The notes below the pieces were generated by a model that worked only from the letters and a program-made list of their open reading frames with translations, was not told the DNA's origin and searched no databases. Below are positions 1 through 64,000 of a DNA stretch of 64,000 bases, in pieces. The DNA lies in NCBI GenBank assembly GCA_033398695.1, contig CM065802.1, positions 152,134,096 through 152,198,095 on the forward strand, in the 5' to 3' direction. Origin of the DNA: Orobanche coerulescens (Eukaryota > Streptophyta > Magnoliopsida > Lamiales > Orobanchaceae). Every line of letters starts with the position of its first letter. Position 1 is the first letter of the stretch. The position numbers and the translations under genes are program-made.

Positions 1-140
1 CGAAATAAAAATTACAAGAATACATAAATCGCGAATAGATGCGCGTCAAGAGATCAAGAAGAAACTCCTTAAGCCGCCATCATTTAGCACGATTATTACA
101 CACGACGAAAGTAAAAATACAAGAGGTCCGTCATGGGTTA

Positions 141-785
141 TCAAAGGGAGAGGAATGAATCCACTTTTCGTTTTCTCACAGTAAAATCTTCTACCTGCAC
201 AATTTTAGCTAGAGCCGGATCTGGTTGAGGAACAAATTCATTGAGTTTTTGATTAGTTCTTCTGGTGTTGTTGCAACGACTATGATTCGTTTTGCACGCT
301 CGGAAATAAAGCCCTTTTCGGCGAGTAGTCGATGAAAGACAGAAACCATCAAAGAAACCATTGACATTAAGCACTCCTATTGGTTTTGATGAACATTTAG
401 CTAGGCTCTCGTAACCACATGAAAAAGTTCCTCAAGGGTGCCAAAACCACCGGGAAGGGCGATAAAGGTGCCGAATTATTTATCATGTGAGTTATGCGAT
501 CTTGCATATTCACAGATCTAAACTCATCTCCGATAGTTGACCGGTGATTTTACTTTCACGAGAGGTTTTGGGATTACTCCCAACACTCTTACTCCTTCCA
601 TATAGGCGAAGCAGCACTCGTCCCATTAATCCTAGACTTCCTCCTCCGTAAACTACATGAATGCATTTTTCTCCTAAGGTACGACCCAAGTCGTGGTCGC
701 TGATGAAGCATGCCTCTTTTCCAGAACTAGATCCACCGAAAATGCAGCATGTGTAAAATTTTTTTGTGGAAGATGATAACTCCAT
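141..785 (-). pseudogene. LOG-like cytokinin riboside 5'-monophosphate phosphoribohydrolase pseudogene
   Basis: The minus-strand translation from the ATG at 783-785 begins like a LOG protein: a GGSSSGK segment, then VYGGGSLGLMG. About 55 codons further on, in another frame (about 440-470), comes ALPGGFGTLEEL, which is the PGGxGTxxE signature of the LOG family. The C-terminal part (141-374) has LNVNGFF, then NEFVPQPDPAL. LOG enzymes release active cytokinin bases from nucleotide precursors in the cytosol. The copy is dead: the frame changes just after GLMG and again around the PGG motif, and stop codons lie between. The three blocks are in the right order in about 645 bp, close to an intron-free LOG coding length, so this could be a retroposed copy. 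No poly(A) tail is visible on the minus-strand 3' side. Confidence 0.8.
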
Positions 786-797
786 TTTTGAAAAGAA

Positions 798-815
798 TTT
801 TTTTTTTTTTTTTTT
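798..815. repeat. Poly(T) tract
   Basis: An uninterrupted run of T, followed by further T-rich sequence to about 845. It separates the LOG remnant from the Athila-like fragment. Confidence 0.9.
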
Positions 816-924
816 AGATTTTTTTGATTTTTTAGATTTTTTAGAAAATAAATAATAAGAAAAACAATAAATAAATTGGGTTCCCTCCCAATAAGGGCTC
901 GTTTAATGTCATTAGCTTTGACAA

Positions 925-1765
925 CTTCCTGTTTTAGTCGTGCGACGGATCTTCAAGGGTTATGCTCTCTCCGTGAGGAATTTTACGATTTTCAAAATAA
1001 GGCTTTACCTCGTGTCCGTTCACGAAATGACTCTTTGGTTTGAGGATTTATCACCTAATTACTCCGTATGGAAATACTTCCTCAATCTCGAAGGGTCCCG
1101 TCCAGCGTGATTTTAGCTTACCTGGAAATAATCGCAAACGAGAATTAAATAAAAGTACTTTCGTACCTGGTTCAAGGTGCTTGAGGGTAAGTTTCCGGTC
1201 ATGAAGTCTCTTGACTTTGTCTTTGTAAATCGAGAGTTCTCGTATGCTTCGTTTCTTAACTCGTCTAGTTCGGATATTTGTAGCAGTCTTTCCTGTCCAG
1301 CTTTTTCAATTCCATTGAAACGGCCTTAATTGCCCAATAAGCTTTATGTTCGATTTCAACAGGAAGGTGACAATTTTTTCCATAGACTAGACGGTAAGGG
1401 CTCATTCCCAATGGACTCTTGTATGCTGTTCGGTATGCCCAAAGTGCATCGACCAATTTTTCAGCCCAATCTTTTCGAGTTGGGCGCACAGTTTTTTCCA
1501 AGATCCCTTTTATTTGTCGGTTGCTTGTTTCAGCCTGACCCGACGTTTGTGGATGGTAGGGAGTTGCAATTTTGTGATTTATGCCATTTTTGGCCATAAG
1601 CTTGTCAAATAACTTGTTGCAGAAGTGAGATCCCCCATCACTGATTATTGCCTTGGGAAATCCGAAACGACTGATTATGTATTCCTGTACAAACTTAACA
1701 ACAATATTAGCATCATTAGTCCTTGTGGGGATTGCCTCAACCCACTTGGATACAACAATGCTCAA
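925..1765 (-). pseudogene. Athila-like Ty3/gypsy integrase fragment
   Basis: The open part (1265-1765) reads VSKWVEA, then [11 protein letters not shown], then [13 protein letters not shown] and [20 protein letters not shown]. This is the D,D-35-E integrase core of the Athila/Calypso lineage, with the typical [14 protein letters not shown] segment. Broken frames continue to about 925 with [33 protein letters not shown] and VNGHEVKPY, the integrase C-terminal domain. Upstream pol is missing: homology stops near 1757-1765, where the neighbouring SIRE-like LTR begins. The fragment has frameshifts near 1265 and 1150 and cannot encode an active integrase. Confidence 0.85.
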
Positions 1766-3146
1766 CAATATGAGCATCATTAGTTTGATTAATTTAATTC
1801 GGGTTTTATATCTTTTGCCAGATCTAGGATTGTACGTAATACATAATCGTTATAATTCTAGAATCATAAGTAGCAAGTATTTGATTTTTATTAATTGGGT
1901 AACACAAAATAAAGTTCTTTTGGGTCGAGCTTGATAACTCAATATCTTGTCTATTTCCATCATTTTGTTTTTTAATGCATGTAACAAACAAGATTTAAAG
2001 TTCTTGTTGTAAATACTTCGTCTAGATAGGTTTGAATAAATAGCTTGTTTTAATTAAATAAACTTAAGAAATGATAGGAGTTACCAAAGCTTGTTGTTGA
2101 CTTCGAAGTAGGAATTCATTGGGAATAAAGGAACGATAAGTGCTGCAGTGATTCATTAATTAAATTAAAACGGGGGATAACGACACTAAGACCTCGATAT
2201 TCATCTCAATTTTCCTATCAATTTTTACTTATTCTCGATCCTTGGATGCCTTTACAGTCTCGAACTTCAACCAGTGAAGTACCCCGAACTCAGGATTAAA
2301 GACACGAGTTTTTGTCTTCTCCAACTAAGAGCTTCTTCAAGTATGAACTTTTGAGAACTGCTCTTTTCACGATGCTATAGTTCGCTTTTGGATTGCTTTG
2401 AATGCTTTGATTGCTTGAGATTATGTTCGCACCGATGTTGTGTGTTTTTCTCAGCTTCAAATCTTCGAATATATATAGGTCATGATCTCTGAGCATTTCC
2501 TTCATAGCCGTTGCAAATCTTTTCATCAAATCCGTCCGTTGGAGAGGTAGACTTCATTGTTTTCTTTCTAAACGTTGCAAGGCTGGATTCCCATATTTTA
2601 ATCCATCTTTCGACCGTTGTGAAGACTTTGCATGTGAGGCGCCATATCTTTTGAATATAAAAGGATTAAAGTCTTCAGTGGTAGGCCTCGATGAATTATT
2701 CAATTCATATCCTTTGCGGGAATCTCTCCAATTTGTCTCTTCATGTTGCATGTGACTTTCCGTAATATTTGACTATTCAATGCATACTGACGTGAACTTG
2801 GAGTACTTGGCTGATCTCAAGTAGGCTGGTGAACAGTCATCTTCACTGCAGTTTGGGACTTCTCTGATGGCAGCTGATTGGGACTCGCCTGATCAGATGA
2901 CTTGTCTGAAGTCACTTGACTGCAGTCTGGTCAAATATCTCTGATGATTTTTGTTGACCAGAACTTCTCTGACTTGACTCGGCTGTACCTATCTGATGAA
3001 CTCAGCTGTACATTTGTACCTCGCCGATTTGAGCCTAACTTATTTTGGCCTATAGAAGATACTCATTTGGTTCTTCTTTACATTTTGCCAAGTAATAATT
3101 CAATTATATTAATGACATCATCAAAATCTAGCAAGTATTCCTAACA
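1766..3146 (-). mobile_element. 3' LTR of SIRE-like Ty1/copia element C5
   Basis: The right edge is well defined. Read on the minus strand, TGTTAGGAATACTTGC starts at 3146, directly after a purine-rich polypurine tract (complement of aattccccctatttt, 3147-3161). A TATATATATTC TATA-like element lies near 2465-2480 in LTR sense. The left edge is uncertain (about 1757-1795), where Athila-like coding homology begins; I could not see a clean CA end or target duplication. The two short minus-strand open frames at 2296-2529 and 2554-2751 lie inside this LTR and are unlikely to be genes. Confidence 0.6.
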
Positions 3147-3361
3147 AATTCCCCCTATTTTGATGATGGCAAAACTTAAGAAAATATTCAAATGAACAAG
3201 TCTGCACTTGAATGCAAGACACAAACTAAAATCAGTCTAGTTTTGAGACAACTGGGAATTGTCATTCAAAAGACTGTTATAAAATTTTTCTGAATTGATT
3301 TACAAATACATGTCTTAAAAACACTTACAGAAAATCTTACAAGTACAAAATTGAATATAAA
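3147..3361 (-). other. Polypurine tract and 3' untranslated part of C5
   Basis: On the minus strand this short stretch runs from the stop of the env-like frame (3362) to the LTR. It ends in a GGGGGAAT-type polypurine tract, the expected plus-strand primer. The same arrangement (…GGCA…PPT…TGTT) is found beside the C3 LTR at 11441 and beside the LTR at 41075. Confidence 0.65.
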
Positions 3362-4660
3362 TCATCTGCCTCTGCCTCTGCCTCTTCGGATAGGCTGCTT
3401 GGCAGGTCTGAATGGTTGAGCTCCAATTGGTCTTATTTTAGCAGGAACAAGACCATACTTTCTTCTTACAACAAGGGCTGCAAAATCTTGCTCTTCTTGA
3501 GAGGAGAACTTGTTTTCAATACATAGTTTCTTGATCTTTCTTTGGAGTGCAAGTTCTTCCAAAACATCATTTTTCAAGGTGGAAGGTTCTTTGGGCCTGA
3601 AAGGAGGGATCATGGGATATGCATTGCATGCCTCTGCATGTTTTAGAAGGATGGCCCAGAGTTGTGGATATGCTTCCTCCATGAAATTGATGAAAATCTG
3701 CTGTGGGGAGCAACTACTATCCTGGAGTAATTCCCAGATATAGTAATCTCTGATGAACCTTTTCTTTGCAGATCCCCACATGGGTAAAGCCTCGGTAGGT
3801 ACAAACTCTTCAACATACCATAACTCTCTGCCTTCCCATTCTAGTGTAGGCTCGAATCCACTTCTGATCCTCCTTGTTTTGCCTGCAGGCTGATCATCAG
3901 CCTATTCTGATTCTGCTTCTCCCTTCCTCTTAGCTGAAGATGTCCCAGCAGTGATCAATTGGACATCTTGCCTCTTCTTAGTTCTCAGCTCTTGAACTTC
4001 CCTTATTTCTCCTTGTTTGCTGCCTTCCCCCTGAATCCTTTCTTCCCCCTTTTTGCCAGCATCAACCAGGGTGGTCAACTGCTGCTCCATTCTATGCATC
4101 CAGTCAAACATGCCAAAAAGCATTCTGTTTTTTGTAGGAGGAGGTGGTTGGGGAACATTCTGCTCCAGCAAGGTGTCGATCTTTGTATTGATAGACTGAA
4201 GATCAGGGGTGATCTGAGAAGCAAGCAGCTCTCCAATAGTGTCCTTAACAATTTGCCTGATCAGCTCGGTCATCGAAGGTGAAATCTGTGATGTTGGTGG
4301 AGAGTACTCGCTTGAGCCCTCTACTCCTGCAGGTAGGTGTACAGACGACCTACCTGTCTGCAGACTCCTGTCTGCAACTGGCATTCCAGATGGGGTCTGT
4401 TCAGGGGTCCCCGATCTGGAATCTTCAGCCAATTCTGCATCTAGGATGGTATACCGGGCAGGCGCCCCAGCCTTATCTGCAGCCTCCTTTTCTGGCTCTT
4501 TTTCTTGCTCCTTCTCTTTTTCTTCTTCTTCCTTTTCTGACTTCTTCTCTCCTTCTTCTTCCTTCTTTTCTTCCTCTTCAACATTCTCTTTCTCTTTCTC
4601 AGTCTCCTTTTCTCCTCCATCATCCTTACCATCATCATCATCATCATCATCCTTATCATC
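3362..4660 (-). pseudogene. Env-like / extra 3' ORF of SIRE-like copia C5, 5'-truncated, one in-frame stop
   Basis: One minus-strand frame runs from 4660 to the stop at 3362. It is interrupted only by a TAG at 3902-3904. The N-terminal third is very acidic, with runs of D, then alternating E and K. A Pro-rich segment follows (about 4120-4160), then a predicted coiled-coil-like stretch (MDWMHRMEQQLTTLV type). The C-terminal third has MWGSAKKRFIRDYYIWELLQ and ends in a basic RGRGRGR tail. Its place directly upstream of the PPT and 3' LTR is where SIRE/Maximus elements carry an extra, so-called env-like ORF. The role of that ORF is not established, and this one shows no obvious signal peptide or membrane span in what remains. 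The 5' end was lost where the Athila-like LTR begins at 4661; apparent residues upstream of 4660 come from that LTR. Confidence 0.65.
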
Positions 4661-5532
4661 TGTTGCGATATTTCTTACACGCAAGTGCACGTCATCGTTT
4701 ACAAGTAATAAAGTGATAAGTAGAGTGTCGTTCCCACGAGGACTGAATCTCTAACTATCGATTTTTGTGTATTCCAATTTTATTTGAACAATCGAATTTG
4801 GGATTTTGCAATTAATAGCTAAAAGAATTACTAAAAGACTAGTAGAAAACGATGGCTTGAATAAAATAAATCAAATGATGAATAAGTCTAGGATTCTGAA
4901 TCCACCTCAGTGTATCCGAATTTACTCTCGATTATCCATAATAAATAATTTTCCCAGTTTATTGAAGGCGGAGATTGCTAATATATTCTACCGCCTCTCC
5001 CGAGGTCAATAGATTTATCTAAAGGCGAATAACGCACTCTATCCCTAGGTGAATTAATTCGTCAATAGGCGAAAGGCATAAAATCTCCCAAAAGCCACGT
5101 AGTTCCTATGAGTATATTCCTATCTCACAGAATAAAACGGTCCTCACCAATAGATCCTCACCAAATCTCCTCTCCCGATTCGAATTGAATGATTAAATCA
5201 ATACAGCTATTGGCCAGATAATTGCAAGCATTAAACACAATTGGGGCAACTCAATAAAAAGGTAATTAATTGGATAATCTCAAGAAATTCATCAAAACAT
5301 AGGTTTCATCAAAACCCTAGATTAGGGCTTTAGCCAGACATACTAATAATTAAAAATACAGAATAGATAAATGAAAGCATAAAAATCAAACGCAGATGAA
5401 GCTCGGATTCCTCCGTTCTTCAGCTTCCGCCCTCTGCCTTTCAAGTCTTCTGCTTCCCTCTTCTTCTGCCGTCTCCAAGCTTAAGCTCCAAAAGATTAAA
5501 AAATCCAAAGATAATTAATTAGGGTCTTAAAC

Positions 5533-5542
5533 CCTATTTATA
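5533..5542 (-). promoter_or_regulatory. TATA box of A1 LTR
   Basis: TATAAATAGG in LTR sense, downstream of the GCCGCGGC palindrome array. Confidence 0.6.
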
Positions 5543-5632
5543 GCTCAGCATATCCTCCAAAATGCGTCCGTATCCGTATGTCGAAAACTGGCTTCGAAAC
5601 GGCCCTAATTCGCGCGGACAACCAAAAACCGC

Positions 5633-5815
5633 CAAGTGTGCCGCGGCGCACTAAACTTGTGCCGCGGCACAGGGCCTTCAGCTGGGTGCCTGGGCGTCTT
5701 TAATTTCTTCTGTGCCGCGGTTCACCTGGGCTGTGCCGCGGCACAGAGTACTGATTTACTCGCCTTTGGTGGTGTCTTCTGTGCCGCGCCCTGCTCCCTT
5801 GTGCCGCGGCTCATA
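5633..5815 (-). repeat. GTGCCGCGGCAC palindrome array in the A1 LTR
   Basis: Six or so copies or near-copies of the perfect palindrome GTGCCGCGGCAC stand at irregular spacing, separated by 20-40 bp of unrelated sequence. The open frame at 5636-5851 on the plus strand is just the translation of this array. Confidence 0.85.
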
Positions 5816-5974
5816 GTCCAGATTGGCTGCGCCCGTTTTGCCTCGTTTTAGCTTCCGGACTTCAATTTCCTGTCAATCATACAAAATTAAGGCATTAAAG
5901 GCTCATTTAGACAATTTCACTCTCCAAAATACTACAAAATAATAATAAATAAGCGTATAAAAATACGCCTAACA

Positions 5975-6150
5975 AATACCCCCAAACTTAAGCCTTTGCT
6001 TGTCCTCAAGCAAAAAAGAATTAAATTCAATAAAAGAATGTCGTGAATCATCGTGCAACTCATAGTGTTAAACCTAATCAATACTATCCTGTAATTCTCT
6101 CTAAATAATACGAATGTCATAAAAGCGAGCTGCACTCAGAATAATGATTC
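5975..6150 (-). mobile_element. 3' internal remnant of A1
   Basis: On the minus strand this stretch contains TTGCTTGAGGACAAGCAAAG followed by the PPT. It matches, in order, the A2 internal end at about 10035-10193. Similarity fades at about 6150, where S1 sequence begins. It is non-coding. Confidence 0.6.
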
Positions 6151-9100
6151 TGAGATATTCATATCTAGAACTGAGTTATGTGTTTTGATACAATATTCGT
6201 ATAGGAATACGAATATGGTTCTGGGTTTGATAAGATTATAATTCACTTTTGAGTTTGAGAATTCATACGTATTGAACAAGTGTTCAATTCGGATAATGGA
6301 ATTATTTGAAACCTTTGGAATATGGTTATCTATAATGTTGAATTAATCGGATCGTCCCGATTGGTGATGATAATCGGTAATTGGTTTATATTATGAATTT
6401 ACAAGGAGGAAACTTGTATCCGTATTTAAGATTGAATTTGGAATCGGTAATGCTTAGACACTTGGTTAAATTGATTATTGATATGATCTTCGGATTGTGT
6501 AATATATTTGTGGTTTTGAATTCGTGATTGATTGGTTTGGATTGTTTGGATTTGTATTTAATCGAGATATTGTAGAACTGTTGTGTTTGTTGATCGGTTA
6601 TTGATTGTTATTTGTGATCATCGAGTTACGGCTTGTATTGTGGATATGAGTTCGTATTTGTTGAGTTGGATTATTTGGTTTTATGTATATGATCGAGGTT
6701 TCGTTGAACCGTTGAGTTTGTTGGTTGGGTATGTCGGTTATTAATTTTTATCGAATGTGTGTTAATCGGTTATTGCAATAGGTTGTGATGTTTTGATCGT
6801 GGATTATGACCGTTGTGTTGCGGTTGAGGTCGAAGAGTTCGTAGATTGCTTTTGGTCGGGGCTGAGGAGCTCGTAGACAAAGGCAATGGATATTGGTAAC
6901 GGCTTTGTGGTATCGGTACCGAGGCAAGTTTGTACTTGTTCAGTTTATAATATTTGATGAATGGTTTCGCTTTCATTTCATTTATAATTCGTACAGCAAT
7001 GATATTATAAATATAAACTGTCGGGATGATGATTTGTTTATCATGATATGGTTTGAGACAAATCATAATGTATATGATTTAATTATGTTTGATTGAAGAC
7101 AGAGATGTGAGTTATATTTGGTCAGTGATATGGAATGTCAAATATCGAGGATGGTATACTATTACGACATTGATGTCGGGATGGTGGTTTGTTAGTATAA
7201 ATGGACTATACCTATTTCGGGATTATTCGTATAACTGTGTATTCGTTCAGGGATGTTTATTCGTGGAAAGGATTTTATCTTCGGCTTTGAGGTAATTCCA
7301 GTATTGTTCAGTTGTGAGGATAATTGTTCTGAGGAATTATTGTATATGTTTTATGTTGATGTTTCATATATTGGGATTCGTATTGATTATTTCGTTGAGG
7401 GATGATGATACAGGGCTGATTGTATTGAGATCGTTGATCGTGTTGATCATTTGTCGGGGATGATGATCCCAGGATTGTTGTTTTGGATATTGATTGATCG
7501 TGTCGACTTTTCACTGTCAGTCTGTTGTTGTTCACTTCGGTAAGTCTCGTGATCCTTATTGGATATGTGTTTCTTTGAGTTTCGTTGTCATGTTGCATCG
7601 TGACATATCTGGAGTCATATCTGCGTTCCGATTGAATATTGTGTAGGATTTTTAGCCGGGCACATATATAGTCATGCGTGAATATTTTCCGTGAAGGGTT
7701 GTGCACACGAGACGTAGTTCGTTGAGGCTAATTAGGTACATTGTACCACGTATATCCTGGATTCCGTATACGGGGTGGACATGTGCACTGACACATATTC
7801 GGATCGGGCGTACTATGATGTCCATCTTTGAGCCATACCGTTTGGTCGTTCATAGTTCCATGTATGATTGGATATGTTCGACGGTTTGCGACTGGTTGTT
7901 CATACACCCGAGGGGTATGTTTCGACAGTTGGGGTTATTTCTTTGAGATACATTATTATTGATCATTTGGAGTTTACCTTGTTGATGGTATTCTCGGTTA
8001 TTGTTGGTCCTTTGTTGATCATTTGGAGTCTACCTTGTTGAGGCTATTCTCGGTTTTTGTTGATCTTTGTTGATCGTGTTTGGAGTTTACCATGTTGAGG
8101 GTATTCTCGGTTATTGTTATTCCTTTGTCGATCGTATTGGAATTTATCATGTTGATAATATTTTCGGTTCTACTTTGACCTTGGGTTGGTCGTATTGGAG
8201 CTCATCATATCGATGATATTCTCGATTGAATTATTGGTTGATCATTGTTATTGATCGTATGAGCATTCGGAATGTACGTCGATGTTTCAGGACTTGTTAT
8301 CATTGTTTTGTGGTAGTTGATCTACAGATATGTTGTGTATTATTGGTTTATCCAGGTTAAGATTTGATTGTGTAATCCGACGGACAGGATTTGGCACAGA
8401 TTGGATTACTCCGCACTTATGAGTTATGATGATGTTTTGAGGATTGTTGGTATTTTTGGAATACAGTACAGATAATTGTTGTTGAGTTCATTTCGTCATT
8501 TGAGAATGCGAAATATGGATTATGGTAAGGATTGATTTGTTATGAATTGCCATGGATTGGTAAGGTTATGGCGGTAAGATTACGTTGGTAGTATTCTTAC
8601 TATATTATTACATTGGTATGTAATTATTCATGATGATGTGATCGTTATCATTATTGAGTATTGTGGCTGACCCCATCGTGGGCTTTATTTTTAGGTACTT
8701 GGAGATCGAGCTTGTAGCGGTCGTGAAGGAGTGAGCTTCCCAGGTGATACTGGCTGTGGCTTGTAATTGAGTATTCTTTTCTGGTTGTTTATTCCACTGC
8801 AAATGTGTATTTTGAACTGTATTTTTATCCGGTGCGTGTGTATTTTTAAAATGGCTTTTCGGTATCTTTACCAACTTGTGTGTACTTTCAAAATGGCCTT
8901 TTGACATTTTGCGAACTTGGGTTATTTCGTCAAACCCTTTTTCCTAACTATTTTATCGGTACGTTTAAGGGGTGGCTTAACGTACACTTTGAACTGTCGA
9001 GATTTGGCATTTCGCCTTGTATTTTCAAATGGTATTTTATGACGGTATTTGAGCACTATGCTTTTGAAAATATTTGAGTATCTAAAATATTACCGTCATC

Positions 9101-9205
9101 GGCCTTTTGGCGTTTTTAAACATTTTTGAGATGGTTTTTAGCCTGGTGGGTTCCGGCACGGGACCCACGGCGCTGTAATATCCCGGATGGTTTTGGGGTG
9201 TTACA
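6150..9205 (+). mobile_element. Chromovirus-type (Tekay-like) LTR S1, solo or 5'-truncated
   Basis: About 3 kb of non-coding DNA ending …GGCGCTGTAATATCCCGG…GGGGTGTTACA at 9205. The same GGCGCTGTAAT…GGTGTTACA ending is seen (in LTR sense) in G1, G3 and, more loosely, G2. It carries a 57-bp tandem repeat (7961-8245). I found no matching start, no PBS after the end and no TSD: sequence after 9205 is the Athila-like A2. It may be a solo LTR whose left end was lost at A1, or one LTR of a broken element. The short open frames inside it are not gene-like. Confidence 0.6.
7961..8245 (+). repeat. Tandem repeat, about 57 bp x 5, in S1
   Basis: Five consecutive degenerate units begin near 7961, 8017, 8072, 8130 and 8189. 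Each opens with GATC-TTGGAGTTTACC-like sequence and contains TATTCTCGGTTATTGTT-like sequence. Confidence 0.8.
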
Positions 9206-9470
9206 GTTAGATGTATTTTCGTGCACTTAATTATCATTATTTCCATTTTGTGTTTAAATCCGCATAAATGAGCTTTTAATGCATTATGTTTATATGTTTT
9301 GAAGGAAATTAGAGTCCGGAAGCTTAAATGGAGAAAAACGGGCCAAAACGACAATTTTTGGTCAAGGGCCGCGTCACATCGAGCCAGAGCTACGGCAAGG
9401 AAAAAGGCGCCCATGCCTGGCAGCACAAGGGCAAGGGCCGCGGCACACTTAAGTCGGGCCATGGGCCGCG
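9206..9470 (+). mobile_element. 5' LTR remnant of Athila-like element A2
   Basis: It starts GTTAGATGTATTTTCGTGC (the initial T of TGTTAG is lost against the S1 end). It follows the A2 3' LTR through AATGAGCTTTTAATGCATTATG to the GC-rich zone. Compared with 16500-16590 it lacks about 75 bp of the palindrome zone around 9390. At about 9466-9470 it joins the 3' internal region directly, so PBS, gag and pol are deleted. Confidence 0.7.
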
Positions 9471-10193
9471 TAAAACGACAACCCTGAATAGACGAATGGT
9501 TCAGAAAAACGACAACCCTGAATAGACGAATGGTTCAGAAAAATCGCATCTCCGATGATGGGAAGCCTAGTAACCGGGGGTATTCACGTGACCCGTTGTT
9601 TACTCTCGCGTAAAACATCAACCTTGAATCGGACGTGCGAGAATAGCTATTCGAGTTTTTTCTCCACTGTAGAGGGAGACTTAGTAATTAGAAGCATTCA
9701 TGAGCCCCATGATTGTCTTTTACGTCAAATGGTTCCCCAATACATGAGAATGGAAATCCACCCTAGGGTTATTTCATGAAACATACCGGGGGTCGAAACC
9801 TAGTGGTTAACTCGAATTATTATAATGATAAGGGAGTGTTGTTCGAGGAATATTATGAGATTCTTGTGTTCTTGCCACGAGAATTTGAGACTGGGCGAGT
9901 TGGCTTGTTATACTCTCAACATTCATATTGGCGGTCGGCTCAATTCACGTTTGTTAATCTTTGAGCCTTGATTTTCTTCATGAGCTATTGATTTACACTT
10001 GAAATATTTACCTTGTGGAATCATTGTCCGTACTGTGACTCAATGGTACGATATCCGTATTATTCTTTGAGATTTTCAGGGTAGTATTAATTAGTTGAGC
10101 ATTATGGATTTGCACGATTGCCCACGATACTTGTCATTTTATTTGAAATTGATTTTTGCTTGAGGACAAGCAAAGGCTTAAGTTTGGGGTATT
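9471..10193 (+). mobile_element. 3' internal region and PPT of A2
   Basis: Non-coding 3' part of an Athila-like element ending GCTTGAGGACAAGCAAAGG, CTTAAGTTTGGGG (PPT), then TGTTAG of the 3' LTR. It begins with a 33-bp unit (AACGACAACCCTGAATAGAC…) present twice in tandem (about 9472-9537). The whole stretch is duplicated at 14421-15143 within the C3 locus. Confidence 0.7.
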
Positions 10194-10269
10194 TGTTAGA
10201 TGTATTTTCGTGCGATTAATTATCATTATTTTATCTCCATTTTGTGTTTAAATCTGCATAAATGAGCTT

Positions 10270-11440
10270 TCTTGTCCACTAAGTATACTGGATACAGTTT
10301 GGGAAGTAGTTTAAACAACAAACTATATTGATTTTAAATCTGAGTGCGTAGCGAAAGTCTTAGATACAGTAAGTTGCTGTGGATACAGTAACTTGATGTG
10401 CAGTGTATACTTAAATAATCACAGTAATTAAAACAGGTAAGGCAGAAGGTAAATAACACAATATTTAAAGTGGTTCGAGGTAAACCCCTCTACGTCCACT
10501 GGTCCTCCACACAAGAGTAAAAAGTTTATTATAATTACTACCTACACAACTACGTAATTATAACAACACACAATTAATATATCGTTCACACAGATTGATA
10601 TAAAGATCTTAGCTTCAACTGTTCACACGGATTGGTTTTGAGCTAATGCTTTGACTTGCTTCTTCACACATAGTTCTCAAGCTTCGTCTTCTTCCATGCA
10701 ATTCCTTCACACACAATTCTGGAGAAGCAACGATTACTCAGTCCACACAGGGCTGATATGGGTTTGTTCAAAGTATAGAACAAGGTATGAACAACAGCTT
10801 TGACTTTAAGAGCTTCTAGCTGATGAAGTGTTGTTCAAGATGATGAGCACTGTATATCTCTTAGATCTGAGTTGCAGTAAGCTTTGGAGATATGTTTTGC
10901 TCTGATGAATATATTAATAGCTTTGTTACTTGGGTGCTTGGGTAACTGATCTTCAATGCCTTGATGAGATATATATAGTCTTCTGGAGAATATATCCGTT
11001 GAGATAAATCCGTTGAGCAAGATTCCGTTCCGATGGGATGAAAAGCACGATCCGGAATTTGCGGGATTTTGAAGATCTGTTGACTGACAGTATTTAAATA
11101 CTTTATCCTTGAGTATTTAAATACTTCTTCATCAACGGGACTTGACTTCTGAAGATTCCTTGTTTGTCCTGTTGAGAGTTGTATGGAAGATCACTGTATT
11201 GGTGATTCGAGACAGTTTCCATACTTGGTCTTTATAAGACTTCTTTGTTGTACTGAAAGGATCCACTGTATACTGGATTTGAGACAGGTCTTCGATACAG
11301 GTTGATATTTCAACTTTATCGATACAGTTTCCTTACTGTATTGAGGATTGGCATATATGTTAAAACCTCTTATCAACACAATTCGATACAGGGATTTAAT
11401 ATCCCGGCTGTTTCGATACAGGGTTCTTGTTTTCCCAACA
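10270..11440 (-). repeat. Left (3') LTR of C3
   Basis: 1171 bp. In LTR sense it starts TGTTGGGAAAAC at 11440, next to the PPT. The distal end is TCTTGTCC instead of TGTTGGCC. It is rich in GATACAG words and has TATATATAG near 10970. Confidence 0.85.
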
Positions 11441-11928
11441 ATTTCCCCCTTTTTGACAATTTGCCAAGACTAACTTTCAAGTCTTCTTGATGATGCCAAA
11501 ACCTTCTTCATGAAGCGAATTACTTTCTTGATGATCTCTGGCAGATTTCTTGGTCTTCTGTCAAATGGTCTGTCTTTCAGCAACTTTAGTCTAATTCATG
11601 AACTGCTCGCAGGCGAGTTCGATACAACTAAGAATTTTTACAACTTAAGCTTATGATTGGCGCGCAGGCACAATCTTACAATGTATTCTAAGCATACAAC
11701 TGAAATTATGAACTGTTCGTAGACAAGTTCGTACAGCTTAATTTTCAAACAAGTTTCTATACTTGTGATTGTTATCTTAACAATATAAGTTATGTAATCA
11801 TACATCAACACAGTAGATTACGAGTTGTAATATTTCAAGACAAACAAACATTTTTATTGATATTCAAAAGATTGAGTACAAGGTTTGCTGTTTTGAAGGA
11901 AAAATTACAAACAAAAATTACAAGAGTT

Positions 11929-14345
11929 TCAGCTCCTATAGTCCGCATGTCTCCATGGCTTTTTCCCAGGGTCATTCTCGGTTCCACGCCACCAGTTATG
12001 TAGGGAATCGTTGCCTCGATCTTGGTATATAGCTCTACCTTCGTAGGATTTGTCAAAGGCAAGAATCCAGTCTTCTAGATGGGTGATCCGATATCCTCTT
12101 CTATGCTTGGATTTCATATCTAGCTGGAGAGGGAGTTTTCCTTCTTCTAACATCTTCGTGAATTTGTCTGCAGCCTCCGCTAAAGTCTTATAGCTTTTGA
12201 AGATGTCGGATTCCCTCATGAGTTTAACAAAGTATCTCATTAGTTCATTCTTCCTTCATTGCTTCACCTCTTTTGCAGTTGGATGGCGGTTGGTCGGCAG
12301 ACGAATTTTAGAAGGTCTTTGGATTAAGCTTTGCCACGGGACATTTGGATCATGAAATTCCGGTCGGGAGCCTGAAATCTTAAAGCTCTGAGAGGGAGGG
12401 GCTAGCTTGTTCAATTCAGCAGTAATGCTGTCTTGAGCAGCATTAAATTCCCTTTCGTGTTGTAACCTTATTCTCCTAGCAGCTTCTCTCGCTTCTTCCC
12501 CCTTTTTGGCATCATCAAGACATCCTAGGATTTCCAGCGCGGCATCCTGTTTCGTCTCAATGTTTGACATTCTTTCTACAAGGGTGGAAAGCACCTACGA
12601 TATATCCTTGATATTTTTGTCGTGGGCTCTCAAGTGAGAAGTGGTTTCAATCATAGCAGCTGCGGTCTTGGCCTCAGAAATGCGCGTTTTGGATACCTCT
12701 TCCCTTAGGAGTTGCTCTTGTTTTTCTTGCATGATCTTCAGGGCTTGCTTGAAGACTTCTGGCAATAAAGTGAAGGCTTCTACTACGCGAGAGACTTCAT
12801 GCTGTAATGTAGTCATCTCTTCGACAGCAGAGGTGTGCATCCAATTAAGAGCTTTTTCAACTGAGTACAGGGCATTAACTGCATCCTGGATGAATACAGT
12901 TTGAAGACCAAGAGTACGCAAGCGCTCTTTCCTAGCGGCTGTGCTTGGAGAATCCAGTTTGGCAAAATCTTCGGATCCATTCAACCTCCTCAGATTCACG
13001 GTTGGGCGTGAATTGAGTTAGACATCCTCAGGTACATTACCATCTTCGGATTCCACAGTTGATGGGGCGGGAACAACATTTTCGGGTTCGGCGGCATGGG
13101 GTGTTGTGTCCTCTTGTTGCGAAGGTGCGTCTGTAGACATAGATACAGGAGGGACTGATTCCTCCTATTGTCTCTTAGTGACAACTTATTCTTCTTGAGC
13201 GGCGGCAGGCTCGGGTGCCTGTTCCAAAACTATTTCTTCTTCCTCGACTTGAGGGACTGATTCCTCATCATCAGGAATGTTCTCTTGCTGAGGCGAATGG
13301 GGCTCACTTCGAGTTGACGGCCCTTCGTCATCCTTGGGTTGAGAGGAATCTCTGTCTTGAGCCTCCTCACGACTCATTCTCAGACTAGCTTGAAAAGCAT
13401 CATCATCGTCGTCTGAGTCATCGTCATCTTTTGGATTTTGGGGAGAGTCCTCGGACATATATTTTCCTTTTCTTCTTGCATCAGATTTTTGCAGTAAATG
13501 GCTTTCAATCAGTTCCTTGCAGTAGAGATTATCCCATTGGATCAGGGCTTCAACCTGTGTTGAGTCCGTAACTTCCAATACAAATTTCTCTTCGTGGATC
13601 CATTCACTCCAGTTGTATAATGTGTCATATGGAGCTAGCCTGTAGCTTTTCCATTTAAGGAATCTTTCATAAGCATGGTCATTCTGCACAGAGAGAAGGG
13701 TTTTGTTGATAATTGTGTCCGGGGAGGGACTGCGTACAACGTCTGAATCCGCTGTAGCGAGGGGTTCCTCCACATGTGTAGGATCCTGTAGGGAAGTGGT
13801 ATTCCTTACTGGGGATGGTGCCCTGAAGGAAGATTGATCCTGTACTGGTGTGGAATCCCGCATAGGAGAAGTAGCTTTTGGCTCCAAAGGGGCAGCCGAC
13901 TCGCCAGAGTCTTCTAGGTTGGCAGATGTCTATTCATCCATCGTAGCCGCCAAAGGCTCAGGATCTACTGTCGATACAGTAGCGGGCACCTCTTCCACAG
14001 GGTTTGGGCCCTGGGGTAGTTTTTCAGTGGGTTGCGCCTCGGTAGAAACTTCTTCGGAGGTCTTGGTGGATTTAGCTTTAAAAAGCCTCCTTAGCTTCCT
14101 TTTCGGCTTCTCACCAGCAATGGGTGTCTTGCTGTGAGATCTTTTCCTCTTCCTTGAAGACTCCACATCCTGGGACTTAAAAGACACATCCCTTGGGTCT
14201 TCAGAAACTGGCATACTTTTGATTTTAGGGTGGTTGTAGACCATAGTGCTCTGGTTATACGCCGAAGGCTTGACACCTCCTAAGTGTATCCTGGAGCTGT
14301 TTATCTTTGCATCAGCGGATTGCGACAGTCCGCATTTTGGTCTGG
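11929..14345 (-). pseudogene. Env-like / extra 3' ORF of SIRE-like copia C3, several in-frame stops
   Basis: One minus-strand frame can be followed from about 14340 to 11929 with no frameshift. It is interrupted by stops at 13930, 13186 and a few codons later, about 13018, 12595 and 12256. Visible parts in order: a basic KRKRSHS / KPKRKLRRLF segment; Ser/Pro-rich PVQ, PSPVR repeats; an acidic DDDDSDDDDD run (about 13410-13440); a helical, coiled-coil-like part (12595-12999 and 12256-12594, with LVERMSNIETKQDAALEIL and REAARRIRLQHEREF); and a C-terminal segment with MRESDIFKSYKTLAEAADKF. It lies upstream of the PPT and LTR like the ORF in C5, but with little residue similarity. The 5' part is cut at 14346 by the duplicated A2 segment; residues upstream of that point are not part of it. 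Function is unknown. Confidence 0.65.
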
Positions 14346-14346
14346 T

Positions 14347-15219
14347 AAGGAAAAAGGTGCCCATGCCTGGCAGCACAAGGGCAAGGGCCGCGGCACACTT
14401 AAGCCGGGCCATGGGCCGCGTAAAACGACAACCCTGAATAGACGAATGGTTCAGAAAAACGACAACCCTGAATAGACGAATGGTTCAGAAAAATCGCATC
14501 TCCGATGATGGGAAGCCTAATAACCGGGGGTATTCATGTGACCCGTTGTTTACTCTCGCGTAAAACGACAACCTTGAATCGGACGTGCGAGAATAGCTAT
14601 TCGAGTTTTTTCTCCGCTGTAGAGGGAGACTTAGTAATTAGAAGCATTCATGAGCCTCATGAGTGTCTTTTACGTCAAATGGTTCCCCAATACATGAGAA
14701 TGGAAATCCACCCTAGGGTTATTTCATGAAACATACCGGGGGTCGAAACCTAGTGGTTAACTCGAATTATTATAATGATAAGGGAGTGTTGTTCGAGGAA
14801 TATTATGAGATTCTTGTGTTCTTGCCACGAGACTTTGAGACTGGGCGAGTTGGCTTGTTATACTCTCAACATTCATATTGGCGGTCGGCTCAATTCACGT
14901 TTGTTAATCTTTGAGCCTTAATTTTCTTCATGAGTTAATGATTTGCACTAGAAATGTTTACCTTGTGGAATCATTGTCCATACTGTGACTCAATGGTACG
15001 ATATCCGTATTATTCTTTGAGATTTTCAAGGTAGTATTAATTAGTTGAGCACTATGGATTTGCACGATTGCCCACGATACTTGTCATTTTATTTGAAATT
15101 GATTTTTGCTTGAGGACAAGCAAAGGCTTAAGTTTGGGGTATTTGTTAGATGTATTTTCGTGCATTTAATTATCATTATTTTATCTCCATTTTGTGTTTA
15201 AATCTGCATAAATGAGCTT
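14347..15219 (+). repeat. Second copy of A2 flanking DNA inside C3
   Basis: Matches 9397-10269 at a constant offset of 4950 with about 2-3% substitutions and no visible indels. It joins the env-like frame at the shared word AAGGAAAAAGG (14347-14357 versus 9397-9407). Confidence 0.9.
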
Positions 15220-16390
15220 TGTTGGCCACTAAGTATACTGGATACAGTTTGGGAAGTAGTTTAAACAACAAACTGTACTGATTTTAAATCTGAGTGCGTA
15301 GCGGAAGTCTTAGATACAGTAAATTGCTGCGGATACAGCAACTTGATGTGCAGTGTATACTTAAATAATCACAGTAATTAAAACAGGTAAGGCAGAAGGT
15401 AAATAACACAATATTTAAAGTGGTTCGAGGTAAACCCCTCTACGTCCACTGGTCCTCCACACAAGAGTAAAAAGTTTATTATAATTACTACGTACACAAC
15501 TACGTAATTATAACAACACACAATCAATATATCGTTCACACAGATTGATATAAAGATCTTAGCTTCAACTGTTCACACGGATTGGTTTTGAGCTAATGCT
15601 TTGACTTGCTTCTTCACACACAGTTCTGAAGCTTCGTCTTCTTCGATGCAATTCCTTCACACACAGTTCTGGAGAAGCAACGATTACTCAGTCCACACAG
15701 GGCTGATCTGGGTTTGTTCAAAGTATAGAATATGGTATGAACAACAGCTTTGACTTTAAGAGCTTCTAGCTGATGAAGTGTTGTTCAAGATGATGAGCAC
15801 TGTATATCTCTTAGATCTGAGTTGCAGTAAGCTTTGGAGATATGTTTTGCTCTGATGAATATATTAATAGCTTTGTTACTTGGGTGCTTGGGTAACTGAT
15901 CTTCAATGCCTTGATGAGATATATATAGTCTTCTGGAGAATATATCCGTTGAGATAAATCCGTTGAGCAAGATTCCGTTCCAACGGGATGAAAAGCACGA
16001 TCCGGAATTTGCGGGATTTTGAAGATCTGTTGACTAACAGTATTTAAATACTTTATCCTTGAGTATTTAAATACTTCTTCATCAACGAGACTTGACTTCT
16101 GAAGATTCCTTCTTTGTCCTGTTGAGAGTTGTATGGAAGATCACTGTATTGGTGATTCGAGACAGTTTCCATACTTGGTCTTTATAAGACTTCTTTGCTG
16201 TACTGAAAGGATCCACTGTATGCTGGATTCGAGACAGGTCTTCGATACAGGTTGATATTTCAACTTTATCGATACAGTTTCCTTACTGTATTGAGGATTG
16301 GCATATATGTCAAAGCCTCTTATCAACACAATTCGATACAGTGATTGAATATCCCGGATGTTTCGATACAGGGTTCTTGTTTTCCCAACA
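15220..16390 (-). repeat. Right LTR of C3 (solo-LTR-like context)
   Basis: 1171 bp with intact inverted ends TGTTGG…CCAACA. It is flanked on both sides by AGCTT and A2 sequence, so it has no adjoining PBS or internal DNA. Confidence 0.85.
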
Positions 16391-16499
16391 AGCTTTTAAT
16401 GCATTATGTTTATATGTTTTGAAGGAAATTAGAGTCTGGAAGCTTAAACGGAGAAAAACGGGCCAAAACGACAATTTTTGGTCAAGGGCCGCGTCACAT

Positions 16500-16680
16500 C
16501 GAGCCAAAGCCGCGGCACAGGCACACCCAGAAGCAAGCCGGTATAATCTGTACCGGGGACCGCGACACGTTCATTCTGAGCCGCGGCCCGTAAGGAAAAA
16601 GGCGCTCATGCCTGGCAGCACAAGGGCAAGGGCCGCGGCACACTTAAGCCGGGCCGCGGCCTGCGGCGCGGGCTCCTTGT
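16500..16680 (+). repeat. GCCGCGGC palindrome array in the A2 LTR
   Basis: Several GCCGCGGCAC / GCCGCGGCCCG units are spaced 20-60 bp apart directly upstream of the TATA box at 16760, as in A1. Confidence 0.75.
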
Positions 16681-16759
16681 ATTCAGCCCGCGATTTGGGC
16701 AGTTCTGAAAGCCGTTTTCGACCTAATTCTCGGACGCGTTTTGGAGGCGGAAGGAAGGT

Positions 16760-16770
16760 TATAAAAAGGC
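16760..16770 (+). promoter_or_regulatory. TATA box of A2 LTR
   Basis: TATAAAAAGGC, downstream of the palindrome array. Confidence 0.6.
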
Positions 16771-17617
16771 ATTGAAGGTCAGAAAATAGAAGAATCGAAG
16801 AGGAGGAGAAAATACCTAGCAGCAGGAAGCAAGGCCAGAGAACGGAAGAAGCCAGTCTTCAATTGTGTTTGATTTTCTTCCTTATGATTAATTTGAATAT
16901 TTGTGTATTGTTTTTTAGCATGTCGGGCTGACCGCTTTTTCTAGGATTTTAATGAAATCGAGATTTTGACGGATTAACTCTTGATTTTACATTATTTATA
17001 TATTTCCCTTTTCTATTGAGTTTTCCCAATTGTTCTTAATGTGTTCAATTATGTGGCCTATGATTGAATTATTTTAATTATGCAACTTGAATCGGGAGAG
17101 GAGAGTTAGTAGGAAAAATTGGTGAGAACCGTTTTGTTTTGTGGGATAGGAATATACTCACAAGAATTACGTAGCTCGTTTGAAGATTTTAGACTTTTTG
17201 GTTATTGTTGAATTAACTCACCTAGGAATAGAGTGATTTATTCACCTTAGAAAATTCTACTGTCCTCGGGAGAGGCATTAGATTATCTTAGAAATCTTCG
17301 CTGTCAATAAATTGGGAAATTACATAAATTATATTTATCAAGATTAATTCGGATTAATCGAGGCGGATTCTCAATCCTAGATTCTTCTCTTATTTGATCA
17401 TCTTTTTATCGGACTATTGATTTTATTAGTTGTTTTTAGTTAATCGCTTTATTTGGTTTTGATAATTCTTCAACCACAATATTCGATCGTTAAAATAAAA
17501 CTAGAATACAAATAAATTGGTAATTAGTACGCCAGTCCTCGAGGGAACGATATCTTTCTCATCACTTTATTACTTGATTACGATAACGTGCACTTGCGTT
17601 CACTAAATTACGTAACA

Positions 17618-20600
17618 CTCCACCTGTGGATTTTCGGTTATCTTCGTTACCGGCCATATCCTAATCGGAATATCCAACAAGCATTGCTTTCCCATTTCCA
17701 TATGTAATCCCCAATTTGGAAGTGCCCCGTAAATATATAAATATCCACTTTACGGCTTCCCAATGCTTCTTTCCCGGATTCGATAGAAACCGGCTCACCA
17801 CTCCCACAGCATGAGCAATGTCGGGCCTAGTACACACCATAGCATACATCAAACTCCCGACCGCCGAGGCATAAGGAATTTTATCCATTTTCTCAATCTC
17901 TTCCTTTGTCGTAGGGCAATATTTGCTCGTCAATTTAAAATTGTTAGTAAGAGGCGAACTAACTACTTTAGCTCTGTCCATGTTGAAGCGTTTAAGCACT
18001 TTCTCGATATATTGCTCTTGTGACATGTGCAATTTCCGGGCTGCTCTATCCCGAGTGATTCTTATCCCAAGAATCTGTTTAGCGCCCCCCCAAGTCCTTC
18101 ATGACAAAAGGCTTATTCAACTCTTTCTTCAAGTTGGCAATCCTTTCGGCATTCTTGCCAATGATCAGCATGTCATCCACATAAAGCAATAAGATGATAA
18201 AATCATCATCTCCAAATTTCTTAAAAAATATGCAATGGTCCAGGGTCGTCTTCCGGTAGCCTTGCTCCCCCATAACCGACTCGAACTTTTTATACCATTG
18301 TCGTGGTGCTTGCTTCAAACCGTATAGACTATTTCGGAGTCTACAAAAATAATCCTCTTTCCCTTTGACCTCAAACCCTTCCGGTTGCTTCATATATATT
18401 TCCTTATCGAGATCCCATGATGAAATGCTGTCTTTACATCCATTTGCTCAATCTAAAGGTCAAGACTAGCCGCTATACCAAGGACCAATCGAATCGATCT
18501 TATCTTCACAACTGGAGAAAAAATTCGTCAAAATCAATGCCCTTCATTTGACTAAATCCCTTCACTACGAGTCTAGCTTTGTATCGGGGTAGTGAACTAT
18601 TCTCCTCCGACTTCACCCTATACACCCATTTATTCCTCAAAGCTCTCTTACCCTTCGGCAACTTTACCAACTCGTACGTATTATTCTCATGCAACGAGCT
18701 CATCTCGTCTTGCATGGCATCCATCCAATCCTTCTTGTTCTCATCCTCCATAGCCTCCGCGAAATATTCGGGCTCTCCCTCGTCGGTGAGTAAAACATAC
18801 TCATCGGCCGAATAACGAGTGGAGGGATGACGGTCCCTCGTCGACCGCCTATGTGGAACAAAAGATGGCATGTTCGTCACGGGTAGCTCAGGATGAACTC
18901 CATCGGTTTCATCTTGTACCCACTCATCATTTTCACCGGCATCATGTTGTTCATCATTTTGGACATCCTCTCCACTGGGTGTCTCAACATGTTGTGGAGG
19001 AACGGGGTCCAAATCAATAAGATCATAGTCATGTTGTGAAGCCGACTCTCCATTCTCAACATCCTTCATCGTTTGATCTTCAACAAAAACGACATCTCTC
19101 GACCAAACAAGCTTCTTAGTAACCGGGTTATACAATCTATACCCGAACTCATCAAGCCCGTAACCAATAAAAATACATGGCTTCATCTTGAAATCAAGCT
19201 TCAACCTCTCATCATTCAGAATGTGTACAAAAGCTTTACATCCGAAAACCCATAAGTGGCGGTATGAGATGTCTTTACCGCTCCACACTTTATCCGGGAC
19301 ATCAAACTCTAAAGGAACACATGGCGTCAAATTAATCACATGAACCACCATGTTCAAAGCTTCTCCCCAAAACGACTTTGGTAATCCGGCATGTGAGATC
19401 AAGCATCGATCTCTCTCGACCAAAGTCCGATTCATCCTCTCCGCCAAGCCATTTAGTTGCAGAGTCTTCGGTGGTGTCTTTTGATGTCGTATCCCTTGCT
19501 CTCGGTAATACTCATCAAAATGCCCGGTGTATTCTCCACCATTGTCCATCCGAATACACTTTAGCTTCTTCCCAGTCTCTCTTTACACCGAGGCATGAAA
19601 TTGTTTAAAAAATCTAACACTTGATCTTTGGTCTTCAAGGTGTATGCCCACACCTTCCTCGAATGATCGTCGATGAATGTGACAAAGTATCGGCAACCAC
19701 CAAGCGTCCTAGTCTTCATAAGACCACAAAAATCGGAATGAACAAGATCAAGCACATTTTCCTTCCGTGAAGAAGTATGACTCTTAAAGTTGACTCTCAT
19801 TTGCTTCCCAACTAGACAATGAGAGCACCTTTTAAGATGTACCTTGTGAACCCCGGATAACGCCTCCTTCTTCGACAATAGCGCCATCTCTTTCTCACTC
19901 ATGTGACCGAGCCTCTTATGCCATAACTCGGCCATGTCATTATTGTCGATTGTGTTCACGGAATTAATCGTGATATTTGGAAGTGTCACGTACAATTTTC
20001 CTTCCTTTTCTCCTCTTCCGACAATCAAGGAACCTCGAGTGAGTTTCCACACTCCCTTGCCAAAACCGCTATGATAACCATAATCATCGAGTAAGCCAAC
20101 GGACATCATGTTTTACATTACGTAAAACAAGTTCCACTCTGGTGTCGAACCTAAAGTGTACGTCTCCCACTCCAATAATCTTGGATAACCCATCGTTACC
20201 CATCTTGACTATCCCATAGTCACCCGGAGTATAAGAGGAATAAAAATCCATACGTGATGTAACATGACACGTAGCTCCACTATCGACCACCCAACTCGAA
20301 TCAACTCTGGCAAGATTCACCATGTCATAGTCGAAACAAACAAAGAATTCTTCGGTAGTAGTATTTACTTCGGCTTTTTCATTACTACCGCTCTCCTTTT
20401 TTTGAGAATTCTCTCGGCCTTGGCGATTTTCCTTCTTTAATTGTCGGCAAAATTTCTTAGTATGCCCTTTCTTACCACAATGGTAACATTCATTATTGGC
20501 ATACTTCCCCCGGGAATTCGTTCTTTGTGGCCCTGTATTACTCGGACTTCTACTTTGACCTCTCCCCTGTCTTTCGGTAACAAAAACATCCGACTGTGAC

Positions 20601-20795
20601 GAAGATCCATGTGCCTTTCTTCGGACCTCCTCGTTCAACATCTTCCCCTTAGCAAGTTCCATCGAAATGACTTCATCGGGGACAGAGTTAGACAACGACG
20701 TACGAAACGTCTCCCAAGTATCCGACAATGTGCCCAATAACCACAAAGCTTGAACCTCCTCTTCGACAATGTGCCCAATAACCACAATGATAACC
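17618..20795 (-). pseudogene. Tnt1/Tork-like Ty1/copia gag-pol pseudogene C2
   Basis: On the minus strand, in order: gag C-terminal part (LWLLGTLSDTWETFR) with a CYHCGKKGHTKKFC knuckle (about 20445-20490); protease with VVDSGATCHVTS (about 20265-20300); the pre-integrase HHCC region (ELWHKRLGHM … CSHCLVGK); integrase core (HSDFCG, FIDDHSRKVWAY, DNGGEYTG); reverse transcriptase with LLYVDDMLI (about 18170-18200); and RNase H as far as MLVGYSD and NEDNRKSTGG. Frames change near 20090, 19555, 18500 and 18080, and single stops occur, so it is dead. The gag N-terminus is missing, and about 27 bp of gag is repeated at 20724-20750 and 20765-20790. The 3' end is cut at 17617 by the A2 LTR. The plus-strand frames within it are shadows. 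Confidence 0.9.
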
Positions 20796-21713
20796 ACAAA
20801 GCTTTTATCCGATCGATATACTTCCGAAAAATCACACAAGTATTTTTCTCTCCTTCTTTTCTCTCTTGTTTCTCTCTCTATGTGTATGTCTCTTAAGAAT
20901 GGTGAGAAGTGAGGAAATCCCGCAGGAAATCTGCCTAAAAGGGAACCCAAAAGCAGGGTTGACCCCGTGTGCCGCGGCCCGAACAGGTGTGCCGCGGCAC
21001 ACTCAGAAAAACTGCCCAGTAAATTCGCTGGGGGCCGCGGCCCGGCTGGCAGGGGTCGCGGCCCGTAGTACAGACGCGGTCGTGTGCTGTAGGAGGATTT
21101 TCGAGGGCCGCGGCCCGGCTGCCTTGTGTCGCGGCTCGGAGTGCAGAAACCTGGGGAGTCTTTTGCAAGGTGTAGTGCCGCGGCCCGGAGGATTTGTGCC
21201 GCGACCCGGAGTCCAGTCGACTCCGAAAATGCCTATATTTCGGAAATAACTCCCACACACGTATACCTATCACAAGCTTTCGATTCAGTCATTGACAATC
21301 CCTGAGTGAGATCCATGTGACGGAATCAAGGTGAGTCATGTTCGAGTATATATATATATATCCCATTAACATGTGCTCCCACTAACCCTTAGTGAAGACA
21401 GACACTCTACATATCAAAGTACACGTTATACAAGTCTTGTATAAACTTAGTGACCAATTAAGTTTTATCGACTTGCGAACCAATTAAGAATTCGAGCCCT
21501 AAACACTTCCAGTGCCTATTTCCTTATCTCCATAAGGAGTGGATTGTTTGCTCTCAACTGCAAGGACTAATATTTTATATATCAAATCACAATGTCTCTG
21601 GTATACAATAATATAGAAATAATATATGTCTTATTTAATATAATATTCATAATTACATACAATGTTCTCATTCTATCATCCTCTGAGTGGCATTCGAGGA
21701 CATATTCCTAACA
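20796..21713 (-). mobile_element. 5' LTR/leader of a Tnt1-like copia element (C2)
   Basis: In minus sense it starts TGTTAGGAATATGTCCTCG at 21713. It has a (TA)n/TATA stretch at about 21340-21360, then a GC-rich palindrome zone, then a purine-rich GAGAGAGAAACAAGAGAG leader, and runs into the truncated gag. I see no clean LTR 3' end or PBS; a deletion probably joins leader and gag. Confidence 0.55.
20965..21215 (-). repeat. GCCGCGGC palindrome array in the C2 leader
   Basis: About ten GTGCCGCGGCAC / GGGCCGCGGCCC-type units at irregular spacing. Here they lie downstream of the TATA-like stretch, unlike in A1 and A2. Plus- and minus-strand open frames here (20866-21273) are translations of the array. 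Confidence 0.8.
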
Positions 21714-22050
21714 TACGAACCCTGTGTAATTCAGATGAGTCAGAAAGAATAAATATATATTGATTCTTATGATACAATAACTTGATATATGTGTGACCAA
21801 CTCATTATTCTGTACTACTATATGTCATTATATACTAGGAATGAGATTTAAATCTCTATATAAAATAAAAATATTTTGAAAGTCTAAAAATGACTAGCCA
21901 CTGCGCACAGAAACAAACGCATGAAACCTCCAAAGGTGATATATAAGAAAAAGGTCATGTGTGCTTGTTCGAAACAAACGCCACTAGCTACCGGCTGTCA
22001 ATTAGTAAAGTGATGAAATACATCGACTTTATGAATACCAAGAATATCAT
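21714..22050. other. AT-rich stretch without recognised genes
   Basis: Nothing coding was seen. Positions 21716-21776 (ACGAACCCTGTGTAATT…TATATATTGATTCTTAT) recur at 42604-42660, so this is part of an unidentified dispersed repeat. Confidence 0.5.
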
Positions 22051-22235
22051 ATGCAAATTGTTATTAACGTGATTATTCCATTGATACAAGATGAATATCA
22101 AAAGAACACAAATAAAACACGAGAAAAAGGACAAAATCAATATCTTCTTATTCAGTATTCAACTTCCTCATAACAATAATAGACTTATCTATTTAAAATA
22201 TCAAAGAAACTTGGTGAACAAGAAATAAACCCTAA

Positions 22236-22292
22236 ATAATAATAATAATAATAATAATAATAGTAGTAATAATAATAATAGTAATAATAAAT
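22236..22292. repeat. (AAT)n microsatellite
   Basis: AATAATAAT… with a few TAG interruptions. A shorter version lies at about 23105-23145 in the paired repeat. Confidence 0.9.
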
Positions 22293-22299
22293 ATCCTAA

Positions 22300-22872
22300 T
22301 TAAATAGTAAGATCTATAAAAATTAAATATAATACTATCATATAAATCTTGATTCTCCAAGTCGACTCATAATTATGAGAGATTGCTACCGCGATCTTGT
22401 CTCGATCATTCCCTTCCCATTTGAAACAATCCGTCCTCGAATCGGAACAGATCTCGTCTCCAGAATAATAAGATAACGCCACCCAATATTTGAGATCAAA
22501 AATACCGATCGTACGAGTGTTACTCAAAATCTTGAGGCGGTAGGACAGAGGTATCAGAGCAACATAACTATCATGAATATTCAGGATGAATTGCCCAACT
22601 GAAATAGTAGGCGGTGCTTCGCGAATGGTGACATGAACGGTCGGATCAGGATATGTTGGCGGCGGCGATGCGACGACAAGAAGGTCTGTCAAAACTGGAA
22701 ATGGTGGCGGCAAGGTCGCCGGCAATTTCAGTGGGGCAAATTCGTCTAGTTGGCGATAGGTATCGAAAATTCCATCGATGGCGGCAACCCATTGAGATCA
22801 GTGAAATTCTTCATCCGTATTGTTATCTTCTGTCATTGTTGATGGTTCCACAGAATCGTTATGACTCTCCAT
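22300..22872 (-). pseudogene. Unidentified ORF between direct repeats, one in-frame stop
   Basis: From the ATG at 22870-22872 a frame of about 190 codons runs to 22300 with a single TGA near 22799. The reading continues with SQWVAAIDGIFDTYRQL, a Pro-rich LPPPFP / ASPPPTYPDP segment and then a folded-looking part (GQFILNIHDSYVALIPLSY, YWVALSYYSGDE). The last 30 codons run into the left repeat. I do not recognise the family. No zinc knuckle, protease, RT or integrase motif is seen. It could be a captured host fragment or a non-standard gag. Confidence 0.4.
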
Positions 22873-23189
22873 ACCAACTGGTGCAGCTAAAAGCGTGATA
22901 AAAGCGTAAATATACGTATATTACATGCAAAACGTGATTACCGTGATTATTCCATTGCTCAAGATGAGTACCGTAAGAACACAAATAAAACACGAGAAAA
23001 TGGATAAAACTAATATTTTCTTATTCAATATTCAAGTCCCTCATACAGTAATAGACATATCTATTTATAGTATCAAAGAAACTTGGTGAACAAGAAATAA
23101 ACCCTAATAATAATAATATAATAATAATATTAGTAATAATAAATATCCTAATTAATAAATAGTAAGATCTATGAAAATCAAATATAATA

Positions 23190-23430
23190 CTCCCTCCGTC
23201 CACGAAAATGTGTCCAAATTTTGACTTTTTCGGGTCAAAATTTATAAACTTTGAACAAAAAATTGCCATTAATATAGAAAATTTTATAGAAAATTTAAGT
23301 TATATTTTAGAAATACACATTAGGACAAATCTAACCTAGTACTTACATTACTATAATTTTTTATATATTGCTTGTAATTTATGGTCAAAATTTATAAATT
23401 GACTCGAAAAAGTCAAAATTTGGACGCATT
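23190..23430. mobile_element. Stowaway-type MITE, right end degraded
   Basis: It begins CTCCCTCCGTCCAC after a TA dinucleotide, the usual Stowaway terminus. An internal inverted repeat pairs GTCCAAATTTTGACTTTTTC (from 23212) with GAAAAAGTCAAAATTTGGAC ending at 23425. The right terminus GGACGGAGGGAG is missing. It abuts the right repeat of the TRIM-like unit. Confidence 0.65.
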
Positions 23431-24218
23431 TTTTATCAAATTAATTATATTAAAAACTGAAAATTTTAATCACAATATTGAAGAAACTAACAAATTGTAC
23501 CTCATCAAAAATTAGGACAAATAGATTTATCGATGACGTCGCGACGGTCAGTGCAGAAACTATGAAGTAGGAAGTACAAAATTATAAATAGTTAATTTCT
23601 TTCACACACTTTCACTTTGAACAATTGAATTTGATTATCGGAAATAGTATTATTGAAGAAGAAGAAGAAAAAAAAAATTCAGCCGAAGAATGAAAAAAAG
23701 TATACTCATTTCTTCTATTTATTCTCATGATTTCTAGCGTTCTGATTTTTAAAATCCTAACAGTATACATATTTTGAGAATAGATTTTTGGTTGCAGAGT
23801 TGGGCGACGGAATTGAAGGATGATTGATGAAGAGATAGAATAGAAGTTGAAGGGGGTGTTGAACTTTGTGCAATTAATATATATCTTTAGTCGATGTTTA
23901 ATAGTTTTTTTTCAATTAAATTGGGGCCCCAAATAAAAAGAAACGTGCGCTGCCTATTATTATCCCTAAACATTTCGCAGGGAAAAAAAAGTGCTATATC
24001 CCTAAACATTTCGCAGGAAAAAAAAAGTGCTACGGCTGGATTTGAACACTCCACCAATGGAAAGAAGAACAAGCACTTCACCGCTGGACTAACTCTGGAT
24101 GATACATTAACTATCAATAATAACATATATATATATATATATATATAACAGAATACTTAAAAATTTTGGGCCCTCCAAATTTTGTGGCCTGGGGCCGTCG
24201 TCCAGGCCCGCCCGCCCT
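23431..24218. other. Non-coding stretch, probably interior of a hAT-type element
   Basis: No gene was seen. It contains a tandem pair of about 35 bp (CCCTAAACATTTCGCAGG…, about 23963-24034), an (AT)n run at 24124-24146, and GGGCCCTCCAAATTTTGTGG next to the hAT terminus at 24232. Confidence 0.4.
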
Positions 24219-24232
24219 CAGGGCCGGGCCTG
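24219..24232 (-). mobile_element. Terminus of a hAT (Tip100-like) element
   Basis: Minus-strand CAGGCCCGGCCCTG is followed by GC-rich CTGGACGACGGCCCCAGGCC, as in plant Tip100-type hAT ends. It interrupts the LINE frame at 24233. The opposite terminus and the 8-bp TSD were not located. Confidence 0.45.
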
Positions 24233-24458
24233 GCCAAAATTATATGCGTAATGCGAAAGAAAAGCAGCTGCAAAGTTGCCTTCACGATAAATGTGTCTAA
24301 TCTCCACGTTCTCAAACTGTGGTAGCAAGCTCCAAATATTGCTCACTATATGTCTGCGGCAAGGGTGAATCATCCCTGGATCATCTCAATTGCAACCAAG
24401 CTATCACTCTCTACATGCAAAGTCTTCACCTCCGTATCCAAAGCATAGATCAAACTTT
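24233..24458 (-). pseudogene. L1-type LINE ORF2, RNase H end (left part)
   Basis: The minus-strand reading includes LHVESDSLVAIEMI, a stop/shift, then RHIVSNIWSLL and YREGNFA. This is the plant LINE RVT_3 (RNase H) domain. It continues the frame that stops at 39628 on the other side of copia C1, so C1 split this LINE. The hAT-type end cuts it at 24232. Confidence 0.7.
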
Positions 24459-25039
24459 TGTTAAAAATCATCACCAACCCACCTTCTCAAATGTCAAGTA
24501 ATCTAGAAGCCACCATCTTTGAAGCAGGGGCGCAGCTACATGGGGGGGGGGCGACCCCCCAATTTTTTTTTTTTTGCGATGTAGTGGGTATATAGTTTTC
24601 GTGTAGAAAAATTTCGGTATATTGAGTTTCGACCCCCCAAAATTTCGCTATTACCCGAAAAATAGCGTTACGAAAAAAAAATTTAGGTCCCGACCCCCCA
24701 CTGAAAATTTTCTAGCTTCGCCACTGCTTTGAAGATTTTTCCACCAACAATTGTTGAAGCCATCAACTTTGAAGTTGGAAGCTTCATCCATTCACACCAT
24801 CCTTTCACACCATGATTTCACACCTCATTTATTCCTATAAATAGCAAGGCATTTTGTTGATTTGTATCTCATCTCCAAGAGTGAGTTCAAAGAGTGAATA
24901 ACAATCCAAGTTGAGATTAAGTGAGTTTGAGAATTTTTATTTTGTGAGTTTGTAATTCTATTCTTGAGTGATAGTAGAATAAATATTTTTCTCTCAAATC
25001 ATCGTTAATTCACTATAATGATCCTTTGATATCCCAACA
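24459..25039 (+). repeat. 5' LTR of C1, with MITE
   Basis: Same sequence as 39257-39627 except for the MITE and scattered substitutions. CCTATAAATAGC (about 24834-24845) is its TATA box. Confidence 0.92.
24525..24726. mobile_element. hAT MITE in the C1 5' LTR
   Basis: A 202-bp insert. The left end CAGGGGCGCAGCTA and right end TAGCTTCGCCACTG are inverted repeats (12 of 14). It is flanked by the perfect 8-bp duplication CTTTGAAG (24517-24524, 24727-24734). The 3' LTR has the empty site. It contains a G run followed by a C run and GACCCCCCA-rich sequence, with no coding capacity. Confidence 0.92.
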
Positions 25040-25041
25040 AC

Positions 25042-25057
25042 TGGTATCGGAGCAAGG
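25042..25057 (+). other. Primer-binding site of C1
   Basis: TGGTATCGGAGCAAGG, 2 bp after the 5' LTR end. It matches the initiator tRNA-Met-type PBS common in plant LTR elements. Confidence 0.85.
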
Positions 25058-25410
25058 TTTTGGAGTGCTAGCCGGAAGTGGTAGAGGAGCTGAAAATTTC
25101 GAGTTTTACAAAGGTGGTCGAAACTCAATTTTGAGGATACCGTTAGATTCCTCGTGTCGAGACGAGTTCAGAGGTATTTTCGGAATACAAAACCGACGTC
25201 AGACGAAGCCGTACAGGCTGCCGAAAAAATCGTCTCAAGGTTGAAGACGATGAACAGTAGTTTCTGCAAATAAATTTTCCAAAAGATTACATACTGGTAT
25301 CTGAACTTTCGGAAGTTTTTAATTCAGTCCTTAAATTTCTGAAATTTTTTATTTTGACCCCAAAAATTTCAAAAAAATTTATTTTTGGCCCCAGAAGCTT
25401 TGTTAAAATC

Positions 25411-26848
25411 ATGGCTGATTTTACTACCTCTATTGAGAAGCTCAATAACAACAATTATGGGTCATGGAGTACCCGTATGAAGTTTTACCTGCTCGGGCAG
25501 GACTTATGGGATATCGTGAACGGAGCTGAGACAACACCACCAAGGGAGGCCAAAAGCACAGACACAACCTCCGACATCTCAACCTCAACACCGGTACGAC
25601 CAGATGCTGCACATCAAAGGCCAGTTGCCGACCCTGATGCTTTAAAGAAATGGAAAGTTAAGGTAGGCAAAGCTATGTATGCCTTAATTGTAGCTGTAGA
25701 AGATGAATTTCTCCAGCGGATCAAAGATGCCCGAACACCGAAGGAAGCTTGGGATACATTGGCGGCTATTTTCGCTAGAAAAAATGATGCAAAATTGCAA
25801 AGGCTTGAAAATGATCTTTTGTCGATCTCCCAGAGAAATATGTCCGTGAGTCAATATTTCTCAAAGGTGAAATCTCTTTGTGACGTGATTTATAAACTAG
25901 ATCCTGAAAATGGCATTACACAAACCAGGATGAAAAGAATTATCATCCACGGATTGAAGCCGGAGTATAAGAGTATTATCACGACAACCCGGGACTGGGC
26001 CAACGAGCCAACTTTAGCAGATCTGGAGAATTTGCTAATTAATGAAGAGGATCTAGACAAACCCACATCTAGTCGACCAACCAATAGTGAAGAGACAGCC
26101 CTTTTCACTAATAGAAGAGACAATCAAGGATGCGGACGAGGACGCGGTCGTGGTCGAGGACGAGGACGTGGTTTCGGGAGATTCAATAGTCAAGAAAGAG
26201 ATGTTCGAGGAAACCAAGATAGAGGTTTCCAGTCAGGGGGAGCTCGAGGAGATCAACATAATCAAAATGGTCAGAACCGGTGGCAACAAAAGGATCGTCA
26301 AAGTGACGAATGTTTCAATTGCGGCAAGAAATGACATTATGCAAAAAATTGCTGGTCCAAGAGAGTTGAAGGAAATGCAGCAACAACATCTAAGGACAAG
26401 GCTCCAGGAGAAGAAGATTGGGATTTCGAGACTTCCTTCTATGCCGAGGAGGTAGATACTGCTGATACACGAGGGAAAGGCCCAAGAGAGGAATTCGCAC
26501 TTACTACGGTATGTGAGCAGTTAGTCGATTACAAGAATGATTGGATCGTTGACTCTGGTTGTTCCAATCATATGTCTGGAGATGAGTTGAAACTTGTAAG
26601 TATGACAAGTACAACGGAGATCGAGTTATTGTGACAGCTGATAACACACAATTACCAATAGCCCATGTTGGCAAGACACAACTGCCACAAAGGTACGGAC
26701 ATAAAGAAGTACAACTCAACAATGTCTATCATGTCCCAGGGATGAAGAAGAACCTGTTGTCAGTACCACAATTAACTGCTTCAGGTAATTATGTGTTGTT
26801 TAGCCCGAACGATGTGAAAGTGTATCGTTAATTGAAATTCATAGGTAC
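25411..26848 (+). pseudogene. C1 gag and protease part
   Basis: From ATG 25411: MADFTTSIEKLNNNNYGSW (copia gag N-terminus), a UBN2-type gag with EAWDTLAAIF and LSISQRNMSVSQYF, an Arg-Gly repeat (GRGRGRGRG), then the knuckle CFNCGKK-stop-HYAKNC. The TGA at 26332-26334 sits where the family has Gly. Protease DWIVDSGCSNHMSGD follows at about 26541. A frameshift near 26595 precedes VTADNTQLPIAHVGK and MKKNLLSVPQL. The frame is broken at 26848 by G1 and continues at 36440. Confidence 0.92.
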
Positions 26849-27867
26849 TGTAACACCCCGAGATATTCGGAATAATTACAGCGCCGTAAACCCTTTAGAT
26901 AAGGATTTACAAGGCTAATTTCAGAAGAAGTGTAAAAACAATACAATCGAACAACTGAAGTTCAAATACAGATTTGATTCAACCGATCAAATGAGTTAAC
27001 TTATACAACCATATCGAATTGACTTTATTAAAACAGACGTACTCGAGTACTAAACGAACCAAGAAGACAAATCACAATAACAATAACATCAATCACATCA
27101 CTGAGCCATTCCATCGTCCGCTTGTGCATCGTGGTTGCCTCCCCGCTCCTCGGCTACCTGAACATCAAAACAATGTCCACCCCCGAAGGGGTTAGCAAAA
27201 CAATGCTAGTACAAGTATCGTCAAACAATAAATCATCAATGCATCATAAAGCATGCAAAACGGACTTCCGCCACCGGAATCCAACGATGTGAATCCTCAC
27301 GATTCCATCAACACAATACAAGGTAATCCAAGATCCGGCTTCTCAAGATAGATCCCCATGATGATCCCGTCGGACCAACGCATGGTGGAAAACCCGTCCA
27401 ACGATCCAGCGCCCTCAGCATAGATCCCCATGATGATCCCGTCGGACCAACGCATGGTGGACATTCGATCCAGCGCCCTCAGCATAGATCCTCATGACCC
27501 CCCCTAGGATCATTTATACCATAACCGATCAATTATGCATACTCATATGCATTTTAAATGTTCATCAATACGAACAAACAACAACGAATATCACGAGAAT
27601 TATCATAAATACATCTCATATTCAATAATATGAACAAAACCACAAGCATGATAAATCGAACTCGACATATGATACTTGCCTTGAAAATGGCAAGGACGAA
27701 ACACTTCAATGATCTCGACCCACTCGAAGGCCGACTCCTTCGATCAACGTAACAAGCTCGGACCTTAACAAAGGAACGATATACAAATCATCTCAAGTCG
27801 AACGATGGCCTAACAATTCGGTCTACGGCCGAAAAGCTCAAAATAAACAATCTGCCTGGACTGCTTA

Positions 27868-28060
27868 GCGTGCGCTACGTACTCTACGTAACGTGCGCTA
27901 AGCCGGCCTGTTAGCGTACGCTATCGTGTAAGACTAGCGTGCGCTAGCTACGAACTGACAGTTCGAATCGGCTGATATATAACGTACGCTACGTACGTTC
28001 TGTGCGTTAACTGAACCCCGATAGCGCACGTTAACTCACATATGTTAGCATGCGCTACCC
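27868..28060 (-). repeat. TAGCGTGCGCTA palindrome array II in the G1 3' LTR
   Basis: Irregularly spaced TAGCGTGCGCTA and variants (ACGTGCGCTAA, TAGCGTACGCTA), downstream of the TATA box in LTR sense. The equivalent in the other LTR is 35118-35310. Confidence 0.85.
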
Positions 28061-28744
28061 TTGCATGGCAGAACACTGCTAACGGAAAAACTGGGTCGAA
28101 AGGTGGTGAATTCATGAATTCTATGACGATACAACAAGTCATCCTCAAGCATGTCATGCTAATAAGGTTTTGTGGAAGTTCCATGATCATGAGGTACAAA
28201 TATACGGATAATCAACTCAACATCATAACCTTATCTTCGATCTTCAAGAAATATTCTAAGTTCCGATTATTCCAAGTCCCAAAACATATGATTCCTTACG
28301 TAAAACATACGAACTAGGTAATCTCCGATTACTAACCATAAATCGATTTGAAAACTCTTAGGAGTTCATACTACTAAGATGGTTCAAAGGTTCATACGAT
28401 GAATAAGTGTCGAAACGTCGAAAATATCCTTCTAACATGTGATGACCGATCATAAACGAAATAACTGGCTATCTAAACATGATCAGACGTCCTTAAGAAC
28501 ATTACTAACATTGGTGAAGAATCACCTACCTCAAGTAGTGAAGAACACGGAGGAAAATGAAGCAATCCGACACCGAAAGCTTGAACACCAATCTCCAATG
28601 ATATACGATCTTCAATCACGAATCAGGATGTTGATATGAAGTGTTTGGGGTGAAGGAAGTTATGTTATAAGTGTAGGAATTCGGGTAATGAGAGTAGAGA
28701 GAATTGAAATCATGAATAGGATGCTGTCCTATTTATAATAAATG

Positions 28745-29045
28745 GCTATTAGCGCGCGCTAGACCGTGTTCGTAGCGTGCGCTAACGGCTCACAGTCTAA
28801 ACTGTACTAGGCACTTAGCGTGCGCTACGCATATACTTGTAGCGTGCGCTAAGGCATTGACTCGGCTTTTCCCGAAAGCCGTCCAGGTACATCCGACACG
28901 ATCCGACAGGGGTCCCCCGGCCAGATCTCACCTACCGCACGTCTCAATCAAATTGACCGTGCCTAGCGTGCGCTAATGACCCTCTGTAGCGTGCGCTATG
29001 AATCTACGTTAGCGCACGCTAAACACATCCGATAGCGTGCACTAT
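28745..29045 (-). repeat. TAGCGTGCGCTA palindrome array I in the G1 3' LTR
   Basis: About nine units just upstream of the TATA box. The equivalent in the other LTR is 35995-36292. Confidence 0.88.
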
Positions 29046-29243
29046 ATGCGCAGATTTACAATCTTTAAATCACAACCATGCAATTAAACGCTCGACAACA
29101 TCGGACTATGAAATACGGAGAATAGTACTCAGACAAAAGTACAATTATTACAATATCACAAGTTCCAATTACATAGAAATCTCGGGTATTACATCCTTCC
29201 TCCCTAAAAAGAAGTTTCGTCCCGAAACTTAAGATAAAAACAA

Positions 29244-32200
29244 CTACGGATATCTAGTCTTCATACTGTCCTCCGTTTCCCAAGTGGCCTCTTCGACTCC
29301 ATGTCGTGACCATTGTACTTTAACCAAGTGTATTGGTTTATTCCTCAATTGTTTGATCCGGCTCTCAAGTATCTTGATTGGTCTTTCTTCGAAGGTGCCA
29401 TCATTAGCTATTTCGATCTCGTCGAAATCAATGACGTGACTGGGGTCCGGTACATACTTCCGCAATTGGGATACGTGAAACACATTGTGAACGTGACTCA
29501 GCGATGGTGGTAAGGCCAACCTGTATGCTAAATCTCCCACTCTCTCGAGGATCTCGAATGGTCCGATATATCTCGGACTAAGTTTGCCTCTCCTCCCAAA
29601 ACGGAAAATTCCTCGTGTAGGAGACACCTTCAATAGTACATGGTCTCCTGCGTCGAACTCTAAAGGGCGACGACGTACATCTGCATAAGACTTCTGTCGA
29701 CTCTGGGTAGTCAACAGTCTCTCTCGAATCGAAGCTATCTTCTCTTGAGTCTGAATAATCAATTCCGGTTCCGTCCCGATCAAATCCGAAGAATCATCCC
29801 AACACAGGGGGGATCGGCATCTTCTCCCGTATAAAGCTTCAAATGGGGCCATCTTAATAGAAGCATGCCAACTGTTATTATAGGTGAACTCGATCAAGGG
29901 CAAGTGAACTTCCCAATCAGTCGACCAATCTAATGCACAAGCTCTAAGCATGTCTTCTACTGTCTGTATAGTTCTTTCAGACTGACCATCCGTTTGGGGA
30001 TGATAAGCTGTGCTAAAGTTGAGCTCAGTCCCCAAAGCCCTGTGAACTGCTTTCCAGAAATGTGACACGAAACGACCATCTCGATCCGAAATAATGGTCT
30101 TCGGCGTCCCGTGCAATCTGACTATCTCCGCAATAAATATTCGTGCCAATCTCTCGGGTCCTCATGTATCTTTAATTCCCAGGAAATGAGCCGACTTGGT
30201 TAGTCGATCAACTACAACCCAAATCATGTTCATTCCCGTTCTAGTCCTTGGCATACTCGTGATGAAATCCATCGAGATATCTTCCCACTTCCATTCAGGG
30301 ATCGGAAGCGGCTTTAACATTCCGGCAGGTCGTTGATGTTCAATCTTAACCTGCTGACAAGTCAAACACTTCGAAACGTACTCCGCTACGTCCTTCTTCA
30401 TATTCCCCCACCAGAAGTTTTGCTTTAAATCTTTATACATCTTACTACTGCCTGGGTGAATAGAATAGGGCGCGCTATGAGCTTCCTTTAAAATTGTCCG
30501 TCTCAAATCATCATCCTCGGGAACGCAGAGTCGACTCTGAAATCTCAGAACCCCATCATCTTGTATCACGAATCCTGGGGCTTTTCCTTTCTTTACTTCG
30601 TCACATAATCGAAGGATCAGGGAATCGTTCAGTTGTTTAGACTTGATCTCCTCGACTAGTGATGAAGTCAGTTCCATCACATAAAGTTGCCCTTGGATTC
30701 CTGGTGCCCATACCTCAATCCCCTCGCGGATCAGTTCTCGTTGAATACTGGTTTGGGACGTAAGTGCTTCCAACACTCGAAGAGAAACAGGTTTACGGCT
30801 CAAAGCATCAGCTACTACGTTTGCTTTCCCCGGATGATAGAGAATCTCCAAGTCGTAATCCTTGATCAATTCCAGCCACCTTCTCTGCCTCATGTTTAAT
30901 TCTTTCTGACTGAAGATGTACTTGAGGCTCTTATGATCTGTAAAGATCTGACAATGAGTGCCGTACAAATAATGTCGCCAAATATTCAAGGCAAAGACCA
31001 CAGCTGCTAGCTCCAGATCATGAGTCGGGTAATTAATCTCGTACGGTTTCAATTGCCGAGAGGCATAAGCAATCACTTTATCCTTCTGCATCAACACACA
31101 ACCCAAACCCCGATTCAAGCGTGCTGTATACCATAAATCCATCGGTTCCCTCTGCGGCGCTAATATAGGTCTTGTCGTCGGTCTCCTCTTAAGTTCGTCA
31201 AAACCCGCCTGGCACTTCTCATTCCACATGAATTTTTGAGTTTTCTGTAACAGCTGGGTGAGCGGACGAGCAATTTTGGAAAATCCTTCTACAAAGCGGC
31301 GATAATATCCAGCAAGTCCTAAGAAGCTTCGGACCTCTTTCACGTTTTTAGGAGCTTCCCAATCCAAGATTGCTTCGACTTTCTTCGGGTCCACCTGAAC
31401 TCCGTCGGCTGATATCACATGCCCAAGGAAAGTTACTTCCTTAAGCCAAAACTCGCATTTTGAAAATTTTGCATACAGTTGTTCCTTCCTCAAGGTGCTT
31501 AAAACCACACGTAAATGTTCAGCATGTTCCTCTGTGTCCCTCGAATATATCAGGATGTCGTCAATGAAGATGACCACAAATTTATCCAAGTATTCCAAGA
31601 ATACCCGATTCATCAATTGCATGAATACTGCAGGAGCATTGGTAAGTCCAAATGGCGTTACTACAAATTCATAATGCCCGTACCGGGATCTGAAAGCAGA
31701 TTTCGGTATATCCGATTCCTTAATTCTCAACTGGTGGTATCCTGATCGCAAGTCAATCTTCGAGAATACCCTTGCCCCTTGCAGTTGATCAAACAAGTCA
31801 TCGATCCGAGGTATAGGATACTTGTTCTTGATTGTCATCTTATTGAGTTCCCTGTAATCAATACACAGTCGGAGGGATCCGTCTTTCTTTCGGACAAAAA
31901 GAACGGGCGCTCCCCAAGGAGAAACACTAGGTTGGATATAGCCCTTCTGTAACAATTCCTCCAGTTGCTTCTTGAGTTCATACATCTCGGTTGGCGCCAT
32001 GCGGTATGGTGCTCTGGAAATAGGAGCTGCTCCAGGCTCTAATTCGATAGTGAATTCCACTCCCCTCTGCGGAGGTAACCCAGGTAGTTCGTCAGGAAAT
32101 ACATCTGAGAACTCATTCACAACTGAAATAGATGAGAGCTCTACTCCTTCCTCTTTCCTCATGGCATAGCACCAAAGTCCGTGACATCCCTGCTTCAGTA

Positions 32201-33860
32201 ATTTCACAGCTTTCATTGCCTTGATCAATTTTCCCGAGCTTCCCGGTCTCCATCCCCGGAATAAGTATTCAGATCCGTCATCAGCAATGATGGAAATGAC
32301 TCTCTCTCGGTAATTCAGCACAGCTCCATGACGGTTGAGCCAATCATCTCCGAGAATTAAATCGTCACCGTAGATGTCAACTACAATAAGAACCGATGGC
32401 CAATCTCTTCCTTCTATAGATACTGGGAAATCCTTGGCTTCTAGTGTTCCCACAATTTTCTCTCCGCTCGGTAATCCCACAACATAAGGTTCACAATTAT
32501 ACAAGCACGAGATTTTCAAACGATTAACACAGTTCAAAGATATAAAAGAATGCGTAGCTCCCGAGTCGAACAAGACACTAACTGGTTGCAAAAGGATCTG
32601 AATCGTACCTGATGCAACAGCTGTGTTCTGATCGTCAGATTTCCTCATTTCGTACAGGCGTGGAGGAACGGACCCAGCACTGGATGCCTCTCTCTTCCCA
32701 GCGTTCTGCTGCTGAAATCCACTTTGCTGCGTCTGGTTCACACTCGTCTCCTTCGGGACTGGAGATGGAGTGCGAGTACCAAAAGATCGGGTCGCATTTC
32801 CACAAAACGTTGCGCGATGTCCTTCCTGTCCACACTCGAAACAGGTCACAGCAGGCACGAAACAATCACGTCGAACATGCCCCGCCTTGCCACAGTTGTA
32901 GCACTTCTTTCCTGCGTCTAAAACAGTCGGTGCTGCCCGGAACTTCTTTCCACCTCGAGAAGGATGCGGAGGTCTCCTGGATGAATGAAAAGAGGACTGA
33001 CCCTTGCGAGGTCCGCTACTCTTATCCTCCGTGAAGTTGCCAGACACCTTCTGTTTCTTTGCTTCCGTCGCTTTCTCTACTGCTGCCTCCTTCATATCAT
33101 AGGCCAACGCCTTGTCCTGATACTGTCGCAAGGTGGTACATTCAAATCCGGACATATACTGCTGAATTTCCGGCTTCATTCGCATGTCAAAATGAAAAAT
33201 CTTCTCCGCCTCGGTCCTGACCAAGTGGCGCACATAAGTCAGCTGGTGATTGAAAGACTTAATCACGTCCGTCACAGATGCTTCCGAATTTTGTGGTGAG
33301 AAAAACTCCCGAACTCGGGCTTCTCTAACTGGGCGAGGACAATACTGCGCCTCCATCATCAATTTGAATTCCGTCCAGTCAACATTGTGCTCCTCCGGTC
33401 GGATGGCCTCCCACCAGTCGAAAGCCTCCCCGGTCAAAAGATACTGGGCGACCGGAACCTTCCTATCGTTGGGACAGTTTATCCCCGCAAAAATCTTCTC
33501 TAATTCCTTCAGCCAATGATCCCACGAAAGCGTCTCAGCGGAACCGTCAAATTTCGGAGGATGCAATTTGACCACCTCGGTAAGCCATTTATCTCCCCGA
33601 TTATCCACGTTGTTCTGCTGTCCCATCGCCGTCTGCATGTGATCCACAACTTGAGCAAACCGGTTTATTTGGGCAACCACCTGCTGAAGCACTCCCGGCA
33701 CGTTAGGATCTGCATTATTATTTGCCGATCCCTGCTGTCCCCCGGAATGTGAATCCATTTGACTAGCGGCTATCTCTGGAGTAGATACCGACTCTTCTTG
33801 CCTCGCATTTCCACGTCCGCGCCCACGACCGCGTCCGCGTCCACGACCTCCTCTCAACAT
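29244..33860 (-). pseudogene. G1 gag-pol polyprotein with one in-frame TGA
   Basis: I chose the start [13 protein letters not shown] (ATG 33858-33860); an upstream ATG at 33893 adds 11 unlikely residues. In order: Arg-Gly tail, retrotransposon gag ([21 protein letters not shown]), two zinc knuckles ([28 protein letters not shown], about residues 320-350), protease [13 protein letters not shown] (about 430), RT with [16 protein letters not shown] and [10 protein letters not shown] (about 765), RNase H with THDLELAAV and [11 protein letters not shown], integrase zinc region ([11 protein letters not shown]…[11 protein letters not shown]). A TGA at 30162-30164 interrupts the integrase; the equivalent G3 codon is Trp. 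The same frame continues to 29244 with ISDRDGRF, YHPQTDGQSERT and a C-terminal chromodomain (LVKVQWSRHGVEEATWE). The RNase H catalytic Asp region is out of frame over 31112-31158. Confidence 0.93.
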
Positions 33861-34082
33861 ACTGTAAACATAAATACTCAATATCCAGGACAAACTTTCT
33901 CAAAGTACATCCATCAATGTTTACAAGACATGAATTAAATAAAACAGTAGTATTCGAGATTAGGAAACTTACAACCACAGTCCACACGACGATGCGGGCT
34001 CAGCAGTGATGTTACGAACGACCAATAATCAATAACGTAATGCACCCAACTAACCCTACTGCCAAGATATCCATAAATCTTA

Positions 34083-34094
34083 GCTCCGATACCA
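34083..34094 (-). other. Primer-binding site of G1
   Basis: In minus sense TGGTATCGGAGC, 5 bp after the 5' LTR end. It is of tRNA-Met type. Confidence 0.85.
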
Positions 34095-34099
34095 TATTC

Positions 34100-36439
34100 T
34101 GTAACACCCCGAGATATTCGGAATAATTACAGCGCCGTAAACCCTTTAGATAAGAATTTACAAGGCTAATTTCAGAAGAAGTGTAAAAACAATACAATCG
34201 AACAACTGAAGTTCAAATACAGATTTGATTCAACCGATCAAATGAGTTAACTTATACAACCATATCGAATTGACTTTATTAAAACAGACGTACTCGAGTA
34301 CTAAACGAACCAAGAAGACAAATCACAATAACAATAACATCAATCACATCACTGAGCCATTCCATCGTCCTGTCGGTACTGTGGTTGCCTCCCCGCTCCT
34401 CGGCTACCTGAACATCAAAACAATGTCCACCCCCTAAGGGGTTAGCAAAACAATGCTAGTACAAGTATCGTCAAACAATAAATCATCAATGCATCATAAA
34501 GCATGCAAAACGGACTTCCGCCACCGGAATCCAACGATGCGAATCCTCACGATTCCATCAACACAATACAAGGTAATCCAGCGATCCAGCGCCCTCAGCA
34601 TAGATCCCCATGATGATCCCGTCGGACCAACGCATGGTGGAAAACCCGTCCAACGATCCAGCGCCCTCAGCATAGATCCCCATGATGATCCCGTCGGACC
34701 AACGCATGGTGGACATTCGATCCAGCGCCCTCAGCATAGATCCTCATGACCCCCCCTCGGATCATTTATACCATAACCGATCAATTATGCATACTCATAT
34801 GCATTTTAATATGTTCATCAATACGAACAAACAACAACGAATATCACGAGAATTATCAGAAATACATCTCATATTCAACAATATGAACAAAACCACAAGC
34901 ATGATAAATCGAACTCGACATATGATACTTGCCTCGAAAATGGCAAGGACGAAACACTTCAATGATCTCGACCCACTCGAAGGCCGCCTCCTTCGATCAA
35001 CGTAACAAGCTCGGACCTTAACAAAGGAACGATATACAAATCATCTCAAGTCGAACGATGGCCTAACAATTCGGTCTATGGCCGAAAAGCTCAAAATAAA
35101 CAATCTGCCTGGACTGCTTAGCGTGCGCTACGTACTCTACGTAACGTGCGCTAAGCCGCTCGTTAGCGACGCTATCGTGTAAGACTAGCGTGCGCTAGCT
35201 ACGAATCGATTCAATCGGCCGATATATAACGACGCTACGTGCGTTACGTGGCGTTAATCAACCCCGATAGCGCACGTTAACTCACATATGTTAGCGTGCG
35301 CTACCCTTGCATGGCAGAACACTGCTAACGGAAAAACTGGGTCGAAAGGTGGTGAATTCATGAATTCTATGACGATACAACAAGTCATCCTCAAGCATGT
35401 CATGCTAATAAGGTTTTGTGGAAGTTCCATGATCATGAGGTACAAATATACGGATAATCAACTCAACATCATAACCTTATCATCGATCTTCAAGAAATAT
35501 TCTAAGTTTCGATTATTCCAAGTCCCAAAACATATGATTCCTTACGTAAAACATACGAACTAGGTAATCTCCGATTACTAACCATAAATCGATTTGAAAA
35601 CGCTTAGGAGTTCATACTACTAAGATGGTTCAAAGGTTCATACGATGAATAAGTGTCGAAACGTCGAAAATATCCTTCTAACATGTGATGACCGATCATA
35701 AACGAAATAACTGGCTATCTAAACATGATCAGACGTCCTTAAGAACATTACTAACATTGGTGAAGAATCACCTACCTCAAGTAGTGAAGAACACGGAGGA
35801 AAATGAAGCAATCCGACACCGAAAGCTTGAACACCAATCTCCAATGATATACGATCTTCAATCACGAATCAGGATGTTGATATGAAGTGTTTGGGGTGAA
35901 GGAAGTTATGTTCTAAGTGTAGGAATTCGGGTAATGAGAGTAGAGAGAACTGAAATCACGAATAGGATGCTGTCCTATTTATAATAAATGGCTATTAGCG
36001 CGCGCTAGACCGTGTTCGTAGCGTGCACTAACGGCTCACAGTCTAAACTGTACTAGGCACTTAGCGTGCGCTACGCATATACTTGTAGCGTGCGCTAAGG
36101 CGTTGACTCGGCTTTTCCCGAAAGCCGTCCAGGTACATCCGACACGATCCGACAGGGGTCCCCCGGCCAGATCTCACCTACTGCACGTCTCAATCAAATT
36201 GACCGTGCCTAGCGTGCGCTAATGACCCTCTGTAGCGTGCGCTATGAATCTACGTTAGCGCACGCTAAACACATCCGATAGCGTGCGCTATATGCGCAGA
36301 TTTACAATCTTTAAATCACAACCATGCAATTAAATGCTCGACAACATCGGACTATGAAATACGGAGAATAGTACTCAGACAAAAGTACAATTATTACAAT
36401 ATCACAAGTTCCAATTACATAGAAATCTCGGGTATTACA
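34100..36439 (-). repeat. 5' LTR of G1
   Basis: 2340 bp with the same layout as the 3' LTR: array I 36292-35995, TATA 35974-35983, array II 35310-35118, tandem repeat 34740-34583. The two LTRs differ by scattered substitutions, small changes in the palindromes and a short replaced segment near 27112-27131 / 34371-34381. Confidence 0.95.
35974..35983 (-). promoter_or_regulatory. TATA box of the G1 5' LTR
   Basis: TATAAATAGG in element sense, directly after palindrome array I. The 3' LTR equivalent is 28728-28737. Confidence 0.65.
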
Positions 36440-39241
36440 GGTACACCGTTCGTGGAAGGACCAAAAATGAAGGCTATATATGTGATGTCAGCTGAAGAAG
36501 CCTACGTTGAGAAGGCTAGGAGAAGTGACACTGGAGACCTATGGCATGCACGACTTGGATATGTCAATTACGGCAAACTGAAGATTATGATGCAGAAGTC
36601 CATGCTGAGGGGACTTCCTCAACTCGAGATCCAACATGACACTGTGTGTGCTGGATGTCAATATGGTAAGGCACATCAACTACATTACAAAGAATCAAAG
36701 TTCAGAGCAAGAGAGCCGTTGGAATTGGTCCACTCAGATGTGCTTGGGAAGATCAAACAAAAGTCAACAAGCGGTTATCAATATTTGATAACCTTTATTG
36801 ATGATTTCTAAAGGTATGTATGGGTATATTTCTTGAAGCATAAAGATGAAGCTTTTGAAAAATTCAGAAAATTCAAGGATACGGTAGAATGTGAGTTTGG
36901 GAGGAAGATCAAGTGCCTCCGTACTGATAATGGAGGAGAATACACTTCAAATGAATTCAACAACTACCTCAACGAGTGCAACATCCGAAGGCAACTGACT
37001 TGTGCAAAAACTCCACAGCAAAATGGAGTAGCGGAGAGGAAGAACCGCCACCTAGCAGAGACATGTAGAAGTCTTCTACATGCAAAGAATGTTGATACAA
37101 GATTTTGGGCAGAATGCATGAAGACAGTAGTCTATATCACCAACAGGCTACCACAACCGAGGCTGGAATTTATTTCGCCATCTCAAAAATTGTATAATCT
37201 AAAACCAACAGTGAATTATTTTCAAGTATTTGGTTGTGTATGTTATGTGTTTATTGCAGATGAAGATCGCAGCAAGTTCGACAAGAAAGCTGTCCGCTGC
37301 ATACTCGTTGGCTATGATGAACAAAATAAAGGCTGGATATGCTGCGATCCAAATACAAAAAATATCTATATCTCATGAAATGTTGTATTCGATGAGGCAT
37401 CTTCATGGTGGACAAACAAGGTGGCATTACCAGATACACATGAGCTGCAAGAAAAGCTACAAACCAAGTTGCAGCTACATTCCTCTCAAGGCAACAATGA
37501 CATAGAAGAACCAAGATCCCCGTCGGATCAAGTTGAGGTACGGTCCAAATCAAGAAGCCTTTGGAGAACAGGTGTATATGAAACACCATATGAAGTACAG
37601 ACTAGTCAACCGGAAGAACAGGAACCTTCACAACCTCAAGTGCGAAGGTCAACCAGAGAAAGACGGCCAAATCCAAAGTATGTAGATGCTGCCTATACTG
37701 AAGTCAAAGAGCCAAGTACATTTGAAGAAGCATCAAATAGTACAGAATGGAGAAAGGCCATGGAAGAAGAGATTTTGGCATTAAAACAAAATCAAACTTG
37801 GAATTTAGTGCCAAAACCTGAAGGTGTTAGACTCATATCCTGCAAATGGGTTTGCAAGTTGAAGATTCGTCCAAATGGTACAATTAAGCGGTACAAGTCT
37901 CGATTAGTTGTTCGTGGATTCACTCAAGAGTATGGCATAGACTATGATGAGACGTTTAGTCCAGTTGCAAAGATTACTACAGTTCGTGTCTTACTAGCCT
38001 TAGCAGCAAGTAAGTCTTGGAAATTATGGCAAATGGATGTGAAGAATGCGTTTTTATATGGGGAACTTGATCGTGATATCTATATTGATCAACCCAAAGG
38101 ATTTGTGAATCATGAAAAGCCTGAGTACATGTGCAAGTTGAAGAAGGCATTGTATGGCTTAAGCAAGCACCCCGAGCATGGTACGGGAAAATTGCTGAGT
38201 TTCTAGTCCAAAGTGGTTATCATGTTGCCCCAGTAGATTCAAGCTTGTTCGTGAAAACTCAAGGAGGCAAGCTAGCAGTAATCCTTGTATATGTAAATGA
38301 TCTAATCATCACTGGCGATGACGAAGACGAGATTCAACGAACAAGGGCAAACTTATCAGTCTGATTTCAAATGAAGGAACTTGGTGAACTGAAACAATTC
38401 CTGGATTGGAAGTCGAAAGAACAGATGATGGTATATTTCTTGGTCAGCAGAAATATGCAAGGGATTTAATCGAGAAGTTTGGGCTAACGGACTGCAAGCC
38501 AATATCTACCCCAATGGAGCCAAACTTAAAGTTGTGTGCCTACGATGGGAAAGACTTGGAGGACACAAGAATGTACCAATAGATAGTAGGTAGTCTTATC
38601 TATCTAACTCTTTCCAGACCTGACATAGCATTCGCTGTAGGTGTCGTTAGCAGGTTCATGAAGAAACCGAAGAAGTCACATCTTGAAACAGTTAAAAGAA
38701 TCCTCAGATATGTTAAAGGCACAATTGATTGGGGACTTTTCTACAAGAAGGGAGTACAAAGCAAGGTCAGCGGCTATTGTGATGCTGACTATGCCGGAGA
38801 CCATGACACCTGGAAATCGACTAGAGGATATATATTCAATCTTGGTTCATGAGCTATATCATGGTGCAGTAAGAGACAACCTACCGTTTCTTTTTCAACT
38901 ACTGAAGCGGAATATAGAGCAGGGGGGATGGCATCACAAGAGTGTGCTTGGTTAACTCAACTCATGAAGGATTTGAACCAACCAATAGAAGATGGAGTTG
39001 CATTACACTGTGACAATCTGTCAGCAGTTCGTTTGGCTGAGAATCTAGTATTTCATGCTCGGACCAAACATGTGGAAGTACACTATCATTTCTTACGTGA
39101 GAAAGCACTTAAAGGAGACATTGACATGAAGCCAGTCAGGACCGAAAACCAGGTTGCAGACATATTTACGAAGAGCTTATCTGCAACAAAGATTTTCGAA
39201 TTTCGAGACCTACTTGGAATGGTATTATGTATGAGGAGTGT
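36440..39241 (+). pseudogene. C1 integrase, reverse transcriptase and RNase H part
   Basis: Pre-integrase [12 protein letters not shown] with C..C ([10 protein letters not shown]); integrase [13 protein letters not shown]-stop, [19 protein letters not shown]; linker with RRSTRERRPNPKY; RT NQTWNLVPKP, WQMDVKNAFLYGEL; then a frameshift at about 38160 to [10 protein letters not shown]. The catalytic YVDD is YVND (about 38290), which would disable RT even without the stops. RNase H remnants are [11 protein letters not shown], then CAWLTQLM and HARTKHVEVHYHF. In-frame stops fall near 36809, 37376, 38204, 38362 and 38850. Confidence 0.92.
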
Positions 39242-39256
39242 TGGTATGAAGGGGAG

Positions 39257-39627
39257 TGTTAAAAATCATCACCAACCCACCTTCTCAAATGTCAAGTAAT
39301 CTAGAATCCACCATCTTTGAATATTTCTCCACCAACAATTGTTGAAGCTATCAACTTTGAAGTTGGAAGCTTCATCCATTCACACCATCTTTTCACACTA
39401 TGATTTCACACCACATTTACTCCTATAAATAGCAAGGCATTTTGTTGATTTGTATCTCATCTCCAAGAGTGAGTTCAAAGAGTGAATAACAATCCAAGTT
39501 GATATTGAGTGAGTTTGAGAGTTTTTATTTTGTGAGTTTATAATTCTATTCTTGAGTGATAATAGAATAAGTATTTTTCTCTCAAATCATCGGTAATTCA
39601 CTATAATGATCCTTTGATATCCCAACA
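39257..39627 (+). repeat. 3' LTR of C1
   Basis: 371 bp, TGTTAAAAATC…ATATCCCAACA, lacking the MITE. It is preceded by the PPT GAAGGGGAG. Confidence 0.92.
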
Positions 39628-40828
39628 ACCTTTCCATATGCTCTATAGCTCAGCATAAAGAATCGAACAGACACCAATATTACCCACAAAACCATCCTTC
39701 CACCGACCATTCATGTCACGTAGGAGCCCTCCCCCAAAAGATCGAGTACTTCCGCCCATCCATGAGGTATCAGTATTCAAATTTAGAAAACCCAATGGTG
39801 GGGGCAACCACCGAACTGGAATGTGCTCCCGAGTAACCAGACCACAGCGTGCAAATTTCAATCTCGTCTCTTTCACACTGATAGCCATCGACATGATTTT
39901 ACACCTTGTGCTATTGCTATGCACCCGACTCCCTTCAAAGTTAAGAGAGCAACGGTCTTTACAAATATACCAAAGGCCAATCCCAAAAATAGTGCACCAC
40001 ATGAGGCCATTCTCGAGTTTCACTTTAGATGTTAAGTTTGTTATCATCCATTCATTAACATCTAATTCAGTATTTAAGAAAAATTCCATAAATAGTGGAG
40101 GAAGGAGAGCATGCCAAACTATACGAGCAAACCAGCAATCCCAGAAGAGGTGCACACAAGTTTCAACCTCCTAGTTGCATATACAACACACATATGAATC
40201 AGTAAAGCACCTCATTCGCGTCACTTCATTCGTCATAAGACCTCCTTGGGCAGCAAGCAAAAGAAAAAGTTTGATTCACTGGGGGCCATACCAACGCCAC
40301 AAAGACTCCAGTTTAAGCTCAAGTTCAAGATACTCGGATCAGCAATAGCATTATATGCAGATTTAAAAGTGAACCTACCAGTCGACGACAAGCTCCAGAG
40401 AGGTGTATCATCACCGATATCCGCACTCGGTGGGGCGATGGCTGCTATCTTGACCACGAGATCCAAAGGCAGCAAATGCTCAAAGAGGTCCCAATTCCAA
40501 TCTCCGTCCTCCCCCAACAAACACACTAACAGAAAGATACAGCAAATCGGAAGGAATCCGACTGATGGCCTCATCTGTGAGTTTCTGATCGACACCGGGG
40601 ATACATAGTCCAAGACAAAATCTTATTGCCGTACCCGATCCCAGGGACCATGTCATCTTACATCTCATTAAAGGACAAGCTGAGGTAATCATCTTCCAAA
40701 GAGGAGAGCAACCATTCTTCGCTATAGGATCGAGCTCCGATCGAGGCTCAAATTTATAATTGGCACAAAGACTCTTAACCCAGTAGGCTTGGGGGTTAAG
40801 AAAAATCTCCCAGCATAATTTAAGAATT
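39628..40828 (-). pseudogene. L1-type LINE ORF2, zf-RVT and RNase H start (right part)
   Basis: Minus-strand pieces in order: LNPQAYWVKSLCANYKF (40735-40800), LWKMITSACPLMR, FEHLLPLDLV, WSLSSTGRFTFKSAYN (about 40330-40380), then CVHLFWDCWFARIVW (zf-RVT), and the start of RNase H (RWLPPPLGFLNLNTDTSW, about 39755-39810). This is the region after RT in plant L1 ORF2. Frames are broken near 40480, 40230 and 39643. It ends at the C1 3' LTR and resumes at 24458. RT and endonuclease are absent: the upstream side stops near 40828 at SIRE-like sequence. Confidence 0.8.
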
Positions 40829-41074
40829 AGTCTGCGAGCAGTCCATAGATTAAGTTGTATTCAGTTAGACTTTGTGCTGTAAGATTGTACCTTAGTGCCA
40901 TCATAACTTAAGTTTTAATACACTTAGTCTTGTAGGATTTGAAATTTTAGAATGTACCTGTGAGCAGTTCAATTTTTAGTCTATGTTCCGAAGATCAGAC
41001 CTTCCGACAAAAGACTTGAAGAGAACGTTTTTTTTATAAAAAATAGATTTTGGCATTATCAAAAACAGAGAAAT
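40829..41074 (+). mobile_element. 3' internal remnant of a SIRE-like copia (C6)
   Basis: GCGAGCAGTCCATAG… and TTTTGGCATTATCAAAAACAG match, in the opposite orientation, the 3' untranslated part of C3 (11441-11830). A decayed PPT precedes the LTR. It is non-coding. Confidence 0.6.
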
Positions 41075-42257
41075 TATTGGGAAAAACAATACCCCAAGTA
41101 TTTTGGTAAATGTACCCTACAGCATATCCCCACAATTAACCTCATACAGCGCCTAAAAAGATGTATCCTACAGTAAAATGGAGGTTCCAGCAAACATCAT
41201 GAAGACTGTTGGCTATAGTAAAGAAGTTGTAGGTATTTTACTCAGTAAAAGTAAAATATATTCAAGCAGGATTGACTTAGACCTTTAAACCGTTTTGAGA
41301 TAAATCTTTATTCACAAAATATTCACAGTTTCAAATAAGCATTTAATGCTGACAGGACAGTATTTAATACGGTTGAAAAGACTATGGACTAACGAGCATT
41401 TAATGCTGATCAAATAGAATGTCTGCAGCATTAAATGCGGATATCTATAATCAAACATTCTGCAAGCCGACAATCCGATATGTCCACATCTCACTAATCG
41501 ACCATCATCTATATTTATAACAAATCTATTTCCAAGGTTATAAATATCACAAGCAGGACATTGCTCACTTAGTAATTGATCAAGAATCCAAAGCATTCAT
41601 TATCTATGAGCAATTTATTTCTTAAAGCATACAACGTATATCCTTGAGTGAAGAAATAATAAGTCCTCAACAGAGAACAATACACTACAGTGAAGACTTA
41701 CCAAGCCTGCAGTTGTTGTTCTAACTCGTGTCATTCAAGACCTTATTGTTGAGACCATTATCCATGTGTGGACTAAGTTGAACTATTCCGACCTGTGTGG
41801 GAAGAAGAGAGATCGAAGACGAAGCTTCAATCTGTGTGAGAAGAAGTAAGTCAACGAAGTTACAACTAATCTGTGTGAAAGGCTCAATCTACAGTCGGTT
41901 GTATCAATCTGTGTGAATGATACAATGGCCGATTTAGTTAAAATCATACAGTCATGTACGTCTTGATTTTAATAAACTATTTACTCTTGTGTGGAGGACT
42001 TCTGGATGTAGAGGAGATTACCTCGAACCACATTAAACTTGTGTGTTATCATTTCCTGTACTTACTATTTTCTTACTGTCTGTGATTTATAGTATATTTA
42101 CTCTGAAAACCCTGTAAGCACCAAGCTACAGGAGACTGCTAGTTGTTGTGCTTAAAACAACTCAGTTTAAAACTTCTTCTACGCATAACAGACTTCGAAA
42201 AGGAGTACAGCTTATTCAGCCCTTCCAAGCTGTAAGATAAGTATACAGTGACCAACA
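41075..42257 (+). mobile_element. 3' LTR of SIRE-like copia C6
   Basis: 1183 bp. It starts TATTGGGAAAAAC (TGTTGGG in the C3 family) and ends AAGTATACAGTGACCAACA, matching the C3 LTR end (…GTATACTTAGTGGCCAACA). It shares GTGTGGAGGAC…GTAGAGGAG and CCTCGAACCAC words with C3 in the opposite orientation. It is diverged, so an older copy. No TSD was found. Confidence 0.75.
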
Positions 42258-42944
42258 GCTACCTTGATTTATAAATTCTTATTTATCTAAAAATACCCAA
42301 CATCGGCTTTGAATGAGAATTCACCTACTGGAGAACTAAATAAATATTTAGATCAATATATATTTTACCACCCATAATTAGTTTTTACCACTAATTTAAT
42401 TTTATTCACTATTAAGTTGACCAAATATAGAATGTATTTCTACTAGAAACTACAATTTAGCTAATACCAATTTGACTTGTTAATAAGTTGGCATAACAAA
42501 TAACTTTTTAATTGAATTTTTTAAATTTGTATAATATATTGCCCAATTATATAGACTTTGTGACAATCGAGTTTAAGACAGGTTGGAATATATAGACTAC
42601 TAGTACGAACCCTGTGTAATTAAGATGAGTCAGAAAGAATAACTATATATTGATTCTTATAATGGGGGATTCTAGGGTTCACCCACCCTTGTACTTGGTT
42701 AGCATACATCACTTTTAGATGTATTCAATTATAGCCTTTGGATTAATTGTAAATTGATCATAAATAGTTGTACTACATCTTAACCGTATATATTATAATT
42801 ATAGTACATTAGATATTTTATTATATTTTTATTTCATACTAACTCAATTACATATTTAACCCTATATAATTTAATTATATAATTATAATCTTTATTACAT
42901 TAAATCAATTTTTGCTTATCATCGTCAAATCTGTTCTTTCTTTC
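42258..42944. other. AT-rich intergenic DNA
   Basis: No gene or complete element is visible. Positions 42604-42660 repeat the 21716-21776 segment. A TTCTAGGGTTCACCC motif is at about 42668. Confidence 0.4.
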
Positions 42945-43059
42945 TCCCCTCCCTTATGCTCTCTCTCAATTTCTTTCCCCTCTATCCACCCCAAATTTCT
43001 TCTCTCTCATCCCATCCCTGCCCCGACACTTCTTGATTATCATCATCAAATTTCTTCTT
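42945..43059 (+). repeat. Pyrimidine-rich unit, left copy (flank of G2)
   Basis: CTCCCCTCCCTTATGCTCTC…CCCATCCCTGCCCC is homologous to 61969-62060 on the far side of G2. See the separate finding. Confidence 0.75.
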
Positions 43060-43675
43060 CTCCCTGTAATACCCGCAATTTCGGATTTCGGTGATTTTCT
43101 TTTTTTAGAGAGTGTCCGTTTTGACGACTCCCTTGTGACCATTTCGTCATTCTGAGAATGATTAATTTTGCACTTTTTGGCATCCGAGTTCGTTTCGGTG
43201 TCGTTTTGTTGAGTTCTGTGCTTTTTGGCGACTTTTCCGCACTTGAGTTCGATTCTTGCGAATCTCGTTCGAAACTGCAGTTTCGAGTTTCCCGTAAGTC
43301 CGTTTAACTTTGTTAGACGTGTTGTGAAATTCGGTTTGGTTATTCGATCACGTATCGTGATTTTCGGGTGTTTTGGGCCATTTTGTAATTTACCCAAAGT
43401 TGTGGGTATCCGCATTCGTATTTGTTGTCTTGGCCCTTTTCATGGTCGCGTGCGATCAATTATTGCATGGTATTTCATTTCAGGTCAATGATGTTGCCCA
43501 CGAGCATTTTGTCGTGTTCGTTCCGTGTGATTTCGGATAATCGAGTCGTCGAGTCGTGGTGGTCGCACCTTGCCGGACGGCCATGGCACCGACCGGGTGG
43601 TTGCGAGCATCGCCGACGGTTGCGGCATCGCCGGACGGTTGCGGGCGCTGGCCGGACGGGTGCGGCAGGAACCGG

Positions 43676-44030
43676 CGTAGCGCACGCTACGGCCGGAAGG
43701 TAGCGCACGCTACGGCCGGGAGGCAGCGCACGCTACGGCCAGTTAGCTGCGCGCGCTAGTCGGCCGAGACAGTAGGGGCAGAGAGGTTCTGGACTCGGGT
43801 GGATCGGCAGGTAGCGCACGCTACTGTCGGACACTGCGCACGCTACGACCGGCAGGTAGCGCACGCTACGGTTGGAAGGCTGCGCACGCTACGGTTGGAA
43901 GGCTGCGCACGCTACGGTTGGAAGGCTGCGCACGCTACCTGGCCGAGCAGTCTAGTCCAGGAAGTCTCTGGATTGCGGCCCGGGCCGTTAGCGCACGCTA
44001 GCTCGGCATCCTAGCGCACGATAGGCTGCA
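43676..44030 (+). repeat. TAGCGCACGCTA palindrome array in the G2 5' LTR
   Basis: At least a dozen TAGCGCACGCTA / TGCGCACGCTA units, separated by spacers with CGGCCGGAAGG- and GGTTGGAAGG-type words. Plus-strand open frames here (43422-44014), with repeated ARYG/HAT residues, are translations of the array. Confidence 0.9.
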
Positions 44031-44034
44031 CCAG

Positions 44035-44045
44035 TATAAATATGG
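44035..44045 (+). promoter_or_regulatory. TATA box of the G2 5' LTR
   Basis: TATAAATATGG, a few bases after the last palindrome. Confidence 0.65.
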
Positions 44046-45112
44046 CCGAGCAGTCCAGTTTCAGTCATTTTTCCCATTTCTCTCTTTCTCTTCCGCGGCT
44101 GGAGCCTTGGGGATCTTGAAGCCATGTTGTTGAACAACAAATCCATGAAGTTCTTGAGTTCATATCATTGATTGATCATCCTATAACATCCTTTGATCCT
44201 GCGAATCAAGGTTAGATTTCCTAGAACACTATCTTGGGAAATTTTGGGGTTTTCGGGTTTTTGTCCGATTCGTTCCGTATTGTTGATTAATCCATGTTGG
44301 GTATGATTAATCTTAGTATTATTCATGTGTTTAACATCATTTAATACATTGTTCTTCGTTGAATCAAGGTATATTTCTTGATTTCCCTCGAATTGATTTT
44401 CTGGGGGATTTGTTCTTGATTTCGTTTTCCATCCATTTTTGATGAACCGATTGTTGTAAAATGATGTTTTTAAACACATCCTATGGATTGAATATCCATA
44501 TTTCGGTTGGGAAGTCCATTTTCATGTTTTGTCGGGTCGATTTGTGTTCTTGGCCATTTTGGGGGAAATCCTTAAACTTTCGTCGTTTGTTCCTTGAATT
44601 CAGCGGCTTTGGGTCGTACTTTGGAATTCATTTTCGTTGTTATTGTTGTCGTTCGTAGTTTATTATTGCGGGTTGTCGTTCGGTGGAGTCGGCGAGTTCG
44701 TAGTCGGTTCGTGCCAACCTACTTCAGTCGATTCTCCGCGTTGTGGTTATTCGAGGCAAGTACCTTGTCCATACAATTCTTGTTTTATGGATATGATAAT
44801 TAGTGATCGTCTCCTTGTGCTTATTTGATCGTTTGAATTTCACTTTCAAAGACTCGGTTAGCCTTTTTAAAGGCCCTCTTTCAAAACGCGTGTGTTTTGT
44901 GAACATTGTGTTCATGGATGGTTACGTGAATTACTATGAATACACTTGGTGTTGTCGTTGTGCTTTGATAATATATATGTATATATTATCTCATATCGGT
45001 GCGTTGTGATTTGACCATTGCGTCGTGCATTGTGTTTGTTGCCATTGAGTGAATTACTTGAATATTATTCATGTGATATGTTATTTGTGTGAATGTGTGG
45101 ATATGGTTGAAG

Positions 45113-45450
45113 GTCTACGGTGACACATGGCACATGATCATGTGGTCAGGATGCAACAAGTGATTGATCCAACCGTGAGAGCCTGAGATAATCTATGGTG
45201 ACACATGGCTTGTGATCATGTGGTCAGGATGCAACAAGTGATTGATCCAACCATGAAATATGGTGTGTGAATTGTTTATCTAGCCAGCTCGGGAGGGTCC
45301 TTAGAGGCCTCGAGTGGGATTTGTGGCTTCGTCCCAGTCCTAGGCGATGCATGTGCGTGATTTGTTTTCTGATTGTGGCCAGCTCGGGAGGGTCCTTAGA
45401 GGCCTCGAGTGGGATTTGTGGCTTCGTCCCGATCCTAGGCGATGCTTGTA
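45113..45450 (+). repeat. Two tandem-repeat pairs in the G2 5' LTR
   Basis: Units of about 77 bp (GGTGACACATGGC…TTGATCCAACC, twice) are followed by units of about 96 bp (CCAGCTCGGGAGGGTCCTTAG…, twice). Both are repeated in the 3' LTR at about 57822-58160. Confidence 0.85.
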
Positions 45451-46213
45451 TGTGGTTATGTTGTGTTGATTTTATGTCCGTTGAGGACACTTGATGCGGG
45501 CTATGGCCCTGTGAATTGTTGTTGGTTCTATTTGTGAAACTAAAACCTTTGGGCTGTGACCCCCGTCGATTTTGGAAAGGGAAGGATTCGAAAATCCTAA
45601 GTTGTTTCTATCAAAACTCCCGATGGCATTTTAAATCACTTTGTAAATTGTTTCCCTTGATCTGCGATCTTTCGGTTTTGTAATGTTTTACCCAAACTCT
45701 TGCCTCTGGAAGTATTTTCGTTATGTTTAAATCTTTGAGGATTCTTGGTTATTGTTGTTCGTGGAATGTAGATTGTATGACTCGTATTTTGCACTTTGTA
45801 TTTACACTAGCGAAACAGTGGAGTTTTGCTAACCCCCGAGTATTCGAGGGGTGGATGTCTGTTTTTGCATTCAGGTTTGGGAGCATAACACATGGTCGGC
45901 ACGAAGGATGATGAAAGATGATCGATACTAATCACATGAGGACCCGTACATTGTCATATTGGTTTAGTTGTATTTTATTTCCGCTACGGTATTCTTTCCC
46001 CGTTGTACGGGAGTGTGTTGTATTCGACCCCTACGTGGGCATGTATTGTGTTTGAGTTGTATGTATTTATTGAAAGACCAAGTCGGTCTACTGAGTCATT
46101 TTAGCCTTAAAGGCATTGTTGAGTTGTTCGATTTTGTTACCATCCTGGTAGAACCTTGAGGAAAGGTTCTACGACGTGTAATATCCCTGAGCGGATTGGG
46201 GGTGTTACATAAA

Positions 46214-46225
46214 TGGTATCAGAGA
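46214..46225 (+). other. Primer-binding site of G2
   Basis: TGGTATCAGAGA, 4 bp after the 5' LTR end, is near-identical to the tRNA-Met-type PBS. Confidence 0.85.
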
Positions 46226-46313
46226 GCCAGGTTGTGGAAACCTAGACTGTCGGGTTTAGTGATGTCTGTTGAGTTTTTGTCTCATCAGATTTTGTCTGAA
46301 TGAGTGGTGTCGC

Positions 46314-48297
46314 TGTAACACCCCCAAGTTATTCAGGGAATATTACAGCGCCGTAAGCCCCACCGTGGGACCCACAAGGCTAAACATACGTGGAACTATA
46401 AATTTTGACCGAGAAGGTCTACATACAATGGAATGAAGAACAATACAAAGGGTATTCAAAACATATCCAATGTATCTAAAGACATCACAACACAAATCGA
46501 TACCTCGGCAAACACAGGCCGGAACATAAAGGAAAATGAAAACAATACTCGAGTAACCATTCCAGTACAACAACACTGAATGGAGAAAACTCAAAACATA
46601 ACCGGAGGAAAGACATAGTATCACACTTGCCCATCATCTTCATGCCGACCCGATACCTGCCTGTCCGCTATCCTGGAACCTGAAATACATAAAAAGTATT
46701 TCCCCCATAAAGGGGTTAGCCGTCGAATAGCTAGTGCAAGTATATCAAGTATGAAACACAATACTCCTCGACAATAAAGTAAAGGTAACCGTCAATTCAT
46801 CAATTCAAGACTAGTATTCCGGAATAACTAAATCTCATAGCATCACAACAATGCATACATGATCAACCATGGAACCGCACCAAAGGCTACGGAACCCTCA
46901 GGGGACCCGTCAGTCCGCCCCAGAGTGGTTAACCCAAATTATCCGTGGAATCGCACCAAAGGCTACGAAACCCTCAGGGGACCTTGTCGGCCCGCCCCAG
47001 AGTGGAGATAAATAAACATGCCATTCATATATCTTACTTTCAAAGTCGAGAACGTACAATCATAAATATATACATGCCTTTGAGACATCGTGAAATTGAA
47101 CGAAAAAGAGTATGAGTTCGGTAGGTCTAAGAACGCGCTTCCCACACCTAAATGATCCGTAAGGGATATGATAATCAATAATCTATACTCATAATTCACG
47201 AAGAAACTCCCAAAACCCGTCTACCATTCACGAAAATACACGGGTAAACAACTAGAGGTTGGAAAATCGCCCAAACTCTCACAAGTCTGAAAACGGCACA
47301 ATCAAATCCGTAAAATCATAGGAAAAGCATGAATATGGAATAGATACATCATAATATCAAGGTTCTCAAGCTTCAAAATGGATAAATCGGACGAATCTAG
47401 GAAAATCCCCAAAATTCCCAAAAATAGGGTTCTAAGAATTTTTACCTTAATTTGGACGTTAGGATGGATTAGATGTTGTGAAATCCTTGTTCTCCAACCA
47501 AATATGTTGTTGTTTGACGAAGAATCGCTTCCAATCGCCCAAAATCGTCTCTCCCAAGCTGCTCCCGTTGGAAATGAGTGAAGAGGATGAAAAATGACGA
47601 AATGGAAGTCAACTGTCCAATATATATCCGCCCAGTCTAGCGCACGCTACGCTTCCTTCATTAGCGTGTGCTAGCGAGGTCACCGGGTAGTCCAATGACT
47701 TCTGTCGGCCCCGTTAGCGTGCGCTAATCTCCTTTCTCTAGCGTGCGCTAGCCAAAAAGTGGCGTCCAGTAACTGGAGTCCAGAACCTACTGTCCTCTGC
47801 CCTGCTCAAGCCTTAGAGTGCGTTATGCAACAACTTTAGCGTGCGCTAGCCGAAGCCTAGCGTATGTTACCTGATAGTCCAGAAAACCTGACAACCTCAC
47901 TGCCTCTGCCGACCAGCCCGCTAGCGTCCGCTACGGACGGATGTTAGCGTACGCTACTAACCACGAATAGCGTGCGCTAACAAAGTCCTAGCGCGCGTTA
48001 ACCGCCAGTCCAGAGAGCAGTCCGAGTTACTGGTTCTGACCTGACTGGTCCCTTAGCGCGCGCTACGGCTCAAGGCTAGCATGCGCTACTCAAGCATAAT
48101 TAGCGTGCGTTAGCCTAGGCCTAGCGTGCGCTATTTCTCCGACCCAGGACATTTCCGCAAGGTCTAAACAACACGATTGTGATCCAAACAAGATATGAAG
48201 CTCTATAACAATATCTACAACATCACCAAGAGTTTACAGAGCGACGAAATAAGAAAAACGGCAAGGCCAAACAGTCAATAAAAGTACGGGTATTACA
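46314..48297 (-). repeat. 3' LTR of G3
   Basis: 1984 bp. It carries a palindrome array (48135-47636), a TATATAT box (about 47620-47628) and a tandem pair of about 72 bp (46868-47004). It has lost about 24 bp of one palindrome pair near 47817 relative to the 5' LTR. Confidence 0.95.
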
Positions 48298-48332
48298 TTC
48301 TCCCCCTCTAAAAAGAAGTTTCGTCCCGAAAC

Positions 48333-51300
48333 TTAAGAAATAAAAAGTTCGGGGTACTCCGACCGTATCTTCTCTTTCGTTTCCCAAGTCGCCTCTTCGA
48401 CTCCATGTCTCGACCATTGCACTTTAACCAGTGGAATGGTCTTATGCCAAAGTTGTTTCTCGCGACGCTCAAGGATCTTCACGGGTCTCTCCGGAAAGGT
48501 AATATCCTCGGCTACGTCAATCTCACTATAGTCGATAACGTGACTCCGATCCGATACGTACTTTCTCAACTGAGACACATGAAAAACACTATGAATGTAA
48601 CTCAAAGCTGGAGGTAACGCCAAGCGATACGCCAAATCTCCAACCCTGTCTAAGATCTTGAAAGGTCCGATATACCTTAGACTAAGTTTCCCCTTTTTCC
48701 CGAAGCGGAAAACCCCTCTGGTTGGCGACACCTTGAGTAATACATGATCCCCCACTTCGAACTCCAAGGGTCGAGTACGAGTGTCAGCATAAGATTTCTG
48801 ACGGCTCTGGGCAGTCCGCAATCGGTCCCAGATTATGGAAATTTTTTCCTTAGTCTCCATCAACATATCCGGTTCCGTTCCAATTAGTTCTCAAGCCTCG
48901 TCCCAACATAATGGCGACCTACATTGCCTACCATAAAGTGCCTCGAATGGTGCTATTTTAATCGACGCATGCCAACTATTATTATAGGCAAACTCGATCA
49001 ACGGTAAGTGAAGTTCCCAATCATTACTCCAGTCTAAGGCACAACTTGCAACATATCTTCCAATGTCTAGATCGTCCTATCTGTCTGACCATCCGACTGA
49101 GGATGAAAGGAAGTGCTCAACCTCAACTCGGTACCCAAAGCCTGATGAACGGCCTGCCAAAAATGCGATATGAAACGACCGTCTCGGTCAGAAACAATGG
49201 TCTTGGGGGCACCGTGCAATCTTACGATCTCAGCTATAAAAGTTCAAGCCAATCTATCCGGTCCCCAAGTATCCTTAATACCCAAGAAGTGTGCAAACTT
49301 GGTCAACCGATCGACGATTACCCAAATCATATTCATCCCGGCCCTAGTTCTCGGCATGCCAGTGATGAAATCCATAGAGATGTCTTCCCACTTCCACTCG
49401 GGAATGGGGAGCGGCTTCAACAACCCCGCTGGTCGTTGATGTTCGATCTTGACTTGTTGACACGTCAAGCACCGTAGTACAAATTCCGTGACATCCTTCT
49501 TCATGTTGTTCTACCAAAAATTTCGTTTCAAGTCCTTATACATCTTACTCGTTCTGGGGTGGATTGAGTAAGGCGTAGCATGGGCTTCTCGGAGAATTCT
49601 CTGCCTCAACTCTAGATCATTCGGAACACAAAGCCTGCCTTGAAATCTCAGAATACTATCCTCGTGAACCATAAAGCCACGAGCTTTTCCTTTAATTACA
49701 TCTTTCTTCAGTTGATAAATCATCGGGTCACTCCACTGCTTCCATTTGATGTCGTCAACCAAGGACGAAGTAATTTCGAGAGTACACAACTGTCCCTGTA
49801 CTCGTTGAAGCCAAACTTCTATCCCTTGATCAATTAATTCCTGACAAATTTTCGTCTGAGATGTAAGAACCTCGTGCATTTGAAGAGATGCCGATTTGCG
49901 GCTCAAAGCATCTGCGACGACATTGGCTTTTCCAGGGTGGTAAAGAATTTCCAAATCGTAATCCTTTATCAACTCTAACCAACGTCTCTGTCTCATATTC
50001 AACTCTTTCTGACTGAAAATATACTTCAGGCTCTTGTGATCGGTATAAATCCGACACGGAGAACCATACAAATAATGCCGCCAAATCTTGAGTGCGAAGA
50101 CAATTGCGGCCAATTCCAAATCGTGAGTAGGATAATTCATCTCATACGGCTTTAGTTGTCGTGACGCAAAAGCTATCGTCTTATCATGCTGCATAAGCAC
50201 ACAGCCAAGACCTTGTCCCGAAGCGTCACTATAAACTGCAAAGCCCTCACTACCATGTGGTAAAGTTAAAATCGGCACTGAAGTCAAACGCCTCTTCAGC
50301 TCATCGAAGCTCTGTTGTCTCTCATCTGACCAAACAAACTTTTCGGCCTTCTGGAGTAATTTCGTAAGCGGCCGAGCGAGTTTTGAGAATCCCTCGACAA
50401 ACTGACGGTAATACCCATCAAGTCCCAAAATGCTACGAATTTCCTTAACATTTTTAGGCGGTGCCCAACCTAGCACTGCCTCAATCTTCTGCGGGTCTAC
50501 ATGAACCCCTTCGGCCGAAATCACATGGCCGAGAAACATAACTTCTTCCAACCAGAACTCACATTTTGAGAATTTTGCATAGAGGTGCTCGGTTCTCAAA
50601 ATATCTAGTACCAAATGCAAGTGTCGGGCGTGTTCTTCCTTATCTCGAGAATAGATCAAAATGTCATCAATAAAGACGACCACACACCTATCAAGATACT
50701 CGATGAAAATCTTATTATTTAACTGCATGAATACCGCCGGTGCATTAGTCAACCCAAAAGGCATAACTACAAATTCGTAATGCCCATATCTCGTCCGAAA
50801 TGCCGTTTTCGGAACGTCGGACTCTCTCACCCTGAGTTGATAATACCCCGATCTTAATTCAATCTTCGAGAAAACTGCAGCCCCCTGTAACTGATCAAAT
50901 AAATCGTCTATGCGAGGCAAAGAGTATTTGTTCTTGATGGTTACTTTTTTCAGCTCACGGTAGTCGATGCACAAACGTAGTGAACCATCCTTCTTCCTTA
51001 CGAAAAGTACAGGCGCGCCCCAAGGCGAAGCGCTCGGTCTGATGTACCCTCTTTACAGAAGTTCTCCCAACTGATTATTTAATTCTTGCATCTCGGAAGA
51101 TGCCATTCGATAAGGTGCCTTAGAAATCGGAGCCGCATCTGGCTCTAAGTCCACAGAAAATTCTATCTCCCGATCTGGCGGTAATCCCGGGAGATCGTCC
51201 GGAAAAATATCGGGATACTCATTAACAACCGGGATCAAAGAGAAATCGACTTCGTTCCCTTCCGTTTTCAAGGCATAACACCAATAGCCCGTACAACCTT

Positions 51301-52962
51301 TATTCAAAAATTTTACGGCCTTCATGGCGCTGATAAGTAACTTGGATTGGCCCGATTTACATCCCAAAAATGAGTACTCGGTTCCGTCTTTAGTACGGTA
51401 ATTCATAATTGCTTGGTGACTATCAAGCCAATCCTCGCCTAGGATCACGTCCTCGCCTACCATATCTACTATAATCAGATTCAATAACCATTCCATACTG
51501 GATATAATCACCGGAAAATCTTTAATCTCCCGGTTTCCCACAATTCTATCCCCGCTAGGTAGTTTCACAATGAAGGGATCGCAAGCAGTCATACAAGTTA
51601 TATTCAAACGGCGTACACACTCCAAGGAAATAAAAGAATGCGTAGCACCCGTATCAAAAAGCACACTGACTGGATGAGATAAAATATTAATGGTACTTGA
51701 AGCCACTGCTGCATCGGGTTCGTCTGATCGACACATCTCATAGACCCGTGGTTGTACCGAACCGATGCTAGAGTTCCCCCCTCCAGCGTTCTGAACCCGT
51801 CCCCGTCCCCTGCCGTAACTCTACTGAGATTGACCAAAAGATTGCCGCTGATTAACGCCTTGGTCAAGTGGTGCTGGGGCAGAATCCCGAGTGTCCAAAG
51901 TCTGATTTGGTTCGGAACAATAAGCCGCTCTATGTCCCATCTGTCCGCAAGTGTGACACTTCAACGGCGGAAAGTTGCACTCCAAATTAACATGGCCTGG
52001 ACGGCCACAATTATAGCAAGTTACCGTGCGATTTGTGGTGCCCGGAGTAGAACGAAAACCACTCTTTCCTTTAGCAGAACGTGACGATTGCCCGGTAAAA
52101 CGGTTAGTCATCTGTGACCTTTGGAAATTGCCACTCTTAAAGACAGAAAAATTCCCCGCAACCTTCTGCTTCTTCGATTCTTCAATGACATCGTTTTTGG
52201 GGCTTAACATATCATGGGCTAAAGCTCTGTCCTGATACTCTTTCAGTGTGGTGCAAGCAAATCCGGCCATGTACCGCCGTAAGTCCAAATTCATCCACAT
52301 ATCAAAATAACGGATCTTATCACGCTCGTTCCGCACTTGATCCTTCACGTGGATCAGTTGTTGGTTGTACTCTACAATTGCCTGCGAAACAGGAATATTC
52401 TGCGGTTTAGCCTCGAAAAAGGCTCGGATTCGGCCCTCTCGCACCGGCAAGGACAAAACTCTGCCTCCAAAAGCTCCTTAAATTCATCCCACGTGGCAAC
52501 ACGATCCTGTGGCTTGATGACTTTCCACCATGTAGCGGCCTCCTTAGTGAGGAAATACTGGGCAATCGGTACTTTCCTCACTTCGGGGTAATCGACCGCT
52601 TCAAAAATTTTCTCCAACTCCTTTAGCCAATCTTACCAACCTAACGGGTCTGTGGCACCGCCAAACTGTGGAGGGTGCATACGGATCACATTCTGAAGCA
52701 AGGCATCCGCGTTCGGATTCAAATTATTCAGTTGAACGGTTTGGGCTAAAATGGTCATCTGGTTAGCCAGTTGTTGAAGTACATTCACAACTCCAACGTC
52801 CGCGCTGTTCCCCTAGCCAGTCGACTGGTCGTGCTGACTTTCAGTGTTAGGATGCACCGAGTTCGACAAACTGGGGTTGGTCGACCCCGCAACAGAACTG
52901 ATGGAAACGGTCGCGCCACGACCTCTTCCACGTCCACGGCCACGGCCCCTACCAACTGACAT
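48333..52962 (-). pseudogene. G3 gag-pol pseudogene
   Basis: From ATG 52960-52962 ([12 protein letters not shown]). Gag pieces (WWKVIKPQDRVATWDEFKELL; FACTTLKEYQDRAL); zinc knuckles CYNCGRPGHVNLEC and CHTCGQMGHRAAYC; protease [15 protein letters not shown] ([26 protein letters not shown]); RNase H with [15 protein letters not shown] and [10 protein letters not shown]; integrase zinc region and WGPDRLA; and a C-terminal chromodomain (VQWSRHGVEEATWE). A frameshift lies in gag (about 52400-52450). From there to 49244 one frame persists, interrupted by stops at 51821, 51053 and about 49505. Another shift precedes 48866. The order and length match G1, but it is clearly dead. Confidence 0.93.
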
Positions 52963-53215
52963 ACTGAAGAACACACAAGGCTTGTGAGTATAATTCAATC
53001 GCACGTCATCAAAGTGACCCATTCTAAAGAATACCAAAATAGAAGCAAAACGAATAAGAAAACACCAGAAGAGTAAGAGGTCTTACAAGTACAGGTCGCA
53101 CTGTGATGATGGCAGAGTAGTGATACTATGGACAAATGACGACTCATTCGACCCAAAAGACCGACAGCCTAGGTATCCATAGACCTAAGCTCTGATAACA
53201 TATTCTGTAACACCC

Positions 53216-55209
53216 CCAAGTTATTCAGGTAATATTACAGCGCCGTAAGCCCCACCATGGGACCCACAAGGCTAAACATACGCGGAACTATAAATTTTGA
53301 CCGAGAAGGTCTACATACAATGGAATGAAGAACAATACAAAGGGTATTCGAAACATATCCAATGTATCCAAAGACATCACAACACAAATCAATACCTCGG
53401 CAAACACAGGCCGGAACATAAAGGAAAATGAAAATAATACTCGAGTATTCAATAACCATTCCAGTACAACAACACTGAATGGAGAAAACTCAAAACATAA
53501 CCGGAGGAAAGACACAGTATCACACTTTCCCATCATCTTCATGCCGACCCGATACCTGTCTGTCCGCTCTCCTGGAACCTGAAATACATAAAAAGTATTT
53601 CCCCCATAAAGGGGTTAGCCGTCGAATAGCTAGTGCAAGTATATCAAGTATGAAACACAATACTCCTCGACAATAAAGTAAAGGTAACCGTCAATTCATC
53701 AATTCAAGACTAGTATTCCGAAATAACTAAATCTCATAGCATCACAACAATGCATACATGATCAACCATGGAACCGCACCAAAGGCTACGGAACCCTCAG
53801 GGGACCCGTCGGTCCGCCCCAGAGTGGTTAACCCAAATTATCCGTGGAATCGCACCAAAGGCTACGAAACCCTCAGGGGACCTTATCGGCCCGCCCCAGA
53901 GTGGAGATAAATAAACATGCCATTCATATATCTTACTTTCAAAGTCGAGAACGTACAATCATAAATATATACTTGCCTTTGAGACATCGTGAAATTGAAC
54001 GGAAAAGAGTATGAGTTCGGTAGGTCCAAGAACGCGCTTCCAGCACCTAAACGAATCATAAGGGATATGATAATCAATAATTTATACTCATAATTCACGA
54101 AGAAACTCCCAAAACTCGTCTACAATTCATGAAAATACACGGGTAAACAACTAGAGGTTGGAAAATCACCCAAACTCTCACAAGTCCAAAAACGGCACAA
54201 TCCAATCCGTAAAATCGTAGGAAAAGCATGAATATGGAATAGATACATCATAATCTCAAGGTTCTCAAGCTTAAAAATGGATACATCGGACGAATCTAGG
54301 AAAAACCCCAAAATTCCCAAAAATAGGGTTCTATGGATTTTTACCTTGATTTGGATGTTAGGATGGATTAGATGTTGTGAAATCCTTGTTCTCCAACCAA
54401 ATAAGTTGTTGTTTGATGAATAATCGCCCAAAATTGTCTCTCCCGAGCTGCTCCCGTCAGAAATGAGTGAAGAGGATGAAAAATGACGAAATGGAAGTCA
54501 ACTGTCCAATATATATCCGCCCAGTCTAGCGCACGCTACGCTTCCTTCATTAGCGTGCGCTAGCGAGGTCACCGGGTAGTCCAGTGACTTCTGCCGGCCC
54601 CGTTAGCGTGCGCTAATCTCCTTTCTCTAGCGTGCGCTAGCCAAAAAGTGGCGTCCAGTAACTGGAGTCCAGAACCTACTGTCCTCTGCCCTGCTCAAGC
54701 CTTAGCGTGCGCTACCGCTATGGCTTAGCATGCGTTATGCAACAACTTTAGCGTGCGCTAGCCGAAGCCTAGCGTATGTTACCTGATAGTCCAGAAAACC
54801 TGACAACCTCACTGCCTCTGCCGACCAGCCCGCTAGCGTGCGCTACGGATGGATGTTAGCGTACGCTACTAACCACGAATAGCGTGCGCTAACGAATTCC
54901 TAGCGCGCGTTAACCGCCAGTCCAGAGAGCAGTCTGAGTTACTGGTTCTGACCTGACTGGTCCCTTAGCGCGCGCTACGGCTCAAGGCTAGCGTGCGCTA
55001 CTCAAGCAGAATTAGCGTGCGTTAGCCTAGGCCTAGCGTGCGCTATTTCTCCGACCCAGGACACTTCCACAAAGTCTAAACAACACGATTGTGATCCAAA
55101 CAAGATATGAAGCTCTATAAAAATATCGACAACATCACCAAGAGTTTACAGAGCGGCGAAATAAGAAAAACGGCAAGGCCAAACAGTCAATAAAAGTACG
55201 GGTATTACA
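53216..55209 (-). repeat. 5' LTR of G3
   Basis: 1994 bp with the same layout as the 3' LTR: array 55050-54527, TATATAT box 54507-54517, tandem pair 53905-53768. Confidence 0.95.
54527..55050 (-). repeat. TAGCGTGCGCTA palindrome array in the G3 5' LTR
   Basis: I count nine exact TAGCGTGCGCTA, one exact reverse form and about six one- to three-base variants in about 520 bp, with irregular spacing. Spacers repeatedly contain GTCCAG. The array ends about 10 bp before the TATA box in LTR sense. Confidence 0.92.
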
Positions 55210-55214
55210 GTCGC

Positions 55215-56857
55215 GGCGCGTCGTCTTAGTTTGTTGGTCGTGATTAGTATCGTGGGGCGATCATCATCTTCGTGCGACCTGTGGATGTAAGTCTCCCTTC
55301 GTTGTGATAGTGCCTCGTCTGTTGCGAGTTACTGATATGATTAGGTGTTAAGTGCCGGAATCCTCCTATGGATTTTGATTTCGTGATATGTGGTTATTTG
55401 ACTCTCATATTTTTATTATATGAGGAGTGTCGCTGGTTATGTATTCTTGACTATTAGTTTCGTCCGCTGCGTGTATATTTCAAACTGATTTGTTCGTTTG
55501 CAAGTGTTTTCGTGAAACCTTGTGCTCAATATGGTATGGAAATGTTTATGGGTGCGATTTACTCAGTCTGTAGGGGCTTCGGATGGACCAGTGGTTTAGC
55601 CCCGGTCCTAAGCAAGTTTGAATTGCGATGTGACTATCTCTTTTTCGGTAAAAGACATGTATTGTCTTGATTTTGTACGATTTGATGCGTATATTATAAT
55701 ATGTTTAAACGAATATTGTTACATGAGCATTTTTGGGCATTCTAGCCCATTGAATTATTTTTGAAAACCTTGAGTATCTTAGAAAATAAATTTCGAGACG
55801 TACTTTTAAAATGAATTGTTTTCTCGTGGTACTTCCAAGGTGCCACAATATGTTTCAAAATTCTTCTACCTCAAGGACCAAAATATTTTGAGATATTTTC
55901 AATGATTTAGAAATGCTTTTGATTAGGCCCGAAGGTCGAATATTTCCGAAAGTTTTTCACGAAAAGAAAGTGTCCTCATTTTTATCGAATGTGAAATGGT
56001 TTTCCAAAGTCTCGATAACGATGTTTCACGTTCGTACTTTTTGAAAGGTGATACTCAAGATCAATCGGTGTTTCCAAAATTATTTTTAAAAGATGGTTTT
56101 CATTTTTTTTAAAACCTATCAATTCCCATTTGCGGTTTGGGAATGTATGTATGATATTTTCTTTGTCGTTATAATGGTAACTTCCGAATATGATCGAATT
56201 GGTGGCATGAACGTTGAGGCGTTGCCACGTATTTGTAGTGCTAGCCCTCTATGAGAGGTGTGAACTGGTATTTACTATTTGTCGCCTCATGGTGATTTGC
56301 GTGTTGTCGCACGAGTGTGAGCCGTTGAAGCTTGGGTTTGTACGTTTGTGTACATGTGTGATTGTTTCATGATGGTTGTAATTATGTGTTGGTTATCGTT
56401 CGGGCCGTTGAGGTCGCCGAACGATACCGGCGTTGCTGTAGTGTTTGTGTGTGTATTACTTTAAGATGGTAATCATTGTATATGATATGTGTTATGATTC
56501 TTTGTTATGCTGAGTTGGCATCTCCGATATGTTGTTTTGCGACGTTATGCCCCATTGTATCTAGCATTTGTATTTTCGGTATGCCGAGCCGAGGTGTTTC
56601 AACCGTGATGTGCCGGGGCATGCACGTGTAAATTGTCCTTCTCGTCAGTAACTCATTTCAAGTGCAGACTTGAGGGACACATAATTCAGTTTTGCGAATT
56701 GGCTACCGAGACTTTCAGAGTTCGCGCTTCAGCACAGATATCAGGATCGGCTCTGAGAGGCCCATGGGAGATTTTTCTGTCGGTTGCTTTTTGTGTTGTT
56801 ATCTTGTTTCCGTTGTTGTGAGTTGCGGGGATGACATTTCTTTTTTAAGAGGTCGGA
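55215..56857 (+). mobile_element. Internal region of G2 right of G3, with gag zinc-knuckle remnant
   Basis: Mostly non-coding. Around 56590-56715 a plus-strand reading shows two decayed CCHC knuckles: CFNRDVPGHARVNC (second Cys now Arg) and HFKCRLEGHIIQFC (first Cys now His). The right end GATGACATTTCTTTTTTAAG, then GGTCGGA, is a PPT-like context before TGTAATACCCG at 56858. Nothing else was recognised. Confidence 0.6.
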
Positions 56858-59125
56858 TGTAATACCCGTACTATTTTTGAATTCTGCAGTTTCTCCTTCT
56901 AAATTCTATCGACTTGCATGTGTTCGTCGATACTTTTTGAACTTGTTTGATGTCTCGGTTGTCATCGTTCGAACTGGTTGTGACCTTGTATGATTAATAC
57001 ATATTGGGTATGATTAATCTTAGTATTATTCATGTGTTTAACATCGTTTAATCCATTGTTCTTCGTCGAATCAAGGTATATTTCTTGATTTCCTTCGAAT
57101 TGACTTTTTGGGGGGATTTGTTCTTGATTTCGTTTACCATCCGTTTTTGATGAACCGATTGTTGTAAAATGATGTTTTTAAACATATCTTATGGATTGAA
57201 TATCCATATTTCGGTTGGGAAGTCCATTTTCATGTTTTGTCGGGTCGATTCGTGTTCTTGGCCGTTTTAGGGGAAACCCTTGAACTTTCGTTGTTTGTTC
57301 CTTAAATTCAGCGGCTTTGGGTCGTACTTTGGAATTCATTTTCATTGTTATTGTTATCATTCGTAGTTTATTGTTGCGGGTTGTCGTTCGGTAGAGTCGG
57401 CGAGTTCGTAGTCGGTTCGTGCCAACCTACTTCGGTCGATTCTCCGCGTTGTGGTTATTCGAGGCAAGTACCTTGTCCATACAATTCTTGTTTTATGGAT
57501 ATGATAATTAGTGATCATCTCCTTGTGTTTATTTGATCATTTGAATTTCACTTTCAAAGACTCGGTTAGCCTTTTTAAAGGCCCTCTTTCAAAACGCGTG
57601 TGTTTTGTGAACATTGTGTTCGTGGATGGTTACGTGAATTACTATGAATACACTTGGTGTTGTCGTTGTGCTTTGATAATATATATGTATATATTATCTC
57701 ATATCGGTGCGTTGTGATTTGACCATTGCTTCGTGCATTGTGTTTATTGCCATTGAGTGAATTACTTGGATATTATTGATGTGATATGTTATTTGTGTGA
57801 ATGTGTGGATATGGTTGAAGGTCTACGGTGACACACACGTGATCATGTGGTCAGGATGCAACAAGTGATTGATCCAACCGTGAGAGCCTGAGATAATCTA
57901 TGGTGACACATGGCTTGTGATCATGTGGTCAGGATGCAACAAGGGATTGATCCAACCGTGAGATATGGTGTGTCAATTGTTTAGCTAGCCAGCTCGGGAG
58001 GGTCCTTAGAGGCGTCAAGTGGGATTTGTGGCTTCATCCCGGTCCTAGGCGATGCATGTGCGTGATTTGTTTTATGATTGTGGCCAGCTCGGGAGGGTCC
58101 TTAGAGGCCTCAAGTGGGATTTGTGGCTTCGTACCGGTCCTAGGCGATGCTTGTATGTGATTATGTTCTGTTGATTTTATGTCCGTTGAGGACACTTGAT
58201 GCGGGCTCTGGCTCTGTGAATTGTTGTTGGTTCTATTTGTGAAAATAAAACCTTTGGGCCATGTCCCCCGTCGATTTTGGAAAGGGAAGGATTCGAAAAT
58301 CCTGAGTTGTTTCTATCAAAACTCCCGATGGCATTTTAAATCACTTTATAAATTGTTTCCCTTGACTTGGGATCTTTCTGTAACACCTCCAAAACCGTAT
58401 GGGAATATTACACGCCGTAGACCCTTTCCACAAGGATCTACCAGGCTAAACATTCATAAACAACCAAATGCTTGCCCGGACAGGGTCAAACAATATAATA
58501 ATACAGACCGTTAAGGTCACTTACACATGAATACACCGACCGATGAGGTCACACAACTCCAATAATAGAACTGACTAAAATAACATTACCCACACCGGGG
58601 TCGAAACACAATACAGCGGAAGACTGGAATCAACTCTGACAACACTACAAGAATCAAAACAACTCTCAACTCTTGATTAGTATCGCAGCTCGTCATCCAC
58701 TTGTGCCAATCCTGTGACTGCTCCCCTGAACCTGCATGTACCTGGACGCAAAACAGACATCCACCCCCCGATTACTCGGGGGTTAGTAAAACTCCACTTT
58801 TTTACTAGTGCAAGTATAATACGATACGAAATGCAACAAGTAAATAGCAACTACGAATTTAATACGGAAATTCATTATCAAATGTTCCCGAGAAGCTTTT
58901 AAAATTTCGAACTCAAGCAAGAGATATTTGAAAAGGAACTCATCATCTCGGGGATTTTTGAAGTAGAAATTCTTTTGGACCTCGAGTCCCAATTTACAAA
59001 ACCTTTTCGTAAACATTAGGGCCTCAGCCCGATTCTCATTTCAAAACACACTGGATAAGATATCATTATGAGTCTGAGACCCATATTTAAAATGTTATCC
59101 AAACAATCACTGCTATACGATCGTT

Positions 59126-59380
59126 GTTCGTACACATCATGTACCGAAATCCGGAGGCCTCGACGGACCTTACCCGGACCACACGCACTGTTCGTATACA
59201 TCATGTACCGAACACCGGAGGCCTCGACGGACCCTACCCAGCCACAAACATCGTTCGTACACATCATGTACCGAACTCCAGAGGCCTCGTCAGACCCTAC
59301 CTGGATCACACACATTGTTCGTACACATCATGTACCGAACTCCAGAGGTCTCGTCAGACCCTACCTGGAACACACACACA
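59126..59380 (-). repeat. Tandem repeat, about 64 bp x 4, in the solo LTR
   Basis: Units start at 59126, 59190, 59253 and 59317 with GTTCGTACACATCATGTACC. Open frames here (59016-59403, both strands) are repeat translations. Confidence 0.9.
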
Positions 59381-60439
59381 CATCGACACGACACAACTCA
59401 TAATCATCAAATGTCAAGCCATTCCACATTACACCAAAATGCATAGTCAAGTATGTAAACCAAAACAACACAAATATCATAATCATCACAACAACTCAAC
59501 AATGACCAACCACGCCCGGCACAAACTTAGATGATTTGCACATCCAACACAATTCCACGATGTTAACTAAGTGAAGGTATTATCGTTACCATCAATCGTT
59601 CATAATAATCAATTCATACGAAGCATATTCACGAAAGTAAACCAATGCATCACAACCATAACACGACGTTCCTATTCACAAGACACAATTCATATAGTAA
59701 AATACTTGCCTCGAAACCATGACGCGGAGAATCGACCGAAGTAGGTTGGCACGAACCGACTACGAACTCGCCGACTCCACCGAACGACAACCCGCAACAA
59801 TAAACTACAAACGACAACAATAACAATGAAAATGAATTCCAAAGTACGACCCAAAGCCGCTGAATTCGAGGAACAAACGACAAAAGTTCAAGGGTTTTCC
59901 CCAAAACGGCCAAGAACACGATTCGTCCCGTAAAAACACGAAAACGGAATTCCAACCCAAAATATGGATATATAATCCATAGGATATGTTTAACAACATC
60001 ATTTAACAACAATCGATCCATCAAAAACGTATGGAAAACGAAATCAAGAACAAATCCCCCAAAAAGTCGATTCAAAGGAAATCAAGAAATATACTTTGAT
60101 TCAACGAAGAACAATGTATTAAAATATGTTAAACACATGAATAGTACTAAGATTAATCATACCCATCGTGGATTAATCAACAACACGGAACGAATCGTAC
60201 AAAAACGCAAAAACCCCAAAATTTCCCAAAATAGGCTTCTAGAAAATCTCACCTTGATTCGCTGGATCAAAGGAGGTTATGGAGGGATTAATCGATGATA
60301 TGAGCTCCCAATCTTCGTGGATTAGTTGCTTGACAACATGTCTCCTGGATCGCCAAGCCTCCAGCCGCGGAAAGGAAAAGATGGAAATGAAAAATGGGTG
60401 AAAATATGACTACTCTGTCATATTTATACTGGGCCGGAA

Positions 60440-60860
60440 CTAGAGTATGCTAGCCTTCCCGAACTAGCGTGCGCTATCGGCCAGTATCGGCCCAGCACCC
60501 TCGGCCAGGGCCCGCACGACCCGGCACTACCGACCAAACCTGCCGACCGCGACCTGTCCGCCCGACCCCGATAGCGTGCGCTGTGCCTGACGCTAGCGCG
60601 CGCTAGCCGACCTGTCCAGTAACCTCTGGATTAAACAGCTCGCCCAGGTAACGTACGCTAGTCGGCCGACAGCGTGCGCTACACATGCCGATTAGCGCGC
60701 GCCACGACCGACAGTAGCGTGCGCTACCTATCGATCCTCCCCGAGTCCAGAACCTCAGAACCCCTCTCTCCAGACCCGATAGCGTACGCTGGGCCGGTCG
60801 ACAGCCTGCACCTGCCGAGCTAGCGCGCGCAGCCTTCCGGCCGTAGTGTGCACTACGCCG
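60440..60860 (-). repeat. TAGCGTGCGCTA-type palindrome array in the solo LTR
   Basis: Diverged units (TAGCGCGCGCTA, TAGCGTGCGCT, TAGCGTACGCT, ACGTACGCTA) directly upstream of the TATA element in LTR sense. Confidence 0.8.
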
Positions 60861-61968
60861 GTTCCTGCCATGCCGGCTCGGCCAGTGCCCAACACTTCCG
60901 ACAGTGCCGCACCTGTCCGGCCAGCTGCTCAGCCGCCAAGACCCGACGACTCGTTTTCCAAAAACGTACGGAACGAATACGACGAAAAGCTCGCGGACAA
61001 CATCAACGATCCGAAATGAAAACATAATGCAATAATTAATCATACGCGACCAAGAAAAGGGTCGAGACAACAAATACAGATACGGATACCCATAACTTTG
61101 GGTAAATTACAAAATGGCCCAAAACGCCCGAAAATCACGATACGTGATCGAATTACCAAACCGAAGTTCACAACACGTCTAACAAAGTTAAACGGACTTA
61201 CGGGAAACTCGAAACAGTAGTTTCGAACGAGATTCACAAGAATCGAACTCGAGTGCGGAAAAGTCGCTAAGAAATACGAAACTCAACAAAACAGCACCGA
61301 AACGAACTCGGATGTCAAAAAGTGCAGAATTAATCATTCTCAGAATGACGAAATGGTCCCAAGCGATTCGTCAAAACGGACTTTCGCCAAAAAAAGAAAA
61401 TTACCGGAAATCGAATTTGTGGATATTACACTTTCGATTTTGGAAAGCTTTACCTAAACTCTCGCCTCGGGAAGTATTTTCGTTATGTTTAAATCTTTGA
61501 GGATTCCTGGTTATTATTGTCCTTGGAACTTGTATTGTATGGCTCGTATTTTTGCACTTGTACTTGCACTAGCAAAACAGTGGAGTTTTGCTAACCCCCG
61601 AGTATTCGGGGGGTGGATGTCTGTATTGCATTCAGGTTTTGGAGCATAGCACAGGGTCAGCATGAAGGATGATGAAATATGAACGATACTAATCACACGA
61701 GGACCCGTTGATGTCGTATTGGTTCAGTTGTATTTTATTTCCGCTGCAGTATTCTTTCCCGTTGTACAGGAGTGTGTTGTATTCGATCCCTGCGTGGGCA
61801 TGTAATGTGTTTGAGTTGTATGTATTTATTGAAAGACTAAATCGGTCTACTGAGTCATTTTAGCCTTAAAGGCATTGTTGAGTTGTTCGATGTTGTTACC
61901 AGCCTGATAGACCCTTGAAGAAAGGTCCTACGGCGTATAATATCCCTGAGCGGATTGGGGGTGTTACA

Positions 61969-62085
61969 CTCCCCTCCCTTACGCGCTCTCTCCCAATTTC
62001 TTTCCCCCTATATCAAACCCAAATTTCTTATCCCTCGCCCCATCCCTGCCCCTACACAAAATCGAGCTCTGTGTCAACCCCCAAT
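61969..62085 (+). repeat. Pyrimidine-rich unit, right copy (flank of G2)
   Basis: CTCCCCTCCCTTACGCGCTC…CCCCATCCCTGCCCC pairs with 42945-43040. Its first five bases are the G2 TSD. Confidence 0.75.
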
Positions 62086-62285
62086 CAGGGCCGTCCCAAG
62101 GGCCAGGCAATCTGGGTCACGGCCCAGGGCAGCGAAATCTCATGGGGCATCCGATTTTACATAAGTGTTTTTGGTATACCTCACTTGGTCCAAGATCTTG
62201 ATCGACAAAGGAGTCCAGGGTAAGGGAAGGTGCAACGCGCGAAGGCTGAAAGACTGAAACAATAGGCTAAAAAAAGGGTCTTAAG
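62086..62285 (+). mobile_element. hAT (Tip100-like) 5' end
   Basis: CAGGGCCGTCCCAAGGGCC, then CACGGCCCAGGGCAGC, resembles the terminus at 24232 and other Tip100-type ends. The other terminus is not in the window, so its extent is unknown; the zf-MYND exon may lie inside it. Confidence 0.45.
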
Positions 62286-62296
62286 ATGAGAGACTG

Positions 62297-62392
62297 GTAT
62301 ACGCAACCGCAGCTCGAGAAGCAGTCTTATTGTGCTGTTTGTCACTGCTCCACCACTACGAGGTGCTCTCGATGTAAATTTGTTAGATACTG
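62297..62392 (+). pseudogene. zf-MYND exon, ubiquitin-specific protease type (fragment)
   Basis: The plus-strand frame reads SYCAVCHCSTTTRCSRCKFVRY and then a split Cys codon TG, followed at once by GTGAGT (splice donor at 62393). The CxxC…CxxC…YC spacing and TTTRCSRCK match the MYND zinc finger of plant UBP15-19-type ubiquitin proteases. The upstream exon edge is not clear and the matching downstream exon (GKCQ…HW) is not in the window. It could be part of a gene continuing to the right or a fragment captured by the hAT element. Only one exon is supported. Confidence 0.6.
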
Positions 62393-64000
62393 GTGAGTGT
62401 TGTCCTTGTCTACGCCGTTTTTCGGACTTGTTACTCTTTGTATGCGCGTTTCTCGCTCCAAGGTTGCCTTTAATGGTTTTAATTTTGGAATTTAAGTTTA
62501 GGAGTGGTTTTTATATGATTCGATGTGTCACTCCAAGGTTGCCTTTTTTTCATTGAATTTGGAATTTAAATCAGGAGTAAATATTGTCTGATTCCAGATT
62601 TAACATTTCCATATGTTGTCTCCGCCAATTGTTTATGCATCTCAGTGCTGCCATGTTAAGCTAATAAGATTACCAGAGGTTTCGCTCTTGACATTTTATG
62701 TTGTACACCTTATGGCAGTATGGATCTTTGGCTTATATTGGTAAAGTCCATTCAGAATCATGGTTTGCTGGTGAAGTTAAATGCTCTTGGAATTCTTTTT
62801 GTTGTTCATTCAAATCTAAATTTTTACGATGAAATATGATTGTAGTTCTTATTTTTATTTAATTCTCCCACAAAAATTTTATCAACCTTGTACTATTTTT
62901 CACCTATTTGTATATTTTTTTGTCACATGGAGATGAGAATAATGAAGGACAAGCGAAATTGCTCGAGTTCTTCTAGAAATCCTATAGGTTGCCATTATTA
63001 GTTCACTTGTAATCCAAACATATTTTTTCCTAGATTATTATAAATTTGAGACCTACTGTTATGAATGATTATTTTCTTGCTATATTTTCCTACAAAAACT
63101 GAGACCTACTATTAATATTCATTTGAAAATTTTATTTTCCTACCGTTGTTTTCCTACTATATTGATCAGAGCACTCTTTCTTTTGTTCTTGCTCATTTGT
63201 TAAACTTATCGTGTTACTCGTTATTTTGTTGCTTTGTGCTTCTCTTATTTTTTCTACATAATGTTTTAAAAAATTTATGTGAGCGCATTCCAAAGTAGTA
63301 TGTCTGGGTAGGTTGTGTATAAATGTTGTCTATGATTTTCTGTCATCTCCTATTCGTAAAAAAGTCGTATTTTTTTTTTGCTATTTTACCATATTATAAT
63401 TTATCCTTTTTATCACCTCCTATTCATAAAAAAAGTCGTATTTGTGTGTTTTACCATAGTAAGAATTCGCTCGGAAGTTACATTATCCTCTGTCTGATTC
63501 TTGATTTTGGTTAGTGGATTACAATCTCTAGTTGTTAAAAATCACATGTTGTTTATTTTATGAATTTTGTAGGATTTGTTCAAGAAAAGAAGAAGAAATT
63601 ATACTATTGTTGTTGGCATGCTGCTCCTACTGATTATGGAGAGTTGCAAAGAGAAAGACAGCCCCTCTTTTCACCAGGATTTGACAATCTCTAGTTGTTA
63701 AAAATCACATATTTATTTTATGGATTTTGTAGGATGTGTTGCAGAAAAGAAGAAGAAATTATACTATCGTTGTTGGCATGCTGCTGTACTGATTATGGAG
63801 AGTTGCAAAGATAAAGGCAACCCCCCTTTTCACCAACATTAGTGTCTTATTGAACTTCTTAATTTGCATTTCTTCAAATTCTGTCTGCATATGTTTTTTG
63901 TACATTCAGACCCGGGTTGGTTGAAGTTGTTTCCTAAGTTGTGGATTGGTATTTCGCATGTGTGGTTTCAGTTTACTCGATAAGCAGAGTGTAAAATAGG
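62393..64000 (+). other. T-rich intron-like DNA after the zf-MYND exon
   Basis: Starts with a consensus donor and stays T-rich with no long frame. It includes the tandem duplication at 63521-63835. Confidence 0.4.
63521..63835 (+). repeat. Tandem duplication of about 155 bp, exon-like
   Basis: Two diverged copies of AATCTCTAGTTGTTAAAAATC…TTTTGTAGGAT…AAGAAGAAGAAATTATAC…GGCATGCTGCT…GAGAGTTGCAAAG. Each has a TTTTGTAG acceptor-like site followed by a short frame (KKKLYYCCWHAAPTDYGEL in copy 1). Copy 2 is frameshifted. Confidence 0.75.

Follow-up and report, generated by a model that had tools for sequence, protein, structure and literature searches.

In the window, by which we mean the whole 64,000-nucleotide stretch of Orobanche coerulescens DNA analysed here, eight of the nine open reading frames of at least 250 aa have Pfam matches, all of them to LTR-retrotransposon families. 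Two Ty3/gypsy elements, G1 and G3, carry RVT_1, RT_RNaseH and RVP_2 (some relatives are named Ty3-gypsy) and have LTRs of 2.3 and 2.0 kb respectively, with the ends TGTAATACCC...GGGTGTTACA, TGTAATACCC standing at the start. Besides these there are the 5′ LTR of G2, a solo LTR related to it, two Athila-like elements (A1 and A2) and a Ty1/copia fragment identified by Pfam (C1). In A1 a PPT-like stretch and the LTR start are visible, and an open reading frame at 3905-4750 has no Pfam match. Arrays of 12-bp palindromes lie in the LTRs or, for C1, upstream of gag (Table 1). The first-pass annotation had placed such arrays in several unrelated LTR families. There are indeed several families, but G2 and the solo LTR belong to one, A1 is homologous to A2, and the two Ty3/gypsy elements G1 and G3 have internal regions that can be aligned.

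Table 1. Palindrome arrays, TATA sequences and full-length elements in the window
Feature	Positions	Strand	Details
G2 5′ LTR, U3 array	43676..44030	+	12 units TAGCG-NN-CGCTA (up to 3 mismatches allowed), mostly 22-23 bp apart
G2 TATA box	44035..44043	+	11 bp past last unit; unit starts at -23, -46
G1 5′ LTR, U3 array	35995..36292	-	8 units; TATAWA 35983; unit starts at -24, -47, -90, -114, -238...
G1 3′ LTR, U3 array	28749..29046	-	Layout as in 5′ LTR; TATAWA 28737
G1 5′ LTR, second array	35119..35303	-	680-864 bp downstream of TATA
G1 3′ LTR, second array	27866..28057	-	680-871 bp downstream of TATA; rearranged relative to 5′ LTR
G3 5′ LTR, U3 array	54527..55050	-	17 units, partly in four-unit blocks with CTGGACT-bearing spacers; TATAWA 54515
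G3 3′ LTR, U3 array	47638..48138	-	TATAWA 47626
Solo LTR (related to G2), U3 array	60440..60860	-	TATAWA 60428
A1 (Athila-like), GTGCCGCGGCAC array	5633..5815	-	Pairs 20-21 bp apart; TATAWA 5542, 95 bp past last unit
A2 (Athila-like), array	16484..16664	+	Three pairs 21 bp apart; TATAWA 16760, 97 bp past last unit
GCC-word array upstream of Ty1/copia gag (C1)	20967..21209	-	Four pairs 20-21 bp apart
G1, Ty3/gypsy element	26848..36439	-	LTRs 26848-29193 and 34099-36439, 97.7% alike
G3, Ty3/gypsy element	46313..55209	-	LTRs 46313-48297 and 53205-55209, 94.9% alike

Two further kinds of repeat were seen in the window. A 2,048-bp repeat (9394-11441 and 14344-16391, 97.5% alike) joins a truncated A2 array, with one exact core in each copy (9437 and 14387), to other sequence that has a 34-bp tandem duplication (9472-9543 and 14422-14493). 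A pair of 315-bp repeats (24727-25041 and 39315-39629) resembles the LTRs of a copia element into which G1 has inserted; these contain neither the TAG nor the GCC word defined below, are low in CpG and provide a natural array-free control.

By scoring for exact matches to the two words of the window we find both to be far more frequent than in shuffled sequence. TAGCGNNCGCTA occurs 49 times, compared with 0.01 expected. The great majority of these matches (43, a count that takes in both LTRs of G1 and of G3) sit between the LTR start and TATA in the U3 arrays of G1, G2, G3 and the solo LTR, and the remaining six form a second array in G1, downstream of TATA. The other pattern, GCCGCGGC, is found 15 times compared with 0.21 expected, with four matches in A1, four in A2, five in the array beside C1 (20971-21184), which is absent from the first-pass annotation, and the others in the truncated A2 copies. 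In the 3.65-Gb genome TAGCGNNCGCTA matches at 1,320,899 places and its reversed control at 3,402, and GTGCCGCGGCAC at 101,126 places against 26 for its reversed control. A systematic sample of 24 loci of 10 kb each (L010-L033, 240 kb; 20 on C2 and four on C1 in the numbering of the sampled sequences) yielded two more palindromic words, TTACGNNCGTAA and TAACGNNCGTTA. TTACG-NN-CGTAA was present 28 times in the first 200 kb of the sample, where about none would be expected, and the TAG word was present in seven of 20 sampled loci. There are thus four words overall, all palindromic: TAGCG-CA-CGCTA (TAG), TTACG-GC-CGTAA (TTA), TAACG-TA-CGTTA (TAA) and GTGCCGCGGCAC (GCC). The enrichment over controls confirms the palindrome arrays as a feature of the genome, on a larger scale than first described. 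The gypsy elements with the TAG word are putatively of the chromovirus/Tekay lineage; their Ty3/gypsy domains and LTR ends are observed.

The array beside C1 stands somewhat apart. Sequence from 21700 to 21258, in the upstream part of C1, is 87–89% like an abundant copia LTR (40 scored among 8438 candidates), the array is absent from the five copies of that LTR that were compared, and in one of the five the pol sequence is only 45% like that of C1 over 60 aa. Given copies that lack the array and a pol so little alike, the array may lie in C1's own LTR or may adjoin a truncated foreign LTR. On the same grounds we rejected C1 as a clean third lineage. A junction lies near 21258. No TATAWA sequence was found within 400 bp downstream of this array.

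Counting units with up to three mismatches, neighbouring units of the TAG word in the window are 21–24 bp apart in 34 of 50 cases and those of the GCC word 20–21 bp apart in 10 of 17, the other gaps being mostly 41–55 and 63–65 bp. Exact words in the genome behave in the same way: among the matches listed, 37 of 43 TAG distances below 30 bp are 23–24 bp, and 14 of 16 GCC distances are 20–21 bp. Neighbours less than 160 bp from each other in the sample stand 20–24 bp apart in 125 of 212 cases. Such spacing does not bear out the initial description of the arrays as irregular. The accompanying statement that spacers are not conserved holds for G1, G3 and A1, where spacer identity is near the null value, but not for G2, where it is 0.61 compared with a null of 0.38; it is somewhat above the null in the solo LTR (0.43 versus 0.37), C1 (0.44 versus 0.33) and A2 (0.38 versus 0.26, sd 0.09). 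G2 is locally a 23/46-bp tandem repeat, and Tandem Repeats Finder (TRF) reports 43677-43938 as a 23-bp repeat of 11.6 copies. We also looked for helical phasing among neighbour distances of 30 bp or more. R was 0.41 at 10.8 bp, compared with a null 99% point of 0.31; since related arrays repeat the same distances, we do not claim phasing.

The TATA positions of the first-pass annotation were reproduced within 10 bp. In the window elements TATA lies 456–1002 bp after the LTR start, with the arrays in between. The position directly upstream of TATA that had been ascribed to the arrays does not apply to the second G1 array, 680–871 bp downstream, which had not been reported. The last unit precedes TATAWA by 11–12 bp in G1, G2, G3 and the solo LTR (in the last of these the nearest unit is mutated and the last exact unit is 36 bp away), but by 95 bp in A1 and 97 bp in A2. 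Two sampled GCC clusters, both in L026, have no TATAWA within 150 bp, and the link to TATA is weak for the GCC word.

For the other three words the link extends beyond the window. Among 28 sampled clusters of at least three TAG, TTA or TAA units, chosen regardless of TATA, 19 are flanked on one side by a TATAWA no more than 50 bp away, where about 3 would be expected from a rate of 0.054 per side at random points; nine have none within 50 bp. For exact TAG units, 30 of 188 sides have TATAWA within 80 bp, with a gap of 11–12 bp in seven of the 30 and of 34–35 bp, corresponding to the next unit of the same arrays, in five. Across the genome the combination TAGCGNNCGCTA-N11-TATAWA is found at 39,878 places and its reversed control at seven, whereas simple arithmetic from the sampled background rate of TATAWA predicts about 2,850. 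Units mostly follow each other every 23–24 bp and TATA lies about one step further on. In several TAG-word arrays the same layout recurs, with units 23/24, 46/47, 97–101, 120–124, 143–147 and 165–170 bp before TATA; in the TTA- and TAA-word arrays of L014, L024 and L028 the corresponding distances are about 26, 49, 67, 90, 141 and 164 bp.

We compared 31 arrays from the window and the sample (304 kb, that is the 24 sampled loci and the window), each with at least four units and one unit within 60 bp of TATAWA, and grouped them by single linkage of the sequence downstream of TATA into 15 families; this choice of arrays by their distance to TATAWA favours a register. In nine of the 15 families units are found both at −22 to −27 and at −45 to −51 relative to TATA. 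Taking one array from each of the nine, spacer identity is 0.31 and 0.32 compared with a null of 0.30 and 0.29 (135 and 24 of 500 shuffles, respectively, reach the observed value), while unit identity is 0.82 and 0.75 against a null of 0.24. The unit values are partly built in, as units were found by their resemblance to the words, but the spacer values are not. With the units masked, U3 still aligns in three of 105 family pairs, and the shared layout may therefore in part reflect inheritance. Our main result is that word and place recur between families while the remaining sequence is close to saturation. The earlier expectation that conservation concerns the words and their position relative to TATA, not the spacers, is thereby borne out, as is the view that this is no ordinary tandem repeat, whole-unit conservation being local and confined to G2.

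Comparison of related LTRs indicates how the arrays evolve. In the LTR pairs of G1 and G3, palindromes in the U3 arrays have changed at 6 of 276 positions and spacers at 9 of 515, and five of the six palindrome changes fall at CpGs. Change to about the same extent would be expected after insertion, when copies are presumably no longer under selection, and lends no support to the reading put forward below. When G2 is compared with the solo LTR, divergence is greatest in the array, with differences at 39 of 146 palindrome positions, 88 of 193 spacer positions and 186 of 1309 in the remainder. Spacers of the downstream G1 array differ between its two LTRs at 16 of 103 positions, compared with 28 of 1858 outside arrays. 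The arrays thus change rapidly, yet the units in them persist.

Each TAG unit contains two CpGs, which are among its well-kept columns, although conservation of these columns is partly built in because units were found by resemblance to the word. Within the LTR pair of an element, CpG sites have diverged more than the remaining sites. CpG observed/expected is high elsewhere in the LTR as well as over the arrays, and in the 240-kb sample, which is rich in retrotransposon arrays, the usual loss of CpG is not seen. A non-palindromic sequence, CTGGACT, also accompanies the arrays. It is the top-ranked non-palindromic 7-mer in the sampled arrays (27 occurrences in 8.9 kb compared with 14 in the other 231 kb), and 15 of its 18 occurrences in the window are in or beside arrays, both LTRs of an element being counted. 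It is common to arrays of several families, often shortly before the palindrome block (43789, 54578, 5815 and 21210), and precedes the first GCC unit of the A1 and C1 arrays too.

The units are not fully symmetric. We scored the centre, in the sense of TATA, of 111 exact TAG units from the window and from sampled arrays whose nearest unit starts no more than 30 bp from TATAWA. It is CA in 73, TA in 14, TG in 12, CG in 11 and GA in one, in keeping with the predominance of CA in element sense noticed at the outset. Among the sampled TAG clusters, 11 combine three or more CA/TG units with a TATAWA no further than 50 bp away, and in ten of these CA points to TATA; one of the ten (L020, 2601-3424) is flanked by TATA on either side. 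The orientation rule fails at L031 8214-8372 and L027 9185-9383. In four window LTRs 32 one-sided mismatches, some of them from duplicated G2 units, divide into 25 in the 5′ arm and seven in the 3′ arm, and a single pair is compensated. Permuting arms within arrays gave a mean of 403.6 (sd 4.4) paired positions out of 500 compared with 412 observed, 201 of 5000 permutations being at or above this value. Pooled over the 240 kb, with families mixed, symmetric pairs do exceed mixed ones (102 + 62 versus 16 + 23 at arm position 3, 136 + 29 versus 19 + 19 at arm position 2). The suggestion that the palindrome itself is what is kept thus stands between families, where all four words are palindromic, but not inside arrays, where changes in one arm are hardly compensated in the other. 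The bias towards CA, the asymmetry of the arms and their weak co-variation suggest that sequence is recognised more than base pairing as such, apparently by a dimer that reads it with some directionality.

Based on these observations, we suggest that the arrays are probably promoter-proximal upstream activating sequences in U3. Each 12-bp palindrome would be bound by a homodimer of a sequence-specific DNA-binding protein, probably a transcription factor of the host, and the sites would be stacked mostly every 23–24 bp (20–21 bp for the GCC word), with TATA often about one step past the last site in families with the TAG, TTA or TAA word. Dimers bound in such a stack would stand at a constant spacing from the basal transcription machinery and may recruit it. 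Arrays would grow by local tandem duplication, the spacers then drifting to saturation, and selection would act through transposition, copies with intact sites and register being those that keep transposing. The differing words of different families could be sites of different, or differently specific, dimers. Of the candidate transcription-factor families BZR, NAC, LBD and FAR1, each would fit some word and none fits all, and we dropped them.

Other origins for the arrays were considered. One is a plain decayed satellite, a 23-bp tandem repeat grown by slippage in which palindromes survive by chance, and the TRF repeat and the similar spacers of G2 are of this kind. However, families whose spacers are hardly more alike than shuffled sequence have words at matching positions ahead of TATA, which argues that the arrays are not merely a decayed satellite; about the same step is found in three words, and the genome holds tens of thousands of TATA-phased places. 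As a sole account a satellite is thus unlikely, indeed highly improbable in our estimate, and slippage remains as a mode of array growth. We give still less credence to DNA structure as the thing kept, be it a cruciform or a target for nesting insertion. In its favour, besides four words that are all palindromic, the doubly changed palindrome TAACGNNCGTTA is found at 91,867 places in the genome (control 2,843), where the frequency of the singly changed TAACGNNCGCTA (148,214 and 149,054 on the two strands, controls 1,358 and 1,317) would predict about 16,700 if arms changed independently. Yet this excess mixes families and nearly vanishes within arrays, where arms hardly co-vary, and the cruciform first envisaged is not upheld. 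In general, 5-bp arms around a non-palindromic CA centre make poor cruciforms. Palindromes at plant LTR insertion sites are described, in the passages of PMC6911290 drawn on here, as weak overall and not significant for Tekay.

Two further possibilities involve silencing or its avoidance. In one, a protein of the host or the element would recognise the CpG palindromes and either shield the promoter from DNA methylation or mark it for methylation, in the manner of the VANC system of VANDAL transposons; we consider this unlikely, although several observations are consistent with it. All four words contain symmetric CpGs, GC content is about 0.52–0.69 in 150-bp windows over the arrays compared with mostly 0.25–0.5 in flanking windows, and CpG observed/expected is 1.00 across the 240-kb sample. 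VANC targets, too, are short arrayed non-coding motifs that change between families (passages of PMC5735166). On the other hand, as far as these passages go, VANC motifs are not tied to a TATA box, and G1 has no obvious element-encoded binder, its interior containing only gag-pol pieces among frames of at least 250 aa and its 5′ LTR only ATG-initiated frames of up to 107 aa. Alternatively, U3 transcripts may fold into hairpins that feed small-RNA production, a role already proposed for the palindromes of maize Sireviruses, the arrays being a by-product or target of silencing. RNAs of seven arrays do fold more stably than their dinucleotide-shuffled versions (z −2.0 to −5.5, although for three of the seven, three or four shuffles folded as well as the real sequence), and small RNAs gather on the palindrome clusters of maize Sireviruses (as described in passages of PMC10760457). 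In five arrays, however, folding was about the same when palindromes were kept and spacers shuffled (z −1.4 to 0.7) and weaker when palindromes were scrambled (z −1.9 to −5.7), so little beyond the palindromes appears to be arranged for folding. A hairpin could form without a 23-bp step and at any distance from TATA, and the weak co-variation of arms speaks against an RNA role as well, which we judge to be quite unlikely. Since arms hardly co-vary and folding comes mainly from the palindromes, dimeric protein sites fit better than selected hairpins or cruciforms.

Taken together, the arrays are a real, functional-looking and genome-wide feature, most likely a TATA-linked lattice of dimeric activator sites. 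More tentatively, they may represent a promoter code shared by the LTRs of several Ty3/gypsy families and perhaps a Ty1/copia element, with interchangeable palindromic dimer sites on a 21–24 bp lattice that is locked to TATA for three of the four words, an accessory CTGGACT box, and words that diversify as dimer specificities or through an arms race. If so, the exact sites, at least 1.5 million in one genome, would rank among the largest homotypic target sets of any host DNA-binding protein, and should the binder prove to come from the host, over a million sites would compete with its normal targets. A lattice with TATA near its next step predicts one DNA-binding protein per word and a fixed geometry of recruitment, and a loss of activity on shifting one step. 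Such arrays could also be of use in orienting LTRs and locating promoters where annotation is lacking. To our knowledge the U3 promoters of plant Ty3/gypsy elements are little understood, though such elements fill large genomes.

Searches elsewhere gave little. We found no report of palindrome arrays in Ty3/gypsy or Tekay LTR promoters in the open-access literature (titles, starts of abstracts and some passages), and among the matches listed there for six array words (titles and starts of abstracts) was no plant-promoter paper. A reverse transcriptase (RT)-based scan of IMG/VR found no relative. In IMG/VR contig L001 (12696-12730) TAGCGTGCGCTA and TAGCGCACGCTA lie 23 bp apart, a single pair that we take as coincidence; the contig is G+C-rich and gives the impression of being phage or bacterial rather than plant, and the pair is probably an operator or due to chance.

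The first-pass annotation knew of no named system of this kind, but one exists among Sireviruses. Bousios et al. (2010) described palindromic RM boxes in 13 of these elements, clustered upstream of TATA and, in the passages of PMC2829016 on which we draw, with no known binder. They number 8 to 32 copies per element and lie mostly in the upper half of the LTR, where they form CpG islands shortly upstream of TATA. As in our arrays, they are palindromic and repeated, and their words differ between elements whose remaining sequence has diverged. Copy number is similar, since 24 of the 31 TATA-linked arrays have 8–18 units (one deviation from the word allowed), counted here per array and not per element, and so is the position in the upper LTR ahead of TATA. 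There are also clear differences. RM boxes belong to Ty1/copia elements and were regarded by their authors as specific to Sireviruses relative to classic Ty1/copia, whereas G1 and G3 are Ty3/gypsy. The RM core is CGG-CCG, which is absent from the TAG, TAA and GCC words and is contained, as CGGCCG, only in the TTACG-GC-CGTAA form. The same passages of PMC2829016 give neither a step length nor a TATA register, both of which are found here. For maize, Bousios et al. (2016) reported palindrome clusters in the cis-regulatory part of Sirevirus LTRs with siRNA evidence (as described in passages of PMC10760457); those are copia elements with small-RNA evidence, whereas the arrays described here are sequence features of gypsy elements.

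Likenesses extend to two other systems. VANC target arrays are, according to passages of PMC5735166, non-coding arrays of short motifs in the same orientation that evolve as tandem repeats and change between related elements; they differ in belonging to DNA transposons (VANDAL) with their own binding protein and in having a non-palindromic motif, YAGTATTAY. Repeated, sometimes symmetric activator sites also occur in plant LTR promoters, box I of Tnt1 among them (as mentioned in PMC2829016). The activator boxes of plant LTRs in general comprise two or three motifs per array in that account, whereas up to 18 units are found here, and compared with boxes of the Tnt1 type there are several words, a fixed step and more than a million genomic copies. 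Palindrome arrays upstream of TATA were thus already known from Sireviruses; what is new here is their presence in Ty3/gypsy hosts, the use of several words and a register locked to TATA.
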